From: Ascidia mentula
Taxonomy: Eukaryota; Chordata; Ascidiacea; Phlebobranchia; Ascidiidae
DNA length: 64,000 nucleotides
Assembly (NCBI GenBank): GCA_947561715.1
Contig: OX387201.1
Location: 21,404,001 to 21,468,000 of the forward strand
Reading direction: 5' to 3'
Positions 1 through 64,000 of this stretch are shown one piece after another (position 1 is the stretch's first letter; the number at the start of each line of letters is the position of its first letter). Below the pieces are notes generated by a model. That model was not told where the DNA came from, ran no database searches, and saw only the letters and a list, made by a program, of their open reading frames with translations. Made by a program: the position numbers and the translations under genes.

Positions 1-787
1 TATCATTTTCATACCCACTACTGCTTGTAGAGGGTTCTGTGGAAATCTGATCTTCAAATTCACACAATTTTCTCTTTTTTCTCATCACATTTTCCCAGCG
101 ATAAAATAACTGGTTGGAAACTGAATTATAGTCATTTCCTATTGGTACACTATCTACCACATCACGGAAGGATTTGGGATACCTCGAAACAGTTCTATAT
201 GCAATTTTATCCAAATTCTTTCTTCCTGGTTTTAGTGTTAGCTGAAATGAAAAATGAGCAACAACACTGTAACAGTCACCACTAAACTTTACAGGTCTAT
301 ATGAACAGTACTTACTTTCAATACTTCGTCTATTGTCTTGTGAATTAACTCTTTTCTTTGCATGAGGTTGGGTACTTTGCCACTTTCCAAACATTGAATG
401 TTTGCTGGGGAACACCGTTGCCAATGGATTGTAAACTCATAAATCCATTGCAATGATGTATTTGCTTCGACACTGCTAAAGCTGGAGTCTAGAACTTCCA
501 GAACTTGATGAAACTTTGAAAAAAACAATTGTGTACAATGTTAAATACATATGACTGGTATAACGCTATGCAAAAAATTTACACAAAATACCTGGTTCTA
601 TATTAGGTGCTTTAAGCAGCTTTCTTGCCTGCACTAGGGTGAATTGTATCAGCAGGTCCTCTAATTTAAGGTGTCTGAAGTCACCAAGTTCACGGACACC
701 AAGTGTATGTAAGTGTGAAACACACTCATCAAGTTTTGCTGGGTTATCAATCAGTTCAGGTAAAAGTTTAGTTACAAGATCTTCCAT
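1..787 (-). pseudogene. SAMD3-like gene, copy 1 (5' part, frameshifted)
   Basis: Minus-strand exons begin with ATG at 785-787 and encode a short helical SAM-like segment with a RKLLKAP motif, as in SAMD3-like uncharacterised animal proteins. Later exons carry RKNLDKIAYRIVSRYPKSF and RWENVMRKK, typical of the region after the SAM domain. Against copy 2, exon 2 here has a net 11-bp deletion at about 491-500 that shifts the frame and reaches a TAG within a few codons. At position 73, however, this copy keeps the sense codon AGA where copy 2 has TGA. The 3' end is beyond the window. The family assignment rests on motif memory and is moderate. Confidence 0.6.
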
Positions 788-806
788 TTTTATGCATATA
801 ACTGAC

Positions 807-1167
807 CTAAACACAAATGCATTGCTTTAAAACAACCATTTGTTTTAGTCCCACTCCATATACATATAGTGGACATTTGTGCAACAGATCATCAATGCAA
901 ATACATTTAAAGGAACCGTCTTGATGTTGGACTTCATACACACCATATTATGGGAAAAAATTAAGAAATTTGGGGTACACAACAAAATACAGTTTGGATT
1001 CTACAATACATATTGCCTGAATATCACCAACTTGTAAGTCATACCCAAATTTGGACAAAACAACAAGCATGCCTACAGCATAAATGATACCTTGAAACTT
1101 GGCAGAAGTTAACATATCACATTTAAATACATCAAAACCAACACTTTGGATTACGCCCATTATTACA
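807..1167 (-). pseudogene. Coding-like fragment with in-frame TAA, copy 1
   Basis: After a plausible acceptor (ttttctag) a minus-strand frame reads FQGIIYAVGMLVVLSKFGY, then VGDIQAICIVESKLYFVVYP. It meets TAA at 948-950 and stays open in the same frame past it (YGVYEVQHQDGSFKC) to a TAG at 807-809. The text on both sides of the TAA looks protein-coding. It could be upstream exons of the SAMD3-like gene or a separate relic; I do not recognise the domain. Confidence 0.4.
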
Positions 1168-1863
1168 CTAGAAAAATGAGTTGTTGGTGAAACACACACA
1201 AAAGCCTACTTATAGGCCTATAAAACAAATCCATTATTTCAACAAATTAATTATTAATTAAAAAACAAATCAGTTATATAATACTTACCTCTACTGGTAT
1301 CTTTCACAGCGTTTGATGACAAGTGCAAGCTTTTAACATGATTTCGTTGTATACTTTTACGCAATTATTTTCTAAAATTAAGCAAACAAGACAATTTACA
1401 CACATTTTTACCAAGCAGACGCCCTTACCTCGCAGACAACTGTTTACAGTAACTTCTTCGCGAAAAAAAGAGAAAAAATAATTTGGGCGACTCTGATTGG
1501 CTGGCGAGAAAACCTCGCCGTTTTTACGGAAGCATGCACGTAAAACGATTTTACATAAAAAATATACGCGGCCGCACGCAGTAACTTTTACGCATAATTT
1601 TAACACATGTGTATTAAACTACGAAAATACAATAATGTTAATAGATCAGTGCATTAGCTCGCGTTACTAGCTTGAAGCCGTTTTTAACAAACAATGCATG
1701 ATTCAACAGGAGATAATACTGTGGGGACGAAGCATCCTGTTTAATTGTCCCGCATATATCCTGCAACGAGACTATAGAGTTATGTTTGTATTCACGTAAA
1801 TCAGCAGAAACAATTTAAAGTAATTCTAGGTTGCGTTACTTTTGGTTACTGAAGAAAATTATA

Positions 1864-3449
1864 ATGAAGTGTGTTTGGGTTGTGTTGGTTGTACTCTTTG
1901 ATATTTTGCAATGCGCTAGAGCCCAAGGTTATTTTTTTCTGTTACATTTATTATATGGATGTTATTGTTTTATAAAAAGTTCTTGAAGATATGTATATAT
2001 TTCAATCATGAGTATTATCACCAGGGTACGCAAATATTAGGCCAATACAAATATTTTTAACGGGTATCGTATCAAAACATAACTTCCTCTAATTCGTGTG
2101 ATTCACTAATTACAATTGCATTTAAAACAGGTACATGCGAATGGTGCTTCAGAGAGTTGTCGTGTGAAGAACCAAGTGCGGGCAGCCCTAACGAAACATG
2201 CTGGAATTGCATCAGATCGACATGCGGTATATTGCTTAACAATAGGGCAGGATATAAACGCCTACGTAATGCAGTGTTTCCCAACATTAATGTAATCACG
2301 TACCGTTGGACATCTTCTACAACCATAACAATGTCTACAATACGGAGGCTCTATATTTTCGCCGCTGGTAGCCCATGGCGTCCTCCTTTGAAACAAGTCG
2401 CCTTTTTGGGCAATACGTAGCTGTTGGTCGAGTTGCGTGCCAAACAATATACAGCAACATTTTACCTTGTGGTTAATGTAACCATGTCATCCGTAAGGAA
2501 ACATGTAGCTACAACTAAACTGCTCGCGTACCACCTGGAATGCTGTTGTCGTAATGTGTATGATCGGGATGTTGTGCTCACCTAATTATTAACCCCATGT
2601 GATAGAACAACAACAATAAGAAATATAAACTTGCGTTTCACGTTAGACCAGTTTTGTATTTTCAAGAGTTTCATTTAAATGTATCGGAGACTGAGTTTAC
2701 GTTACGAAAATCGTGGCGCTAATTTACCAATATGCCATTGTAAGGAAAACAATACAATGCGCAGTATATATGTATGTGTGACAATTAACAACAATTATAC
2801 GGTAGTCCTATATTTAAGAGCGTCATTTTAATGTATCAGAGAGGGAGTTTTCTTTACGAAACTTGGCGTCGAGAGGAGTCGACTGCATAAAATCGAGTTG
2901 GATGAACGAAAGCTTGTGTTCCTCTTCTTGTCCCAATTTCACTGCTCAACACGAACAACGATTAATGAACTTCAAATCCTGCTTGAGTCCCTGTGTCGGT
3001 AAGTGCACAGCATAAGCGTAATGTTTATTAAGTAGTCTGGTGACGATGTACAAAAAACCTCCACAGTTTCTCGTTGAACGTGTTCGGTGTCAAGTTACAT
3101 GCATTATTTTGCGCAGTCGCTCTTCAAACTTTTTTGAACGTGTTTGCTAAATTATAATTTGCGTTAACGTCTACACTTTCCTTGAAATCAAGCTTTTATA
3201 AGCTCACGTTAAGCGCAAAATTCGCCCTTGTAATCATTGCAAGACCAAAACTACGTTTGAAACATCGCTTTTCACAAACGTGGTAATAACAAATGGTGGA
3301 AATCGTTGCAACTATAATGGGAAGCGATAATCGGAATAGGCTAACAGGAATTTTATACAATAGACTATGCTATGGAGAACGGGGTTGCTCAATGCCGTCC
3401 GGAGATTCCACACGACTTTGCCGACCCGCCACAGCAGTGCGTAGCTGAT
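1864..3449 (+). pseudogene. Truncated copy of secreted cysteine-rich protease-like gene
   Basis: Copy 1 of the gene at 8141-13450. Exon 1 is 1864-1927 (signal peptide beginning MKCVWVVLVVLF), exon 2 is 2131-2226, exon 3 is 2876-2998 and exon 4 starts at 3364. It ends at 3449 where gypsy sequence takes over, so all later cysteine modules and the protease domain are missing. The three complete exons remain open and in phase. In exon 2 a Leu-Gly pair of copy 2 is Trp-Asn here, with all cysteines kept. It might still make a short secreted peptide, but it is more likely a non-functional fragment. Confidence 0.7.
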
Positions 3450-4534
3450 AACGCATTTTCAAAGAAAATGTCACAAATATTGGACTCACTTCAGGGAGTT
3501 TTGCGCACATGGACGAGAACGACGAGCGTTTGATGGGAGTCTTGTCGCGCCTACAGCAGGCTGGAGTAACGTGAAATGCAGATAAGTGTATTTTTACTGC
3601 TAAACTAATCAGTTTCTTAAGTCGTATCATTCATGAAAATGGTATTTATCCAGATCCTTATGTCCATCCTTCTCTTCTGTCTAGTAGACCATGGGAAAAA
3701 GTAGGAACACATTTGCTGCATTTCCAAGGTAAAATATATCTATTGGTCATAGATTACTTCTCGAGGTTTATTGAGTTGTCCCTTCCTGCTCATGGCACGA
3801 GCTCATCGGACATTATCAGTCACTTTAAGTCTATATGTTTTTCCCGCCATGGAATTCCACATATAGTGATGTCGGATAACAGCCCGCAATACAATTCCTG
3901 TATTTTTACTATTTCGCCAACGAATGTGGCTTCATTCACCCGACCAGCAGCCCACTATCCACAAAGCAATGGAGAAGCGAAGAGGGCTAACGGTAAAATG
4001 TCTACTAAGACGGTAGACATTTTACCGTCAGCCCTCTCCGTTTCTCCATTGACGGGAAAATGTCTACTAAGCAAAGCCGAAGGCCCCCATTTGGCGTTAC
4101 TTTCTTATCGTGCTACAAAGTTGGTTTCCGGATTCAGCCCAGCGGAGTTATGGGAAGACGGTTGAAGACGACAATTCCGTGATGGACGTCGTCCCTTGTC
4201 CTGGTCTTATTTATCGAGTTTCAGAGCTAAAGATCTCGAAATCTAGAAAAATCAAAAGCAAAATTACGACAAGCGACATCGGGTACGGCCTCTACCTGAA
4301 CTTTCCCCGGAAACCTACGCTTGGATCGGTGAAGAGGTTGGCATTGTACGTTCCCAAACCTCACTTCCACGCTCTTACATCGTCTATACCCCAAACCGGT
4401 CATTGGGAGGTAACTGTCGACACATACGGCCGATTCCAGAACAACGTGAACTGCGTACTCGCTCCGGTCGTTTGGTAAAACCACCCGTTCGTCAGGACTA
4501 GTAATTCCGATCTCGCATTTTCAGTAAAGGGGGA
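3450..4534 (+). mobile_element. Degraded Ty3/gypsy LTR retrotransposon (pol remnant)
   Basis: From 3450 the sequence resembles the C-terminal part of a gypsy reverse transcriptase, with internal losses and stops. From about 3650 it passes directly into an integrase core, so the RNase H region is missing. The core shows VIDYFSRF (first Asp), MSDNSPQY (second Asp) and QSNGEAKR (Glu), the D,D,E triad of the rve fold. The C-terminal part shifts frame and contains stops near 4165 and 4246, and ends with a TRSGR-type motif near 4470. A purine run at 4526-4534 is the likely polypurine tract. The element is dead. It truncates the duplicated protease-like gene. Confidence 0.85.
3967..4051. repeat. Fold-back duplication inside the gypsy integrase region
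   Basis: Arms 3967-4005 and 4013-4051 are inverted complements (39 nt each, three mismatches) around a 7-nt spacer. A short direct repeat (3991-4009 and 4053-4071) then resumes the original sequence. This fits a local template switch that copied the strand backwards and returned. The reading frame stays open across it, but the inserted residues are not part of a normal integrase. Confidence 0.85.
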
Positions 4535-4677
4535 TGTAGTGTGTTTCGCATGAGTGCTTGTACAACGTGGTAGGGTCACGTGACCCCCTCCTATACAAGT
4601 GATCCTCTGTGTCGTCAAGGGCATTCTATTGTAGCCTACGTTAGTGTGCACCGCTGTTCCGTTCCGTTTATGTTGCA
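4535..4677 (+). repeat. Probable 3' LTR of the gypsy remnant
   Basis: It begins TGTAGTG directly after the polypurine run and can be closed at a CA at 4676-4677, giving about 143 bp. No matching 5' LTR was found in the window, so the right end is a guess based on the TG...CA rule. Confidence 0.5.
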
Positions 4678-5381
4678 CTGTTAAAAAATTTTACTGTGAA
4701 AACCACTGGCAGCAGTTTTTACATGTTCAACACGTAAAATCTACTGCGACTTTCACCGTAAAAACTTACGTTCATTTTGACGTTAAAAGGAAAAATTACG
4801 TGCTTTTCATTGTAAGAAATACGCGTATTTTCCAGTACATTTTACTGCTTTTATCACTGTAAAATTTACTTGCTAAACCACTGGCAGCAGTTTTTACCTC
4901 AATTGTCCTGGTAATTTTTACCCCAAAAATAACCGCAAACTGTGCACACAAAAATTGCCAAAAATTTGTTTATTGAATGACTTTGCAAACCATTAAGTGG
5001 TGCATGAATGCTGCAAAGAATGTATTAGCCTGCCCAAGGCCAACACTTTTGGATGTGTTCCTCCTGCACATCGTCGCTTATTGCTTTTGGAACCAGCCTG
5101 ATTTATTTCAGCAAAGTATCTGCACAAAACCAAAATTTACTTTCATGTATTGCAACATTTCCAAAAATTTGTCCGCACCTAAACATTGCATCTTAGTCAT
5201 AAATAACTGTTGGCAATACAAAAAAGATTACTCCCATAAAAGGGATATATATATAGTGTTTTTAAATAAAATAAATTGGTCTTAGCTTTATTTAGCATGT
5301 CAAAGTTTTCTTCCCAAAGTCACATATAGCTATTGACTATAGTGAGACTTGGTCTGGCCATAAAAAAACACCAATACAACA
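4678..5381. other. Non-coding spacer with a short internal direct repeat
   Basis: AT-rich sequence without convincing genes. A 22-bp word is repeated at 4701-4722 and 4876-4897, each preceded by TTTAC-type motifs, which resembles a small non-autonomous element. The open frame at about 4977-5285 shows no recognisable features. Confidence 0.5.
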
Positions 5382-7064
5382 TTATGTAATATTTAACAAT
5401 TTAGAGTAGCAAGAGCTTACAAACCGTTGAATAAATTCCATTGTTGCTGCTGCCTTTTCTGGGTATTGTATGTTAAATACATAGAATGAACAAAAAAGAC
5501 CGGAGAATGCAGGAAAAACTCACTGCATTGAAAAACCAAACTCCTCTCTATAATCAGCGAATAACAGCTGGATGATGCTGGTGTACTACCTAGAATTGAA
5601 AAGGAAAACACATTATTATACCCAAACCACGAAAATCCAACCAAAAAATGTAATACCTGTTGCAATTATAAACGGATTGGGATCACCATTCTCAATCGTT
5701 TCTTGCAGTAGCAAGTTATCCTGTCAAGAACATTTAGGTGCATAAGCATTCGGAGGCCTAAAAATGCATACTGATCACTTACTTGGATGCATTTTAAAAC
5801 AGTTGAGGTATCTTCTTTGAAATAACTTCCCAGAAGTTCCAAAATTGAAGTGGACTTTTGGAGTTTTATTTCCTATTGTTTTGCATTCAAGCCTAATCTC
5901 TTTAATGCAAGCAGCAACAGATGGTTTTGCCATTGCTTTCAAAGCTCTGCAAAACATGCGGTTTACCTAACAAGCATGTATTTTTAATAAAAACAAATTA
6001 TTACTTGTATGTGTGATAGCTGCGATTGGTCATTCTCACAGGAATTTCCTTTGGGTCATAACTTAAAGCCATAAGTTGACCATAGTGTTGCATGAGACAT
6101 TGTGAGGTTGCCAAGAATGGCCATTTTTTAAAAATTTCGCTTACTCTGGCATTGGTGTTGATGTCTTTTCGTTGTTTCGAAAAGGTACTCTTCATTTGTT
6201 CCATCACTTCTTTCATGTTTCTTTCTTTTTTGGTAAATTCCTCTTGGAGCCATTTTTGAAATATGGTATCATTTTCATACCCACTACTGCTTGTAGAGGG
6301 TTCTGTGGAAATCTGATCTTCAAATTCACACAATTTTCACTTTTTTCTCATCACATTTTCCCAGCGATAAAATAACTGGTTGGAAACTGAATTATGGCCA
6401 TTTCCTATTGGTACACTATCTACCACATCACGGAAGGATTTGGGATACCTCGAAACAATTCTATATGCAATTTTATCCAAATTCTTTCTTCCTGGTTTTA
6501 GTGTTAACTGAAATGAAAAATGAGCAACAACACTGTAACAGTCACCACTAAACTTTACAGGTCTATATGAACAGTACTTACTTTCAATACTTCGTCTATT
6601 GTCTTGTGAATTAACTCTTTTCTTTGCATGAGGTTGGGTACTTTGCCACTTTCCAAACATTGAATGTTTGCTGGGGAACACCGTTGCCAATGGATTGTAA
6701 ACTCATAAATCCATTGCAATGATGTATTTGCTTCGACACTGCTAAAGCTGGAGTCTAGCGGTTCCGTCGAAAATCCAGAACTTGATGAAACTTTGAAAAA
6801 AACAATTGTGTACAACATTAAATACATATGACTGGTATAACGCTATGCAAAAAATTTACACAAAATACCTGGTTCTATATTAGGTGCTTTAAGCAGCTTT
6901 CTTGCCTGCACTAGGGTGAATTGTATCAGCAGGTCCTCTAATTCAAGGTGTCTGAAGTCACCAAGTTCACGGACACCAAGTGTATGTAAGTGTGAAACAC
7001 ACTCATCAAGTTTTGCTGGGTTATCAATCAGTTCAGGTAAAAGTTTAGTTACAAGATCTTCCAT
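5382..7064 (-). pseudogene. SAMD3-like gene, copy 2 (multiply broken)
   Basis: Six minus-strand exons can be placed: 6869-7064, 6582-6790, 6005-6507, 5783-5946, 5657-5720 and 5382-5589. They encode a SAM-like N-terminus (residues about 1-65), a linker, a YPKSF..D segment, an acidic or basic helical region with KKWPFL and a C-terminal block with FYVFNIQYPEKAAATM and FIQRF, an order known from SAMD3-like animal proteins. Exon 3 has TGA at 6337-6339 where copy 1 has AGA. Family-like text changes frame inside exon 4 near 5875, and again in exon 6 within a T-run near 5514-5518. Three lesions argue for a pseudogene. SAMD3-like genes are common as multicopy, transposon-associated sequences; that link is from general knowledge. 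Confidence 0.6.
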
Positions 7065-7083
7065 TTTTATGCATATAACTGAC

Positions 7084-7444
7084 CTAAACACAAATGCATT
7101 GCTTCAAAACAACCATTTGTTTTAGTCCCACTCCATATACATATAGTGGACATTTGTGCAACAGATCATCAATGCAAATACATTTAAAGGAACCATCTTG
7201 ATGTTGGACTTCATACACACCATATTATGGGAAAAAATTAAGAAATTTGGGGTACACAACAAAATACAGTTTGGATTCTACAATACATATTGCCTGAATA
7301 TCACCAACTTGTAAGTCATACCCAAATTTGGACAAAACAACAAGCATGCCTACAGCATAAATGATACCTTGAAACTTGGCAGAAGTTAACATATCACATT
7401 TAAATACATCAAAACCAACACTTTGGATTACGCCCATTATTACA
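7084..7444 (-). pseudogene. Coding-like fragment with in-frame TAA, copy 2
   Basis: Duplicate of the fragment at 807-1167. The TAA sits at 7225-7227 in the same place as in copy 1, so the stop predates the duplication. The frame stays open on both sides, from the acceptor near 7445 to a TAG at 7084-7086. The product is unknown. Confidence 0.4.
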
Positions 7445-7476
7445 CTAGAAAAATGAGTTGTTGGTGAAACACACAC

Positions 7477-8140
7477 AAAAGCCTACTTATAGGCCTATAA
7501 AACAAATCCATTATTTCAACAAATTAATTATTAATTAAAAAAACAAATCAGTTATATAATACTTACCTCTACTGGTATCTTTCACAGCGTTTGATGACAA
7601 GTGCAAGCTTTTAACATGATTTCGTTGTATACTTTTACGCAATTATTTTCTGAAATTAAGCAAACCAGACAATTTACACACATTTTTACCAAGCAGACGC
7701 CCTTACCTCGCAGACAACTGTTTACAGTAACTTCTTCGCGAAAAAAAGAGAAAAAATATTTTGGGCGACTCTGATTGGCTGGCGAGAAAACCTCGCCGTT
7801 TTTACGGAAGCATGCACGTAATACGATTTTACAGGAAAATATACGCGGCCGCACACAGTAACTTTTACGCATAATTTTAACACATGTGTATTAAACTACG
7901 AAAATACAATAATGTTAATAGATAAGTGCATTCGCTCGCGTTACTAGCTTGAAGCCGTTTTTCACAAACAATGCATGATTCAACAGGAGATAATACTGTG
8001 GGGACGAAGCATCCTGTTTAATTGTCCCGCAGATATCCTGCAATGAGACTATAGAGTTATGTTTGTATTCACGTAAATCAGCAGAAACAATTTAAAGTAA
8101 TTCTAGGTTGCGTTACTTTTGGTTACTGAAGAAAATTATA
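7477..8140. other. Intergenic spacer between divergent genes
   Basis: This spacer separates the minus-strand SAMD3-like gene from the plus-strand secreted gene and is conserved in copy 1 (about 1200-1863). It is the probable 5' flank of the secreted gene. I see no clear TATA box or other defined element. Confidence 0.4.
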
Positions 8141-11100
8141 ATGAAGTGTGTTTGGGTTGTGTTGGTTGTACTCTTTGATATTTTGCAATGCGCTAGAGCC
8201 CAAGGTAATTTTTTCTGTTACATTTATTATATGGATGTTATTGTTTTATAAAAAGTTCTTGAAGATTTGTATATATTTCAATCATGAGTATTATCACCAG
8301 GGTACGCAAATATTAGGCCAATACAAATATTTTTAACGGGTATCGTATCAAAACATAACTTCCTCTAATTCGTGTGATTCACTAATTACAATTGCATTTA
8401 ACACAGGTACATGCGAATGGTGCTTCAGAGAGTTGTCGTGTGAAGAACCAAGCGCGGGCAGCCCTAACGAAACATGCTTGGGTTGCATCAGATCGACATG
8501 CGGTATATTGCTTAACAATAGGGCAGGATATAAACGCCTACGTAATGCAGTGTTTCCCAACATTAATGTAATCACGTACCATTGCACATCTTCTACAACC
8601 ATAACAATGTCTACAATACGGAGGCTCTATATTTTCGCCGCTGGTAGCCCATGGCGTCCTCCTTTGAAACAAGTCGCCTTTTTGGGCAATACGTTGCTGT
8701 TGGTCGAGTTGCGTGCCACAATATACAGCAACATTTTACCTTGTGGTTAATGTAACCATGTCAACCGCAAGGAAACATGTAGCTGCAACAAAATCTGCTC
8801 GCGTACCACCTGGAATGCTGTTGTCGTAATGTGTATGATCGGGATGTTGTGCTCACCTAATTATCAACCACATTGTGATAGAACAACAACAATAAGAAAT
8901 ATAAACTTGCGTTTCCCGTTAGACCAGTTTTGTATTTTCAAGAGTTTCATTTAAATGTATCAGAGACTGAGTTTACGTTACGAAAATCGTGGCGCTAATT
9001 TACCAATATGCCATTGAAAGGAAAACAATACAATGCGCAGTATATATATGTGGTATGACACTTAATAACAATTATACGGTAGTCCTATATTTAAGAGCGT
9101 CATTTTAATGTATCAGAGATGGAGTTTTCTTTACGAAACTTGGCGTCGAGAGGAGTCGACTGCATAAAAACGAGTTGGATGAACGAAAGCTTGTGTTCCT
9201 CTTCTTGTCCCAATTTCACTGCTCAACACGAACAACGATTAATGAACTTCAAATCCTGCTTGAGTCCCTGTGTCGGTAAGTGCACAGCATAAGCGTAATG
9301 TTTATTAAGTAGTCTGGTGACAATGTACAAAAAACCTCCACAGTTTCTCGTTGGACGTGTTCGGTGTCAAGTTACATGCATTATTTTGCGCAGTCGCTCT
9401 TCAAACTTTTTTGAACGTGTTTGCTAAATTATAATTTCCGTTAACGTCTACACTTTCCTTGAAATCAAGCTTTTATAAGCTCACGTTAAGCGCAAAATTC
9501 GCCCTTGTAATCATTGCAAGACCAAAACTACGTTTGAAACATCGCTTTTCACAAGTGGTAATAACAAATGGTGGAAATCGTTGCAACTATAATGGGAAGC
9601 GATTATCGGAATAGGCTAACAGGAATTTTATAAAATAGACTATGCTATGGAGAACGGGGTTGCTCAATGCCGTCCGGAGATTCCGCACGACTTCGCCGAC
9701 CCCCCACAGCAGTGCGTAGCTGATGAGGTTACTGAAGAATGCGGAAGCTGCTATCGACACGATATGTGCTTTACTGCTGATGAACTGGAGTCGAGCTGCC
9801 GTGCACATTTAAAAGCTACATGTCCACAAGGTAGTCACATACAGCAACTAGTTAAACCACTTTAGTTTTATATTCCGGACATTTATTGCACACGGGCCTA
9901 GAAAGAACATCACCACTAAACCTTAGGAGAAAAGAATTCGTGACTTGTGGCAATAAATTCGAGAACTTGATCTTATATTATTTATTTAAACAACTGAAGA
10001 ATTAATTTTTCTCCAATGGCATCGTCGGTTTCTGATCAGATTTGGCAAACCTCGGGTATTTCGGATTCGCGTAATACGTACAGAAACTGTATGTCATAAA
10101 AGCGAAGTATTGCCGCTATTATAATTAAAGATCATATTGAATGAGTACGCCAGCGCAGTAAAAGACGGTCGACTCCGAATACCTTTTATCAGCAATCAAA
10201 CCGAATGCAAATGTTTATTGACGTCATTCATTTTAATAATGGCTGTGGAAAACAACTCACACCTCTCTTCATTACGGTTTTTAATTTCTCTACAGCGAAA
10301 TAATTTTGCTAAATTCCTTTTGTAATGCAGCTATTTCAACAGTTTCCACAGCTAGCTAGCCTCGTAACGGGGATTTAACCGCACCTTTAAAGCGGACATT
10401 GTGACATTTTTATTTTAGTCAAATTTCCTCAGAAGGATAATTACGCACACATAAACCTTACACTTTTAATGCTAGTGCTATTTCCCTGTTTAAGTACATA
10501 CTGAAATGTGAGGAAGCACATGTTTGTAGGATTTGCAGACAATATTCGGATTCAGTCATGCATATTAAAGCTGATCGACTGCCGCTCTTTTTTGAATTCA
10601 CATAATATTATGATAAAAATCACATTCGAGGAGCTTCAACGATGACTTGTATACATTTTCCAGGTTTCAATTCAACATGTATGATCCAGGCCTGGCAAGA
10701 TGGCGGTTCAACATGCCCACCTATAAACACTACCATTATGAACCGTCTGACCGAATGCGGCATCTGTCTTAGCGAATGTGCCGGTACAAAACCTGACAGT
10801 GTTCTTATACTTCATAACATTTTACCTGACTGATGCACATCCTATAATGTCACAATATTTGCTGCTCGTTTTCAGGCATGTCAGCTTGTTTAAAAACTTG
10901 CAAAGATCAACGACCTCCTTTTCCCAGCGACGTTCAGTGTGCTCTTTGTCGTGCCTTGTGCGCAGGTGAGTTCATGTACACCTGCACCTATCTCACGGCT
11001 TTCCACCGCCACTAACTATCAGTATAACTGCACGTTAAGTGCAGTTTTTGCAATTCCAGTCCACTGGAGGCACAAGTTTTGTGCAGCTTGCTGTTATTGA

Positions 11101-13450
11101 AACATAAATAAATTTGCGGTTATGATATATGTAGTATTTAAACCACATACAACTTAATGGTGTGAATGTGTTGCAGGTACCGCAGATTCGACAGCTTGCG
11201 TCACACAAAATTGTGATTGTGCCCGGTGTGATGAATGTGTAGCAAGTTGCAAGTCACAGCACGGTATGTAAACGTACTTGAAATTATCATTCGCTACAAT
11301 TCTGCTGTAGTTTGTTTTGCTCGTAAATATATTCCACTTGAAAAAAAACTTATTGCTTTGTTTAAGGGACGAAGTTTTTTAGTCTTTTGGATCCATGCAC
11401 TTGCTTAGAACGAGCCACTCCTTTATCGACAACGATTTCACCCAGAATCTTGGGTAACTTATAATGTTTTGACTTTGTAGTTTCCAGTTGTACTAACGAA
11501 TATATTTTAATTGGGGTACATTAAATTTTGTTTTAACAAATTCCCGTCCAAACCAATATTTTAGTTGTATTAATTTTTGAGTAAGATTCAGACACGGCCA
11601 CGACAACTATTATATTTCATTAATGCAACTTCGGTCTTGGCACCCAAGTCGCGAAGCAAAGTCAAAATTTGCAGTCATTAGCTGGGTAACTAGAGACAAA
11701 CCGCCGTTGATAAATCTTGTTGGAACACACTACGGCCAAGCAACTGCAAAAACAAATAGAGCCGAATTATTTTTTTTGTTTTGGGAATAATGCAGGTGGC
11801 GAAGAAACGTGCAAAGGAGATTATCCGTTTATGGCTTACATGTATCAGTTGTCTAATGTGCAAAATATTTTATTTGGGGGATCTCTGATTTCTGACGAAT
11901 GGGTGATCACGGGTATCCCCAGGTATTTTTTTTGTTTCTGTCGTTTAAACTACACCAAACACCAGGCTATTTATTTTCTTGTTTGTATTCACTGACTTCC
12001 TTAAAACAAAATATCACGAACTATAGCTTCGCAAGGGAGACGATGGGAGTTGTTTTGGGAGATCGGATTCGATCGAGTGTTTCCGGAACAGAACAGTTCT
12101 TCACCATATCCGAATTGATAACTCATCCGAACTATGATGAATCAACTTTCAACTACAAAGTTGCACTTCTCAGAGTGAGTATAATTTTGAAGCGGAAGAT
12201 ACTAAAGTGAAAACAAAATGTAGATACAGGGATTATTCAAGCGCCTATTTATAGAATTTAAAAACAAACTTTTTGCAACTACTGCTCTACATTTCTGTTT
12301 TTTGGCCGGAAAAATTAATTTGTTGCCAAAGAACTTGCACAAATTGAGAGTTCACTGGTTACATTTTCGAACGTGGTGTCCACCGCCACACTATTCTATT
12401 GTTCAACTGCATGCAGTTTGCTTGCGAAAGACCATTGATATTGCAATAAATGAGGATCCACTTGCGAAACTGAGTAATAGCAAAGAACTGTTTATTCGAC
12501 AGCTGTCGAGAAAAGCTACGTTCAACCAATTTGTGATGCCAGTTAACTTGGTGTCAGATGGAACAAGAACAGACGATGACAGCAATTCCTTTGCCGGGAC
12601 TACTTGCTACATAGCGGGCTGGGGACAAACAAGTTTGTATATACAGCTTTCCGTATGAACTAACACACACCCTTCGCCATGCGGTTCTGCACTGGCTCTT
12701 ACAGAGAACCATGTGCATGAATCCTATTTCTTCGACCTTGTAAACTACAAACTGATCTTTTTTCTCCTTGGGTGAAGATTATTTCAAATAAATATAATAA
12801 ATTAATAAAACTATACCCGTAAAAGCATTGGAAAAACATGATTTTGTTGCAGGCCCGAGCGGTCCAGCTTCCGACGTATTGCTCCAACATGCCTCTGACA
12901 TCGTTCCGATCACAAATTGCTCTTCGTTAACTGCATCGTTTGGAACATTCCGCGTGTCCGCCGGAGACCCAAAGTTTTGTGCTGAAGGCATTGCTGGAGA
13001 AGGCCTTTGCACTGTAAGTATTTATAATATACATTAAAATGGTCAAGTGAAAACATGCTGAGGGAAAACCTGGACGAAATTGCCAACTCTGGTAACGAAA
13101 CTGGTGGCAACCAACTTTTAAAGATAATAAGCTTCACTTACATGGCGTCAACAACTTTGCCAGTCACAAGAATTCCCATATTTTTTGCAGTTTCAAATAA
13201 TATCGTTTTATTCAAAGCACGATGGTGGAGGCGGTCTTGTCTGCCGCCATCCCAACCAAGGTAATCAGCTCTTCCTTCATGGAGTTTTGTCATACGGTCA
13301 AAGTGTCTGCGATATCTGGAATGTCTACGACAAGGTACTTCAAGTCCCAGGTTTTGAGTGGAAATCTTAACCTTTGATACTTGACTAAGAAAATTTCTTC
13401 CACAGATAGCCGACGTGCGTGTGTGGATTGACGGAGTCATTTCTGCTTAA
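8141..13450 (+). CDS. Secreted cysteine-rich, trypsin-like serine protease homologue (pseudoprotease)
   Basis: Thirteen exons: 8141-8204, 8407-8502, 9153-9275, 9639-9830, 10664-10783, 10876-10965, 11177-11263, 11796-11922, 12027-12174, 12503-12632, 12853-13013, 13218-13334, 13406-13450. They total 1500 nt, about 499 residues. A signal peptide is followed by six cysteine-rich exons, all phase 1-1, then a trypsin fold from about residue 258 (GGSLISDEWVIT, CYIAGWGQT, HGVLSYG, final WIDGVIS). At the catalytic positions His57 is Pro299, Asp102 is Lys344 and Ser195 is Gly449 (HDGGGGLVC). Cys42 and Cys58, normally disulfide-bonded, are Phe284 and Ser300, and there is no R-IVGG activation site. It should be a non-catalytic secreted binding or regulatory protein. 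Least certain are the exon 4 start and the 11922/12027 junction, although phase and alignment support both. Confidence 0.8.
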
Positions 13451-13573
13451 CATCAAAACAGGACGGAACGCCACATTTGTCGGCTTATAATAAGAAACAT
13501 ATACTCAGAGTTAATAAACAACACACATGTATTAGGCTTGTCGTTGAAAGGATTTTAGTTTCAGTTAATTTCC

Positions 13574-13633
13574 GTTGGTAGATCTTGATCAAAGTTGGTA
13601 GATCTTGAACAAAGTTGGTAGATCTTGAACAAA
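13574..13633 (+). repeat. 20-bp tandem repeat, three copies
   Basis: The unit GTTGGTAGATCTTGAACAAA occurs three times head to tail, the first copy with one substitution. It lies about 120 bp after the stop codon of the protease homologue, probably within or just beyond its 3' UTR. Confidence 0.9.
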
Positions 13634-14820
13634 GTGAATTAAATTTATATGCAGCTATTTTTCGTCTATAAAGACTAATTTCTCGGTAAAGATCCAATAC
13701 CTGAATAAAAACATACAAGAAATATGCTTTCTTACTTGGGGTACTCAACATTACGCAAAACCCAAGGTTTCCACAAATGACGCGTGGATGTGTTGTTTTA
13801 ACATTGTAGGAGCGTCGCAAAGTATTTATTATTGTTCTCCAGGGAGCGTTTATGGCGGGGTATTACTTATGGATATGACTTTTTAATTATGCACCACATT
13901 CCTAAATTTTATTTTGTTGTAATTAGAACCGGCGTAACATCAAATACCGGTGCAAGGGTAACATCGGGTGTGACGGGGATAGCTCAGACAGTAAGTTTCA
14001 ACCGACATTTTTGTTCATTTCACAAATATCCAAAATCAAAGACGAAGAGATTTCAGCAATACCTGTTACGTTTGCCATTTTATGACGCATCGGTCAGGGA
14101 CGAACGAAATGTGGAAAGGCAATTATATCGCATGCAAACAAAATAAACTGATACCCAGATCGCTTGGGTGGTAGAGGATAAAATACATCGACTTCCAAAC
14201 GCTGCATCGAGTGGGCCAATGGTGCCTTTTTTCTTGTGCAGTGATTTTTATAACACTAACATTAGATATATGCCCGGCAAATCGTTATACAGTTTCTTTC
14301 GGCATTGCTTAGAGACCTACTCCCATAGGCAATTACCCTCTCTTTATCGTTCACGCTCTGCGACAAAAGACATCCTACAGCGATATAGGAAGGGTCTGTA
14401 TCGACCACAAACGGCTGTGCGAAATTTGATATTGTAAAATGGGCGCCGAAGTTAAACGCTCCTTGGAATCACCAAAAGCATTCGTAAATCTTTGATCAAA
14501 TCTGAAATCTTTACTTTATCCGTAAGTCGGTGAAGAGGGACAGCGATATGCATAATTCTGTATATATTTGCGGAATTGGATGTCAAGCCGAGAAATTGGT
14601 GAGCGTCTTTAAGTTCGTGGCTGTAGCCATTGAGACACGGTCTTTACTTTGTTTGAGTCACAACTTACGCCGCTTCTCGATAAGATATATCCCAGGAAGT
14701 CAACTTACGTTTAAAACTCGGCCTATTTAGATGGTTTTCGTGGATTTACAAAAACATATATACATGTAGTTACAGTATAGATACATATAACTTATAGCCT
14801 ATATATACATATAGTTTATA

Positions 14821-14885
14821 CAAGAAACATTAGTTTTGCTGAACGATGAGGAGATTAATTATTTTTTAACGCTTTCTCTTCCATT
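14821..14885. repeat. Dispersed repeat, copy A
   Basis: About 60 bp closely match 17553-17614 in the same orientation. On the minus strand the shared segment reads SPHRSAKLMFL in both copies, so it may be a relic of the last exon of the candidate gene at 17548-18126. This copy has a stop just before that motif. Confidence 0.65.
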
Positions 14886-15775
14886 ATTTCAAGTAATATT
14901 TAGACTTGTGACACTTTAAACAAAGTAAATTGGAGTTTTTTTTTGTAAAGAAAAACGGAGGCAGAAAACAAGTCTGAAATCCATGACGGAAGATTTTCAA
15001 CATTTAAACAAATCGTTTCGATAGAGTAAAAATAGACTGAAATTACACTTAGGACATTTCTCAGAACAAGGTCTGCACAGTTTTAGTCCACTCACATTGT
15101 CAAAATATCCATAGCAGTATTCCATGATAGTTTGATTCTCTTGAAGGTTATTTTGTGCATCGATACACAACCAAAAAAATCACATGCCAAGCCAAAATCA
15201 GTGGTCATGGTACCCCTCCATAAAAAAATTGTATTTTCGGTAAGCATCAAAATACGTTTCCAATATAACCAACATATGAGACCAAAAATTAGAAAGAATA
15301 TTAAAATATATACGAATGTAATTTATTTATAGGTTTGGGCAAAACCATAGTTTAGAACACCTGCTTTTATAAAACAGATACATACAAAATACACCTTAAG
15401 CCGATGCAGAAAGAAATAGCATGACAGCTGTTGCGATTTGGACAAATGGTGTTTTATTATCATGGCCTTTTTTGCACATATTTTTACGTCATTGGTCAAC
15501 ACAAAATTTCGTCGCCAGGGCTCATCTTTCACTTCAATTTCCTTAAAAATGGTCAAAAACTACGGCTATAACAATGTCTTAAAGCAGTGCCAATTCCCAC
15601 CTTCAGCCAGATATGTGTAACTTTCAGCACAGCCGGACGAATACACAGAAGCAGAGAAGACCACGGACGTGTTTCGTATTTCATGTGAACTAGAGTAGTT
15701 AGAGAAATAAGTTGCTATTACAGTACGATTATAAAAAGTCGATTTCAGTTATCGACCCAGAATTGAACAAAGCAT

Positions 15776-16563
15776 TTAGACCCATCGCCGGTACCCTGCG
15801 ACTAACTCCCAAATCTTTACTGTGTAGCCACCACTACAGCAATTCCCAGATAACGTAACGAATAAAGCAGATCTGTGATCCACGTCATCCGCATTGGTGA
15901 GACTCACATTCCGCAAGAGTTTTGTCAGAATTTTTGCCACTGGAACAAGCTGACCGACAGCAGCTCGTATATGTAGAGCAGGGCTTCCTAATCTTGAAGT
16001 CCTGACGCTGAAGATCCAACGACGAATTTTAAGTGTCGCAAAGTGTACAAATATGTCACACGAAGTTTGAACTTCTCGGTCTAGAATGCATGTGTACAAC
16101 AACCGTCTGGCGACTTTCACAAAATCTGCATCCAGCAATCCCACCCCTTTAAAAAACTCCAACGCATTTCTCATTCTTGAGAAAAGATTGATGCTGCCTC
16201 AACAAAGCCTGATGCAAAGTCGATGGAACTAATGATAACCTCCAAAAATGAAACCCGGCAAAAAATTGAATGTTCGAATGTAAAAAAGAAATTCAAACGA
16301 TAAAACACATTCCGACCCTCTTACTTTCTAGGCCCTACAATGGACGAAAATGTTAAAAAAACATTACCAGCAAAGTTCTCTTCTGGCTCCTTGACTGGTG
16401 TGAGAAGATATGTTTTGACGACCGATTCAAGACCATTTCTATATCGGGGATTCCCCCACAAATGTCTCACGGCCTCGTTTTTGAAAACCTTAATCGGATG
16501 TTTTTGGTTGTAATGAAGTTTTACAACGCTAACTTTACTTTGTTGGTTGTTCGTTTGAAACAT
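15776..16563 (-). CDS. Unidentified two-exon gene candidate
   Basis: Exon 1 (16368-16563) starts with ATG and reads KHPIKVFKNEAVRHLWGNP. A GTAATG donor follows in phase 1, and an acceptor at 16198-16199 gives exon 2 (16197 to the stop at 15776) in the matching phase, with LLDADFVKVARRLLYTCIL. The product would be about 205 residues, with no signal peptide or membrane segment seen. The two open frames join in phase and contain no stops, which is the main support. I do not recognise the family; chance or relic status cannot be excluded. Confidence 0.4.
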
Positions 16564-17547
16564 AATTCTGAATCAAAATGCTTCGAAACATCGAATTATT
16601 AACGCACACAAGTCAATATGTACAAACGTGCCCGTTCTTGTCTGGTGCTTTTTTCTACGAGTAATTTTGCAATGATGTAGTTAACATACACGTATTTATA
16701 CATGTATTCGCATATAGGCCTATCATTGCATCATGTGGTAGCCTATGTATGTGCATGTCACTAAAGATCCAAAGGCAGTTTGAATTATCCAACTTATGTA
16801 TCAGGACAAGAGCTATAGTATTATTGATCAGCATTACGATTGCGCATTAATACACGTATATAAAAAAGTATCTTAAATCATTTGTCCATCGATAACAAAT
16901 TCAGCTGCAGACATATTGAATGTACATGTTCTTGAAAAAACTTCAATTATAAATGGTCAAATCTTGTTCATTGTATTGGTAAAGGCATTGGGTATAATTT
17001 ATTGTACACATCAGCATTCTGAGGTAATTGCAAAACATTTCTTTTCAGCGTCAAATTTATCAGAGGACATACCCACATATATAGACTGTTTGAGCGAAAA
17101 GTAAATGAAATTAGGACGATATAGTCAGGATACATTCCGCCGCTCAAACCATACAAACTTACACAGGTTTATTAGCTCTGTGTACCCTCCACTTTGCTAG
17201 TTGCGAAAAGACGCCATGTCATTGATGTTGACTCAACGTTTAGCCTGCTAGATAAGCATCACGACTCGATTTTATTAATTTTCTGTGAACAAATTTCAAG
17301 TCATCCATGCAAGGCATTGATTCTTACCTTTTCATTGTGCTCGTGGCTAAATTATGTTTCTGAACAATTGAGAGCAAGTGTGATCAGTTGTAGCATATTA
17401 TAGTGCAGATTTGCAATAGCAAACCTTCTTAAAATGATAACAACTGTAGAATTTTCTGTTAAATTTAAGATGTAAGTAATTACAAAATATTTTCTAACGA
17501 ATAAAAGACTTAAAATTAGTAAGATCAACAAAATATGCAAATGCACT
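16564..17547. other. Intergenic, no gene supported
   Basis: AT-rich sequence. Short open frames (16916-17104, 17194-17403 and 17352-17555) show no motif or splice support. Confidence 0.5.
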
Positions 17548-18126
17548 TTATTCAAGAAACATTAATTTTGCTGAACGATGAGGAGATTTGACGTTTTTTA
17601 ACACTTTCTCTCCAGTTATAGGATCCACGTAATCTCGTTAATCAATCTCCACAATGCATTTTGCTTCCAAGTTTTGAACAGCCTTTACAGTGTACAATAG
17701 AGTAATATTTGAATCCGTCTTTTCTGGCAATTTCCATTCGTCTGCAAGGGCGCAATAATAAAAGCGCGATACTTAGCATACGCCGTTACCTTATACAATG
17801 CCTTGTAACAATCACACAAAAATATTTGAAACATTTATTCACAAGTTAATTTTAAACCTACTACTTGTACAAAGCTCTTGCAATTCCTTGTTTAGAATAT
17901 TTTTCCTTTACACACATCGCAATTCCACCGATGTACGGAAAGTGTCCGGCATATGTTTTGATGTGCTTTTTAAATTGCGAGTAGTTTTATTTACATTTTC
18001 AAAGAAGAGTTTACCCTTTTTAATATAAGGATTTGATATTTTAGTTAATATCTGTTTGTAAATTGAACACATTACGACCAAACCAATAGATGCCGCGAAT
18101 GTAATAAGATTTCCAACTTCTGTCAT
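17548..18126 (-). pseudogene. Small membrane-protein-like relic or gene candidate
   Basis: ATG at 18124-18126 opens a frame with a hydrophobic stretch (LITFAASIGLVVMCSIYKQ), consistent with one N-terminal membrane segment, to about 17908. Further down the same strand a frame reads EWKLPEKTDSNITLLYTVK, then a TAA near 17639, then RDYVDPITGEKVLKNVKSP to a TAA at 17548-17550. Text on both sides of the internal TAA looks coding. The last piece is repeated at 14821-14885. The splice structure is unresolved and the family is not recognised. Confidence 0.35.
17553..17614. repeat. Dispersed repeat, copy B
   Basis: Partner of 14821-14885 with a few substitutions. It overlaps the 3' end of the candidate at 17548-18126. 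Confidence 0.65.
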
Positions 18127-18939
18127 TTCGTCAAAATTATTTTTTGAAAACAAAATTAAATATCATGTTCGAATAAACACAAATTGAAAAGATATCACAA
18201 AATCAAGACAGCTTATGACAAGCAACATATTGACAATTGGGAAAACGTCATTCAGGCTTTGGGAAAAAACGTCATTATGTAATTTAGTTCACTGGAATCG
18301 CAGCTAGGGCAATAAAGGAGTCTGGAACTAGGCTACTTTTTCCGGTAGATACTCTAACTGTCTGTGTTAGAGTCTAAAACGTCACGAACGGGCGATAGGG
18401 ATTTCCCCAGGTCATGCATAGCTTCTTGAACTTGCGTTTTCACGAGACTAAGCAATAGTACAACTTGTAGCAACGCGCATGTTTCCCTACTTAATTCTTT
18501 ACACATTTAGAACACAGACGGACTGAAGGCTGCAGACGGTGTTAAGCTTTCCTGCAGGAGCTCCCACAAGCTTTCATTTCGTAATCCTTCGAGAAGCTAG
18601 TCCAGTCTCTCTCTCTGTCGCTCGTGCTCTCTCGATCCTGTCGTTATTACCGCCATCGCGCTGTAACGTTCGCACGTCCTTTTAATAGTTAATTCGCAGC
18701 AATTCAGTCACGTGTTAAACTCTTGTTAAACGCGCTTGAAACAAATTATACTTAAGCCGCCTGGCATTGCAATGGTGTCTTTCAATTAATACACAAGTCT
18801 GCCACGGAGTCGAACTTAGTAACCTATACAGCAAGAACACGCAAGCAGACTTTAGCACAGCAAGCAGCGACAGGGAATTCATTAGTACGCTGCAAACTCT
18901 AATATTAAGTTTGCAAATGCAAAATAACCCCACCTGCTG
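18127..18939. other. Intergenic, no gene supported
   Basis: It contains a pyrimidine-rich CT stretch near 18604-18640. No coding or RNA gene features were recognised. Confidence 0.45.
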
Positions 18940-19007
18940 GTATGTTTCAAACTAAAGGCAATGGGTTAACCAGACCCAACGCTCTACCAACTAAGCTACA
19001 CGATTAC
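18940..19007 (-). tRNA. tRNA-derived relic (Thr-like, GGT), pseudogene or SINE head
   Basis: The minus strand reads TAGCTTAGTTGGTAGAGC, a good tRNA A-box and D-arm. After it comes a 5-bp anticodon stem (TGGGT/ACCCA) around the loop CTGGTTA, which would give anticodon GGT. The T-arm is degenerate (TTAGTTTGAAACAT) and the acceptor ends do not pair, and there is one extra base before the anticodon stem. It is therefore a decayed tRNA or the head of a tRNA-derived SINE, not a functional gene. Confidence 0.45.
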
Positions 19008-19255
19008 AGAGATTTGAAGGTAGTTTATAATGATCAAGATACACTGGTGAGTCAGCACACAACTTTCCTAACGATCTTCACATCTCTACCACTAATCACA
19101 CCACGCAGAAATATATCGCGATATCATATGTGAAGGTTGGCTATTGCAGATGAGGTTGCCAAGTACGGGTTTTCATAGTAGAGCGATCCTGTCTAGTTCC
19201 TGCGTTAGTAATTCGTACAACCATAAACAACCATGTACATGCATTCATTTTTATT

Positions 19256-22200
19256 TTACAGACAGTGATATCTACATGTTATTGGAATATCGTTTTTCTG
19301 GCATTGTTTTATCCAAGTTGCCACACAGTTGGAATGTCCGCCGAAGCTACAGCCTTGACAGTATGTGTAGAGTCCGCGCACTTGAAGCTGACAGTAGAAA
19401 CACGTGACTGGTTTGTTTTTGTGTTCCGCATCAATGCGTCTGTCACATGACCAGGGGTTACTCTGGGGCATTCGTCGTTGGCAGACTTGGCATCCCAGGG
19501 TGAAAGTTGAAGAGGATGAGAGAGATTGGATTGCAGGAACTCGGCTCAGTTTTACAACCTGAATGAAAATTGTAAAGCTAGCACAGTGCCACTCAACAGC
19601 TGCACTGATGAGATCTTACAGGTCGAAACAATGCGTGTACACACTCTGTCTGCAGCTTTCAATGAAAATTATTTTAATTGATAAATGTGAAAGAGTTGAA
19701 TTTGTTGATGTTCTTGTGCAAGTTTCAAACTAAAAGTAATTGTACTTATATTGGCATAACATCTGTATACAACTTACACAATTCATATTATTGGCTCCAC
19801 TTTGCTTATCATAGAGTAGTTATTTCACCTGAGCATGTTGTATCCATAACCTGTTCTTTGCCAACAAATCAAGGTAGGAGTTTTGCCAATGATCAACTGT
19901 TTCAACATCAATAGGAAGGTTATATGTGGATGGATAGGATGACATTGCAAGCAGCATACACACTGGACTTTGCACATCATTCATTTCAGCAAAAAATCTG
20001 CAAATACATTGAATACAACGCATGTAGCAAACTGAAAACTGTTAGAGTTTTGTGAAAAAATAGAAAAAGAAATTCAACTCCACAACTAATTTTGAGTGAA
20101 TAAACATGATTGAAGGTTATGTGTGTTGTGGATGGCAACATTAGAGAGAAGAACATTCTTGTAAAGACTTTTTACCTACGTACAAGCAGTTGGCAGATTA
20201 TTTTATCTCATTGTCTGGTAAGCGTTAGTTCTGTTGTTTCAAAAATATGCTGTTGATAAATCGTTGTATTTCTTTGTCAATTTAAAAAATACGATGTTTT
20301 GCCGGAATGCTTTGAACAGCACAAACTTACTCTAATTGCTGACAGGCAATCTCTTCTTTGATTGAATCGAGTGGAGCCGGCCAGAGAGTGGGACACACAC
20401 TGATGACTCCATCTGAGATGTTAAGCTCCTCATCAGCAGGAGATGTTGAGGAAGAAGAATTCATCTCCTTGGTAACGACCTTCTCATGCCACCTCCCACC
20501 GTGAGCAGTCAGGATTCGTTTTTCAGATTCATTTTCAATATTCATTCCAGAAGGTGCATCTATTCGACCAAACTTTGATATCGCGTCCAGTTCGATGTCC
20601 TGAAAAAGACAGGAGATTGTTTCTTACATCTTTCATTACTTAGGGTGTGGTGCAACCTTAAAACTGTGTTCACAGCAACCATATGTTTAGCAACACAAAA
20701 CACTGTGGCCTATGTATCTATATATATCGATCACACCTCTCTCTGTTGGAACGCTTCAGTTGGAACGAGATATTCGTGCTCAGACAAAAACTCAGCTTCT
20801 GATGTTATTCCACCATAACCAAACCTAAATCATTAAACTAGATTACAGATTATAATTTCCACTACATGTTTTAATTTTAGACATCTTGGTGTTTAATTGT
20901 AGATAACACCGTGAATTTTGTTGCGGATGCAGCAACAGGAAAGCATGATAATATATTCTTTTACTAGTTTATGCACAATTGTGTTGCAACAAACTTTGCA
21001 TGACTTTATATTTAAGAATAATATCTCTGAACTACCCAGGGTCATCATCTGTCATGTAGAGATCAGGTTCTGATTGTCGTCCTCGAGCGATATCAGTGAG
21101 ATAATCTTCTACCTCAAGTCTTCCATCATCAGAACGTTGATCAGCTTCCCCACCATGGATTGCTGAGCCATTCAATGCATGCGAACCATGCAGTTCATCC
21201 TACAGCAAACACAAATCAGTTATTGTGTGTAGAAGCAATCTTGGTAAAATTTATTTCCAACAATTAGTGATAATCAATATTTGCCATGTTATGAACAAAT
21301 ACTGGTTTAACTTTAGAAAATCATTTTGTTTTTTAAACATCAAACCATGGTCACAAGAATCCTTCGATTCCACCCCCATAAAAAACATGGCATAATTATA
21401 TCTATTCCTACAACTTTCTGCATACCAGGCATTTCGCAACTACTTATAAGGTGAAGATCTGCAACAATTGTTTATTCAGTAGCAGATATTACGTCACTAA
21501 AACCACCTCACCTTTTTCACAGTGAGTGAGTGCCTTTTGTTTTTTGCCTCTGCTTTTTCTAACTTTTCTGAAACTTCAGGTTGTGATTTGTTCAAATGAA
21601 TCTCTTTGTTGAAAAAAACTCCAAGCAATTTCCACGTCCGAGCAACATTACAGAATCCACCTTTTAAAGCAACATCAGAGTTGTGCGAGCAAAGCTCTTC
21701 GAAAGTCATTTTTGTCCCACTCCCATCTAAAACATAGTTTTTCGCAACAAACCTAAATTGGTTAAGAGTTAATTGCTCTACAACAGAGTCCGTCATAGTT
21801 GGATAATCATCAAAGTCAGAACTTGGTTTTAAATCAGACTTGGTGCTTGAAAATATTCTGAACTTTGATCTGGAATTAAGAAAGTTGTTTTGTCTTTGAA
21901 ATGCAACTGGCGAAGAAGGACTGGAAATACTCAAACCGTCCAAATCAATCACGTCTTTTGATCCAGTCTTCCATCCAAATATTGTTGGTAGTTTTGAAGC
22001 AGAACCAGTGGGACTCTGTGCCCTGGGTGTTGATGCTGTGGCTTGACTTGCAAGGGCGATATGACCACAAGAGCTGATGGCAAGTCCACTACTCATGGCC
22101 TGCTTAGCTGGACAAGAAGCGTCAAGTAATGAATGCATCATGAGACGGCCATCTTTCGAACATGACAAAATAAAATTTGGATCTGACTTTTTCCAAACTA

Positions 22201-24272
22201 TTCCAGAGGGGCTGTCTGTGTGATCCTTAAAATATGTTCAGTTCATTGTTTAAAAAGTAAATTAATCAAAAAACAAATGGTTGTTTGATACAACAACAAT
22301 TATAATTCATACCTGGAAATGAGCAAATGGGACATATTTCCTATGCAGATGCCAAATGTTCACGCTGAATTCAAGCATCATAGATATAGTAGCAAGTTGC
22401 TCTGGATGGTGGGGTCTCCATTTAACCGAAGCTACGGACGACATGGTTGGAACATTGTTTATTTCTTTCTCCCTGTTGTTTTCAATCGACCAAACCTGGA
22501 ATGCGACAAGTGGAAACATTGGAAAACAATATTTAACACCGACAATGATTAGATCCGTTACCAGCAATGACATGAAAACCACCTTTCACACGCCCTCCAG
22601 TGCAAAAACAGAGTTAAAAAATTATTCGTGTTATTACAATCACTCACCTTAACCATGTTATCACGCCCTCCAGTGGCAAGAGTCATTTTATGATCTGGAT
22701 CAGGGTGCCAGTCGAGAGTATACACAGATCCCTTGTGTGCGATAAACTGGTGAACGTAACCTGTAGGTCGCCTGTAATCCCATATCTAGTAACAACAACA
22801 ACCAAAATTAACATGAAAACTTTTGGTGCAATATTTTAATTTTTTCTCACTAAAATGCTGAGTTTGCATTAATACCGGGAACATTTTTAGTATCACAAGC
22901 ACTGGTTTACTGTTTCACTGGAAGGACATACCAACTATTTCAAAAAAACCTAGATTTTGAAATGGTTTCATATGTTACAATATGACAGTGAGGGGATTTT
23001 CACAACATGACAGCATTAAATATCCAGATTCAGTTTAAAATTGGCTGCAGGTATTTTTAAATAAGTTAGCACACCCCTAAAACTTACTTGTACATAACCA
23101 TTATCGAAGCTAGCAGCAAAAATAAAATATTCATGAGGATTGAACTGAACACTTCTCACGCCATCAGCTTTGCTTTGAAACGTGTAGGTACTTTCCCTTC
23201 TCCTCAAATCAAACAGCTTCATCGTTCCGTCCTTTAAAAAACAAATGATACAATATGGCTTCTAAGCTTGTTATTTGAATAAACACATATTTTTATAAAC
23301 TTTACACTCTGCTTTGACTTGTTTGCAGCCAAAAGCAAAATATCACTTGTGATGCATATATTTTCTTACAGAAAAATGTACGTGCTCCTGTAAGAAGTGT
23401 TACAAGTTATATTGAGTACGAAAATAAACTTTAACGAACAAGATTTGCTGATTGCGAAAAAGGCTTGTGTCATATGACAATGCAAATTTAAACAAACTTG
23501 TCTAACGGTCTTGACAGGTCCCATCTACATAAGAAACACATTTTTATTTAAAAACCACCCATATATAAAACACCTGTGATCCACTTAGCAAAAGATTTCC
23601 TTCCGAGTTGTGAAACGAAACTTTTGTGACCGTGCGACGATGTTCAGACAATATAGCGAGCTTCTTTTCACGACCAGGAGTGTTTAAATCCCAAGCTACA
23701 ACCGCTCCATTAGTAGCAGCAGTTGCGATCAAATTTTCATCCACGGGACTCCAACCCACGTCAGAACAACTCATGTTCAAACCCTGAAATGAAAAAACAA
23801 AACATTTTAATTAATTGTGTATGTGTAAACTAATTATGCTGATGAACAGCAATTGTAATCTTAAAAAATTAGGTTAAGCATGCAGCCACAGGTAAAAGCT
23901 AATTTGATTTCAATAACTTATGATGTATTATTTTGTTGGGTGGTAACTGGCTTTGGCCAGTCATGAGCAAAGAAAAATACCAATATCCCTCCCTTAAAAA
24001 TACAACAGCAATTGCAAAAACATACACTCATAACATGAAACGAAACACAATCAGCACTATCAAACTTAGTGGCACACATTAATTCCATCGGAGCAAACCT
24101 GTTTTCTTCCAATATGAAGATTAAGGTGCTCGCTGAAACCATTAACCTCATCAACATGATAAATTTTCAACAGAGACCGTCCAGCGATGACCACTTTACT
24201 GTTGTCCTTACTGAGGCAAAGTGCATTCACTGCTGTTCCAACATCTATTGAAACGGCTTTGTTTCTCTTCAT
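19256..24272 (-). CDS. WDR24: WDR24, GATOR2 complex subunit
   Basis: WDR24 acts in GATOR2, which signals amino-acid sufficiency to mTORC1 at the lysosome. Exons: 24099-24272, 23574-23783, 23088-23231, 22648-22785, 22313-22495, 21512-22225, 21036-21199, 20737-20824, 20331-20599, 20176-20230, 19829-19997 and 19256-19558. The N-terminal WD40 propeller shows VVIAGRSLLKIY, IATAATNGAVVAWDL, LLLSGSQ, MKLFDLRRRES and TLATGGRDNMVK, in the order expected for WDR24. After a long disordered middle come HWQNSYLDLLAKNRLW and a C-terminal zinc-binding RING-like end (CFYCQLQVRGLYTYCQGC, GGHSNC). Exon lengths sum to 2611 nt, one more than a multiple of three. The discrepancy lies in the small exon 20176-20230, where the expected frame breaks. 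Confidence 0.9.
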
Positions 24273-25458
24273 AATTTCAAGTTTTCCGATGAAATATGCG
24301 GTGTTTTATATTTAATATCACTTCCACAACACATAAGCACTTTGGTTTACAGAAGACAAGGTCATGAAATTTATTGTATATTTAAAGAACAACACACTGG
24401 CTCTGTTTGCCTTTGCAAATTTTTGATAAAATTACACAATAACAACAATTATTCCAATCCGACCCAGAAAAACCATTTAAGCGCAGATGCAAAGGTGATT
24501 TTTCAGATATAAAGAAACCTGCTTACGGTTAACTACATAAGTACAGTAGCAGCAAGTTCTTAAACAAACTAATTCCCGAGAAAATGTAAACAAAACAAAT
24601 TCGTCTCTTGCACGCTTCAGTGATTTTCCAACACGAACAGCGATTTTATCCTCGCAACCAGAACATTAACTTTTCTGGAAGATACTTTTACACCGGGTCA
24701 CAAAGTTTTTCCAAACTTGATCCACATATAAACCTATGCAACATAGAAATCTGTGCGAATATTAACGCTACGATTTCGTGTAGTATTTCAAGTTAAATTT
24801 GCAAACAAAAATAACAGATGGTGGCCCTGTTTACACCTAATCATTAAAATTTGCACGGAATTCTGTTTTACACAGACTTATACGTGGATCAAGTTTGGAA
24901 AAAACTTTGTTACCCAGTGTAGTAGCATTTTCCAACTGTTCTAATGCTGATTGCTGACTTGAAATAATTACCTAATTTTTTTTTGTACACACAAAATAGG
25001 CAGATTGAATCAAGTTGATATACATTTTGCATGAACGAGCAATATTCTATATTACAAATATTCGGTTGGAAGCCAACAATTTATTGTAGTAAAGCTACTC
25101 GATTTCTACAAAAATTTAAGGTAAATATGCATATGTCTAACTTTGTCAAACATTCTTTACTAAGTGCACACGATGCAATTATGAGTAAAAAAATGTTACA
25201 TCAGTGGAAGAATCTGGGATGTTCACAGTTTTATAAATCTCACAAAACGTGTCACTTCAAAAGGGAATGCAAGAACATAAAAAAACAGCATCTAACAATC
25301 TTTCACATAATACAGGAAGCATATAAATTTTCACAGTGAAATATTTACAAACTACACGAATTTGTCGCGCAACTGCATACAATGTTTTGAACCTGACAAG
25401 AAAAGAAAAACAGGAAACTGTTGTTCTAAAATAAGTATAACAAAGGAACAGAAAAGTT
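24273..25458. other. Intergenic between WDR24 and ANKAR
   Basis: Separates the start of WDR24 from the stop codon of ANKAR. The 102-codon plus-strand frame at about 25031-25339 has no recognised domain and is rich in AT-driven residues. I see no supported gene. Confidence 0.5.
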
Positions 25459-28400
25459 TTATTTGTTTGTAGAAACTTTTCTGTTGGCTGGGGAAATCGA
25501 ACGTGCTCTCATCGTCCGGTGAGCAGCTCTGAAAAAATCCACATTTCAGTGTTCCTGTATTTTAACGTACACTACGAGGCATTTCCTACCCGTTAACATG
25601 TAAGGTGTTTCCCCTCGTTTGCGCTGTTTGAGGTCTTGACGGCCCTGAATAAACAAAGGTTGATATTTTTATGATTGAAATAAACCCCAGAACTTTTGCT
25701 GCATGAAAGCTTGTGTCTAAGCTCAGTAGAATGTACGTTAACACAAATTGTAACGAACTTACTCCTCTTTTCTTTAACAATCGGCAAACCGATAGTCGCC
25801 TGTCGTTTAAACTCGGCTACAAACTCATCAGACACTTTTCCATCTTCACCCAAATTATCCGTAAGAGTGACGTAAAGGCCTTCAGTCGCTCTACATGACG
25901 TCATCAACTCTCTGCTCGCCGTTCGGTTGAAAGATAAATATCCTAAAAATGTCATCAAGTTTAAACCACGTGGAAATAGATAAATGTCAATGTAATACAT
26001 AAGGTAATAGGGAAACCAAGTGCATGTTTTCCTAAACAATCTCACGTTATTTTGTCACCCGACAACTCCATAGAAATCATATATAGATAGCTAACCTAAT
26101 GCCTGGGCAGCAGTTTGTCGAACCAACTGATTCTCCGACTTCACTTTACCAAGAAGTTTCTCCACAGCGCCGCAAGTGACGATGGCTTCAGGAACGCCCG
26201 CCCTCGTGTGGGCGAGTGACGCAAGATAATCCGCTGTAATACGTCATCATTACGTCATCTTTCTTTCATGTGAAACTACAAATCACCCAAAAAGTCGAAT
26301 GTATATTTCAACACGTACCTGCCATTGCCACTACGTCATCGTTGACGTCATCGAGGAAGTTGACGAGCGTAATGACGCCTCTAGCGGAAGATTCGACAAG
26401 GGAAGTGTTTGTTATGATGCGAGCGAGAACAACCAGCTGTTAAATACACAACTGCTATAACTTAAAACCACTTCATCCCCGCTTTCGTCCCACATAAATC
26501 ACAAGGTTTATATTATTGCATGAGGTTTCAATTCATCTCACAAAGCTGTCTAAGATACAAGATATTTCTTTCCAACTTTACCTGAAAAGCTGCGGTAGTT
26601 TTAAAAATCGGATCCTTGCACCGAAATAAATCCTCAAACGTTATGAGGGTCAAACCACCCAAGCGTGAAATCCGTTGTTGTTGTTGGATTCGGTTGAATG
26701 CGAACATGGTTAGTGCGGATACTGCTTGTAATTTCACCGCCTTAGAAAGAACAAAACATATGTTTGTAAAAATTACTTCCAATTCGTTCACACATAAACT
26801 ATGCACACGCAATTAACTTTATCGCCAATTATTTGTACGTAAATTTCAATAGAAAGTAAATACCCTGGCTTAAAGCAAGCTTCGCAGATTCAACAGGAGT
26901 TGTGGGAAACAAGTAGTAGAGGTGGGGATTACCCACCCGGTACTATATATTGAGCATTCTTTATTACATCACAAAGGTTTTACAACAAACCCACCATACT
27001 GGGCGAGTTGCAGACTTGCAGAATAATTTCGAATCCGAATCCGTCCAATTCGTTCAGTTTGTCTTCGTTCTCCTGACAACCGCTAACAAGACACGATAAA
27101 CAATGGAGAAGATCGACCTTTAGAACAAACATCTTTTGTTTAATCGCGACTCTATGACGTAATTTCTGGCATCGCGTCACCTGCATCTTTTCGTCACGTG
27201 ACGTTTTCCACACTCTGTTGACCAGCAGCTCAATGGCGCCCTCTTCGGCAATTGTGAGTTGAGAGGTCTTGTTGTTTATGTGGGCTACACCTGGACCGAT
27301 GTGAAAATAAAGTGAAATAATAATAAACAAATTTATCAAAAACAAACTTTAGGAAATTCACTGATTTTACAAACACAAAATATTGCATTCTGAACGAAAC
27401 CAATATTTTCTAATTGCTAAAAACCAACACCAGACGTTCAAGCTCCCTCTAATGCTTTAGAAAACAAAAAAGCTTCACGCGCAGCCATTGTCGTCATGAT
27501 AATACCTGAAATGCACGTTACAGAGGTAGGAAAAATTGTCACGCACCAATGCACATCTTGTTGATAGCATCCAGTGTTCCCATGACGACTTTCCGACTGG
27601 TTTTCTCCAACCTGAGCAACCGGATGAGCGGAGGAATAGTGTTGTCACGTGACAAACGCGCCTGACTCGATGAACTTTTCCAGCTCCATGCTGCCACCGC
27701 CTGGCAACCTACAAACGAGTCAATACATTCCAGCCATTGACATCATAAAATCGTTTTGCTAAAATACTCCGCGAAGAATCTTTTTAGCGACAACTTCCAC
27801 TGATTGGGATCTTGTGTTTTCTGAAGTCATTTTGTTTTACCGACATACACTGTTTTAATTTTTAATATTATTCGTTTGTTTTATTTCAAATATCAGAAAT
27901 AAAGCAACTTTTTACCGATCAACTGAAGCGTGTCGGATTTGCTGAGTAACATGTCAATGATTTGACTCGTCCCGATTCTGCGAGCAATTGCTCTCTGCTG
28001 CTCAGGGTGGTGACCGGCCAACGACCACAGTGCGCATGCGCCGCGTTCCTTCACCTCATCCGACCAAATCTGTTACGAAAATGACAGTTGATGGAAATCT
28101 TTACATTGGGTTGATTAATGTTTTTTTTGCAAAATGGAAAGGAAAAATAAAAAAATGCCGTAAAAGAGTTCCACTACAAGTCACAAGGTTTCAATAAGAA
28201 AATTCTTTAAACTTGACAAACTTGATTTTTGTAACTTCATTCTCTACTTACTTGAAACAGACGACACAGAGCGGTCGGAGCTTCTTCTAACGACGCCTCG
28301 TGTTGGGCTCCCTGGTTCCCTCTAGTAATGCATCCAACAGCAAGCGCAGCTTTCATCTGAGCGGGAATGCAATGTCCTCGCAATATCGCCACCAGCGGCG

Positions 28401-31400
28401 CTAAGACTCCGATTTGAACAAACTCGTTCTGCGTGAAATCTTCGGTTAAATTTTCAACTTTCTGACATTTAGAAAACAACAAAAAAGACCAATTTTAATA
28501 TTTCAGTAAATCTTTTGCAAAAATAACACCGGCCAAACAAAATGATTACTGCAAGCAATATAAACAACGACTTCACTTCTTGACTGAAAATATTCAATTG
28601 TTCAAAATCCCACAAGTGTGGATTAATATTTAGGTCACAATTCACAACAAGCTTCATCCCCACACCCGTTATACCTGGTTGTCCTGGTTGTCATCGCAAA
28701 CAGCAGCAATCGCGTCAGCAGTCGCCGTCTGAAGCGAATCGTCCTTCACCGTGAGAAAATCAACCAGGAACCCGGAAGCTCCACACTCCATAATTCTCCG
28801 CTGGATGTCACCCGCACCACTCGTGTCTCCCCGACAGAGTGAAGCCAGGGTGTTGATGACGTTGACAAGCACATCCACAACCTGGAACAATACAAGCTGG
28901 AAAGTTACAATTACCTCAAATCCCATGGGAAGTATACGACGGACGTGAGGCATCGGTTTTAAACCAACTGCAATAAATTTAATCCAGAATTCCCCTCCTG
29001 TTATTTCTGACTCACGTCAACTTGGAGGAGTTCAACTAACGGTCGGATACCACCATGTGCGGCGATGCGTGACGCGTTGTCATCCACGTGAGCGAGATCC
29101 GAGAGAACGACAGAAGAACGCGATTGAATCTCGCATCTCTCATCCGTAGATTCCAGATCCTGGTGCACCGGATCAAGATCGTGGGAGGCCATGGGTTTCA
29201 ACAGAGAAATAAGAGCTGCGAAAAATAGTCCCCGATAGAGAAGAAACAAGTCTGACCAATCGACGGCATATTCAATATATTTTACACTTAACTTAATCAA
29301 ATGCTGTACGATAAGCAGACATTGCACAAATTACATAATTTTTACGCAAAGTTACTGCAGACATGAACAGAAAACGTGATACATAAAATAGCACCGATAA
29401 AACCATGAGGGTTTCCGAGTCAGACACACAACTTCTCTTACGTTTTTACGTGGTTTTCAAAAAAATACTGAACAGATATTTAAATACGATTTCTACCCTG
29501 ACAAAAGTGAAATATTGACCACGTGACTTAACACCTACTTGGAATCGCTCCAGCGTTCGCAATCTCAACTCTGACGTCATCCTGTTCCGACATAAGGCAA
29601 ATAACAGAACAAGCGAGTGATCTTATGGGAGAAGTCGTCTCGTCTTCCAAATCCTTCCCTAAACCTTCAACACAAATGTTCACTGAGTCCTCGACCATCA
29701 AGTTCGATGGTTTGGGATTTCTGGAGTTACAACTTGGACTCCAACCCCAAACACACACTCGGTGCATCCGCGTAAAGATTTAACGAAGCTTATTGCGGGA
29801 ATATAAACGTTGCAGCGACATCTAGCGGCAAACAACACACGTCTTTTAGTGAGTGCCAGTCAGGTTTAGTGGGTGTTTCGACCACTAGGTCTCACCCGTG
29901 CAGCCTTTGGGGCAGTGACGAAACAGCCGGGCGAACACCACGCACAGTCGCCGGGATAGCTTTATATTTAATTTACCCGACGAAAAACATGTGCCCACAT
30001 TGACCACAGTTAAAAACGAACCAGAATCAAGGGACATGGTTCCTGACTTGGGTCTTCTTCTTGCGCTCCGGAGCAAATTAACAAGAGGAGGAACTGCATC
30101 AGCCGCCAACAGAGGGCGCCAGTAAGTCGGTGTGCGATGAAGCAGAACCTCGAGGCAACGAAGCGAAGCGTCTTGGCGGGAAACGAATCGGCATTCCAGC
30201 ATTTCTTAAATAGACAATTTGTTTTTTGTGAGGTTGCAATAATGTTAGGGAATAATAAATAAATAAATTGTCACATTTTCCACACACAGAGTTTCCGACT
30301 TATTCCGAAAATAAACAAAATTTTCTCAAAATTACAACATCAACCGATGGAACCAAAGTTCCTTAAAGAGTCATCCGCCCTGCTAATAAATTCATAAATA
30401 CATACGCATATACGCAAAAAGCATCTTCAGCGTAATTTCAGTACGTAATCCTGGTGCTATTACCAACAATGACGTCACTCACCAACCAAAGATGGCCACA
30501 CGTTTAAACTTTCCTCGTCATCACCATCCTTCCTCCCCTCCAAACTAATCAAATATTTGATGACGTCAGTGTGGTAACTGAGGGCTGCTCTTTGCACGGG
30601 ACCGTCATTGTTGACGTCACACGATCGCACGGTGGCGCCAGACTTGATGAGAAATTTGAGGCAATCGAGCGCTCCACTTGAGGCAGCAACGAGCAGTGGT
30701 GTAGCGTTGTCTCTATTTCAACAATATTGGTGAAGGCGCTCGACGTTTTATTAAGCACAAGAATCCTGATCGGGATTCATGGCAAGGAGAGTCAGGGTTC
30801 GAAACCCGGTGTGGTAAAAAATCAGCAGCTGTTTCTCATTAAATTCCCATTTTCGTGACGTATTTGTTTCATTGGTGACGAAATCAGTGGTGGTTAGATA
30901 CGGGGTTAGTTTAAATAACGTTGCAAGACAGAAATGCAATACACAGGGATGAGTCAGACCTAACCCGAATATCGTACGTGGAATGCGCTCCACTCAGATT
31001 GTAACAACTTCGATAAGAATTTCACATTGTCGTTGCGAAAACGACACCGCATGAAACAAACAAAGTCCAAATTAACGGGGGAAAGACAACACTTACGTAT
31101 AGTTACGTCGTTAACAGAATTGCTGTTGCTTTTATGACCAATATTAATTAATGGCATCATTAAATGTTGGAATTCGGTCCAGATTCGACGGAATCCGAAT
31201 GATTTTTGAGTATTTCCCTAGCAATATGTAACATATGTGAGGCTAGAATAGAAAGGCAACGGATAAAAAAAAATTTGTTCTGTTTTCAGTGCAAAAAAAC
31301 ACATTGCCATACCAACAATAGATGGTTGGTATATATGGGTTAATGCAGTAATTATGGATGTGTTTCACAAAATGAATTACAAACAATGATTGATCAATTG

Positions 31401-34400
31401 TTCACGGATGACTGATTGCATGACGCAAAGTTAGTTTGTGAAAATACCTTCAAAATATTGCTGAGTCATCACTGAAAAGAAAGACAATTTTACTGCATTC
31501 GCCACAAACATAAAGTCAAATGGTGTTTTAATGTACTTTGTGTGCTGCCCACTCACCCTCCAGTCGCACGAACTTCGAGTAAATTTGGATGACGTCGTAG
31601 TAATGACCTCACAACACTCGTGTGACCCGAGGAACATGCGATGTGTATGGCAGAATATCCCCTAGCATCGCTCAAAAATGGATTCACTTTGCTCGCTAGG
31701 AGCGCTGTCACACACTCGAGGGCGCCGCATCGAGCCGCAAAGTGAAGAGGGGTTGCCCCTAAACGAAGAAACATTAGTAACTCACAATACAGCTTACCAG
31801 AAAAAGTTTTCATGGAAAAAGTCAGGAAAAAATTAAAGCTTTTCAAAATTAATTTCATTAAAGAGCGCTTTACACAAGCAAGTTTCTGTGCAAGTTATTT
31901 ATTTGCATTTTAAATATTTATTTTATAAATTTGCATATGTTACAAACTAGGGGTTGATCCACTTATTACACACTGAAGAAAATGCCAATAAAATTCCATC
32001 AAAACAACAGCAAATCTGTTAGAGCTGAACAATAATCTTCCACAACACAAATCACCACACAAACAAAAACCAGTGTGACACAACAAACCAGTAATTATGA
32101 CGTCACACCACACAAAAACAGTTATTTCAAACAGAAAGTTCAGCAAGAATGTTTGATCGGACTTTCCAGTGTTAGTTACACCAACGTCTCACCAGTCCTC
32201 TCAAAAAATAAATCTTCGTCGTGAATATCGACTGAACTTCTCTGGCTTTCTACGTCAGTTTTTACGTAATGAGTTACGTATATTTAACATAAACGGCAAG
32301 AAAAAATTTCACAAAACTATACTTTATATATTTTTAACATTGATTCAGTGCAAGTAGTTTAGAGCAATGGTTCTCAGTCGCCGGCCCGCGTCAACTTTCC
32401 TGCCGAAATATATTACAATGTTATGTCTCAATGTCGCCTTGCAGAAACTTCATTAGACCCGCGTTTAACATGTATGACATCAAACAGACAGCAGCAATCC
32501 TCTCATTAAATTGAATTTCATATTTTTTTTGAATTGCATAATTTTGTCGTAATTAGGCTACATTTTGGGGTGATTTTAAAAGTCCACCGGTCCGCAAAAT
32601 TTATTTTGAAAGTTTACCGGTCCGCAAACTTAAAAGGTTGAGAACCACTGGTTTAGAGTATTTTTTACAATAAATCAATTGTTATGTTGAGACCATGATC
32701 AATTGTTATGTTGAGATGCTATCTAATTGTTTTACAACAAAACGTATTGTTACATCACGTGTGTGTTTTTGAACCCGGGCAGCGTTTACGGGAAGTTATC
32801 GATGAAACTTGTTGTTGAAATGAGACGGTTTCTCTTTGATTTACTTTGCAGCCAACCGGGGAAATGAACGAAACTCACGGGTTGTTTTTGAGTTGATTTC
32901 CGTCCTTCTCACATTCAGAGACGGTTTGTTACCGAGAAGAATACTCAAAATACTCGACCTGTTGTAAATACAAGCCTGGTGAAGTAACGTCATGCCCTGC
33001 AACACAAACGGTAAAGCATGTTAATTGGGCCGGTGTGCTTTGTGAAGACCATTGAACAATAGAAATCATACCTGCACGTCGGGGGAAAATAAACTGGAGC
33101 TTGCTGTCTTCCGCATGAGGGCAACAAAGGGCGCGCTTAGACCTCTACATGAGGAAAGTTTGAGGCAACCTTCCGTACTCTAAGATGAGAAAATAGGAAA
33201 TGGGTGACGTTTTGAAGAAGAAAGCTCTTTTAAAACAATCTTAGCAGACGATTAAACTTACACGAAACTATTGCCCTGAATAGAGAAGCCATATTTAATA
33301 TGATGGTATTCTTAAGCGCACACGAACACAGGCAAGCGAATGCGGAGACAAACAAAAACAGGACTGGACTGTCATGTGACAATAGCTCTGCTGAGGTTTA
33401 TGTTGTGCTTTCGTATCCCACGTAAGATTTCTTAAGAAAGGTGAATAAAAAATTTGATGAAGTTAAGTTTCTTATAACCATCATAACACACTAACTGTTG
33501 GATTCTTACGGGATAGTTCATGTCTACTTTCACCACTGCGACCTTGCTTAACGCTATGCCCTTTTCTGTCCTGAATACAAACAAAACAACCACATTTTCT
33601 GAGCCAACAATTTAACCTTGACACTTTTAATTTCGTCATTCTCCTTTCAAGAACAAAAACATGAAGTCAAACCATCTCCTCGACATTACAATAAATCATG
33701 GCTAATTTCATTGTTCCGCGCATAAACATTATATCCTAAAAACAGAAACTTCCTTGCGCTCATCCAACAATTCTTTTCTGTACAACTCAACTTCGATGCC
33801 CCTTGCCAAAAACTGATGTGAAATATTCTGCAACTACTTCTGCGTTGTACGTTCTTCAACATACTGATGCAAAAACTACAAAATAAAGCAATAGATTTGT
33901 TGATAATATCAGTCGTCTCCAATCTATAGAGTGTCATTATCAAATTTTCGCCTTGTTTTTAACAAGTTTCCTCCATTATTTTGTTGATAAAAGTAAAAGA
34001 AATCCCAGTTCACCTTATTAGCGAGAGCTTGCCTGAACCCGAACACCCTCTTAAACATCTCAGCAAGCTGGAGGTCATTCATTGGGAGTTTTCTTGGTCT
34101 GTAAGTGCTCAGGAGTTGATACCTTGCATGGAGCCACGCGGGTTGGGGCGGGGTGGCAGGGTAGTAAGTTGAAAGAGGAATGTGGACCACGTAATATTCG
34201 TCGCTACCTTCACACAGATTGAAGAATTTTTTTACAATCATTTCTATTTTTTTTACTGCTCCTCAACGACGCCATGTTTAGTAATAAAATTATTTCTGCA
34301 AAGCAATGTTATTTGTCTCAAAAAATAATTTCCGAGTTGGAAATAAAAATCCAATTCTGAAAACGATTCGCGACAAAGTTGATACCTTGGAAGGTTGTGG

Positions 34401-37400
34401 GTGTCGGGTACTCTTGCCTCGGCCTGTTCAACAACAATTCCTTCAAGTGTTTCTTGGCATCATTCCTCACACGATTACTCCAGTCATCATCACATATAAC
34501 CTGCCAATCACTTACTATGTGAAAAGGTAACAGGAAATGACGTAGTTGTTGCCGACGTCACTTACCTCTATGTCGTTAGTGTCGACGTCGAACTGGATCT
34601 CCCCGTGTGCCGTCACTAGGTGTCGCCTTTCGCCCGTGTGGTCAAGCGTGAAGGTCTCGCATGAGTGAGCACTCTTGGGAGGAACAGCGAATGGGGGGAT
34701 TTCGGTTTCGGTTCGTAGAACGTCACCTTTGTGACGACACAATATAGTAATTATCACTTGTTAAACAAACGAGATTTTATTCTCCCACCTGACAGAGGGG
34801 TGAGAAGCCCGTCCACGTTGGGGACTCGCATTAAACGACGCCGCAGCGCCACCAAGAGAACTGATACGGATGCGATAAATCGGAGGAGTGCAAGATTTCT
34901 TCTTGTGGTTGCATCTCGTTCCATTCCATCTCTAATCACCTTCATCTGACGGGATATTTTGTGTTCCAACATTACAAAGATTATGCGACTCGATATTTTC
35001 AATGCAGTAAATCAAGTGGAAAAGTTAAAAGCGGGGTCACTGACACAACGTGCGTGGAAATTATTAAAATCATTCATAAAAATATAAGTTTCATCACGTG
35101 ATGACGCAATCGCCGTTGTAGTCTCTGCAGCGCCATCGGGTGGATATGATCGTGGTCTGGTAGTGTGACTGCTGACGTCACGTCGCTTGCTGCATGAATC
35201 GCGACCACGTTCGCGACGGGCGACGATCGCACACGCGACAAGAAGGTTGTGATCACGCAACGAGCGTATTCTGGTAAAAAAAGGAATCGAATCCAGATAC
35301 CCGATTAGTTGGGTTGAACCTTTACGCAATTTATTTCCTTGTGAAATTTAAACGGACGATACAGGTTTTTCAAACTCGACACCAGCTCGCCAACAATAGT
35401 GGTCACGTGATAAAAGCGCGGGAAAATCTTCTACAGGCGAATCTTTGTCAGCGAAATTGCATGTTCAAAGTTCTACATTAACAAAAGAATAATATAAATT
35501 TACCCGAATAATTGCTGAAGAATCTGTTTTCTTTCTCTGCTGCCTGACCACTTGGGTCAACTTTGTTCAATTCGGAGTAAAGATCTTTGAACTCATTCTT
35601 GTCAGTGACGTTTTCTTGCCCTTGTGTAATAAAGGAGCACTTAATGTGAATCACTTGGTTCAGAACGCTTCAACCTGGGTTTTGCGGAACTTCTGTGTTT
35701 CGGGAATTAAGCCCAGAAGTTCCATCATTAAATCACGACATTAGCAACATTAAATACTACTGCGTTACACTGAAATATTCTGTTTAACGCACTGTTATAG
35801 TTATTGAGCTTAGAGGGAGTTTGCGAAAGATATATGTTTCTGTTTGTGTTTGACAATTAATGTAGTTTTTTTTAAATTGGAATTCCGCATTATTTGCCGA
35901 ACTTCTTCAAGAATTCCTTGGCGACTCAAGGCCTTAATAACGTACTCGTTTTTCTGTAAACTCTGGCCTAAATCGGCTGTTGCATATTTACTCAAGTGCG
36001 CCACCCACCGGCAGCAGTAAAATCGGAGTATGGATTTTTCGCTTTGTTGTATTCCCCAGTAGCTGTGTTGACATCAAGTAGCGCCCTCCAGCGTTCAGAT
36101 AATTTGCTTCTTTTCTTTTTAGGGACATAGACTCCGTGCCAGAAGGACTTCATGGCATAATCAACAGCCATTAGCACTTGACCTGCGGGGAAATTATTAT
36201 ATTTATGTGGTATCAATGGATAGGACTTTACTTAATAACAGGTTTAGCAATGATAGTTAGGCTATTGGTTTGGCAAAAGATAATGGGGTTAACACCTACG
36301 TACATATAACATGATGCAAACCCCAATTTTAATCTTTTCATGTTCATGGTAAGGTAAATAAGTTATTTTTTTCATATAGTTAATCAAGTACCCATTGTTT
36401 TTTTCATAACAAAGCAACAGTGATAAAAAAATGTTGGTTTACCAACTCTTGTATCTTTGTACACAATTGGCATCTGGCAAGTTGAACTTGAATCAAAGTT
36501 TGGTTCTAAACAAAGTGATGGCATTTGGTTGCCACAGAATATCCCAGTTGTTAATTCTCTAACAATCTGGAAAAAACATTAATATTAGAATCAATTTAAA
36601 TAATCTGCAGATGACAAGTATAAAAAGTAGAAAGCTACCATGAAACTATCAGTTTCTCCAGTCAACATGCAGTTGATACAAACCAGTAGAGTTCAAACTT
36701 TGCAAACAATGTACTTGTGGTAAAAACACTTTTTTAACCTGGTGCAGTTCTCTGTATTCCAAGTTGGGAACATCTTCTTCTTTAGCAAAGAGCAAAGTTA
36801 TGTCAGGGTCTTGGTTTAAAGTTAGGTTGGAGATGAGCCCACATGGTAGTGATGTGTTACCCCTGGAAAAAATTCACAACAATTATCATCAGTATTAATA
36901 GATTGCAACAAAAATTTACGTGTGTACATGACAGTCGAAAAGACGATTACACAAAAATTTTTTGCATGAACAGAATTTTTACAATTACATTGATCATTAG
37001 TGTTTATGAGGCACAAGCTTAGAGTTTTCTTTTACAGCCTCACACTTTAAGTTTAACAACCTCACACTATTTTTTACATTTTATACAAACCTAAAATCAG
37101 GTGACAGCATCCAACTAGCCGTGCTTTGAGCAATAAATTCTCGCAACTCATCCTTTTTAAAGCTGTCAAAATATGAAAGTGCATCTCTATGGGGGCCAGT
37201 GTCATCAGGGATGGTCTGAAAAATAGTAAAGTTAATAGTTGAAAATGAAAGCAAGTTCATGACAAGACATAAATTGATACTTACTGACTGTCTTGGAGTA
37301 GAAACACTTGATCTTCCAGTGGCCAATCCTGCTGTTGCAGGTCTGGGAGTGGAACCGGCTCTAAACATCGATTTTCAATATTACAAAATTATGTCAATGT

Positions 37401-37834
37401 ACCATAATACCTGTCAACAAATTTTAGAGGTCAATACATTTTTTTTAATATGACTACATTTGTACCAACATGGCATTGAAGTGCACAAAATATGGCACTG
37501 AGCAAATTTTAATTGATCTTTAAATTTGAACTAATCATACCTTTTTTGTCACTACAACCTGTATATCAAACTCACTACAACCACTATATCAAACTCACTA
37601 CAACCACTATATCAAACTCACTACAACCACTATATCAAACTCGCTATATTAAACTCACTAGCCAAACAGGCCAAATATATGAATAAGTATAGCACAAAGA
37701 AAGCAAGGTTTAGTTCAACAAAGTATGTGTACATACCTTTGTTCACCAGTGCCTGGTGTCTGCGGGAGGTTAATACTTATATCAAGTCCACTCCTTACAT
37801 CACCAACCGCACTTTGAGGACGGACCGCTGACAT
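25459..37834 (-). CDS. ANKAR: ANKAR, ankyrin and armadillo repeat protein
   Basis: A large gene of at least 25 exons. Exon 1 is 37737-37834 (MSAVRPQSAVGDV), then 37285-37360, 37091-37215 and 36739-36862; the last exon is 25459-25528. The N-terminal part has LMAVDYAMKSFWHGVYVPKK (35992-36185). Ankyrin repeats follow at 32880-33000, 31553-31760 (ATPLHFAARCGALECVTALL) and 30480-30715 (ATPLLVAASSGALDCLKFLI). Armadillo repeats then run from about 30200 to 25900, for example IRPLVELLQ, DIQRRIMECGASGFLVDFL and VLAPLVAILRG. This ankyrin-then-armadillo order is diagnostic of ANKAR, a protein of poorly defined function. Not every exon edge was fixed. An apparent one-base frame break is seen near 36001-36006. 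A hAT element, a SINE piece and a minisatellite lie in introns. Confidence 0.85.
30765..30830 (+). repeat. tRNA-derived SINE fragment
   Basis: It contains GGGTTCGAAACCCGG, a perfect RNA polymerase III B-box (GGTTCGAAACC) in a self-complementary T-arm, followed by an A-rich TGGTAAAAAATCA tail. It lies in an ANKAR intron. The same B-box with a related tail occurs at 54460-54520 and, varied, at 53285-53360. Confidence 0.55.
32365..32650. mobile_element. Non-autonomous hAT transposon with exact 8-bp target duplication
   Basis: Termini CAATGGTTCTCAG and TTGAGAACCACTG are imperfect inverted repeats of hAT type. The element is 286 bp and is flanked by GTTTAGAG on both sides (32357-32364 and 32651-32658), an exact 8-bp target-site duplication. 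It has no coding capacity and sits in an intron of ANKAR. The intact duplication suggests fairly recent insertion. Confidence 0.9.
35660..35790. repeat. Dispersed repeat family, copy 1
   Basis: It aligns with 41765-41915 in the same orientation. Shared blocks include CTTCAACC, TTTTTCGGGA-like text, TAAATCA.GACATTAG and TGCACTGAAATATTC, with substitutions and small indels. It is probably an old interspersed element. This copy lies between ANKAR exons. Confidence 0.6.
37551..37660. repeat. 23-bp minisatellite
   Basis: The unit, roughly ACTACAACCACTATATCAAA plus CTC, is repeated about four times with a variant unit at each end. It lies in the first intron of ANKAR. Confidence 0.9.
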
Positions 37835-39105
37835 TGTAAAGTTTTTTAAGAAATACAAGGGACAGATTGTAAACTAAAAACTGTCGACATTTTCCTGAAA
37901 AGCAACAATGTTTGTATAAATTTCATTGTGGCCACCTTTCTATACAAGATAATACACAAAACCACATGCAGAATATAACAAAGAAACCTGATCAGTATGT
38001 TCATAGTTTTTAGAGCATACTTCTTCTTTAGATTCTTGTTTTAATCTCATTAACTGTGTTTTTGTATGTTTTAACAGTACTTTTAATTTGTGTACCATAT
38101 GTTTATATATGAAAACATTTCCTGGTTGGTTTGATATTCACATGGCTTGATACTGATAAAGTTTGTTAAACTAAAGCTACCTGGTTAGCCCTGAATTAAG
38201 GAACTGTTTGAAGATTACCAAAATACTTTGAGACACAATAGCATACAAAGTTTATTTTTAAATTTATGTTTCAAAATAAATTTTACTCTTGCTCCTGATA
38301 AATTACTTTAGCCTGAAATCAACTATAGATACTACGCAGTCCCGCATGTGTAGTTAAGCCAGGGGTAATTTATCAGGCATTGTCCTGTCCAGAGATAAAT
38401 CCTACACGGTTGACAACAAACCAATATTATGGGTTGAAACGTCACCGCATAAAGCACTAGTGTGTGTGATACACACACCCGTGAGACAAAGTGTAACAAT
38501 GAAGCCATTGTTCCATTAAGAAGCCCCTGTTTATTTCGCAATTGTTTGATTACGACAGCGAACAATACGATGTTTTTTAAGCGTTCGAAAACAATACTAC
38601 ATGATTTTGAGTGTGGTTTCCGTAAGTAGAGTCTGCTGCTTCCCATAACTTTGTAACACTACTTCGGCGCTTTGTGCCTCGTTGTATACATGTTTATTAA
38701 TATTGCTTTCTTCATGTTGGACGATTTTGTTCAATCCTCACAAATCCATTCAGCGTCATTTGTTGCCGAGATACGATGTGAAATCACTCATGCGTTACGG
38801 GCTATTATTTCTGTCAACCGTTATTTTGAAAAAAGTTATTGTTGTGAGTTATTTTACATGGATGTGTTCGAGAAACCTAAAAACACGAAATATTTAATCA
38901 ATAGTCTTTTATTCAATGTTTGGGTGAATTAATAAAAGCCAAAAACTTTGATAATCTGCAAGGCCTACTTTTTGTTTACAAATAATAATTTGTCAACTTT
39001 GTGGACAGTCCTGGTTTACCAGAAAGACTAATATGATTGAAAAGAAAGAAAGTACACTCCGTAAAGGTCAACACACTGATGAAACTGAAATACAAAAACC
39101 GACGA
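37835..39105. other. Intergenic between ANKAR and DPH7
   Basis: It contains the 5' flank of ANKAR and the 3' flank of DPH7. A plus-strand frame from ATG at 38690 to 38932 (about 80 codons, hydrophobic start) overlaps another open frame carrying PRYDVKSLMRYGLLFLS. Neither can be confirmed as a gene. Confidence 0.45.
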
Positions 39106-40128
39106 TTAAGGAATTAATTTATTCTTCCAGTCCCACAAACATAATTTGTGATCGTAAAACGAGCAGGAAGCAATAGTTGAACTTTCAACTTTGTTTTCAC
39201 GGTCCATGTAGCGCCAGTCAATGCCATACGCCAAAGACTCGTGATTTTCGTATCTTTCAATCACTTTTGGTTCAGTTTTACAGTCAATGATTGAAAACCC
39301 GTTATGCATGCAAGCGCACGCCAAGTAATCGACATTTGTGGGATTCCATTTTAACCTCCACACCCCGCCCCCAACGTGAACCGTCGACAGAGGAGTTTTA
39401 CCGATTTTTCGCGTGTCCCACAGTCTTACGTTTTCGTCGTAACTTCCGGTGGCCAACAGATTCTCCTTTAAGTGGCTGCACTGAATGCTACAAACGCCCA
39501 TGTCATGTGACCTGTTGGTAAAAATAGGAGAATTCGTCCGTAAATCGTAACCACGAAATAAACAGTCATCTCCTCCAGTATAAACTTTATCCGTCTCCCA
39601 ATAATCGAACGCTGTGATCCACGCCTCGAAGTCATGGGACTTCCATTTCTGCACAACTGTAATCTCATCTTTTGAGACTTGGAACACACAGATATGTCCT
39701 GTGGAATAACTGACAACAACTTTCGGACAATCGTTATTTTCACGTCGAGTCGCCCAGTCCAGTGACAAGGCTATAGATTCCTCTGGTTGCATAAAAGTCT
39801 TCCAAAGGCACAAACTGTCGGCCTTTAGCTGATACAAAGTAAGCGACCCTTTGGCGTCCGCCGTTGCCAAGACAACCACGCCACCAGGCAGGGTGTGATG
39901 GGACCATTTCATATCAAGTATTCCTGGGCATTTTCCACACCAAACATCATTCAGAGTGTTTTCGTCGTGTCGATAAAGTTTGATTTCCCCAAACCTCGTC
40001 CGGTCCACTTCATTCAACTGATAAGTTCCCCCTGCAAGGATGTTCTGGTGAGGATCCACCGGGCACCACTCCACACTGTCTGCATGGAGTCCTGTGTCCA
40101 ACTCTTGGTGAGTTACAATATCTGACAT
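39106..40128 (-). CDS. DPH7: DPH7 (WDR85), diphthine methylesterase
   Basis: DPH7 removes the methyl ester from methylated diphthine on elongation factor 2, the step before the final amidation in diphthamide synthesis. The single open frame of 340 codons starts at ATG 40126-40128. The N-terminus reads LHADSVEWCPVDPHQNILA with AGGTYQL, as in DPH7. WD motifs follow: GILDMKWSHH, EAWITAFDYWETDKVYTGGD, MGVCSIQCS, LLATGSYDENVRLWDTRK, GGVWRLKWNP and a final SFYDHKLCLWDWKN. The length is similar to other DPH7 proteins, which carry extra insertions in vertebrates. The gene is intronless here and shows no lesions. Confidence 0.93.
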   Translation of the reverse strand: MSDIVTHQELDTGLHADSVEWCPVDPHQNILAGGTYQLNEVDRTRFGEIKLYRHDENTLNDVWCGKCPGILDMKWSHHTLPGGVVVLATADAKGSLTLYQLKADSLCLWKTFMQPEESIALSLDWATRRENNDCPKVVVSYSTGHICVFQVSKDEITVVQKWKSHDFEAWITAFDYWETDKVYTGGDDCLFRGYDLRTNSPIFTNRSHDMGVCSIQCSHLKENLLATGSYDENVRLWDTRKIGKTPLSTVHVGGGVWRLKWNPTNVDYLACACMHNGFSIIDCKTEPKVIERYENHESLAYGIDWRYMDRENKVESSTIASCSFYDHKLCLWDWKNKLIP

Positions 40129-40577
40129 TTTACATAAAAACTAATGTTGCATTTTAACCATCTGCAAAGCACAAAAATATGCTGTTGATTTAGAGCACAT
40201 TTGTATGTTTTAAATTAAGTAAATACAAAAATTAGCTGTATGAACTTTTTTATCATAGATTTCGAACAAACAAGTGAACCACAATAAATTATACAATAGA
40301 TAACTAAATAGGTAACAGGCAGTTTGGGGAAATATCAATAAGTATTTAAAGCAACCAAAAGAGAGATGAAATGGCATAATGTCACCAAATACAACAATGC
40401 CCCATACATGAACTATGAACACCACACAATAATTATTGATCATCTTGCGAACGAAACCACACAAATCTAATGCAAAAAAAACAGCATAGAGATCTTGTTG
40501 TACTTGAGGCTACTAACAAACTTTTTCAGCAGAAAACATGGAGAATTATTGCACAAAATTTAACAGATTCGAGGAAG
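40129..40577. other. Intergenic between DPH7 and the WD40 gene
   Basis: AT-rich 5' flank of DPH7 and 3' flank of the WD40 gene. No feature supported. Confidence 0.45.
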
Positions 40578-43500
40578 TTAGAAAAGGGAGCACCAGTCAG
40601 TCCAACCAATTTCACTTTTTGCCTCATTTTTTTCAGCTTCACTTTCATCTGAATCAGATTCGCTCTCATCCTGTTCACCTTTTATCTGCTTTGAACCGGT
40701 TTCAGCCAGTTTTTTAGACCACCACCATGAACCAGAATCAGTTTCTTCATCACTTGAGTCTGATTCCACATCTGAATGCACAGCACTTTTGCTGAGCTCG
40801 GCAATATTTCCACCCTTTACATGAACTAATCCATTTCTTTCCAAAGTAGTTTCACTAGAATAAACATTAAAGTGACTCTTATATGTGATTTATGTTGCAT
40901 TACTAATGGGAAGCAACAACACTGCAAGTTTGTAGAGGAAGTTTTAAACAACTAAAAATGTTTTTTTTGACACACTTAGTTTTTACTTCTGAGAAATGAA
41001 ATCCATATTTCGGACTTTTGCCATTACATAAGTTGCAATTATAAATGCAAACAATAATCCCTGTAAATCACAGTTTCCATTCATAATTTAAAAACTAATA
41101 ACCGATGGCTTGCCTGGTGTTCTTATGGGGATGCGGTTTCCATAGCAACAAGCTTGCCCCACCAGTGAAGAAGATATTCTCATCCAAAGTCGGATCATGA
41201 GTGGCACAAGTGAAGCGTGAAAACTCATCACATGACAAACTTGCAACATAAGCAAGTGGTGACTCAGCACAATTAGTTCGAACTGACAAACAAAAAAGGA
41301 AAATATGCAATTATAGTGTGAATCTGAAACTGTTTAAAAAATGTTATTAAGACATGGTGTTAAAATTATTTGAAACTACTTATGTTTTGACCAAAAAATC
41401 CTATTGTTTTGTAACAGTCACAAATTTAGCATTCTATTGTTTTTGTAATAATCAACAATGAGTTGGATTTTAACAAACGTGAAGTAGAACACAGACTTTG
41501 TTAGGCTGTTACACTTACTGTTTACACTCCCCTCCCCAGTATCCAGATCAAATGAAGTTGTGAAAATGAGTTCGTTCATCATGAAACAGGAATCTGTAAA
41601 ACCTGGAGACTTGTGGTTGCACAGTTTGGTTAGTGTTCCTGAAAAACACGATTATATTTAAGCAAAATAGAATATGGCTTCCAATGATGTTAAATTCTCT
41701 GTAAATCTATACTTTTCCAAAGGTATTGTCGAACTTAACAAATATATATTTAATACATTCAGTGAAAACCCTTCAACCCTGGTTCTGGAGAACCCTAGTT
41801 TTTCGGGAGGTACTCCGGGGTTAAGTCAACACTTCATCCAAGTCAGTAAATCATGACATTAGGAATATTAAAAACGACTGAGTTGCACTGAAATATTCAG
41901 TTGAACTAAAACGTCCAGAGAGTGTTTCTTTCCATGTGAATGTTTACATATTGTTTATTGAATCAGGGCTTCTCAATATTTGCTGGGACCCCTTCAGAGT
42001 TTCATGGTGTCAAGGTTTATAAGAATACTGATTTAATTTGTCCAATTGTAGCAAACGGCTACACATGGTTAGATAAAAGGTGGTGATTACCTGCAGTCAA
42101 GTCGAACACTTTAACATTCACTCCATCATCTCCATAGAAAAGTTTGTTATCGATCAAACACGAACACAATATCTGCCGAGACTCAACATAGAAATCAGAC
42201 TCCATCAGGTTAAACTTAGGCTTCAAGTAAAGTTGGTTGGAAATATTCTTGGCTGTGATTGGTTCCTTGTCTTCATTACAAAATTCCCACACTTTTAGAT
42301 TTCCATCATTAGATGTTGAAGTCAACATGTTGTTATTACACTAAAGACAATATTTTTTATTATAACTCCTAATTTATCCCGGCATTGTTCCAATCTATGT
42401 CGTTTAACAGAGAAATATATTGAACAATCCACGAACAAAGTGAAGTGCATGATGTAACAAACATAGTCACACACTTAAGTGTGGGATCTGGGTTCAAATT
42501 AACTTTTCCAAAAAAATGTGATGCAGTATTCTCATTATTTTAAGCAACCAACAGACGAACTCACCTGCAATGAAGTGATTGTGTCATCATGAATTATGAC
42601 ATCATAAAGCTGCTGTCGGTTCAATAAGTTGAACACAGTCAACTTTCCTGAATCAGAACCTGACCAAAATAAAACAAAATTGAGGATATTTCTTGGACTC
42701 TCGAAATTTTACACAAATTTATCCTCATGAAAGTCACACATTTTCTGATGATTTTAACTTGATAAAGATATTGTCCAAATTAATTAAAAGTCAAAGTAAA
42801 GCTATCGTCAAATTTACATCACAGTAAGACCGTAAAAAAGATTTACCGAGAAACACAAAGTTGTGTTTGTGACAGAGAGCTGTAATAGGGGAATAATTGT
42901 ATATTGACTTGATGCAAAAACCCTGCGGCAAAAGCCAAAGTTTAACATAACAATCTGTTGATGCTGTCACTAGGAGGAGCTCTTGTGGGAATTCCTTCAC
43001 GGACATGTCGTGCATTAATTCGCTGTCGGACTCCGCTGATATGAGGTTTCCTGAAATATGAAAACACAATTTGAAATGAAAGAAAAATTGGAGTAATTGT
43101 CCGCAAACAAAAAGGGAACTTTCCCTTTAGGATAATTGCTTGTTTGTAAATGACAATAACCATCATTAATTAACACATTATATTTTTCATGACCATGCAT
43201 GACAACCTTAAGTATGCACACAAATCTGTGTCTATCTTGTCATAAGGATTCTTATTACACAAAAGTTACACCCATTTATTTTTGTTGGTTCAGAGTTTTT
43301 ATTTCAGAATTCAAACCTTTGGGAGAAAAGCAAAATTAAAGCAAAGTTGACAACATTAAATACATCTTACGACTACTTTCGATTTAATATATAATTAAAA
43401 CAAAATAGTTTTATTATATATATAATTCTAAATTTCTCTTTAATTTTACTTTTCAATAAATAAACAAATTAAAAGAACAAACTTAATCGATTGCTTTCCT

Positions 43501-45914
43501 CCTCGTCGAGTATCTGCACTGCTGTTACTGCCCCCATGTGGCCAGACATATTCCGTATTTCTTGTTTTGATGAAATTTCCCACAACTTCACTGAAGTATC
43601 CCGGCTGGAAATAATTTTAAGAGTTGCAGTTTTAAAAAAAGTTGAAGCAATCTCAATTATCAAGTTGTGCTCAACCTTCTCCAATACCCAAAAGTGATTT
43701 GGGATCAAATATGTGAGTATTCAATGGGAATTGCTCTTCTGGCACGTAAGTTTCGAAAGTGTTTATTGAAACCTGGCGTGTTGCCTACCATCAAGGGAGA
43801 CTTTCTCAGGACGAAACGTCGGTTTCAATAAACACTCTGAAACTTAAGTGCCAGAAGAGCAACTCCCATTAAGTACCATGCATGGCAGCAAAAATAGCAG
43901 AATATGTGAGTACTCACTTAAGTGTTATATTTTTGCATCTAGTACACCAATATCTAAAACTTGTGCATCAATATGATTTTGAGTACCTAAATTCACTATC
44001 ATATTGGCAATATTCATACCCAATGTTTTTTGGCAAAGGACAAGTTTAATGTAGGCAGTATTTTTAAGAACCAGACCTCTAAGTGTAGTAGATTATAAAC
44101 AACAAACATAAAGTGCACATAAGTTGCAACTCTCTGAAATGCTCCACCAGTGAAAGCCACGACAATTATTATCGCAAAGTATCTGCATGCATTTGAAATT
44201 TACGCCATCCACAAAATATGGACAATAATTTTTGTTTCTCTGCAGAACCCTGATGGAATGCAACAGACACACACTGACACAAAACCTCTTCCACTCTTAT
44301 CTCAGAGTATTCACCTTCCACTGACCATCCATCCTCCATATGCTGAAACATCGCAAGTTGCATCATTGTGTCCATTTAGAGCTATGACGGAATAAATTCT
44401 GTTTCTCCACAATTTCCGCAACTTCGAACGCAACTTCGGTCGTTTTTCTTTTGCTAAATAAATGCGACATTAAATTAAAAACATACAAATTATTACAGAA
44501 ATGCTTTTAAACACATAACAACTGTAACTTTTTGTTTTAAAAAGTGTTCATACCTTTAGTTTGTTGAGATTTTGAAGCTGTTGTCAAACTTGGTTGTTCA
44601 TTTTTGTTATTGTTTGAAACTAAACAGAAATCTTTGTATCAAAAAACAACACAAATTCTAATTAAAAAAAAGGGGCTGGCCGACATTCCAGAAAGCAAAA
44701 ACATGGAGCAGTTGCTGAAACGTCTCAAATAAATAAAACTTGTCCATGTTTTTTGCAAAATCGGCCATTTTAGGTGCCCAGAAAAAACTCTCCAATAAAG
44801 TTACATTACCTTTGGATTTTTCATTGGGAACTAGAATATTATCCACCTTTTCCACAGGTGCGCTGGTGGAACAAACTGTTGCATCTATTTCACAAAAATA
44901 AACAAAAACAAGTCAGATACTGGCAGGTTCAGAATGATAAACAGTGTTAAACATTACAAAGAATTGAATACATCCTTAAATTGGTTTAATTTAAAGCGTT
45001 TTCGCTCTCAATAAATTACAATATTCAAAAGAAATCAACCTTTCATTTGAATAAGAACTGATCATGTTTGTTTTGTTGTACAAAACAGCATTTGGATATT
45101 TAATATCATTAACTTTCAGCAACAATGTTTTTTACCTGATTTTTCAGCATCACCTGAAGCACTGGCATGAAATAATTCTTTTTCTGAAACTGAAATGCAA
45201 CAAAACTCAAACGAACCAAATTAATTCTGACTATATATTATATATATATAATATAAGGTTACCAAACACACCAGACGAAGTGCAACACGCCATAAAGTTC
45301 TCACAGTTTTTTTTAACACAGGAAATCATTCAAATAAAATTATTCCAAATCCTAAACATTTTAAAGTTAAATATGACTCCACAAAAACACATGTGAATAA
45401 AATGAAACCAGACTTGACGAACTTGATGGCTGCAGGAATTCCTCTTCACTTGATTCTTCACCAGCATCATTTCCCAGCGATGAATTAAAGGATTCTTCTT
45501 GACGATTTATCGAAGCAAGAAGTTTTTGCAGATGGCTCCTCAGATTGTCTTTGGTTGCAATCTGTAATATAAAAAAAAACGACAATGTATCTCTTGTTAG
45601 TTGTACATTTAATTTTCAATTTGTTGGTCACTTTGCTCACCTTCCCAATATGAAAGTGGAAGGATTTTTTGAACAACCGTCGATTATGCAGTTTGTCACA
45701 AATTTATCATATGTTGATGCATTTAATAATTTTGCACAGATTATGGGAACATTTTTACAAAAGTTTTTACAATCTAGCTTACCTTAAGTTTTTCATCTGT
45801 AGTAAGGTCTCTTCCAGATCTTTCCAGTCTTTCAATCTGCCTTAGTTTTTTCCTAAATTTTCGAATTCTTTTTAAACTTTCCTCAACAACTTCTACTGAT
45901 ATTGGCTCCTCCAT
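40578..45914 (-). CDS. WD40-repeat protein with basic N-terminal helix, unidentified
   Basis: The first coding exon, from ATG at 45912-45914, encodes SVEVVEESLKRIRKFRKKLRQ, a highly basic helix; an acceptor-like site lies just upstream. Short Ser/Glu-rich exons follow, then WD repeats: YSVIALNGHNDATCDVSAYG (about 44303-44395), DTSVKLWEISSKQEIRNMSG (about 43500-43610), LLVTASTDCYVKLW (about 42850-43050), MLTSTSNDGNLKVWEF (42059-42328) and a blade near 41138-41283. The last exon (40578-40858) is acidic, with SDSSDEETDSGSWWW. It joins the previous exon in phase only through a GC donor (CCAG|GCAAGC near 41116). I could not name the protein; several exon edges are approximate. Confidence 0.65.
41765..41915. 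repeat. Dispersed repeat family, copy 2
   Basis: Partner of 35660-35790. It sits in an intron of the WD40 gene. A separate hAT-like end (CAGGGCTTCTCAAT) follows near 41966, but its other end was not found. Confidence 0.55.
43723..43871. mobile_element. Fold-back (inverted-repeat) element
   Basis: Left arm 43723-43772 and right arm 43823-43871 are near-perfect inverted complements (AATGGGA.TTGCTCTTCTGG against CCAGAAGAGCAA.TCCCATT) around a spacer of about 50 bp. A related 15-bp word (AATATGTGAGTAYTC) lies outside each arm, at about 43708 and 43901. The structure resembles a small MITE or fold-back element in an intron of the WD40 gene. Confidence 0.7.
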
Positions 45915-46835
45915 GGAGAAGTTTTTGGGCCTGAACTATCATAGAAAGAGGAAAAAATCACAATCATACAAACTCTACCAAACTTTTTATGTGTCGACCC
46001 AGGTTGGAAAAATAATAAGCAAACAAAACGTAACTAACATTTACAATTGTTCGCAATCCATCTGATTGACCAAATATTATGTTTACGTCATTAGTATTTC
46101 TTAACCAGAATACAGGCAAGTGGTTGGAAAGTTTTATGCAGACAATTTCCCAACGTTAATTTTACACGGCATTGCAGTTTTATATTTTTGTCAATTTATT
46201 TGGCAAATACTTTTTGCCGCCACGATTTGTTATTCACACTCCACTGTTGCGGATTAAGGTACTCAGAGCATGGGTATTCACCAAAAGGTATTTTTTGTTT
46301 CCAAAGATTTTGCGGAAATCCAACTACTGAAAATAAACATGAAGTGTATCGTATACCTCTGAGCCACGAGTTTTTATTTTTTACGTATGTTAAGCGCATG
46401 AAGCTGGTTCAAATAAAATTTGTTAATCACAATCGGTCTCTTCCACTATCTGACATGAGCGCTTTTTAGGTTATCGTGTAAGGATCAGATCAACCGATAA
46501 AAACAAGATATTGGGGTCTAACGTTGTATTATGTTTTGTAGTTGAAAAAGTGGTCAATATATAATTCGAACACAGATAAAACACCAAACAGTGCTCTTGA
46601 ATCTCGCTGTATCCAGAATTGTGTCAACACATTGAAAAGGTTGCAATTGAGTCACTATATTGCACAGCAATAGAAAAAGACGAATTATTTAATTAAAAAG
46701 AATGGCATATCACATGACATGTCACATCGCTTTTCTTTTCCAAGGCAGCATTGGGATGAGGTATAAGTTATGCCTTATAACATTTCAGTCGAAGAAATAA
46801 AATATTTTTGTCACTGGTGATATATCATACAAAGG
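45915..46835. other. Intergenic between WD40 gene and fucosyltransferase
   Basis: 5' flank of the WD40 gene and 3' flank of the fucosyltransferase gene. Small open frames near 46188-46469 have no support. Confidence 0.45.
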
Positions 46836-49800
46836 TCAAGAAAAACAGGCTTTATTTTCTTTTTCTAAAAACCAAGATTGAACAGAAAAGTTATGGCGAG
46901 ACAAAGATGTGGACACTGGTGACAACGTGCCTTCATCATTTTTCTTGAGTTTCTTCACATACGAACATACTTTGCAGAAACCTTGCCTTTCTTTTAACCC
47001 TGACATTTCCGAAATGTCCAGAGTCATCCACTGGAGATACTTTTTGTATTCCTTATCGTTTCTGTTCAAATATTCCAAATATTTTACAAGATCTTCAGGA
47101 GTTTGGAAGTCCTGAGCGTAGATGAAGGAGTTAGGAGGAGCCACAGCATCGTAGTCAGCCTTGGGAGCGCCGAGCACAACGGGCACAGTCATGGCTGCAA
47201 GGGAGTTTTTCCAAAATTTCTCAGTGATGTAATCCTTGCACCCCCAGCTGTTCTCAAACGCCAAGTAAAATTTAAACTTGGTGTTGTTGAACTCCCGTCG
47301 AACTTTGCTGCCGCTGCATTTTCCACCGAATGTGAGATTGAAGCCGGTTTTCATCATTCTTGTCGCGTATCTCATTCGATCAATCGCACCTCGGTTCATG
47401 TTGCAGTTTGAAACCACCCACAAAGCGAGGTGCGTTTTCTCCTTGATGAGTGCGTCCAATTCTTCGTCACTCATTGGTTGTTCATCAAGGTTTACTTTTT
47501 GGTAGACACGTGATGCACTGCCGTATGACAACGTGATGTCCGAATCCCTCCTGGAAGGACACGTGACACAAACCAAACAAATATAAAAGTGTTTCTAGCG
47601 AGCTAGCTTGTTAAAATTGAAACACAATAAGCTGTGGAATGCGAACTGTTAAAAAGAAAGTTCTTAGGCTAGAAAGGTTGTCCCAGTAAAACTCTTACCT
47701 GTACGTTACGGAAATATTAAATATTCCATCCATCTGTTCGGATTCAAAATATTTTTGATTGTGCAGAGTCAGTGAACTTTCCATACTCCACCAAGCGTAC
47801 AAATGGTTTTCCTCTCTAAAATAAAACTTTTCTGTTTACCGCACGTCATACAACCGGACACAACAGGGAATCCAGCAAGTTTAAGAAATCTATCGATGGC
47901 ATGTATCCGCGATAATTACTATCATTATTGCACTTAAATTAGGAAAGTAAACTGTTTTACTCAATGTGAAATGTGTATGTAGGTTTTACAAAGTTTAAAA
48001 TAACTATCCTAGTAGACAGTAGGTTGTTGGTTTGTCTTTAGAAAAGTATATTTCCTTATTGTCGGCAACCATCCAGGGTTTCTACTTGCTTACATCTACA
48101 TTGCGGAAGTTCACGTTACAAAACATTTTTTCAATGTATTTATGACATGAAACCTTAAGCATGCAACAGCGCCTTAATTGTATCACCTTTTCTGTGGTAG
48201 ATCAGTGGAATTATAGTCGGCAAAGTGCATTGCGACCACTTTAACACCATCTCCATCCAACTGTAACGACAAACGTAAAGCTGCCAAAAAACAATGTGCT
48301 TCGTCGGTATTATACCAATACGTGGTTTAAACTTCACTGTGTTTCTGTTCCTGTGTTTTCTGTAAAAAATCCTACGCGAAACACTGACAGGTCGAATCAT
48401 TCAGAGCAAAAGAAACCAATTGGCAGTGTTTCACATAAAAATTTGAAATAAGTTCACTAGGTAAGAATAATCGAGACTTTAAGTCAGTGTTTCCCAACCG
48501 GTGGTACGCGACCACTAGTGGCACGCGACGGCATTCCAGGTGGTACGCGAGACCATTCCCGTAATTTGCGGATCTAGTTCGTCTTTAAAATATCGTAAGT
48601 GATCTCAAAATGTTTGTTACTTCATACTCTAGGTTACTTTGTAACACTCAACTAAGTGGTATGTAACCACTAAAAGGTTGGGAATCACTGCTTTAGGTGA
48701 ATTAATCCAATTACGGCAAGTTTACCGGAGGTCAAGCTGGGTTTAAACTCATTTGCCAAATTAATATCCATGTTATAGGCACAAAATTGTTAATGTACTT
48801 TGGATCGATTCTGTGTGACGATGCAATCATCGCAGGTTTCCAAGATTCGATCCTCTCGTGTCTTTGCAAATGGTGGGTACCACATCACAATATATATCTA
48901 AATAGATAAAAAAGAGATTGGTTGTAATCATGAAGCAGCACATAGCGGTAGGAGGTAAAACTCACCGGGTCACTTTCATTGCTCGAATATTTTAAAATTT
49001 CGTTTCTTTTCTGCAAATGTAGAAAATGTTAAATTTGGAATTTTGTTTCAAAAGTAACCAGGCCTAATTCTTCAAAATCTAAATTAAAATTGGAAAAAGT
49101 TTTAGGCAATGAATAAACAGAATTGACCAATCAAGTTTTTTGTTTAAAAATTGTGCTACTGTTCACCAGGGATGAATATTGCAACCTCTTTTTTTAATTT
49201 GAATCAAACTCTGCCCCTTTTTTGCACACTTGCATCACCATTCTTTGTTCTTTTTTTTTGTAAGGAAGAAAACAATTTGCATTAAAAGTTGTTCACAGCA
49301 AATCACACTCATTATATGAGTGGAAGACAAAGCAAGCTAACGGTCAGCAGACAGTTAACAAAGACAAGACGGTTACTGAAGACGACAGAAGAGGAGAATC
49401 ACACAGGAAAACCTAATGTCTCGAAGCTACCAAACACTCTCAAACTAACTAATAAAATCACTTGACAACGTAACTGTTGCTTGGAAATCAAACATGTCTT
49501 GAAATTAATATGACGCCAAAACGGTTGGGAAACAATATTACACAAAGGACACAAAAGACACGAATCACATGTTATGTACAACCGTTGCTATCGTTATACC
49601 TTGAAATGAAACACACTTGACAAGAGTAATTTTACTTTTTCACGAATTGAATTTCAATCTTATTCTAGATATATTCTTCTTGTGACTTAGAAAAGATAAC
49701 TTGACTGTTATGCCCAACCCTAGACACGCCCCCAATAGACACGTCAGTGGACAGGGCATTTAGTAAGCACACAACGTGCGTATGCGTTTGCCCAGAGGCT

Positions 49801-50438
49801 ATAACACTGACAAATGCTGAATGAAGCCTTGACACGAAGGTCCAGACACATTTTAACAGCATAGTAAAACTGTTTGCGATTATTTCATCACCAGTAAAAT
49901 AACCCTAAAAAACTTTACAAATCATAAATTTCATTTTCTCGTCGCCGGTTTTCTCGAAACTTCGTGTGAAATTCATTGCATTAAAAAACTCAGTCAATAA
50001 TGTCATGGCTTTCTTATACAGAATTGCTAATGTGTGTTGCTAGCAACAAATATATCAATGATATCAATTATGAGCATGGTTGTAATCTTGAAAATAAAAC
50101 ATTGCGACAGAACACAGAATGATTCTTGTTCCAAAATGGAAATAAACTAAAGTCTCTACTGGAATGCAAAATAAATTATAATTTGGGAATGAAAAACAAA
50201 CCAAATGTGTCAATGACTTCACCACTTCAATCAGAAATTAACACAAAAATATGAAGGAAAGATGAAGTTAAACTCCTTGGAATTGACTCACCTTGAAACT
50301 GCTTGAAGTATTTGAGTTCTTCCCCTCTAGCTTCCTAACCATGATAGGGTAACGCACGGTGATAGAATAGTAAGCCAACGTGAACAGCATGAAAATTAAC
50401 AGAAAACTCCACAGCTTGAAGGTTGCTGTGCACGTCAT
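46836..50438 (-). CDS. Alpha-1,3-fucosyltransferase (GT10 family)
   Basis: This Golgi enzyme would transfer fucose from GDP-fucose to N-acetylglucosamine-containing glycans. Six exons are placed at 50292-50438, 48966-49010, 48799-48897, 48187-48260, 47699-47815 and 46836-47550. They sum to 1197 nt, or 398 residues plus stop, normal for the family. Exon 1 gives a short cytoplasmic tail, a signal anchor (FLLIFMLFTLAYYSITV) and a Ser/Asn-rich stem, the type II layout. Downstream come MWYPPFAK, an ADYNSTDLPQK region, the TYRRDSDI junction across exons 5 and 6, and the donor-binding FKFYLAFENSWGCKDYITEK with FWKNSL. No lesion is seen. The paralogue type within alpha-1,3-fucosyltransferases cannot be decided. 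Exon 1 is duplicated at 60682-60828. Confidence 0.9.
48485..48690. mobile_element. Non-autonomous hAT transposon (MITE)
   Basis: It begins CAGTGTTTCCCAACC and ends GGTTGGGAATCACTG, typical hAT inverted termini. The 206-bp element is flanked by CTTTAAGT (48477-48484) and CTTTAGGT (48691-48698), an 8-bp target duplication with one change. It lies in an intron of the fucosyltransferase gene and has no coding capacity. Confidence 0.88.
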
Positions 50439-51914
50439 TCCGCCGCTGCAATACTGACTCAAACACGTGATTAAAAGAAACCAGAAACTTTATTCGGCCG
50501 CAGGGCACAAGTTGCAAGCGACGGCTTTGGTATCAACAAAGTTCATTATATGAATATTGGATACTAAGATTTATGAAGATTGGTCGAATTCTGTCTTCAC
50601 ACCTAATTACCACTATCGTAAGAGGCGGAAGTTTTGTGCAATTCTGTGAGTAATGTTACTTGTTGCTTGCTGCATTCCTCAATACTTCAAGACATTACTT
50701 ATTTATTGGTTGACTCTAGTGATTGCTTGTGTGCAGTACTCTTTTGCGTAACTTTTGTTCAATGCAGTTTAATGCATGCAGTAAATGCGTGATTTAATTA
50801 ACAAACTTATGATGGAAAATCACCTGTAGATTTATCTGTGCCGTGGTAAAAACTTAAAATCCATTGGTTTCATCAGCCTGCTGCTATGAAGAACATTAAT
50901 TGAAGGTTTGGAATCATCTTTAATAATAAAGGTTGCCAGATACGGTTTTATGACAACCCCAAATCCATTATTTACCACCGATAAACTTCCTGGCTGTGAG
51001 GATAAATTAAGTCAACTCACAAATGAATGTGAGAAATGAGGAGGTTTGGACACCGACGTAACATGTTGCAACTCCAGTATGTTGAAATGACGTGAGTAGG
51101 AAGTGATACGACAGTCAGTATGGCGTGATTACCTCAATAAGTGTGACGGTGTATCTCCACACATAATAGTCTGTTTTATACGAATTGTCGCAAAATATCT
51201 GTTACGACACAGTTTATGACAAGACAAGTGCATGTGGGTTTACTGATGCAGGGAAGAATGATGAGAAATGCAACCATAGTGCATCGGTAAAGTTTGGCTT
51301 CCGTACCAAACCATTCGGGTTCTGGTAAAATGAAAATCCTTGCATTGTAGTCAACGAATCGCGTCATGAATAATAAAAAAAGCATCTTTGCCGATGTATT
51401 TTGATTGTGATCCTGTGACCACCAGCCTCCATAATATGACGTCAAGCAAAGTGTTTTTGGAACGCCTGCACATGTTGCAACTAAACCCACGTTATCCCAC
51501 GCATTAACTGTCTATATATGAAGGCTCAGATACCATGAAGCCAGTATTTGAAAATTGGGTTTTGAAAAATATTTGCAGTGAAAGGAAGACTTGGAAATGG
51601 AAAACTATTCTCAACATGCCGATGTGATGAAACCATTCGGGTGAGCATTTCGTGTATCAAACATATATGATGTATTGTGCGATGGACAGGAACGATTCGT
51701 CTTAAGCAAGCAACGCTGAATACGTTTAGTTTGTGCTGGGGAGGCGCTACTTCGTTGTTGCGATATGAAATTTGATGTGATTGGTCTTTGAAGTAATTCC
51801 AAGAACTAATCATTGTCATTCCTAAATAATAACGCAGCCAAATCCAATGCATGTTTTTAACGTCAGAAAACTTGTTTTTGTTCTAACAGACATGCACGTG
51901 CTGAACCAATCCCC
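50439..51914. other. Spacer between fucosyltransferase and the five-exon gene
   Basis: Two minus-strand frames of just over 100 codons (51176-51490 and 51526-51852) stay open here and in copy B. Near-identity of the copies gives no evidence of selection, and neither frame has a recognised motif; the first begins at GTG rather than ATG. Confidence 0.4.
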
Positions 51915-52877
51915 ATGAAGGGACCTTGTAAGTGTTATATTATTACTTAGATACTTTGTAGACCAATTATAAACACTAATGTTTTCGCTTTAGTTTACAT
52001 GGTTGGAGAAAAGGATGGAAATGAGGTAAGAAACCTTACTTGATAAATTGCCGTTGTTCAGGATGATACAAAAACTAATGATGTCATGAAAAAAATAACT
52101 AATGATGTCATGATGTGTGTAAAGGACAATTATTCAAAACAAAAGCTTCATCATAAAATCCACATTGCCATATTGATATACTTTGCAGCTAAATATGAGG
52201 AGAGTGACGGTTGAAAACGGTGAAATCACCAGCGTTGTGGCAGAAACTTCGCTTTCTGTAAGTTGTAAACTGCATTTGCCCACAATTTTTTGTTACTTAA
52301 ATTCTACCTTAAGCTATAAAAAACATTTAATATTCTCTTTTAATATGGCCGTGTTATTATGGAAAAGTCAAAATATACGCTTCATCTATGATGAATTCGG
52401 CAAACATTACTCGCAGTTTATATCAGTGAAAATATTCACAGGGAAATGAGAAAAAGGTTGGAGTATTCGAATCAGACAGACAAGACTTAACACCTGGAAG
52501 GGTAAAAGTTTATAACTTTGCGAATCTGTACATATACATTATTAAATGTTTGCCAGATTGCTTCACGAATGAAGGTAGTTGAAGAATATTATTGAAATTA
52601 AACGCTTTACGTTATTTAGATTGCTTGGCTGCTGAAATTTCTGGACTACGAAGTTGGCATTTACACATTCAGTGAATCTTCTGTCACTCCATATCTAAAA
52701 GGAGCCATCATATGTTTATCTGTGGCCGATGATTTAACCATGTTGGCAGGTCCATCTAACGACTGGCTGAAAAAACGAGATTCTGTAATTGTTGTGTTTG
52801 TCAACCCAAGACCGGGATCAAACAAACTTTGCACGATTCCTGAAATTCGTCAAACTGCCGGTGAGACATTTTGCTGA
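51915..52877 (+). CDS. Unrecognised five-exon gene, copy A
   Basis: Exons 51915-51927, 51994-52025, 52189-52257, 52442-52501 and 52620-52877 all have GT-AG junctions, agree in phase, and run from an ATG to a TGA with no stops: 432 nt, 143 residues. The product begins MKGPFYMVGEKDGNE and contains RRVTVENGEITSVV, KKVGVFESDRQDLTPGR and, in the last exon, LKFLDYEVGIYTFSES, ADDLTMLAGPSNDWLKK and SVIVVFVNPRPGS. No signal peptide or membrane segment is evident. A donor-like GTGAGA near 52861 could extend the gene beyond the chosen stop. I do not recognise the family. Phase agreement over five small exons is the main evidence. Confidence 0.6.
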
Positions 52878-53284
52878 CATGCGTCATGGAAATAATGAAA
52901 GTCCCGATAGCTTTATGTGTAACAAAGGTTTATCAACGAATTTTTTGAACAATTGCTGTACAAAATCCTAAGTCCCAAGTTTGACACGGCTTCTATTTGA
53001 ATTAGTGGTGCAGATATTGATTACAAGATGAAATAAAATGCATCAAGGAAAAACCTTGGCAAAAAACGATCTATAGGATACCTTGGAAATATTTAGAATA
53101 TTTTATATTGTTTACATGTTACGTCATAATATGTGATCTTATGAAACATGATACTGTTTAGTGAAGCCATACTTACAGATATATAGTCTTAATTGCTTCG
53201 AAAACATTACGTTGTCGCGTTGTCCGCATAGCATAGAACACGTAGTATTGTTACTGCAGCAACCACAATAAGTCACCAATTCAC

Positions 53285-53360
53285 CGAACTCGAAAGAGAA
53301 GAAATCCTGACCGGAAATAGTATCCAGGATATCCTGGGTTCAAATCCCAGTGAGGTCAAA
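53285..53360 (+). repeat. tRNA-derived SINE fragment (copy A)
   Basis: It contains CCTGGGTTCAAATCCCAG, a B-box (GGTTCAAATCC) in a paired T-arm, then GAGGTCAAAAATAAATA as tail. The same fragment is at 63672-63747 through duplication 2. Confidence 0.6.
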
Positions 53361-54459
53361 AATAAATAGAATATAATTTGTGACACACAGAGTCACATGG
53401 ATTTCTTGGTCCGTTCTTCGACATGACGACTGAAGGATGCAGAAACTCATCTTTTCGCGAGGTTTTCTTCCAGATGGAGTTGGTCCTTCGCAGGATCATC
53501 AACCAACTCACTATTCCTGCCATTGAAAAATAAATCTTGCATCAGTTTATCAGTGCTTATAATTGTATTCAACATGGAAAAATAAGCAAGCTTAATCCTC
53601 TTCCCATATCTTACTTTAACGATTTACATTTGGACTTTATGTGTATGGCAATGATTGGGAAATATTATGCACTTTTCTTTACTAGCGTGTACTCTTATTT
53701 ATGCATGCATTTTTATATTTAATATGTGTATATCTAAATACAAACAATGCGGACACTATACTTAATTCAAATATGTAAACAAATGCTGTAATTTGATCTG
53801 ATTTAAATAATTGTATCAACTAATTATATAGAAACCCATCTGTCTCAAATCACCAAACTGCACTATGGTGTATTGGGTATTTGAGGTTCCCACCTTCCTT
53901 CACTACTGGCCCCATCTTAGGATTTATATTGAAGAAAATTTCTAGATCTGCAAATGCTCGTTTCGAACTCTTTTCAATGAGAATAATTGAACGCAACAAC
54001 ATCAACCTGTAATGCATTGGTGCCAACCGGAAGGTTTAACGAGTACACATACATTAATAAAACAAATTCATGCATCTTTGGATGAGGTTTAGTGTAATTT
54101 TGTGGATTGCAATAAAGCTACTGGGTGTACTGTTGGTAAAACCCAAGTATTGCAAGAAATGAATCGCAGAAGTGCTGTTAATGCACCGGTGATTATACTT
54201 TTGTTCCCGCTTGTTTTCCAAGGAAGTGTTTGTTTGGAAAAAGTTTGTATCTTTTCAATATTAGCAATGCGCCATAATTGTGTTACAACAACAACAATTG
54301 CTTTTTACTAAAGCTGCAACAATCAAACTTTTAACGCCATTTAAACAGTTCAAATCTACGTTGGTTTTTGCACTTCACACAACCACCTGAGGGCGTCAAA
54401 GATTTATATGTGATTTCAATTGAGTGACGCGCTTTGCGTGCAAACGAAATTCCCATTTA

Positions 54460-54520
54460 AGGACCTGACTAGGATATCCTGGGTTCGAAACCCGGTGTGT
54501 CAAAAAATAAATAAATAAAT
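54460..54520 (+). repeat. tRNA-derived SINE fragment
   Basis: ATATCCTGGGTTCGAAACCC followed by GGTGTGTCAAAAAATAAATA, that is a B-box, T-arm and simple tail, related to 53285-53360 and 30765-30830. Confidence 0.6.
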
Positions 54521-55065
54521 AAAATATACCGAAACGTTTTTGTAAAAACCCATTTGATAAAAATTCCAATTAAAAAAACACTACAATTTGCGCATGTAAA
54601 TGTACCAGGTACAAACAAATGCAGCGACGAAAACTGTGAGGACATTTTGGACATTCCGCACGAACCAATAGCAATTTTGTTGTATATACTTGCACACTTG
54701 TCTAAAGAATGAAATTCTACAAGAATCTATTTGACCAGCAAGAATCTATTTGACCAACGAATTCAGGGCCAGCACCCTAGTAAGGGAACAAGCGAACCAT
54801 ATTTGCTTTATGACGTCACAGTCATGTATCGCAAACAAGAACTTTGTCCTGACAAACAATTGGTATACACAACGATAAGGAAATTTCAGCACTAACTGGC
54901 ACCTGCAACATATATTGAAAGATGCAAGCCTTAAATGCTGTTGACAAATTATTAGTATTGTAAGTTAGTAGTTTTTAGGTGTGAGTATGATTTTGATAAT
55001 AAAAATACAGCTAATTAAAACAAAAGAATCTCACGAATAAACTATTGTAGAACATAATTTTGAAC

Positions 55066-58000
55066 ATGAGTAACAACATAGAATTGTTGTCGAAAGAACT
55101 GAGAGATTTGTGTGATAAGGAAGGCAAGGAGAAAGACCCAGTAGAATGTGCACAAATATTCTACAAACTGGCTCAAGAATACAGCAAGCTTCATGTGAAC
55201 CTCGACTGTAAATATGACCAAAAGATGACATTCATCAGAAGTGCAATATTATTCAATGCTGCGCTTGTAAGAAATCCAGAAAATAAAGATGAAATAAAGG
55301 AAGGACTTAGAAAAGTCTGTGGACAACTTCTTAAAGTTGCAAATGCTGCAAAATCAGAAAGTGACTTGGTACAAAAGGCACAAGAAGTTTACAGTAAAAT
55401 AGAAGGTTTGAGAAACAAAGTCAAGTTTTCTCTGCAACAATTGACACCAGAAAACCTAACTAGGCAGCAACATGTGGATATTATAGAAAACATGCGGAAT
55501 AGAATCAATGCAGACTACAAATTACTTATGTCTGACATAATGGATTATTGTCTTTCTGTCATGGGCACTCCACCATGTGAGTATGCCCTGATGGGAATGG
55601 GTTCTTTGGCAAGAAATGAAATAACCCCATACTCTGATTTTGAACACGCCTATCTATTGGAAGATAATGTTGACAAAAGAGAGGATTTTAAAGATATTCT
55701 AGAATACTTTCGATGGGTTTCAGTTATTTTTCACATGATCATCATTAACTTGGGTGAAACCATTGTTCCCTGTGCAACAATTCCACACATTAATGATTGG
55801 AAAGTTAAAGAAAACAATTGGTTTTTCGACAAACACACACCAAGAGGTGTCTCATTCGATGGCATGGTTCCTTATGCATCAAAATTTCCACTTGGAAGAA
55901 ATGAAACAGAAGATAAACCGTGGAGAACTGAGTTAATTCAACCAGTGTCGGGAATGCTTGAATATCTAAAGAGTGATGTAGCAATCAAAAATGGATACCA
56001 CTTAGCTGAAGTTCTCGAAAACTCTTGCTTTGTGTCTGGAAAGAAAGCAATTTATGTTGAATATAAGCAAGGGTCTAAAAACATCTTATTAAAAGAAGAT
56101 GAAACTAAACAAATAAAAGAGAGTTTGAAAAAAGATTTGAAGAACTTTAATCCATTAACTACCTTGCCCATGTTTCATGAGAAATGGATTAAGAATCATG
56201 ATGGGTTTCCATTCGTGTTCTCCTTTCCACGGAGTCAGGAATTCGACGTCAAACGTTTTATTTATCGGAGTACAAGTCTGTTTGTTGCTGCCCTTGGAAA
56301 GATTAATGATGTTTCAGAAACAACGTCTTTCAACATAGTTCGAAAGTTGTGTGAGAAGAAAAAAATTACGAAACCCTTGGCGGAAAATATTCTTTTTTCA
56401 TTATCTCTGGCGTGTATAGCACGGTTGCGGGTTTACACAGAGAAAAATGGTCAGTTTGATATATTTGTAGGATCTCTGACAGAAATGCTGGGTGAAGATC
56501 ATGTTGTAACTTACTTTGAAACAGCTCTGCAGTTGCAATCACAATTGAAAATATCTTTTGTCATTGACGACGATCAACCTGTTTACAATGAGAATTTAAA
56601 CCGGTTGGTGGTATTATATTGGTTGGGAATGAAAGAGATAGCAATAGAAGAAAGTCAAAGTTTGATGCAAAGAACAACGGACACACATGAAAAAATGTTC
56701 AGTATCAATACCATATTTCGCTGTTGTGCTGATCTTGAGAAATTTTTCGAAGCCATGAAGATTTTTGAATTGGCAAGAAACAAATTTGAAAATTGCAGCA
56801 TCGACTTGGAAGGTAAGAAATTCCTTTAAAAATGAAACATGTGCTTTAACTAAACTGATTTAAAAAAGGACTTTGATAAAATCTCAAACATTGTTCCATT
56901 TTTTCAATGATTTATATTCTAAAATTGAAATAATGAAATCTTATTTTCAGTTGCTGCGATGGTTTATGGCAAAGTAGCTTCAGAATGCCCACCTGAGGAC
57001 TCAAAAGTTTATCTAGAAAAAGAGGAGCAAATCCGCAAAGAAATATTGGCTAATATGAAATTGAACGTAACCGAAAAGAAAGGAACGGTTAAAAAGAACA
57101 AACAAATGTTTGACCTTGCAAAATGTCTTGAAAAACTTGGAAAGTATGAAGAAGCATTAAAACTTTGTGAAGAGGTCATGAGAACGTATCAAAACCCACC
57201 GAAACCAGATGAAGTAAAACCTTTCCTTCTATGCAAAATATACATTGCTCAGTGTTTGCATGGACTAAATCACACAATTCAACCTATTTCCTATTTTAAA
57301 GCTGTATTAGAACACGACTCTCTCCACAAAAGCCCTGAATCACCAGAGGATGAGCAAGCAGACACAGAAAATAAGGATTACATAGGACTGTGTCACAAGG
57401 GTTTGGGACTGTCTTATTGGAAAGATAAAAAGTATGCAGCAAGTTTTGAGCATTTTGGGAAGGCAGGTGATGTTTGGGCTGAAACATTCAATTGGCAACG
57501 GCTGAATGAATTGGAAGAGTCCCTCAAGTTAGTTCGGAATTCTCTCATCCAGAAGAAATGCCATGCTGAAGCTGAATCCTGTATCGAAGTTTTAAAGCAA
57601 GTAATTGCTCATTACAAGGCATTTCGTTTTATTTCTGAACCAGAAATACTACAGAAGGAGTTGGAACTCACCCAATCTTTGATGGAAATTACATCACTTG
57701 ATGAACAACAACAGACTGAACTCAAGATGGCTGATATTCTCTTCGAAAGTAAACAATATCAAGATGCTGCAAAACATTACCAACAAGTAGAAAACACGAT
57801 GATAAAAGGCCTATTTTCATTTGATAAGAAACGGCTTGCAAAATGCTAAATAGGTCGAGCAAAATGTGCACTTCAGGAACAAGAAGAAACCTTGGCAGTT
57901 ACTCATTTCAATAATGCAATATCATATTTGGAAGCTTTAAAAGAAGATAGTCAGGCAGATGAAAGTGATCTCTACGACTTGGCATTTTGTCACAGAGAAC

Positions 58001-58998
58001 TTGGCATACTTTATGGAAAAAAGCAGGATTATAGTTTATGCTTTCAACATTATGATGCATCGGTGAAGATCTCATTGCAAGTAATTGCCTTGTCAGCAAC
58101 CATTGCTGAAGAAGTCATCGATGACACTGATAAAATTTTACAGCAAATTCCTCATCAACTGGATTCAATTGGATCAAAACTAAAAAAACAAGAGATTTTT
58201 TGTGAAGCTGAACGATGTCGTCAACTGGAGTTGGAAGTTCACTATCGAATATGGAATGCTAAATACAAAGAAGAAAACCAACTAATGTGGTGGGCACACA
58301 TTAAATTAGAAATTCCTTCAAAGGAAAAGTTGATTTGTGCAACAACTTCATTCGTTGTAAAGCATGAAAATATGTTTCAATTTGCTGAAAGTCTTAGGAA
58401 TTACAGATATTATCAACAAGCTTTACAATTTTACTATGAGTGTGAGGATATGATGAAAAGTGGAATTGTACCCTTGAATAAACATAGGCTTGCCAATTGT
58501 GAAGTTGGTAAAACTATTTGTTTAAATAACCTTGAACCCCATTCAGTTTTACCAGCTGGAGAAAAAACAAAAAATAAAATTGCAAATATTGATGCTGAGG
58601 TTAAGGCATACTACCACTTTAACCTTGGCAAATTTTTCTTTGAAAGATGTGAATATGCTGTTTGCTTTGAACATTTTACCACAGCTTGTACAACCTGGAT
58701 AGAAGTTAATTGTAGTGAGAACTTGAATAAACTACTCTCTACACTTAATGAAAATGGAAGGATTCTTATCAGAAGAAAAATGCATGCTGAGGCTGCACAA
58801 TGTTTTGAAGTAGCTTTGCCAATATTTCACTGCAGAAACAAGATTGCTTGTTTGAAAGAAGCAGAACTTCGTTCTGTTTCGGTCTTAGCTGAATTGCCAA
58901 TTACTTTGGCTTGTTGGTTCTACAAGCAAAATAACATGAAAAATTTCATAAAATGGCTAAAGCATGCTGAAGAAATTTTGACTCTTGTAAAGGATTAA
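55066..58998 (+). CDS. DUF294-type nucleotidyltransferase with TPR-like repeats (one in-frame TAA)
   Basis: Exon 1 is 55066-56812 and exon 2 is 56951-58998, with phase 1 GT-AG junctions; together they encode 1264 codons. I chose the ATG at 55066 because the frame opened three codons earlier begins with TTG. Residues about 170-200 read PPCEYALMGMGSLARNEIT followed by PYSDFEHAYLL, the GS...D-x-E signature of the nucleotidyltransferase fold, closest to DUF294, the PII-uridylyltransferase-related domain (Gly179-Ser180, Asp191, Glu193). The rest is helical, with TPR-like pairs such as LAKCLEKLGKYEEALKLCEE and YYQQALQFYYECEDM. Codon 882 (57847-57849) is TAA where the sister repeat has Glu (HRLANCEVGK), and the frame is open on both sides. 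It may be a polymorphic pseudogene, a read error or read-through. The substrate is unknown. Confidence 0.75.
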
Positions 58999-60192
58999 CA
59001 ATGTTTCAAACTTGTTGCAAATTGCAATGCAGTTTTTAGTTCAGTATACCATGTATTACGTAACTTTGCTTTAAATCATTCCGGAGATTCTCAATTTTTT
59101 TTACCTTGCAAACAACAACCACAGTAAAAACTATTACGTGCATATGACCGGTTAGAATAAAAACAACAATGAATAAAGAAGTTAAAAAATGTCAAACTCT
59201 CTTTAACAAACAAAGAGTTTGTTTCAACTACAAAAGAATCAATTGTAGATATCGCGCTGCATTAAAACATTGAATACCTGTGATCATTATATTTGTAACA
59301 TACACTTCTGAATGTAGAGTTTGTTGTCTAACGTCAAAGCTATGTAGTAATAAATGCACTAACTTGATTTGTTCCTCACGTGTGTCATTCGCATTAAACT
59401 TTGTCATGTTTAAATGTGGTTGGGAACATGCTCTATTATAACTTTTTCATCGATTTGAATTGCTGCAATAGTGATGATTCTTCTGATACAAGCCAGTGAA
59501 TAGACACGCTTCTGTTTGAATGCTGTGGAATTTTATGTGTTGTTGCTTTTTTGTACATATTAACTTGTGTTGCTTTGCCACATATCACAGTCGGTCACGA
59601 AAAACAAACGTTAGTTGATCTCTAGCGACCACTGCCGGGCAATTAAAACAATGTATGTCCATTCCCCCCTTTTTGTTGTGCAACCACTTTTTTGGAGGAT
59701 GTTAAGAAATCCTCAGTTTTAACCAAAGGATATTTTCCTCAAGGTTGCTGTTTCGTAATTTACACAAAGTTCACCAGGTTGAGACTAAGTTTACAATTGA
59801 TGACCCAAGTTAACTTTATGGTTTGTAATCCAACCGGCCCTACATGTAAATGTATAGTGATGCAGAGCTGTATCGAATAAACAAAACAAAACAATCAAAC
59901 AAACACTTTAAAAAGTCAGTCATTTGTTTTCATGAAAATAACAAACACGTAATAAACATCGCTACTTTTTGCACATCATAAAGGTAAGTATTTTCCCGCC
60001 TTTGTTTTGATCTTGTAAGTCGCTGTTCAAAAGACTCATATTCAGATGTATCGAAAGCACGTCCATGTTATAACGCTGATGGCCAAATGGTAAGATATAT
60101 AAGCGAGACCAGGTGACATACGTCACGTCACTATGGCAGTATAAGCTGAGATGCGACACACACACCTACCCATGTCGCAACTACATCTACGC
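58999..60192. other. Intergenic after the nucleotidyltransferase gene
   Basis: Polyadenylation-like AATAAA words occur near 59157 and 59173. No exons of the fucosyltransferase were found here, so the duplicated exon 1 further on has no nearby partner exons. Confidence 0.5.
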
Positions 60193-60681
60193 AACACTGA
60201 CAAATGCTGAATGAAGCCTTGATACGAAGGTCCAGACACATTTTAACAGCATAGTAAAACTGTTTGCGATTATTTCATCACCAGTAAAATAACCCTAAAA
60301 AACTTTACAAATCATAAATTTCATTTTCTCGTCGCCGGTTTTCTCGAAACTTCGTGTGAAATTCATTGCATTAAAAAACTCAGTCAATAATGTCATGGCT
60401 TTCTTATACAGAATTGCTAATGTTTGTTGCTAGCAACAAATATATCAATGATATCAATTATGAGCATGATTGTAATCTTGAAAATAAAACATTGCGACAG
60501 AACACAGAATGATTCTTGTTCCAAAATGGAAATAAACTAAAGTCTCTACTGGAATGCAAAATAAATTATAATTTGGGAATGAAAAACAAACCAAATGTGT
60601 CAATGACTTCACCACTTCAATCAGAAATTAACACAAAAATATGAAGGAAAGATGAAGTTAAACTCCTTGGGATTTACTCAC

Positions 60682-60828
60682 CTTGAAAGTGCTTGAAGTA
60701 TTTGGGTTCTTCCCCTTTAGCTTCCTAACCATGATAGGGTAACGCACGGTGATAGAATAGTAAGCCAACGTGAACAGCATGAAAATTAACAGAAAACTCC
60801 ACAGCTTTAAGGTTGCTGTGCACGCCAT
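60682..60828 (-). pseudogene. Orphan fucosyltransferase exon 1 (duplicated)
   Basis: Copy of 50292-50438 with the ATG, signal anchor and donor site kept. Five substitutions separate it from the parent exon, all changing amino acids (Thr/Ala, Phe/Leu, Glu/Lys, Ser/Pro, Ser/Thr). No catalytic exons follow on the minus strand before 60192, so it is probably a gene fragment unless it splices across the neighbouring gene. Confidence 0.75.
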
Positions 60829-62301
60829 TCCGCCGCTGCAATACTGACTCAAACACGTGATTAAAAGAAACCAGAAACTTTATTCGGCCGCAGGGCACAA
60901 GTTGCAAGCGACTGCTTTGGTATCAACAAAGTTCATTATATGAATATTGGATACTAAGATTTATGAAGATTGGTCGAATTCTGTCTTCACACCTAATTAC
61001 CACTATCGTAAGAGGCGGAAGTTTTGTGCAATTCTGTGAGTAATGTTACTTGTTGCTTGCTGCATTCCTCAATACTTCAAGACATTACTTATTTATTGGT
61101 TGACTCTAGTGATTGCTTGTGTGCAGTACTCTTTTGCGTAACTTTTGTTCAATGCAGTTTAATGCATGCAGTAAATGCGTGATTTAATTAACAAACTTAT
61201 AATAGAAAATCACCTGTAGATTTATCTGTGCCGTGTTAAAAACTTAAAATCCATTGGTTTCATCAGCCTGCTATGAAGAACATTAATTGAAGGTTTGGAA
61301 TCATCTTCAATAATAAAGGTTGCCAGATACGGTTTTATGACAACCCCAAATCCATTATTTACCACCGATAAACTTCCTGGCTGTGAGGATAAATTAAGTC
61401 AACTCACAAATGAATGTGAGAAATGAGGAGGTTTGGACACCGACGTAACATGTTGCAACTCCAGTATGTTGAAATGACGTGAGTAGGAAGTGATACGACA
61501 GTCAGTATGGCGTGATTACCTCAATAAGTGTGACGGTGTATCTCCACACATAATAGTCTGTTTTATACGAATTGTCGCAAAATATCTGTTACCACACAGT
61601 TTATGACAAGACAAGTGCATTTGGGTTTACTGATGCAGGGAAGAATGATGAGAAATGCAACCATAGTGCATCGGTAAAGTTTGGCTTCCGTACCAAACCA
61701 TTCGGGTTCTGGTAAAATGAAAATCCTTGCATTGTAGTCAACGAATCGCGTCATGAATAATAAAAAAAGCATCTTTGCCGATGTATTTTGATTGTGATCC
61801 TGTGACCACCAGCCTCCATAATATGACGTCAAGCAAAGTGTTTTTGGAACGCCTGCACATGTTGCAACTAAACCCACGTTATCCCACGCATTAACTGTCT
61901 ATATATGAAGGCTCAGATACCATGAAGCCAGTATTTGAAAATTGGGTTTTGAAAAATATTTGCAGTGAAAGGAAGACTTGGAAATGGAAAACTATTCTCA
62001 ACATGCCGATGTGATGAAACCATTCGGGTGAGCATTTCGTGTATCAAACATATATGATGTATTGTGCGATGGGCAGGAACGATTCGTCTTAAGCAAGCAA
62101 CGCTGAATACGTTTAGTTTGTGCTGGGGAGGCGCTACTTCGTTGTTGCGATATGAAATTTGATGTGATTGGTCTTTGAAGTAATTCCAAGAACTAATCAT
62201 TGTCATTCCTAAATAATAACGCAGCCAAATCCAATGCATGTTTTTAACGTCAGAAAACTTGTTTTTGTTCTAACAGACATGCACGTGCTGAACCAATCCC
62301 C

Positions 62302-63264
62302 ATGAAGGGACCTTGTAAGTGTTATATTATTACTTAGATACTTTGTAGACCAATTATAAACACTAATGTTTTCGCTTTAGTTTACATGGTTGGAGAAAAG
62401 GATGGAAATGAGGTAAGAAACCTTACTTGATAAATTGCCGTTGTTCAGGATGATACAAAAACTAATGATGTCATGAAAAAAATAACTAATGATGTCATGA
62501 TGTGTGTAAAGGACAATTATTCAAAACAAAAGCTTCATCATAAAATCTACATTGCCATATTGATATACTTTGCAGCTAAATATGAGGAGAGTGACGGTTG
62601 AAAACGGTGAAATCACCAGCGTTGTGGCAGAAACTTCGCTTTCTGTAAGTTGTAAACTGCATTTGCCCACAATTTTTTGTTACTTAAATTCTACCTTAAG
62701 CTATAAAAAACATTTAATATTCTCTTTTAATATGGCCGTGTTATTATGGAAAAGTCAAAATATACGCTTCATCTATGATGAATTCGGCAAACATTACTCG
62801 CAGTTTATATCAGTGAAAATATTCACAGGGAAATGAGAAAAAGGTTGGAGTATTCGAATCAGACAGACAAGACTTAACACCTGGAAGGGTAAAAGTTTAT
62901 AACTTTGCGAATCTGTACATATACATTATTAAATGTTTGCCAGATTGCTTCACGAATGAAGGTAGTTGAAGAATATTATTGAAATTAAACGCTTTACGTT
63001 ATTTAGATTGCTTGGCTGCTGAAATTTCTGGACTACGAAGTTGGCATTTACACATTCAGTGAATCTTCTGTCACTCCATATCTAAAAGGAGCCATCATAT
63101 GTTTATCTGTGGCCGATGATTTAACCATGTTGGCAGGTCCATCTAACGACTGGCTGAAAAAACGAGATTCTGTAATTGTTGTGTTTGTCAACCCAAGACC
63201 GGGATCAAACAAACTTTGCACGATTCCTGAAATTCGTCAAACTGCCGGTGAGACATTTTGCTGA
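62302..63264 (+). CDS. Unrecognised five-exon gene, copy B
   Basis: Exons 62302-62314, 62381-62412, 62576-62644, 62829-62888 and 63007-63264 match copy A with all splice sites, the ATG and the TGA intact. I saw no coding differences between the two copies in the exons compared. Having two complete copies suggests dosage or simply recency. Function unknown. Confidence 0.6.
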
Positions 63265-63671
63265 CATGCGTCATGGAAATAATGAAAGTCCCGATAGCTT
63301 TATGTGTAACAAAGGTTTATCAACGAATTTTTTGAACAATTGCTGTACAAAATCCTAAGTCCCAAGTTTGACACGGCTTCTATTTGAATTAGTGGTGCAG
63401 ATATTGATTACAAGATGAAATAAAATGCATCAAGGAAAAACCTTGGCAAAAAACGATCTATAGGATACCTTGGAAATATTTAGAATATTTTATATTGTTT
63501 ACATGTTACGTCATAATATGTGATCTTATGAAACATGATACTGTTTAGTGAAGCCATACTTACAGATATATAGTCTTAATTGCTTCGAAAACATTACGTT
63601 GTCGCGTTGTCCGCATAGCATAGAACACGTAGTATTGTTACTGCAGCAACCACAATAAGTCACCAATTCAC

Positions 63672-63747
63672 CGAACTCGAAAGAGAAGAAATCCTGACCG
63701 GAAATAGTATCCAGGATATCCTGGGTTCAAATCCCAGTGAGGTCAAA
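63672..63747 (+). repeat. tRNA-derived SINE fragment (copy B)
   Basis: Duplicate of 53285-53360 with the same B-box and tail, carried by duplication 2. Confidence 0.6.
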
Positions 63748-64000
63748 AATAAATAGAATATAATTTGTGACACACAGAGTCACATGGATTTCTTGGTCCG
63801 TTCTTCGACATGACGACTGAAGGATGCAGAAACTCATCTTTTCGCGAGGTTTTCTTCCAGATGGAGTTGGTCCTTCGCAGGATCATCAACCAACTCACTA
63901 TTCCTGCCATTGAAAAATAAATCTTGCATCAGTTTATCAGTGCTTATAATTGTATTCAACATGGAAAAATAAGCAAGCTTAATCCTCTTCCCATATCTTA

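Follow-up and report, generated by a model that had tools for sequence, protein, structure and literature searches.

The window analysed here, a stretch of 64,000 nucleotides from the ascidian Ascidia mentula, carries on its plus strand a gene of 14 exons (8141-13450) that encodes a product of 540 amino acids. When the exons are joined at their GT-AG junctions, an open frame starts with the ATG at 8141, which opens a hydrophobic leader, and extends to the stop codon at 13450, and an AATAAA lies downstream of the last exon at 13513. A product of 499 residues, proposed in an earlier, sequence-only reading of the window, gives way to this longer model, whose exons reach back to 8141. The order along the product is a signal peptide (called on exon 1 by inspection), six Cys-rich exons, an activation exon and a trypsin-fold domain. 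The features are as follows:

1864-3449, plus strand: truncated upstream copy (copy A), exons 1-3 and the beginning of exon 4, within a 97.7% duplicate of 6267-9724
8141-8204, plus strand: exon 1, start codon and signal peptide MKCVWVVLVVLFDILQCARAQ, exit phase 1
8407-8502, plus strand: exon 2, Cys-rich module, phase 1-1
9117-9275, plus strand: exon 3, Cys-rich module, phase 1-1
9639-9830, plus strand: exon 4, Cys-rich module, phase 1-1
10664-10783, plus strand: exon 5, Cys-rich module, phase 1-1
10876-10965, plus strand: exon 6, Cys-rich module, phase 1-1
11177-11263, plus strand: exon 7, Cys-rich module, phase 1-1
11367-11453, plus strand: activation exon, DPCTC with two Cys, then R^IL as the start of R^ILGG, phase 1-1; Arg15 codon at 11444-11446, Ile16 codon at 11447-11449
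11796-11922, plus strand: trypsin-domain exon with GGEETC; Cys42 lost (ILFGGSL); His57 to Pro at 11918-11920
11921-11922 and 12027, plus strand: split codon, Cys58 to Ser
12027-12174, plus strand: trypsin-domain exon; Asp102 to Lys at 12157-12159
12503-12632, plus strand: trypsin-domain exon with C136 and GWG
12853-13013, plus strand: trypsin-domain exon with C168, C182 and C191; Asp189 to Gly
13218-13334, plus strand: trypsin-domain exon with His193, Asp194 kept, Ser195 to Gly at 13224-13226, C201 and C220
13406-13450, plus strand: last exon, stop codon

For the whole protein, Trypsin is the one family that Pfam reports at E up to 1, with no clip, kringle or PAN domain; the Cys-rich part matches no Pfam family up to E 10 and finds a single, non-significant match in the PDB (E 1.2). 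The Trypsin match (PF00089), at 113.5-114.8 bits where the cut-off lies at 20.6, is too strong to be due to chance. In the 540-residue model the match reaches the upper of these scores and spans positions 1-220 of 220, and 516 PDB sequences match the product at E up to 0.001.

A trypsin fold without catalytic residues had been read from the letters, and it is borne out here in a frame open over 14 exons: the catalytic losses of the window gene are real. VITGIPSF, read across an exon junction (TGIPS where TAAHC is usual), puts Pro at position 57; FNYKVALL has Lys at 102; and CTHDGGGGLVC, in place of the usual CxGDSGGPLVC, has Gly at 195 and His at 193, where Gly is usual, with Asp194 retained. 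Residue numbering and cysteine pairing are transferred from the trypsin fold by alignment; on that basis Cys42 and Cys58 are both missing, again as first read, and the cysteines of the 136-201, 168-182 and 191-220 pairs are present. Residues 189 (Gly) and 193 (His), read from the alignment of C191, alter both the trypsin pocket and the oxyanion hole as well, and with His193 the loop may not be in its usual form. The product thus has Pro, Lys and Gly in place of the His57, Asp102 and Ser195 of an active S1A peptidase, and has the characters of a serine protease homologue (SPH): a trypsin fold, an absent triad and predicted secretion. It also keeps the sequence characters of an S1A zymogen, Arg or Lys15 followed by Ile or Val16 in SPR^ILGG, and Asp194 in HDGGGG.

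This last point departs from the sequence-only reading, which held that the activation site was lost and that no R-IVGG site precedes the domain; SPR^ILGG lies in the 87-base exon at 11367-11453 that had been skipped. The exon is in frame, with borders tttaag/GGACG...TTGG/gtaact, and codes for GTKFFSLLDPCTCLERATPLSTTISPR^IL (full translation in the window, GTKFFSLLDPCTCLERATPLSTTISPRIL); spliced onto the next exon it reads R^ILGGEETCKGDYPF, and the protease domain of the 540-residue product begins R^ILGGEETC. It was located via a triad-bearing paralogue on contig C67, which has an exon reading ...SISPR-ILG between its last module and the protease domain. With the exon included, the Pfam score rises from 113.5 to 114.8 bits, the profile start moves from 3 to 1, and the E value of the best PDB match falls from 2.9e-22 to 6.3e-24, that match being plasma kallikrein, whose cleavage stretch is part of the alignment. 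The activation exon was found in 17 triad-less copies and also in the triad-bearing relative; it is in frame in 16 of the 17, all with Arg-Ile, the exception being L042 with a one-base loss. An insertion of modules between signal and protease exons that deleted Ile16-Val17 in one step was considered as well, and is ruled out by the presence of R^ILGG in this exon. In S1 zymogens, a cut after Arg15 lets Ile16 pair with Asp194, which orders the active-site loops; a protein with both ends of this switch kept and catalysis gone has what a cleavage-switched binding protein would need.

A search of the animal's own genome (195.8 Mb, 79 contigs) with a 511-residue model as query gave at least 94 exon matches, on C69, C1, C67 and C72. 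Sequence was examined for 20 stretches of C69/C1, three of C67 and ten short pieces of C67/C72. Four distinct full open frames of 539-540 residues were found: the window gene, L039, L040 and L046. Among the fetched C69/C1 stretches, 3 of 20 have a complete open frame and 17 have no intact one, 16 of these with stops, frameshifts, inserts or absent exons; the remaining one, L058, is identical to L046 across 6,495 bases of exons and introns and has no exons 1-2 within its stretch. On C67, the readable part of the L059 and L060 stretches begins at exon 5, and from there on both copies have an open frame. Several copies are close to the window gene yet broken or truncated, namely copy A, L041-L045, L047 and L058. 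Copy A belongs to a direct duplicate (window 1-3449 against 6267-9724, 97.7% identical) whose exons and introns have diverged alike (9/405 versus 25/1176), so that the truncated copy bears no sign of constraint. Decay after loss of function is a serious rival to any functional account. On that view the triad was lost, copying would have been passive (by segmental duplication in a retroelement-rich region), the domain would drift neutrally, and the window copy would be intact only through its youth. The broken near relatives, the 17 copies without intact frames and the even divergence of copy A all favour such a course, and the four distinct full frames speak against it; weighed with the rates given below, it seems to us unlikely.

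Some features of these copies deserve separate mention. The identity of L046 (C69:21.35 Mb) and L058 (C1:15.07 Mb) points either to a transfer in the very recent past or to a duplication made in assembly. L044 (C69:21206500-21214500, minus strand) is an inverted near-duplicate of the window gene, 99.1% identical over 4,704 bases, with exon 9 disrupted by an insertion of about 230 bases. In L050, L051, L052 and L054 (C69:17.6-18.0 Mb) the signal exon stands directly before the last four exons; this form, without the modules and the His and Asp exons, has mismatched phases and yet has multiplied. Within the window, a broken sequence with a resemblance to LTR-retroelement pol/integrase (3450-4500, judged by eye) starts at the end of copy A.

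The family has relatives with a triad. The gene at C67:7,683,230-7,688,190 (L032) has modules 71-91% identical by exon to those of the window gene, an activation exon with R^ILGG and the full triad (FICGGSL..TAAHC, FDNDVALL, EDTCS-GDSGGPLVC), two of its exons being unread. L061 (C67:7655500-7660500, minus strand) is a module-free trypsin (IIGG, AGHC, DGDIALL, DSCD-GDSGGPLVC; Pfam 182.8 bits) whose protease exons have phases equal to those of the window gene. Its leader ends immediately before IIGG, and signal peptidase itself might create the active N-terminus; four more similar tandem exon sets lie at C67 7.65-7.68 Mb. In a 12-row tree built on four protease exons, from which L044 was left out for its unreadable exon 9, a branch with 100/100 support separates nine triad-less rows from both triad-bearing relatives and a distant trypsin. 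The tree is midpoint-rooted and leaves the order of the two triad-bearing relatives unsettled. Since a gene with modules and activation exon on another contig has the full triad, an enzyme is the probable ancestor of the dead branch, and a single loss of the triad followed by spread is the simplest reading.

The former active-site positions were tallied in every triad-less copy with a readable exon, including copies broken elsewhere; L056 is omitted for His57, and L045 and L053 for Asp102, for damage to the frame or a splice site. In this count, in which many copies are young duplicates and not independent, none of 23 copies has Ser at position 195, where ten have Gly, five Phe, four Val, three Asp and one Leu; none of 19 has His57, the site being taken by Pro, Ser, Val, Arg or Leu or the exon being shorter (by one codon in L053 and L055); and 1 of 16 has Asp102 (L059), the rest having Lys, Asn or Tyr. 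Asp194 is retained in 21 of the 23, with Gly in L053 and L055, and the six disulfide cysteines are kept except for Cys191, which is absent in L039 and L040. The copies fall into rough branches (window group, L039/L040, L048-like, L053/L055, L056-like, the C67 copies and C72). Six branch representatives were compared, namely the window gene, L040, L048, L055, L059 and L060. Of their 245 filled domain columns, 127 show no variation, whereas four or more residues occur in 25. The 25 most variable columns take in His57, Asp102 and Ser195 and also, as named by alignment, Cys42, positions 190 and 192 beside 191, and the stretch before C220. The chance that three given columns would all fall in the 25-column set is about 0.001, with the threshold set post hoc and the columns non-independent.

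Rates of change were obtained from NG86 counts with equal rates. For the codon counts, 11 exons carrying frameshifts or large deletions were removed by hand (in 13-exon numbering: L041 exon 4, L042 exon 3, L043 exon 11, L045 exon 9, L048 exon 4, L049 exon 9, L053 exons 3 and 4, L055 exon 4, L056 exon 8 and L057 exon 10), and exons with inner stops by script. In the modules, dN/dS is 0.37 between the window gene and L040 (95% 0.16-1.01, p 0.023), 0.40 between the window gene and L048 (p 0.061), 0.23 between L040 and L048 (p 0.0003), and 0.17-0.20 in comparisons with L060 (exons 5-7 only; p below 1e-5). The activation exon compared with that of L060 has dN 0.07-0.10 and dS 0.83-1.00 in three pairs. 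For the protease domain the values are 0.94 (window gene and L040), 1.08 (window gene and L048) and 2.00 (L040 and L048; 95% 1.19-4.55, p 0.015), the last becoming 2.31 (p 0.003) at a transition weight of 2; against L060 they are 0.53-0.69 (p 0.0006 for the window gene, 0.007 for L040, 0.04 for L048). Pairs with L055 give 0.19-0.57 for the modules, not firm, and 0.69-0.92 for the domain; L059 and L060 give 0.58 for the modules, on three changes, and 0.66 for the domain. Introns differ by 0.12-0.15 among the window gene, L040 and L048. The modules and the activation exon are mostly constrained, with the protease domain changing faster (dN/dS 0.5-2.0), and L040-L048 is the single pair with a firm value above 1. 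In the closest intact pair, the window gene and L046, the pattern is reversed (1.09 for the modules from 13 changes, 0.30 for the domain from 8), which makes the contrast between modules and domain a property of the older branches. An earlier view of the gene as maintained and not decayed holds for the family between older branches, with module values of 0.17-0.40 in six of the tested pairs; for the window copy the L046 comparison, on few changes, gives it no support, and 17 of the 20 fetched C69/C1 copies are not intact.

A domain dN/dS near 1 also favours decay, and with so many copies broken, truncated or lacking exons, relaxed constraint could explain the rate of the protease domain. Against decay stand the purifying selection on modules and activation exon between older branches, the kept disulfide cysteines (save C191 in L039/L040), the retained Asp194 and Arg15-Ile16, and the L040-L048 domain value of 2.0. 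The concentration of constraint in the modules, seen in six pairs, also suits a different account, in which the Cys-rich modules do the work while the dead protease domain rides along as a passenger or acts as a folding scaffold. We regard this as quite improbable, as just over half of the domain columns are invariant among the six representatives, the activation exon linking both parts is itself constrained, the intact copies keep the frame of the domain open, and no such modules occur outside the family among the matches listed in the own-genome search. Finally, a working protease made through an alternative exon supplying His57, Asp102 or Ser195 has in its favour that one exon was indeed missed at first, and is scarcely credible: a hidden exon with AAHC or GDSGG, which the sequence-only reading had named as fatal to its claim, was sought and ruled out by the absence of any AAHC- or GDSGG-like coding stretch on the plus strand from 11264 to 13600, the gene has no AAHC, DIAL or GDSGG pattern on that strand, the matches to a loose His57 pattern in the whole window (one on plus, at 25157, and two on minus) all lie outside the gene, exons 8-13 (13-exon count) share phases with the active-looking L061, and the residues are missing from the same exons in all readable paralogues.

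The reading to which we incline, and which we hold to be somewhat better than evenly balanced, is that the window gene encodes a secreted trypsin-fold pseudoprotease (an S1A SPH) that is still built as a zymogen and switched by cleavage, with a diversifying cleft. A trypsin-like protease of a cascade would cut SPR^ILGG, and the freed Ile16 end would insert against Asp194, ordering the former active-site loops. The modules may remain tethered by a disulfide between a Cys of the activation exon and the Cys of GGEETC; the latter is present in the six representatives and in L032, which has triad and modules, and is Gln in the module-free L061. The outcome would be a two-chain binding protein in which the modules are the conserved part and the former substrate cleft, relieved of catalytic constraint, serves as a variable recognition surface for a ligand, cofactor or decoy function. 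The loss of Asp194 in L053/L055 and of Cys191 in L039/L040 counts against this reading. A wider proposal is possible, if doubtful: that a modular trypsin became a multigene set of cleavage-switched recognition proteins, with the switch conserved and the old cleft, including the triad sites, under diversifying selection. If true, a protease scaffold would have come to work like a family of receptors or decoys that vary, with inhibitors, microbes or gametes as conceivable targets. If the pseudoprotease reading is right, one genome holds a graded series, from module-free trypsin through modular trypsin to several dead branches with the zymogen switch, and it could be tested in a single animal which selection keeps a dead protease cuttable and whether an emptied active site becomes a binding surface.

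Dead S1 homologues are common, and expanded dead families are already known, as two papers make plain: Tenebrio has 125 non-catalytic homologues beside 137 triad-bearing S1A peptidases (PMC11172050), and in the scabies mite a single active protease, Sar s 3, stands beside 16 inactive paralogues (SMIPP-S), with complement inhibition described for some of the latter (PMC4930577). Like the SMIPP-S so described, the family has several triad-less S1 paralogues beside an active-looking relative in one genome, a likeness in the way of evolving and not of common descent with the mite proteins. It differs from them in its six Cys-rich exons and separate activation exon, in having a module-bearing triad gene, and in counting the triad sites among its most variable positions. 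According to PMC13194640, which also describes the zymogen switch (Arg15 cut, Ile16-Asp194), cleavage makes HGF and MSP active, and the region of the pseudoactive site is their recognition interface. The window protein would share with these plasminogen-related growth factors a secreted two-chain design, a dead S1 domain and a cut at the zymogen site, all predicted here; unlike them, it has no kringle or PAN that Pfam reports. Clip-domain homologues of the CLIPA14 type are cut by a cascade protease and then act as cofactor (PMC9365933). Such arthropod SPHs likewise carry a dead S1 domain behind a disulfide-rich part, whereas the window protein has six module exons and no clip domain by Pfam; the clip-type parallel drawn earlier stands as a way of working and falls as membership. 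What sets the family apart from non-catalytic homologues generally is a kept switch versus a variable cleft within one family, together with its architecture. The part of the open-access literature that was searched yielded no such architecture, no family with a kept zymogen switch and triad sites among its most variable, and nothing close on tunicate or diversifying protease homologues.

Elsewhere in the window, a second direct duplicate pairs 49803-53613 with 60193-64000 (99.4% identical over 3,811 bases). Three long open frames resemble a WD-repeat protein (39106-40140, minus strand), an alpha-1,3-fucosyltransferase (46836-47594, minus strand) and a repeat-rich protein (55051-58998, plus strand).
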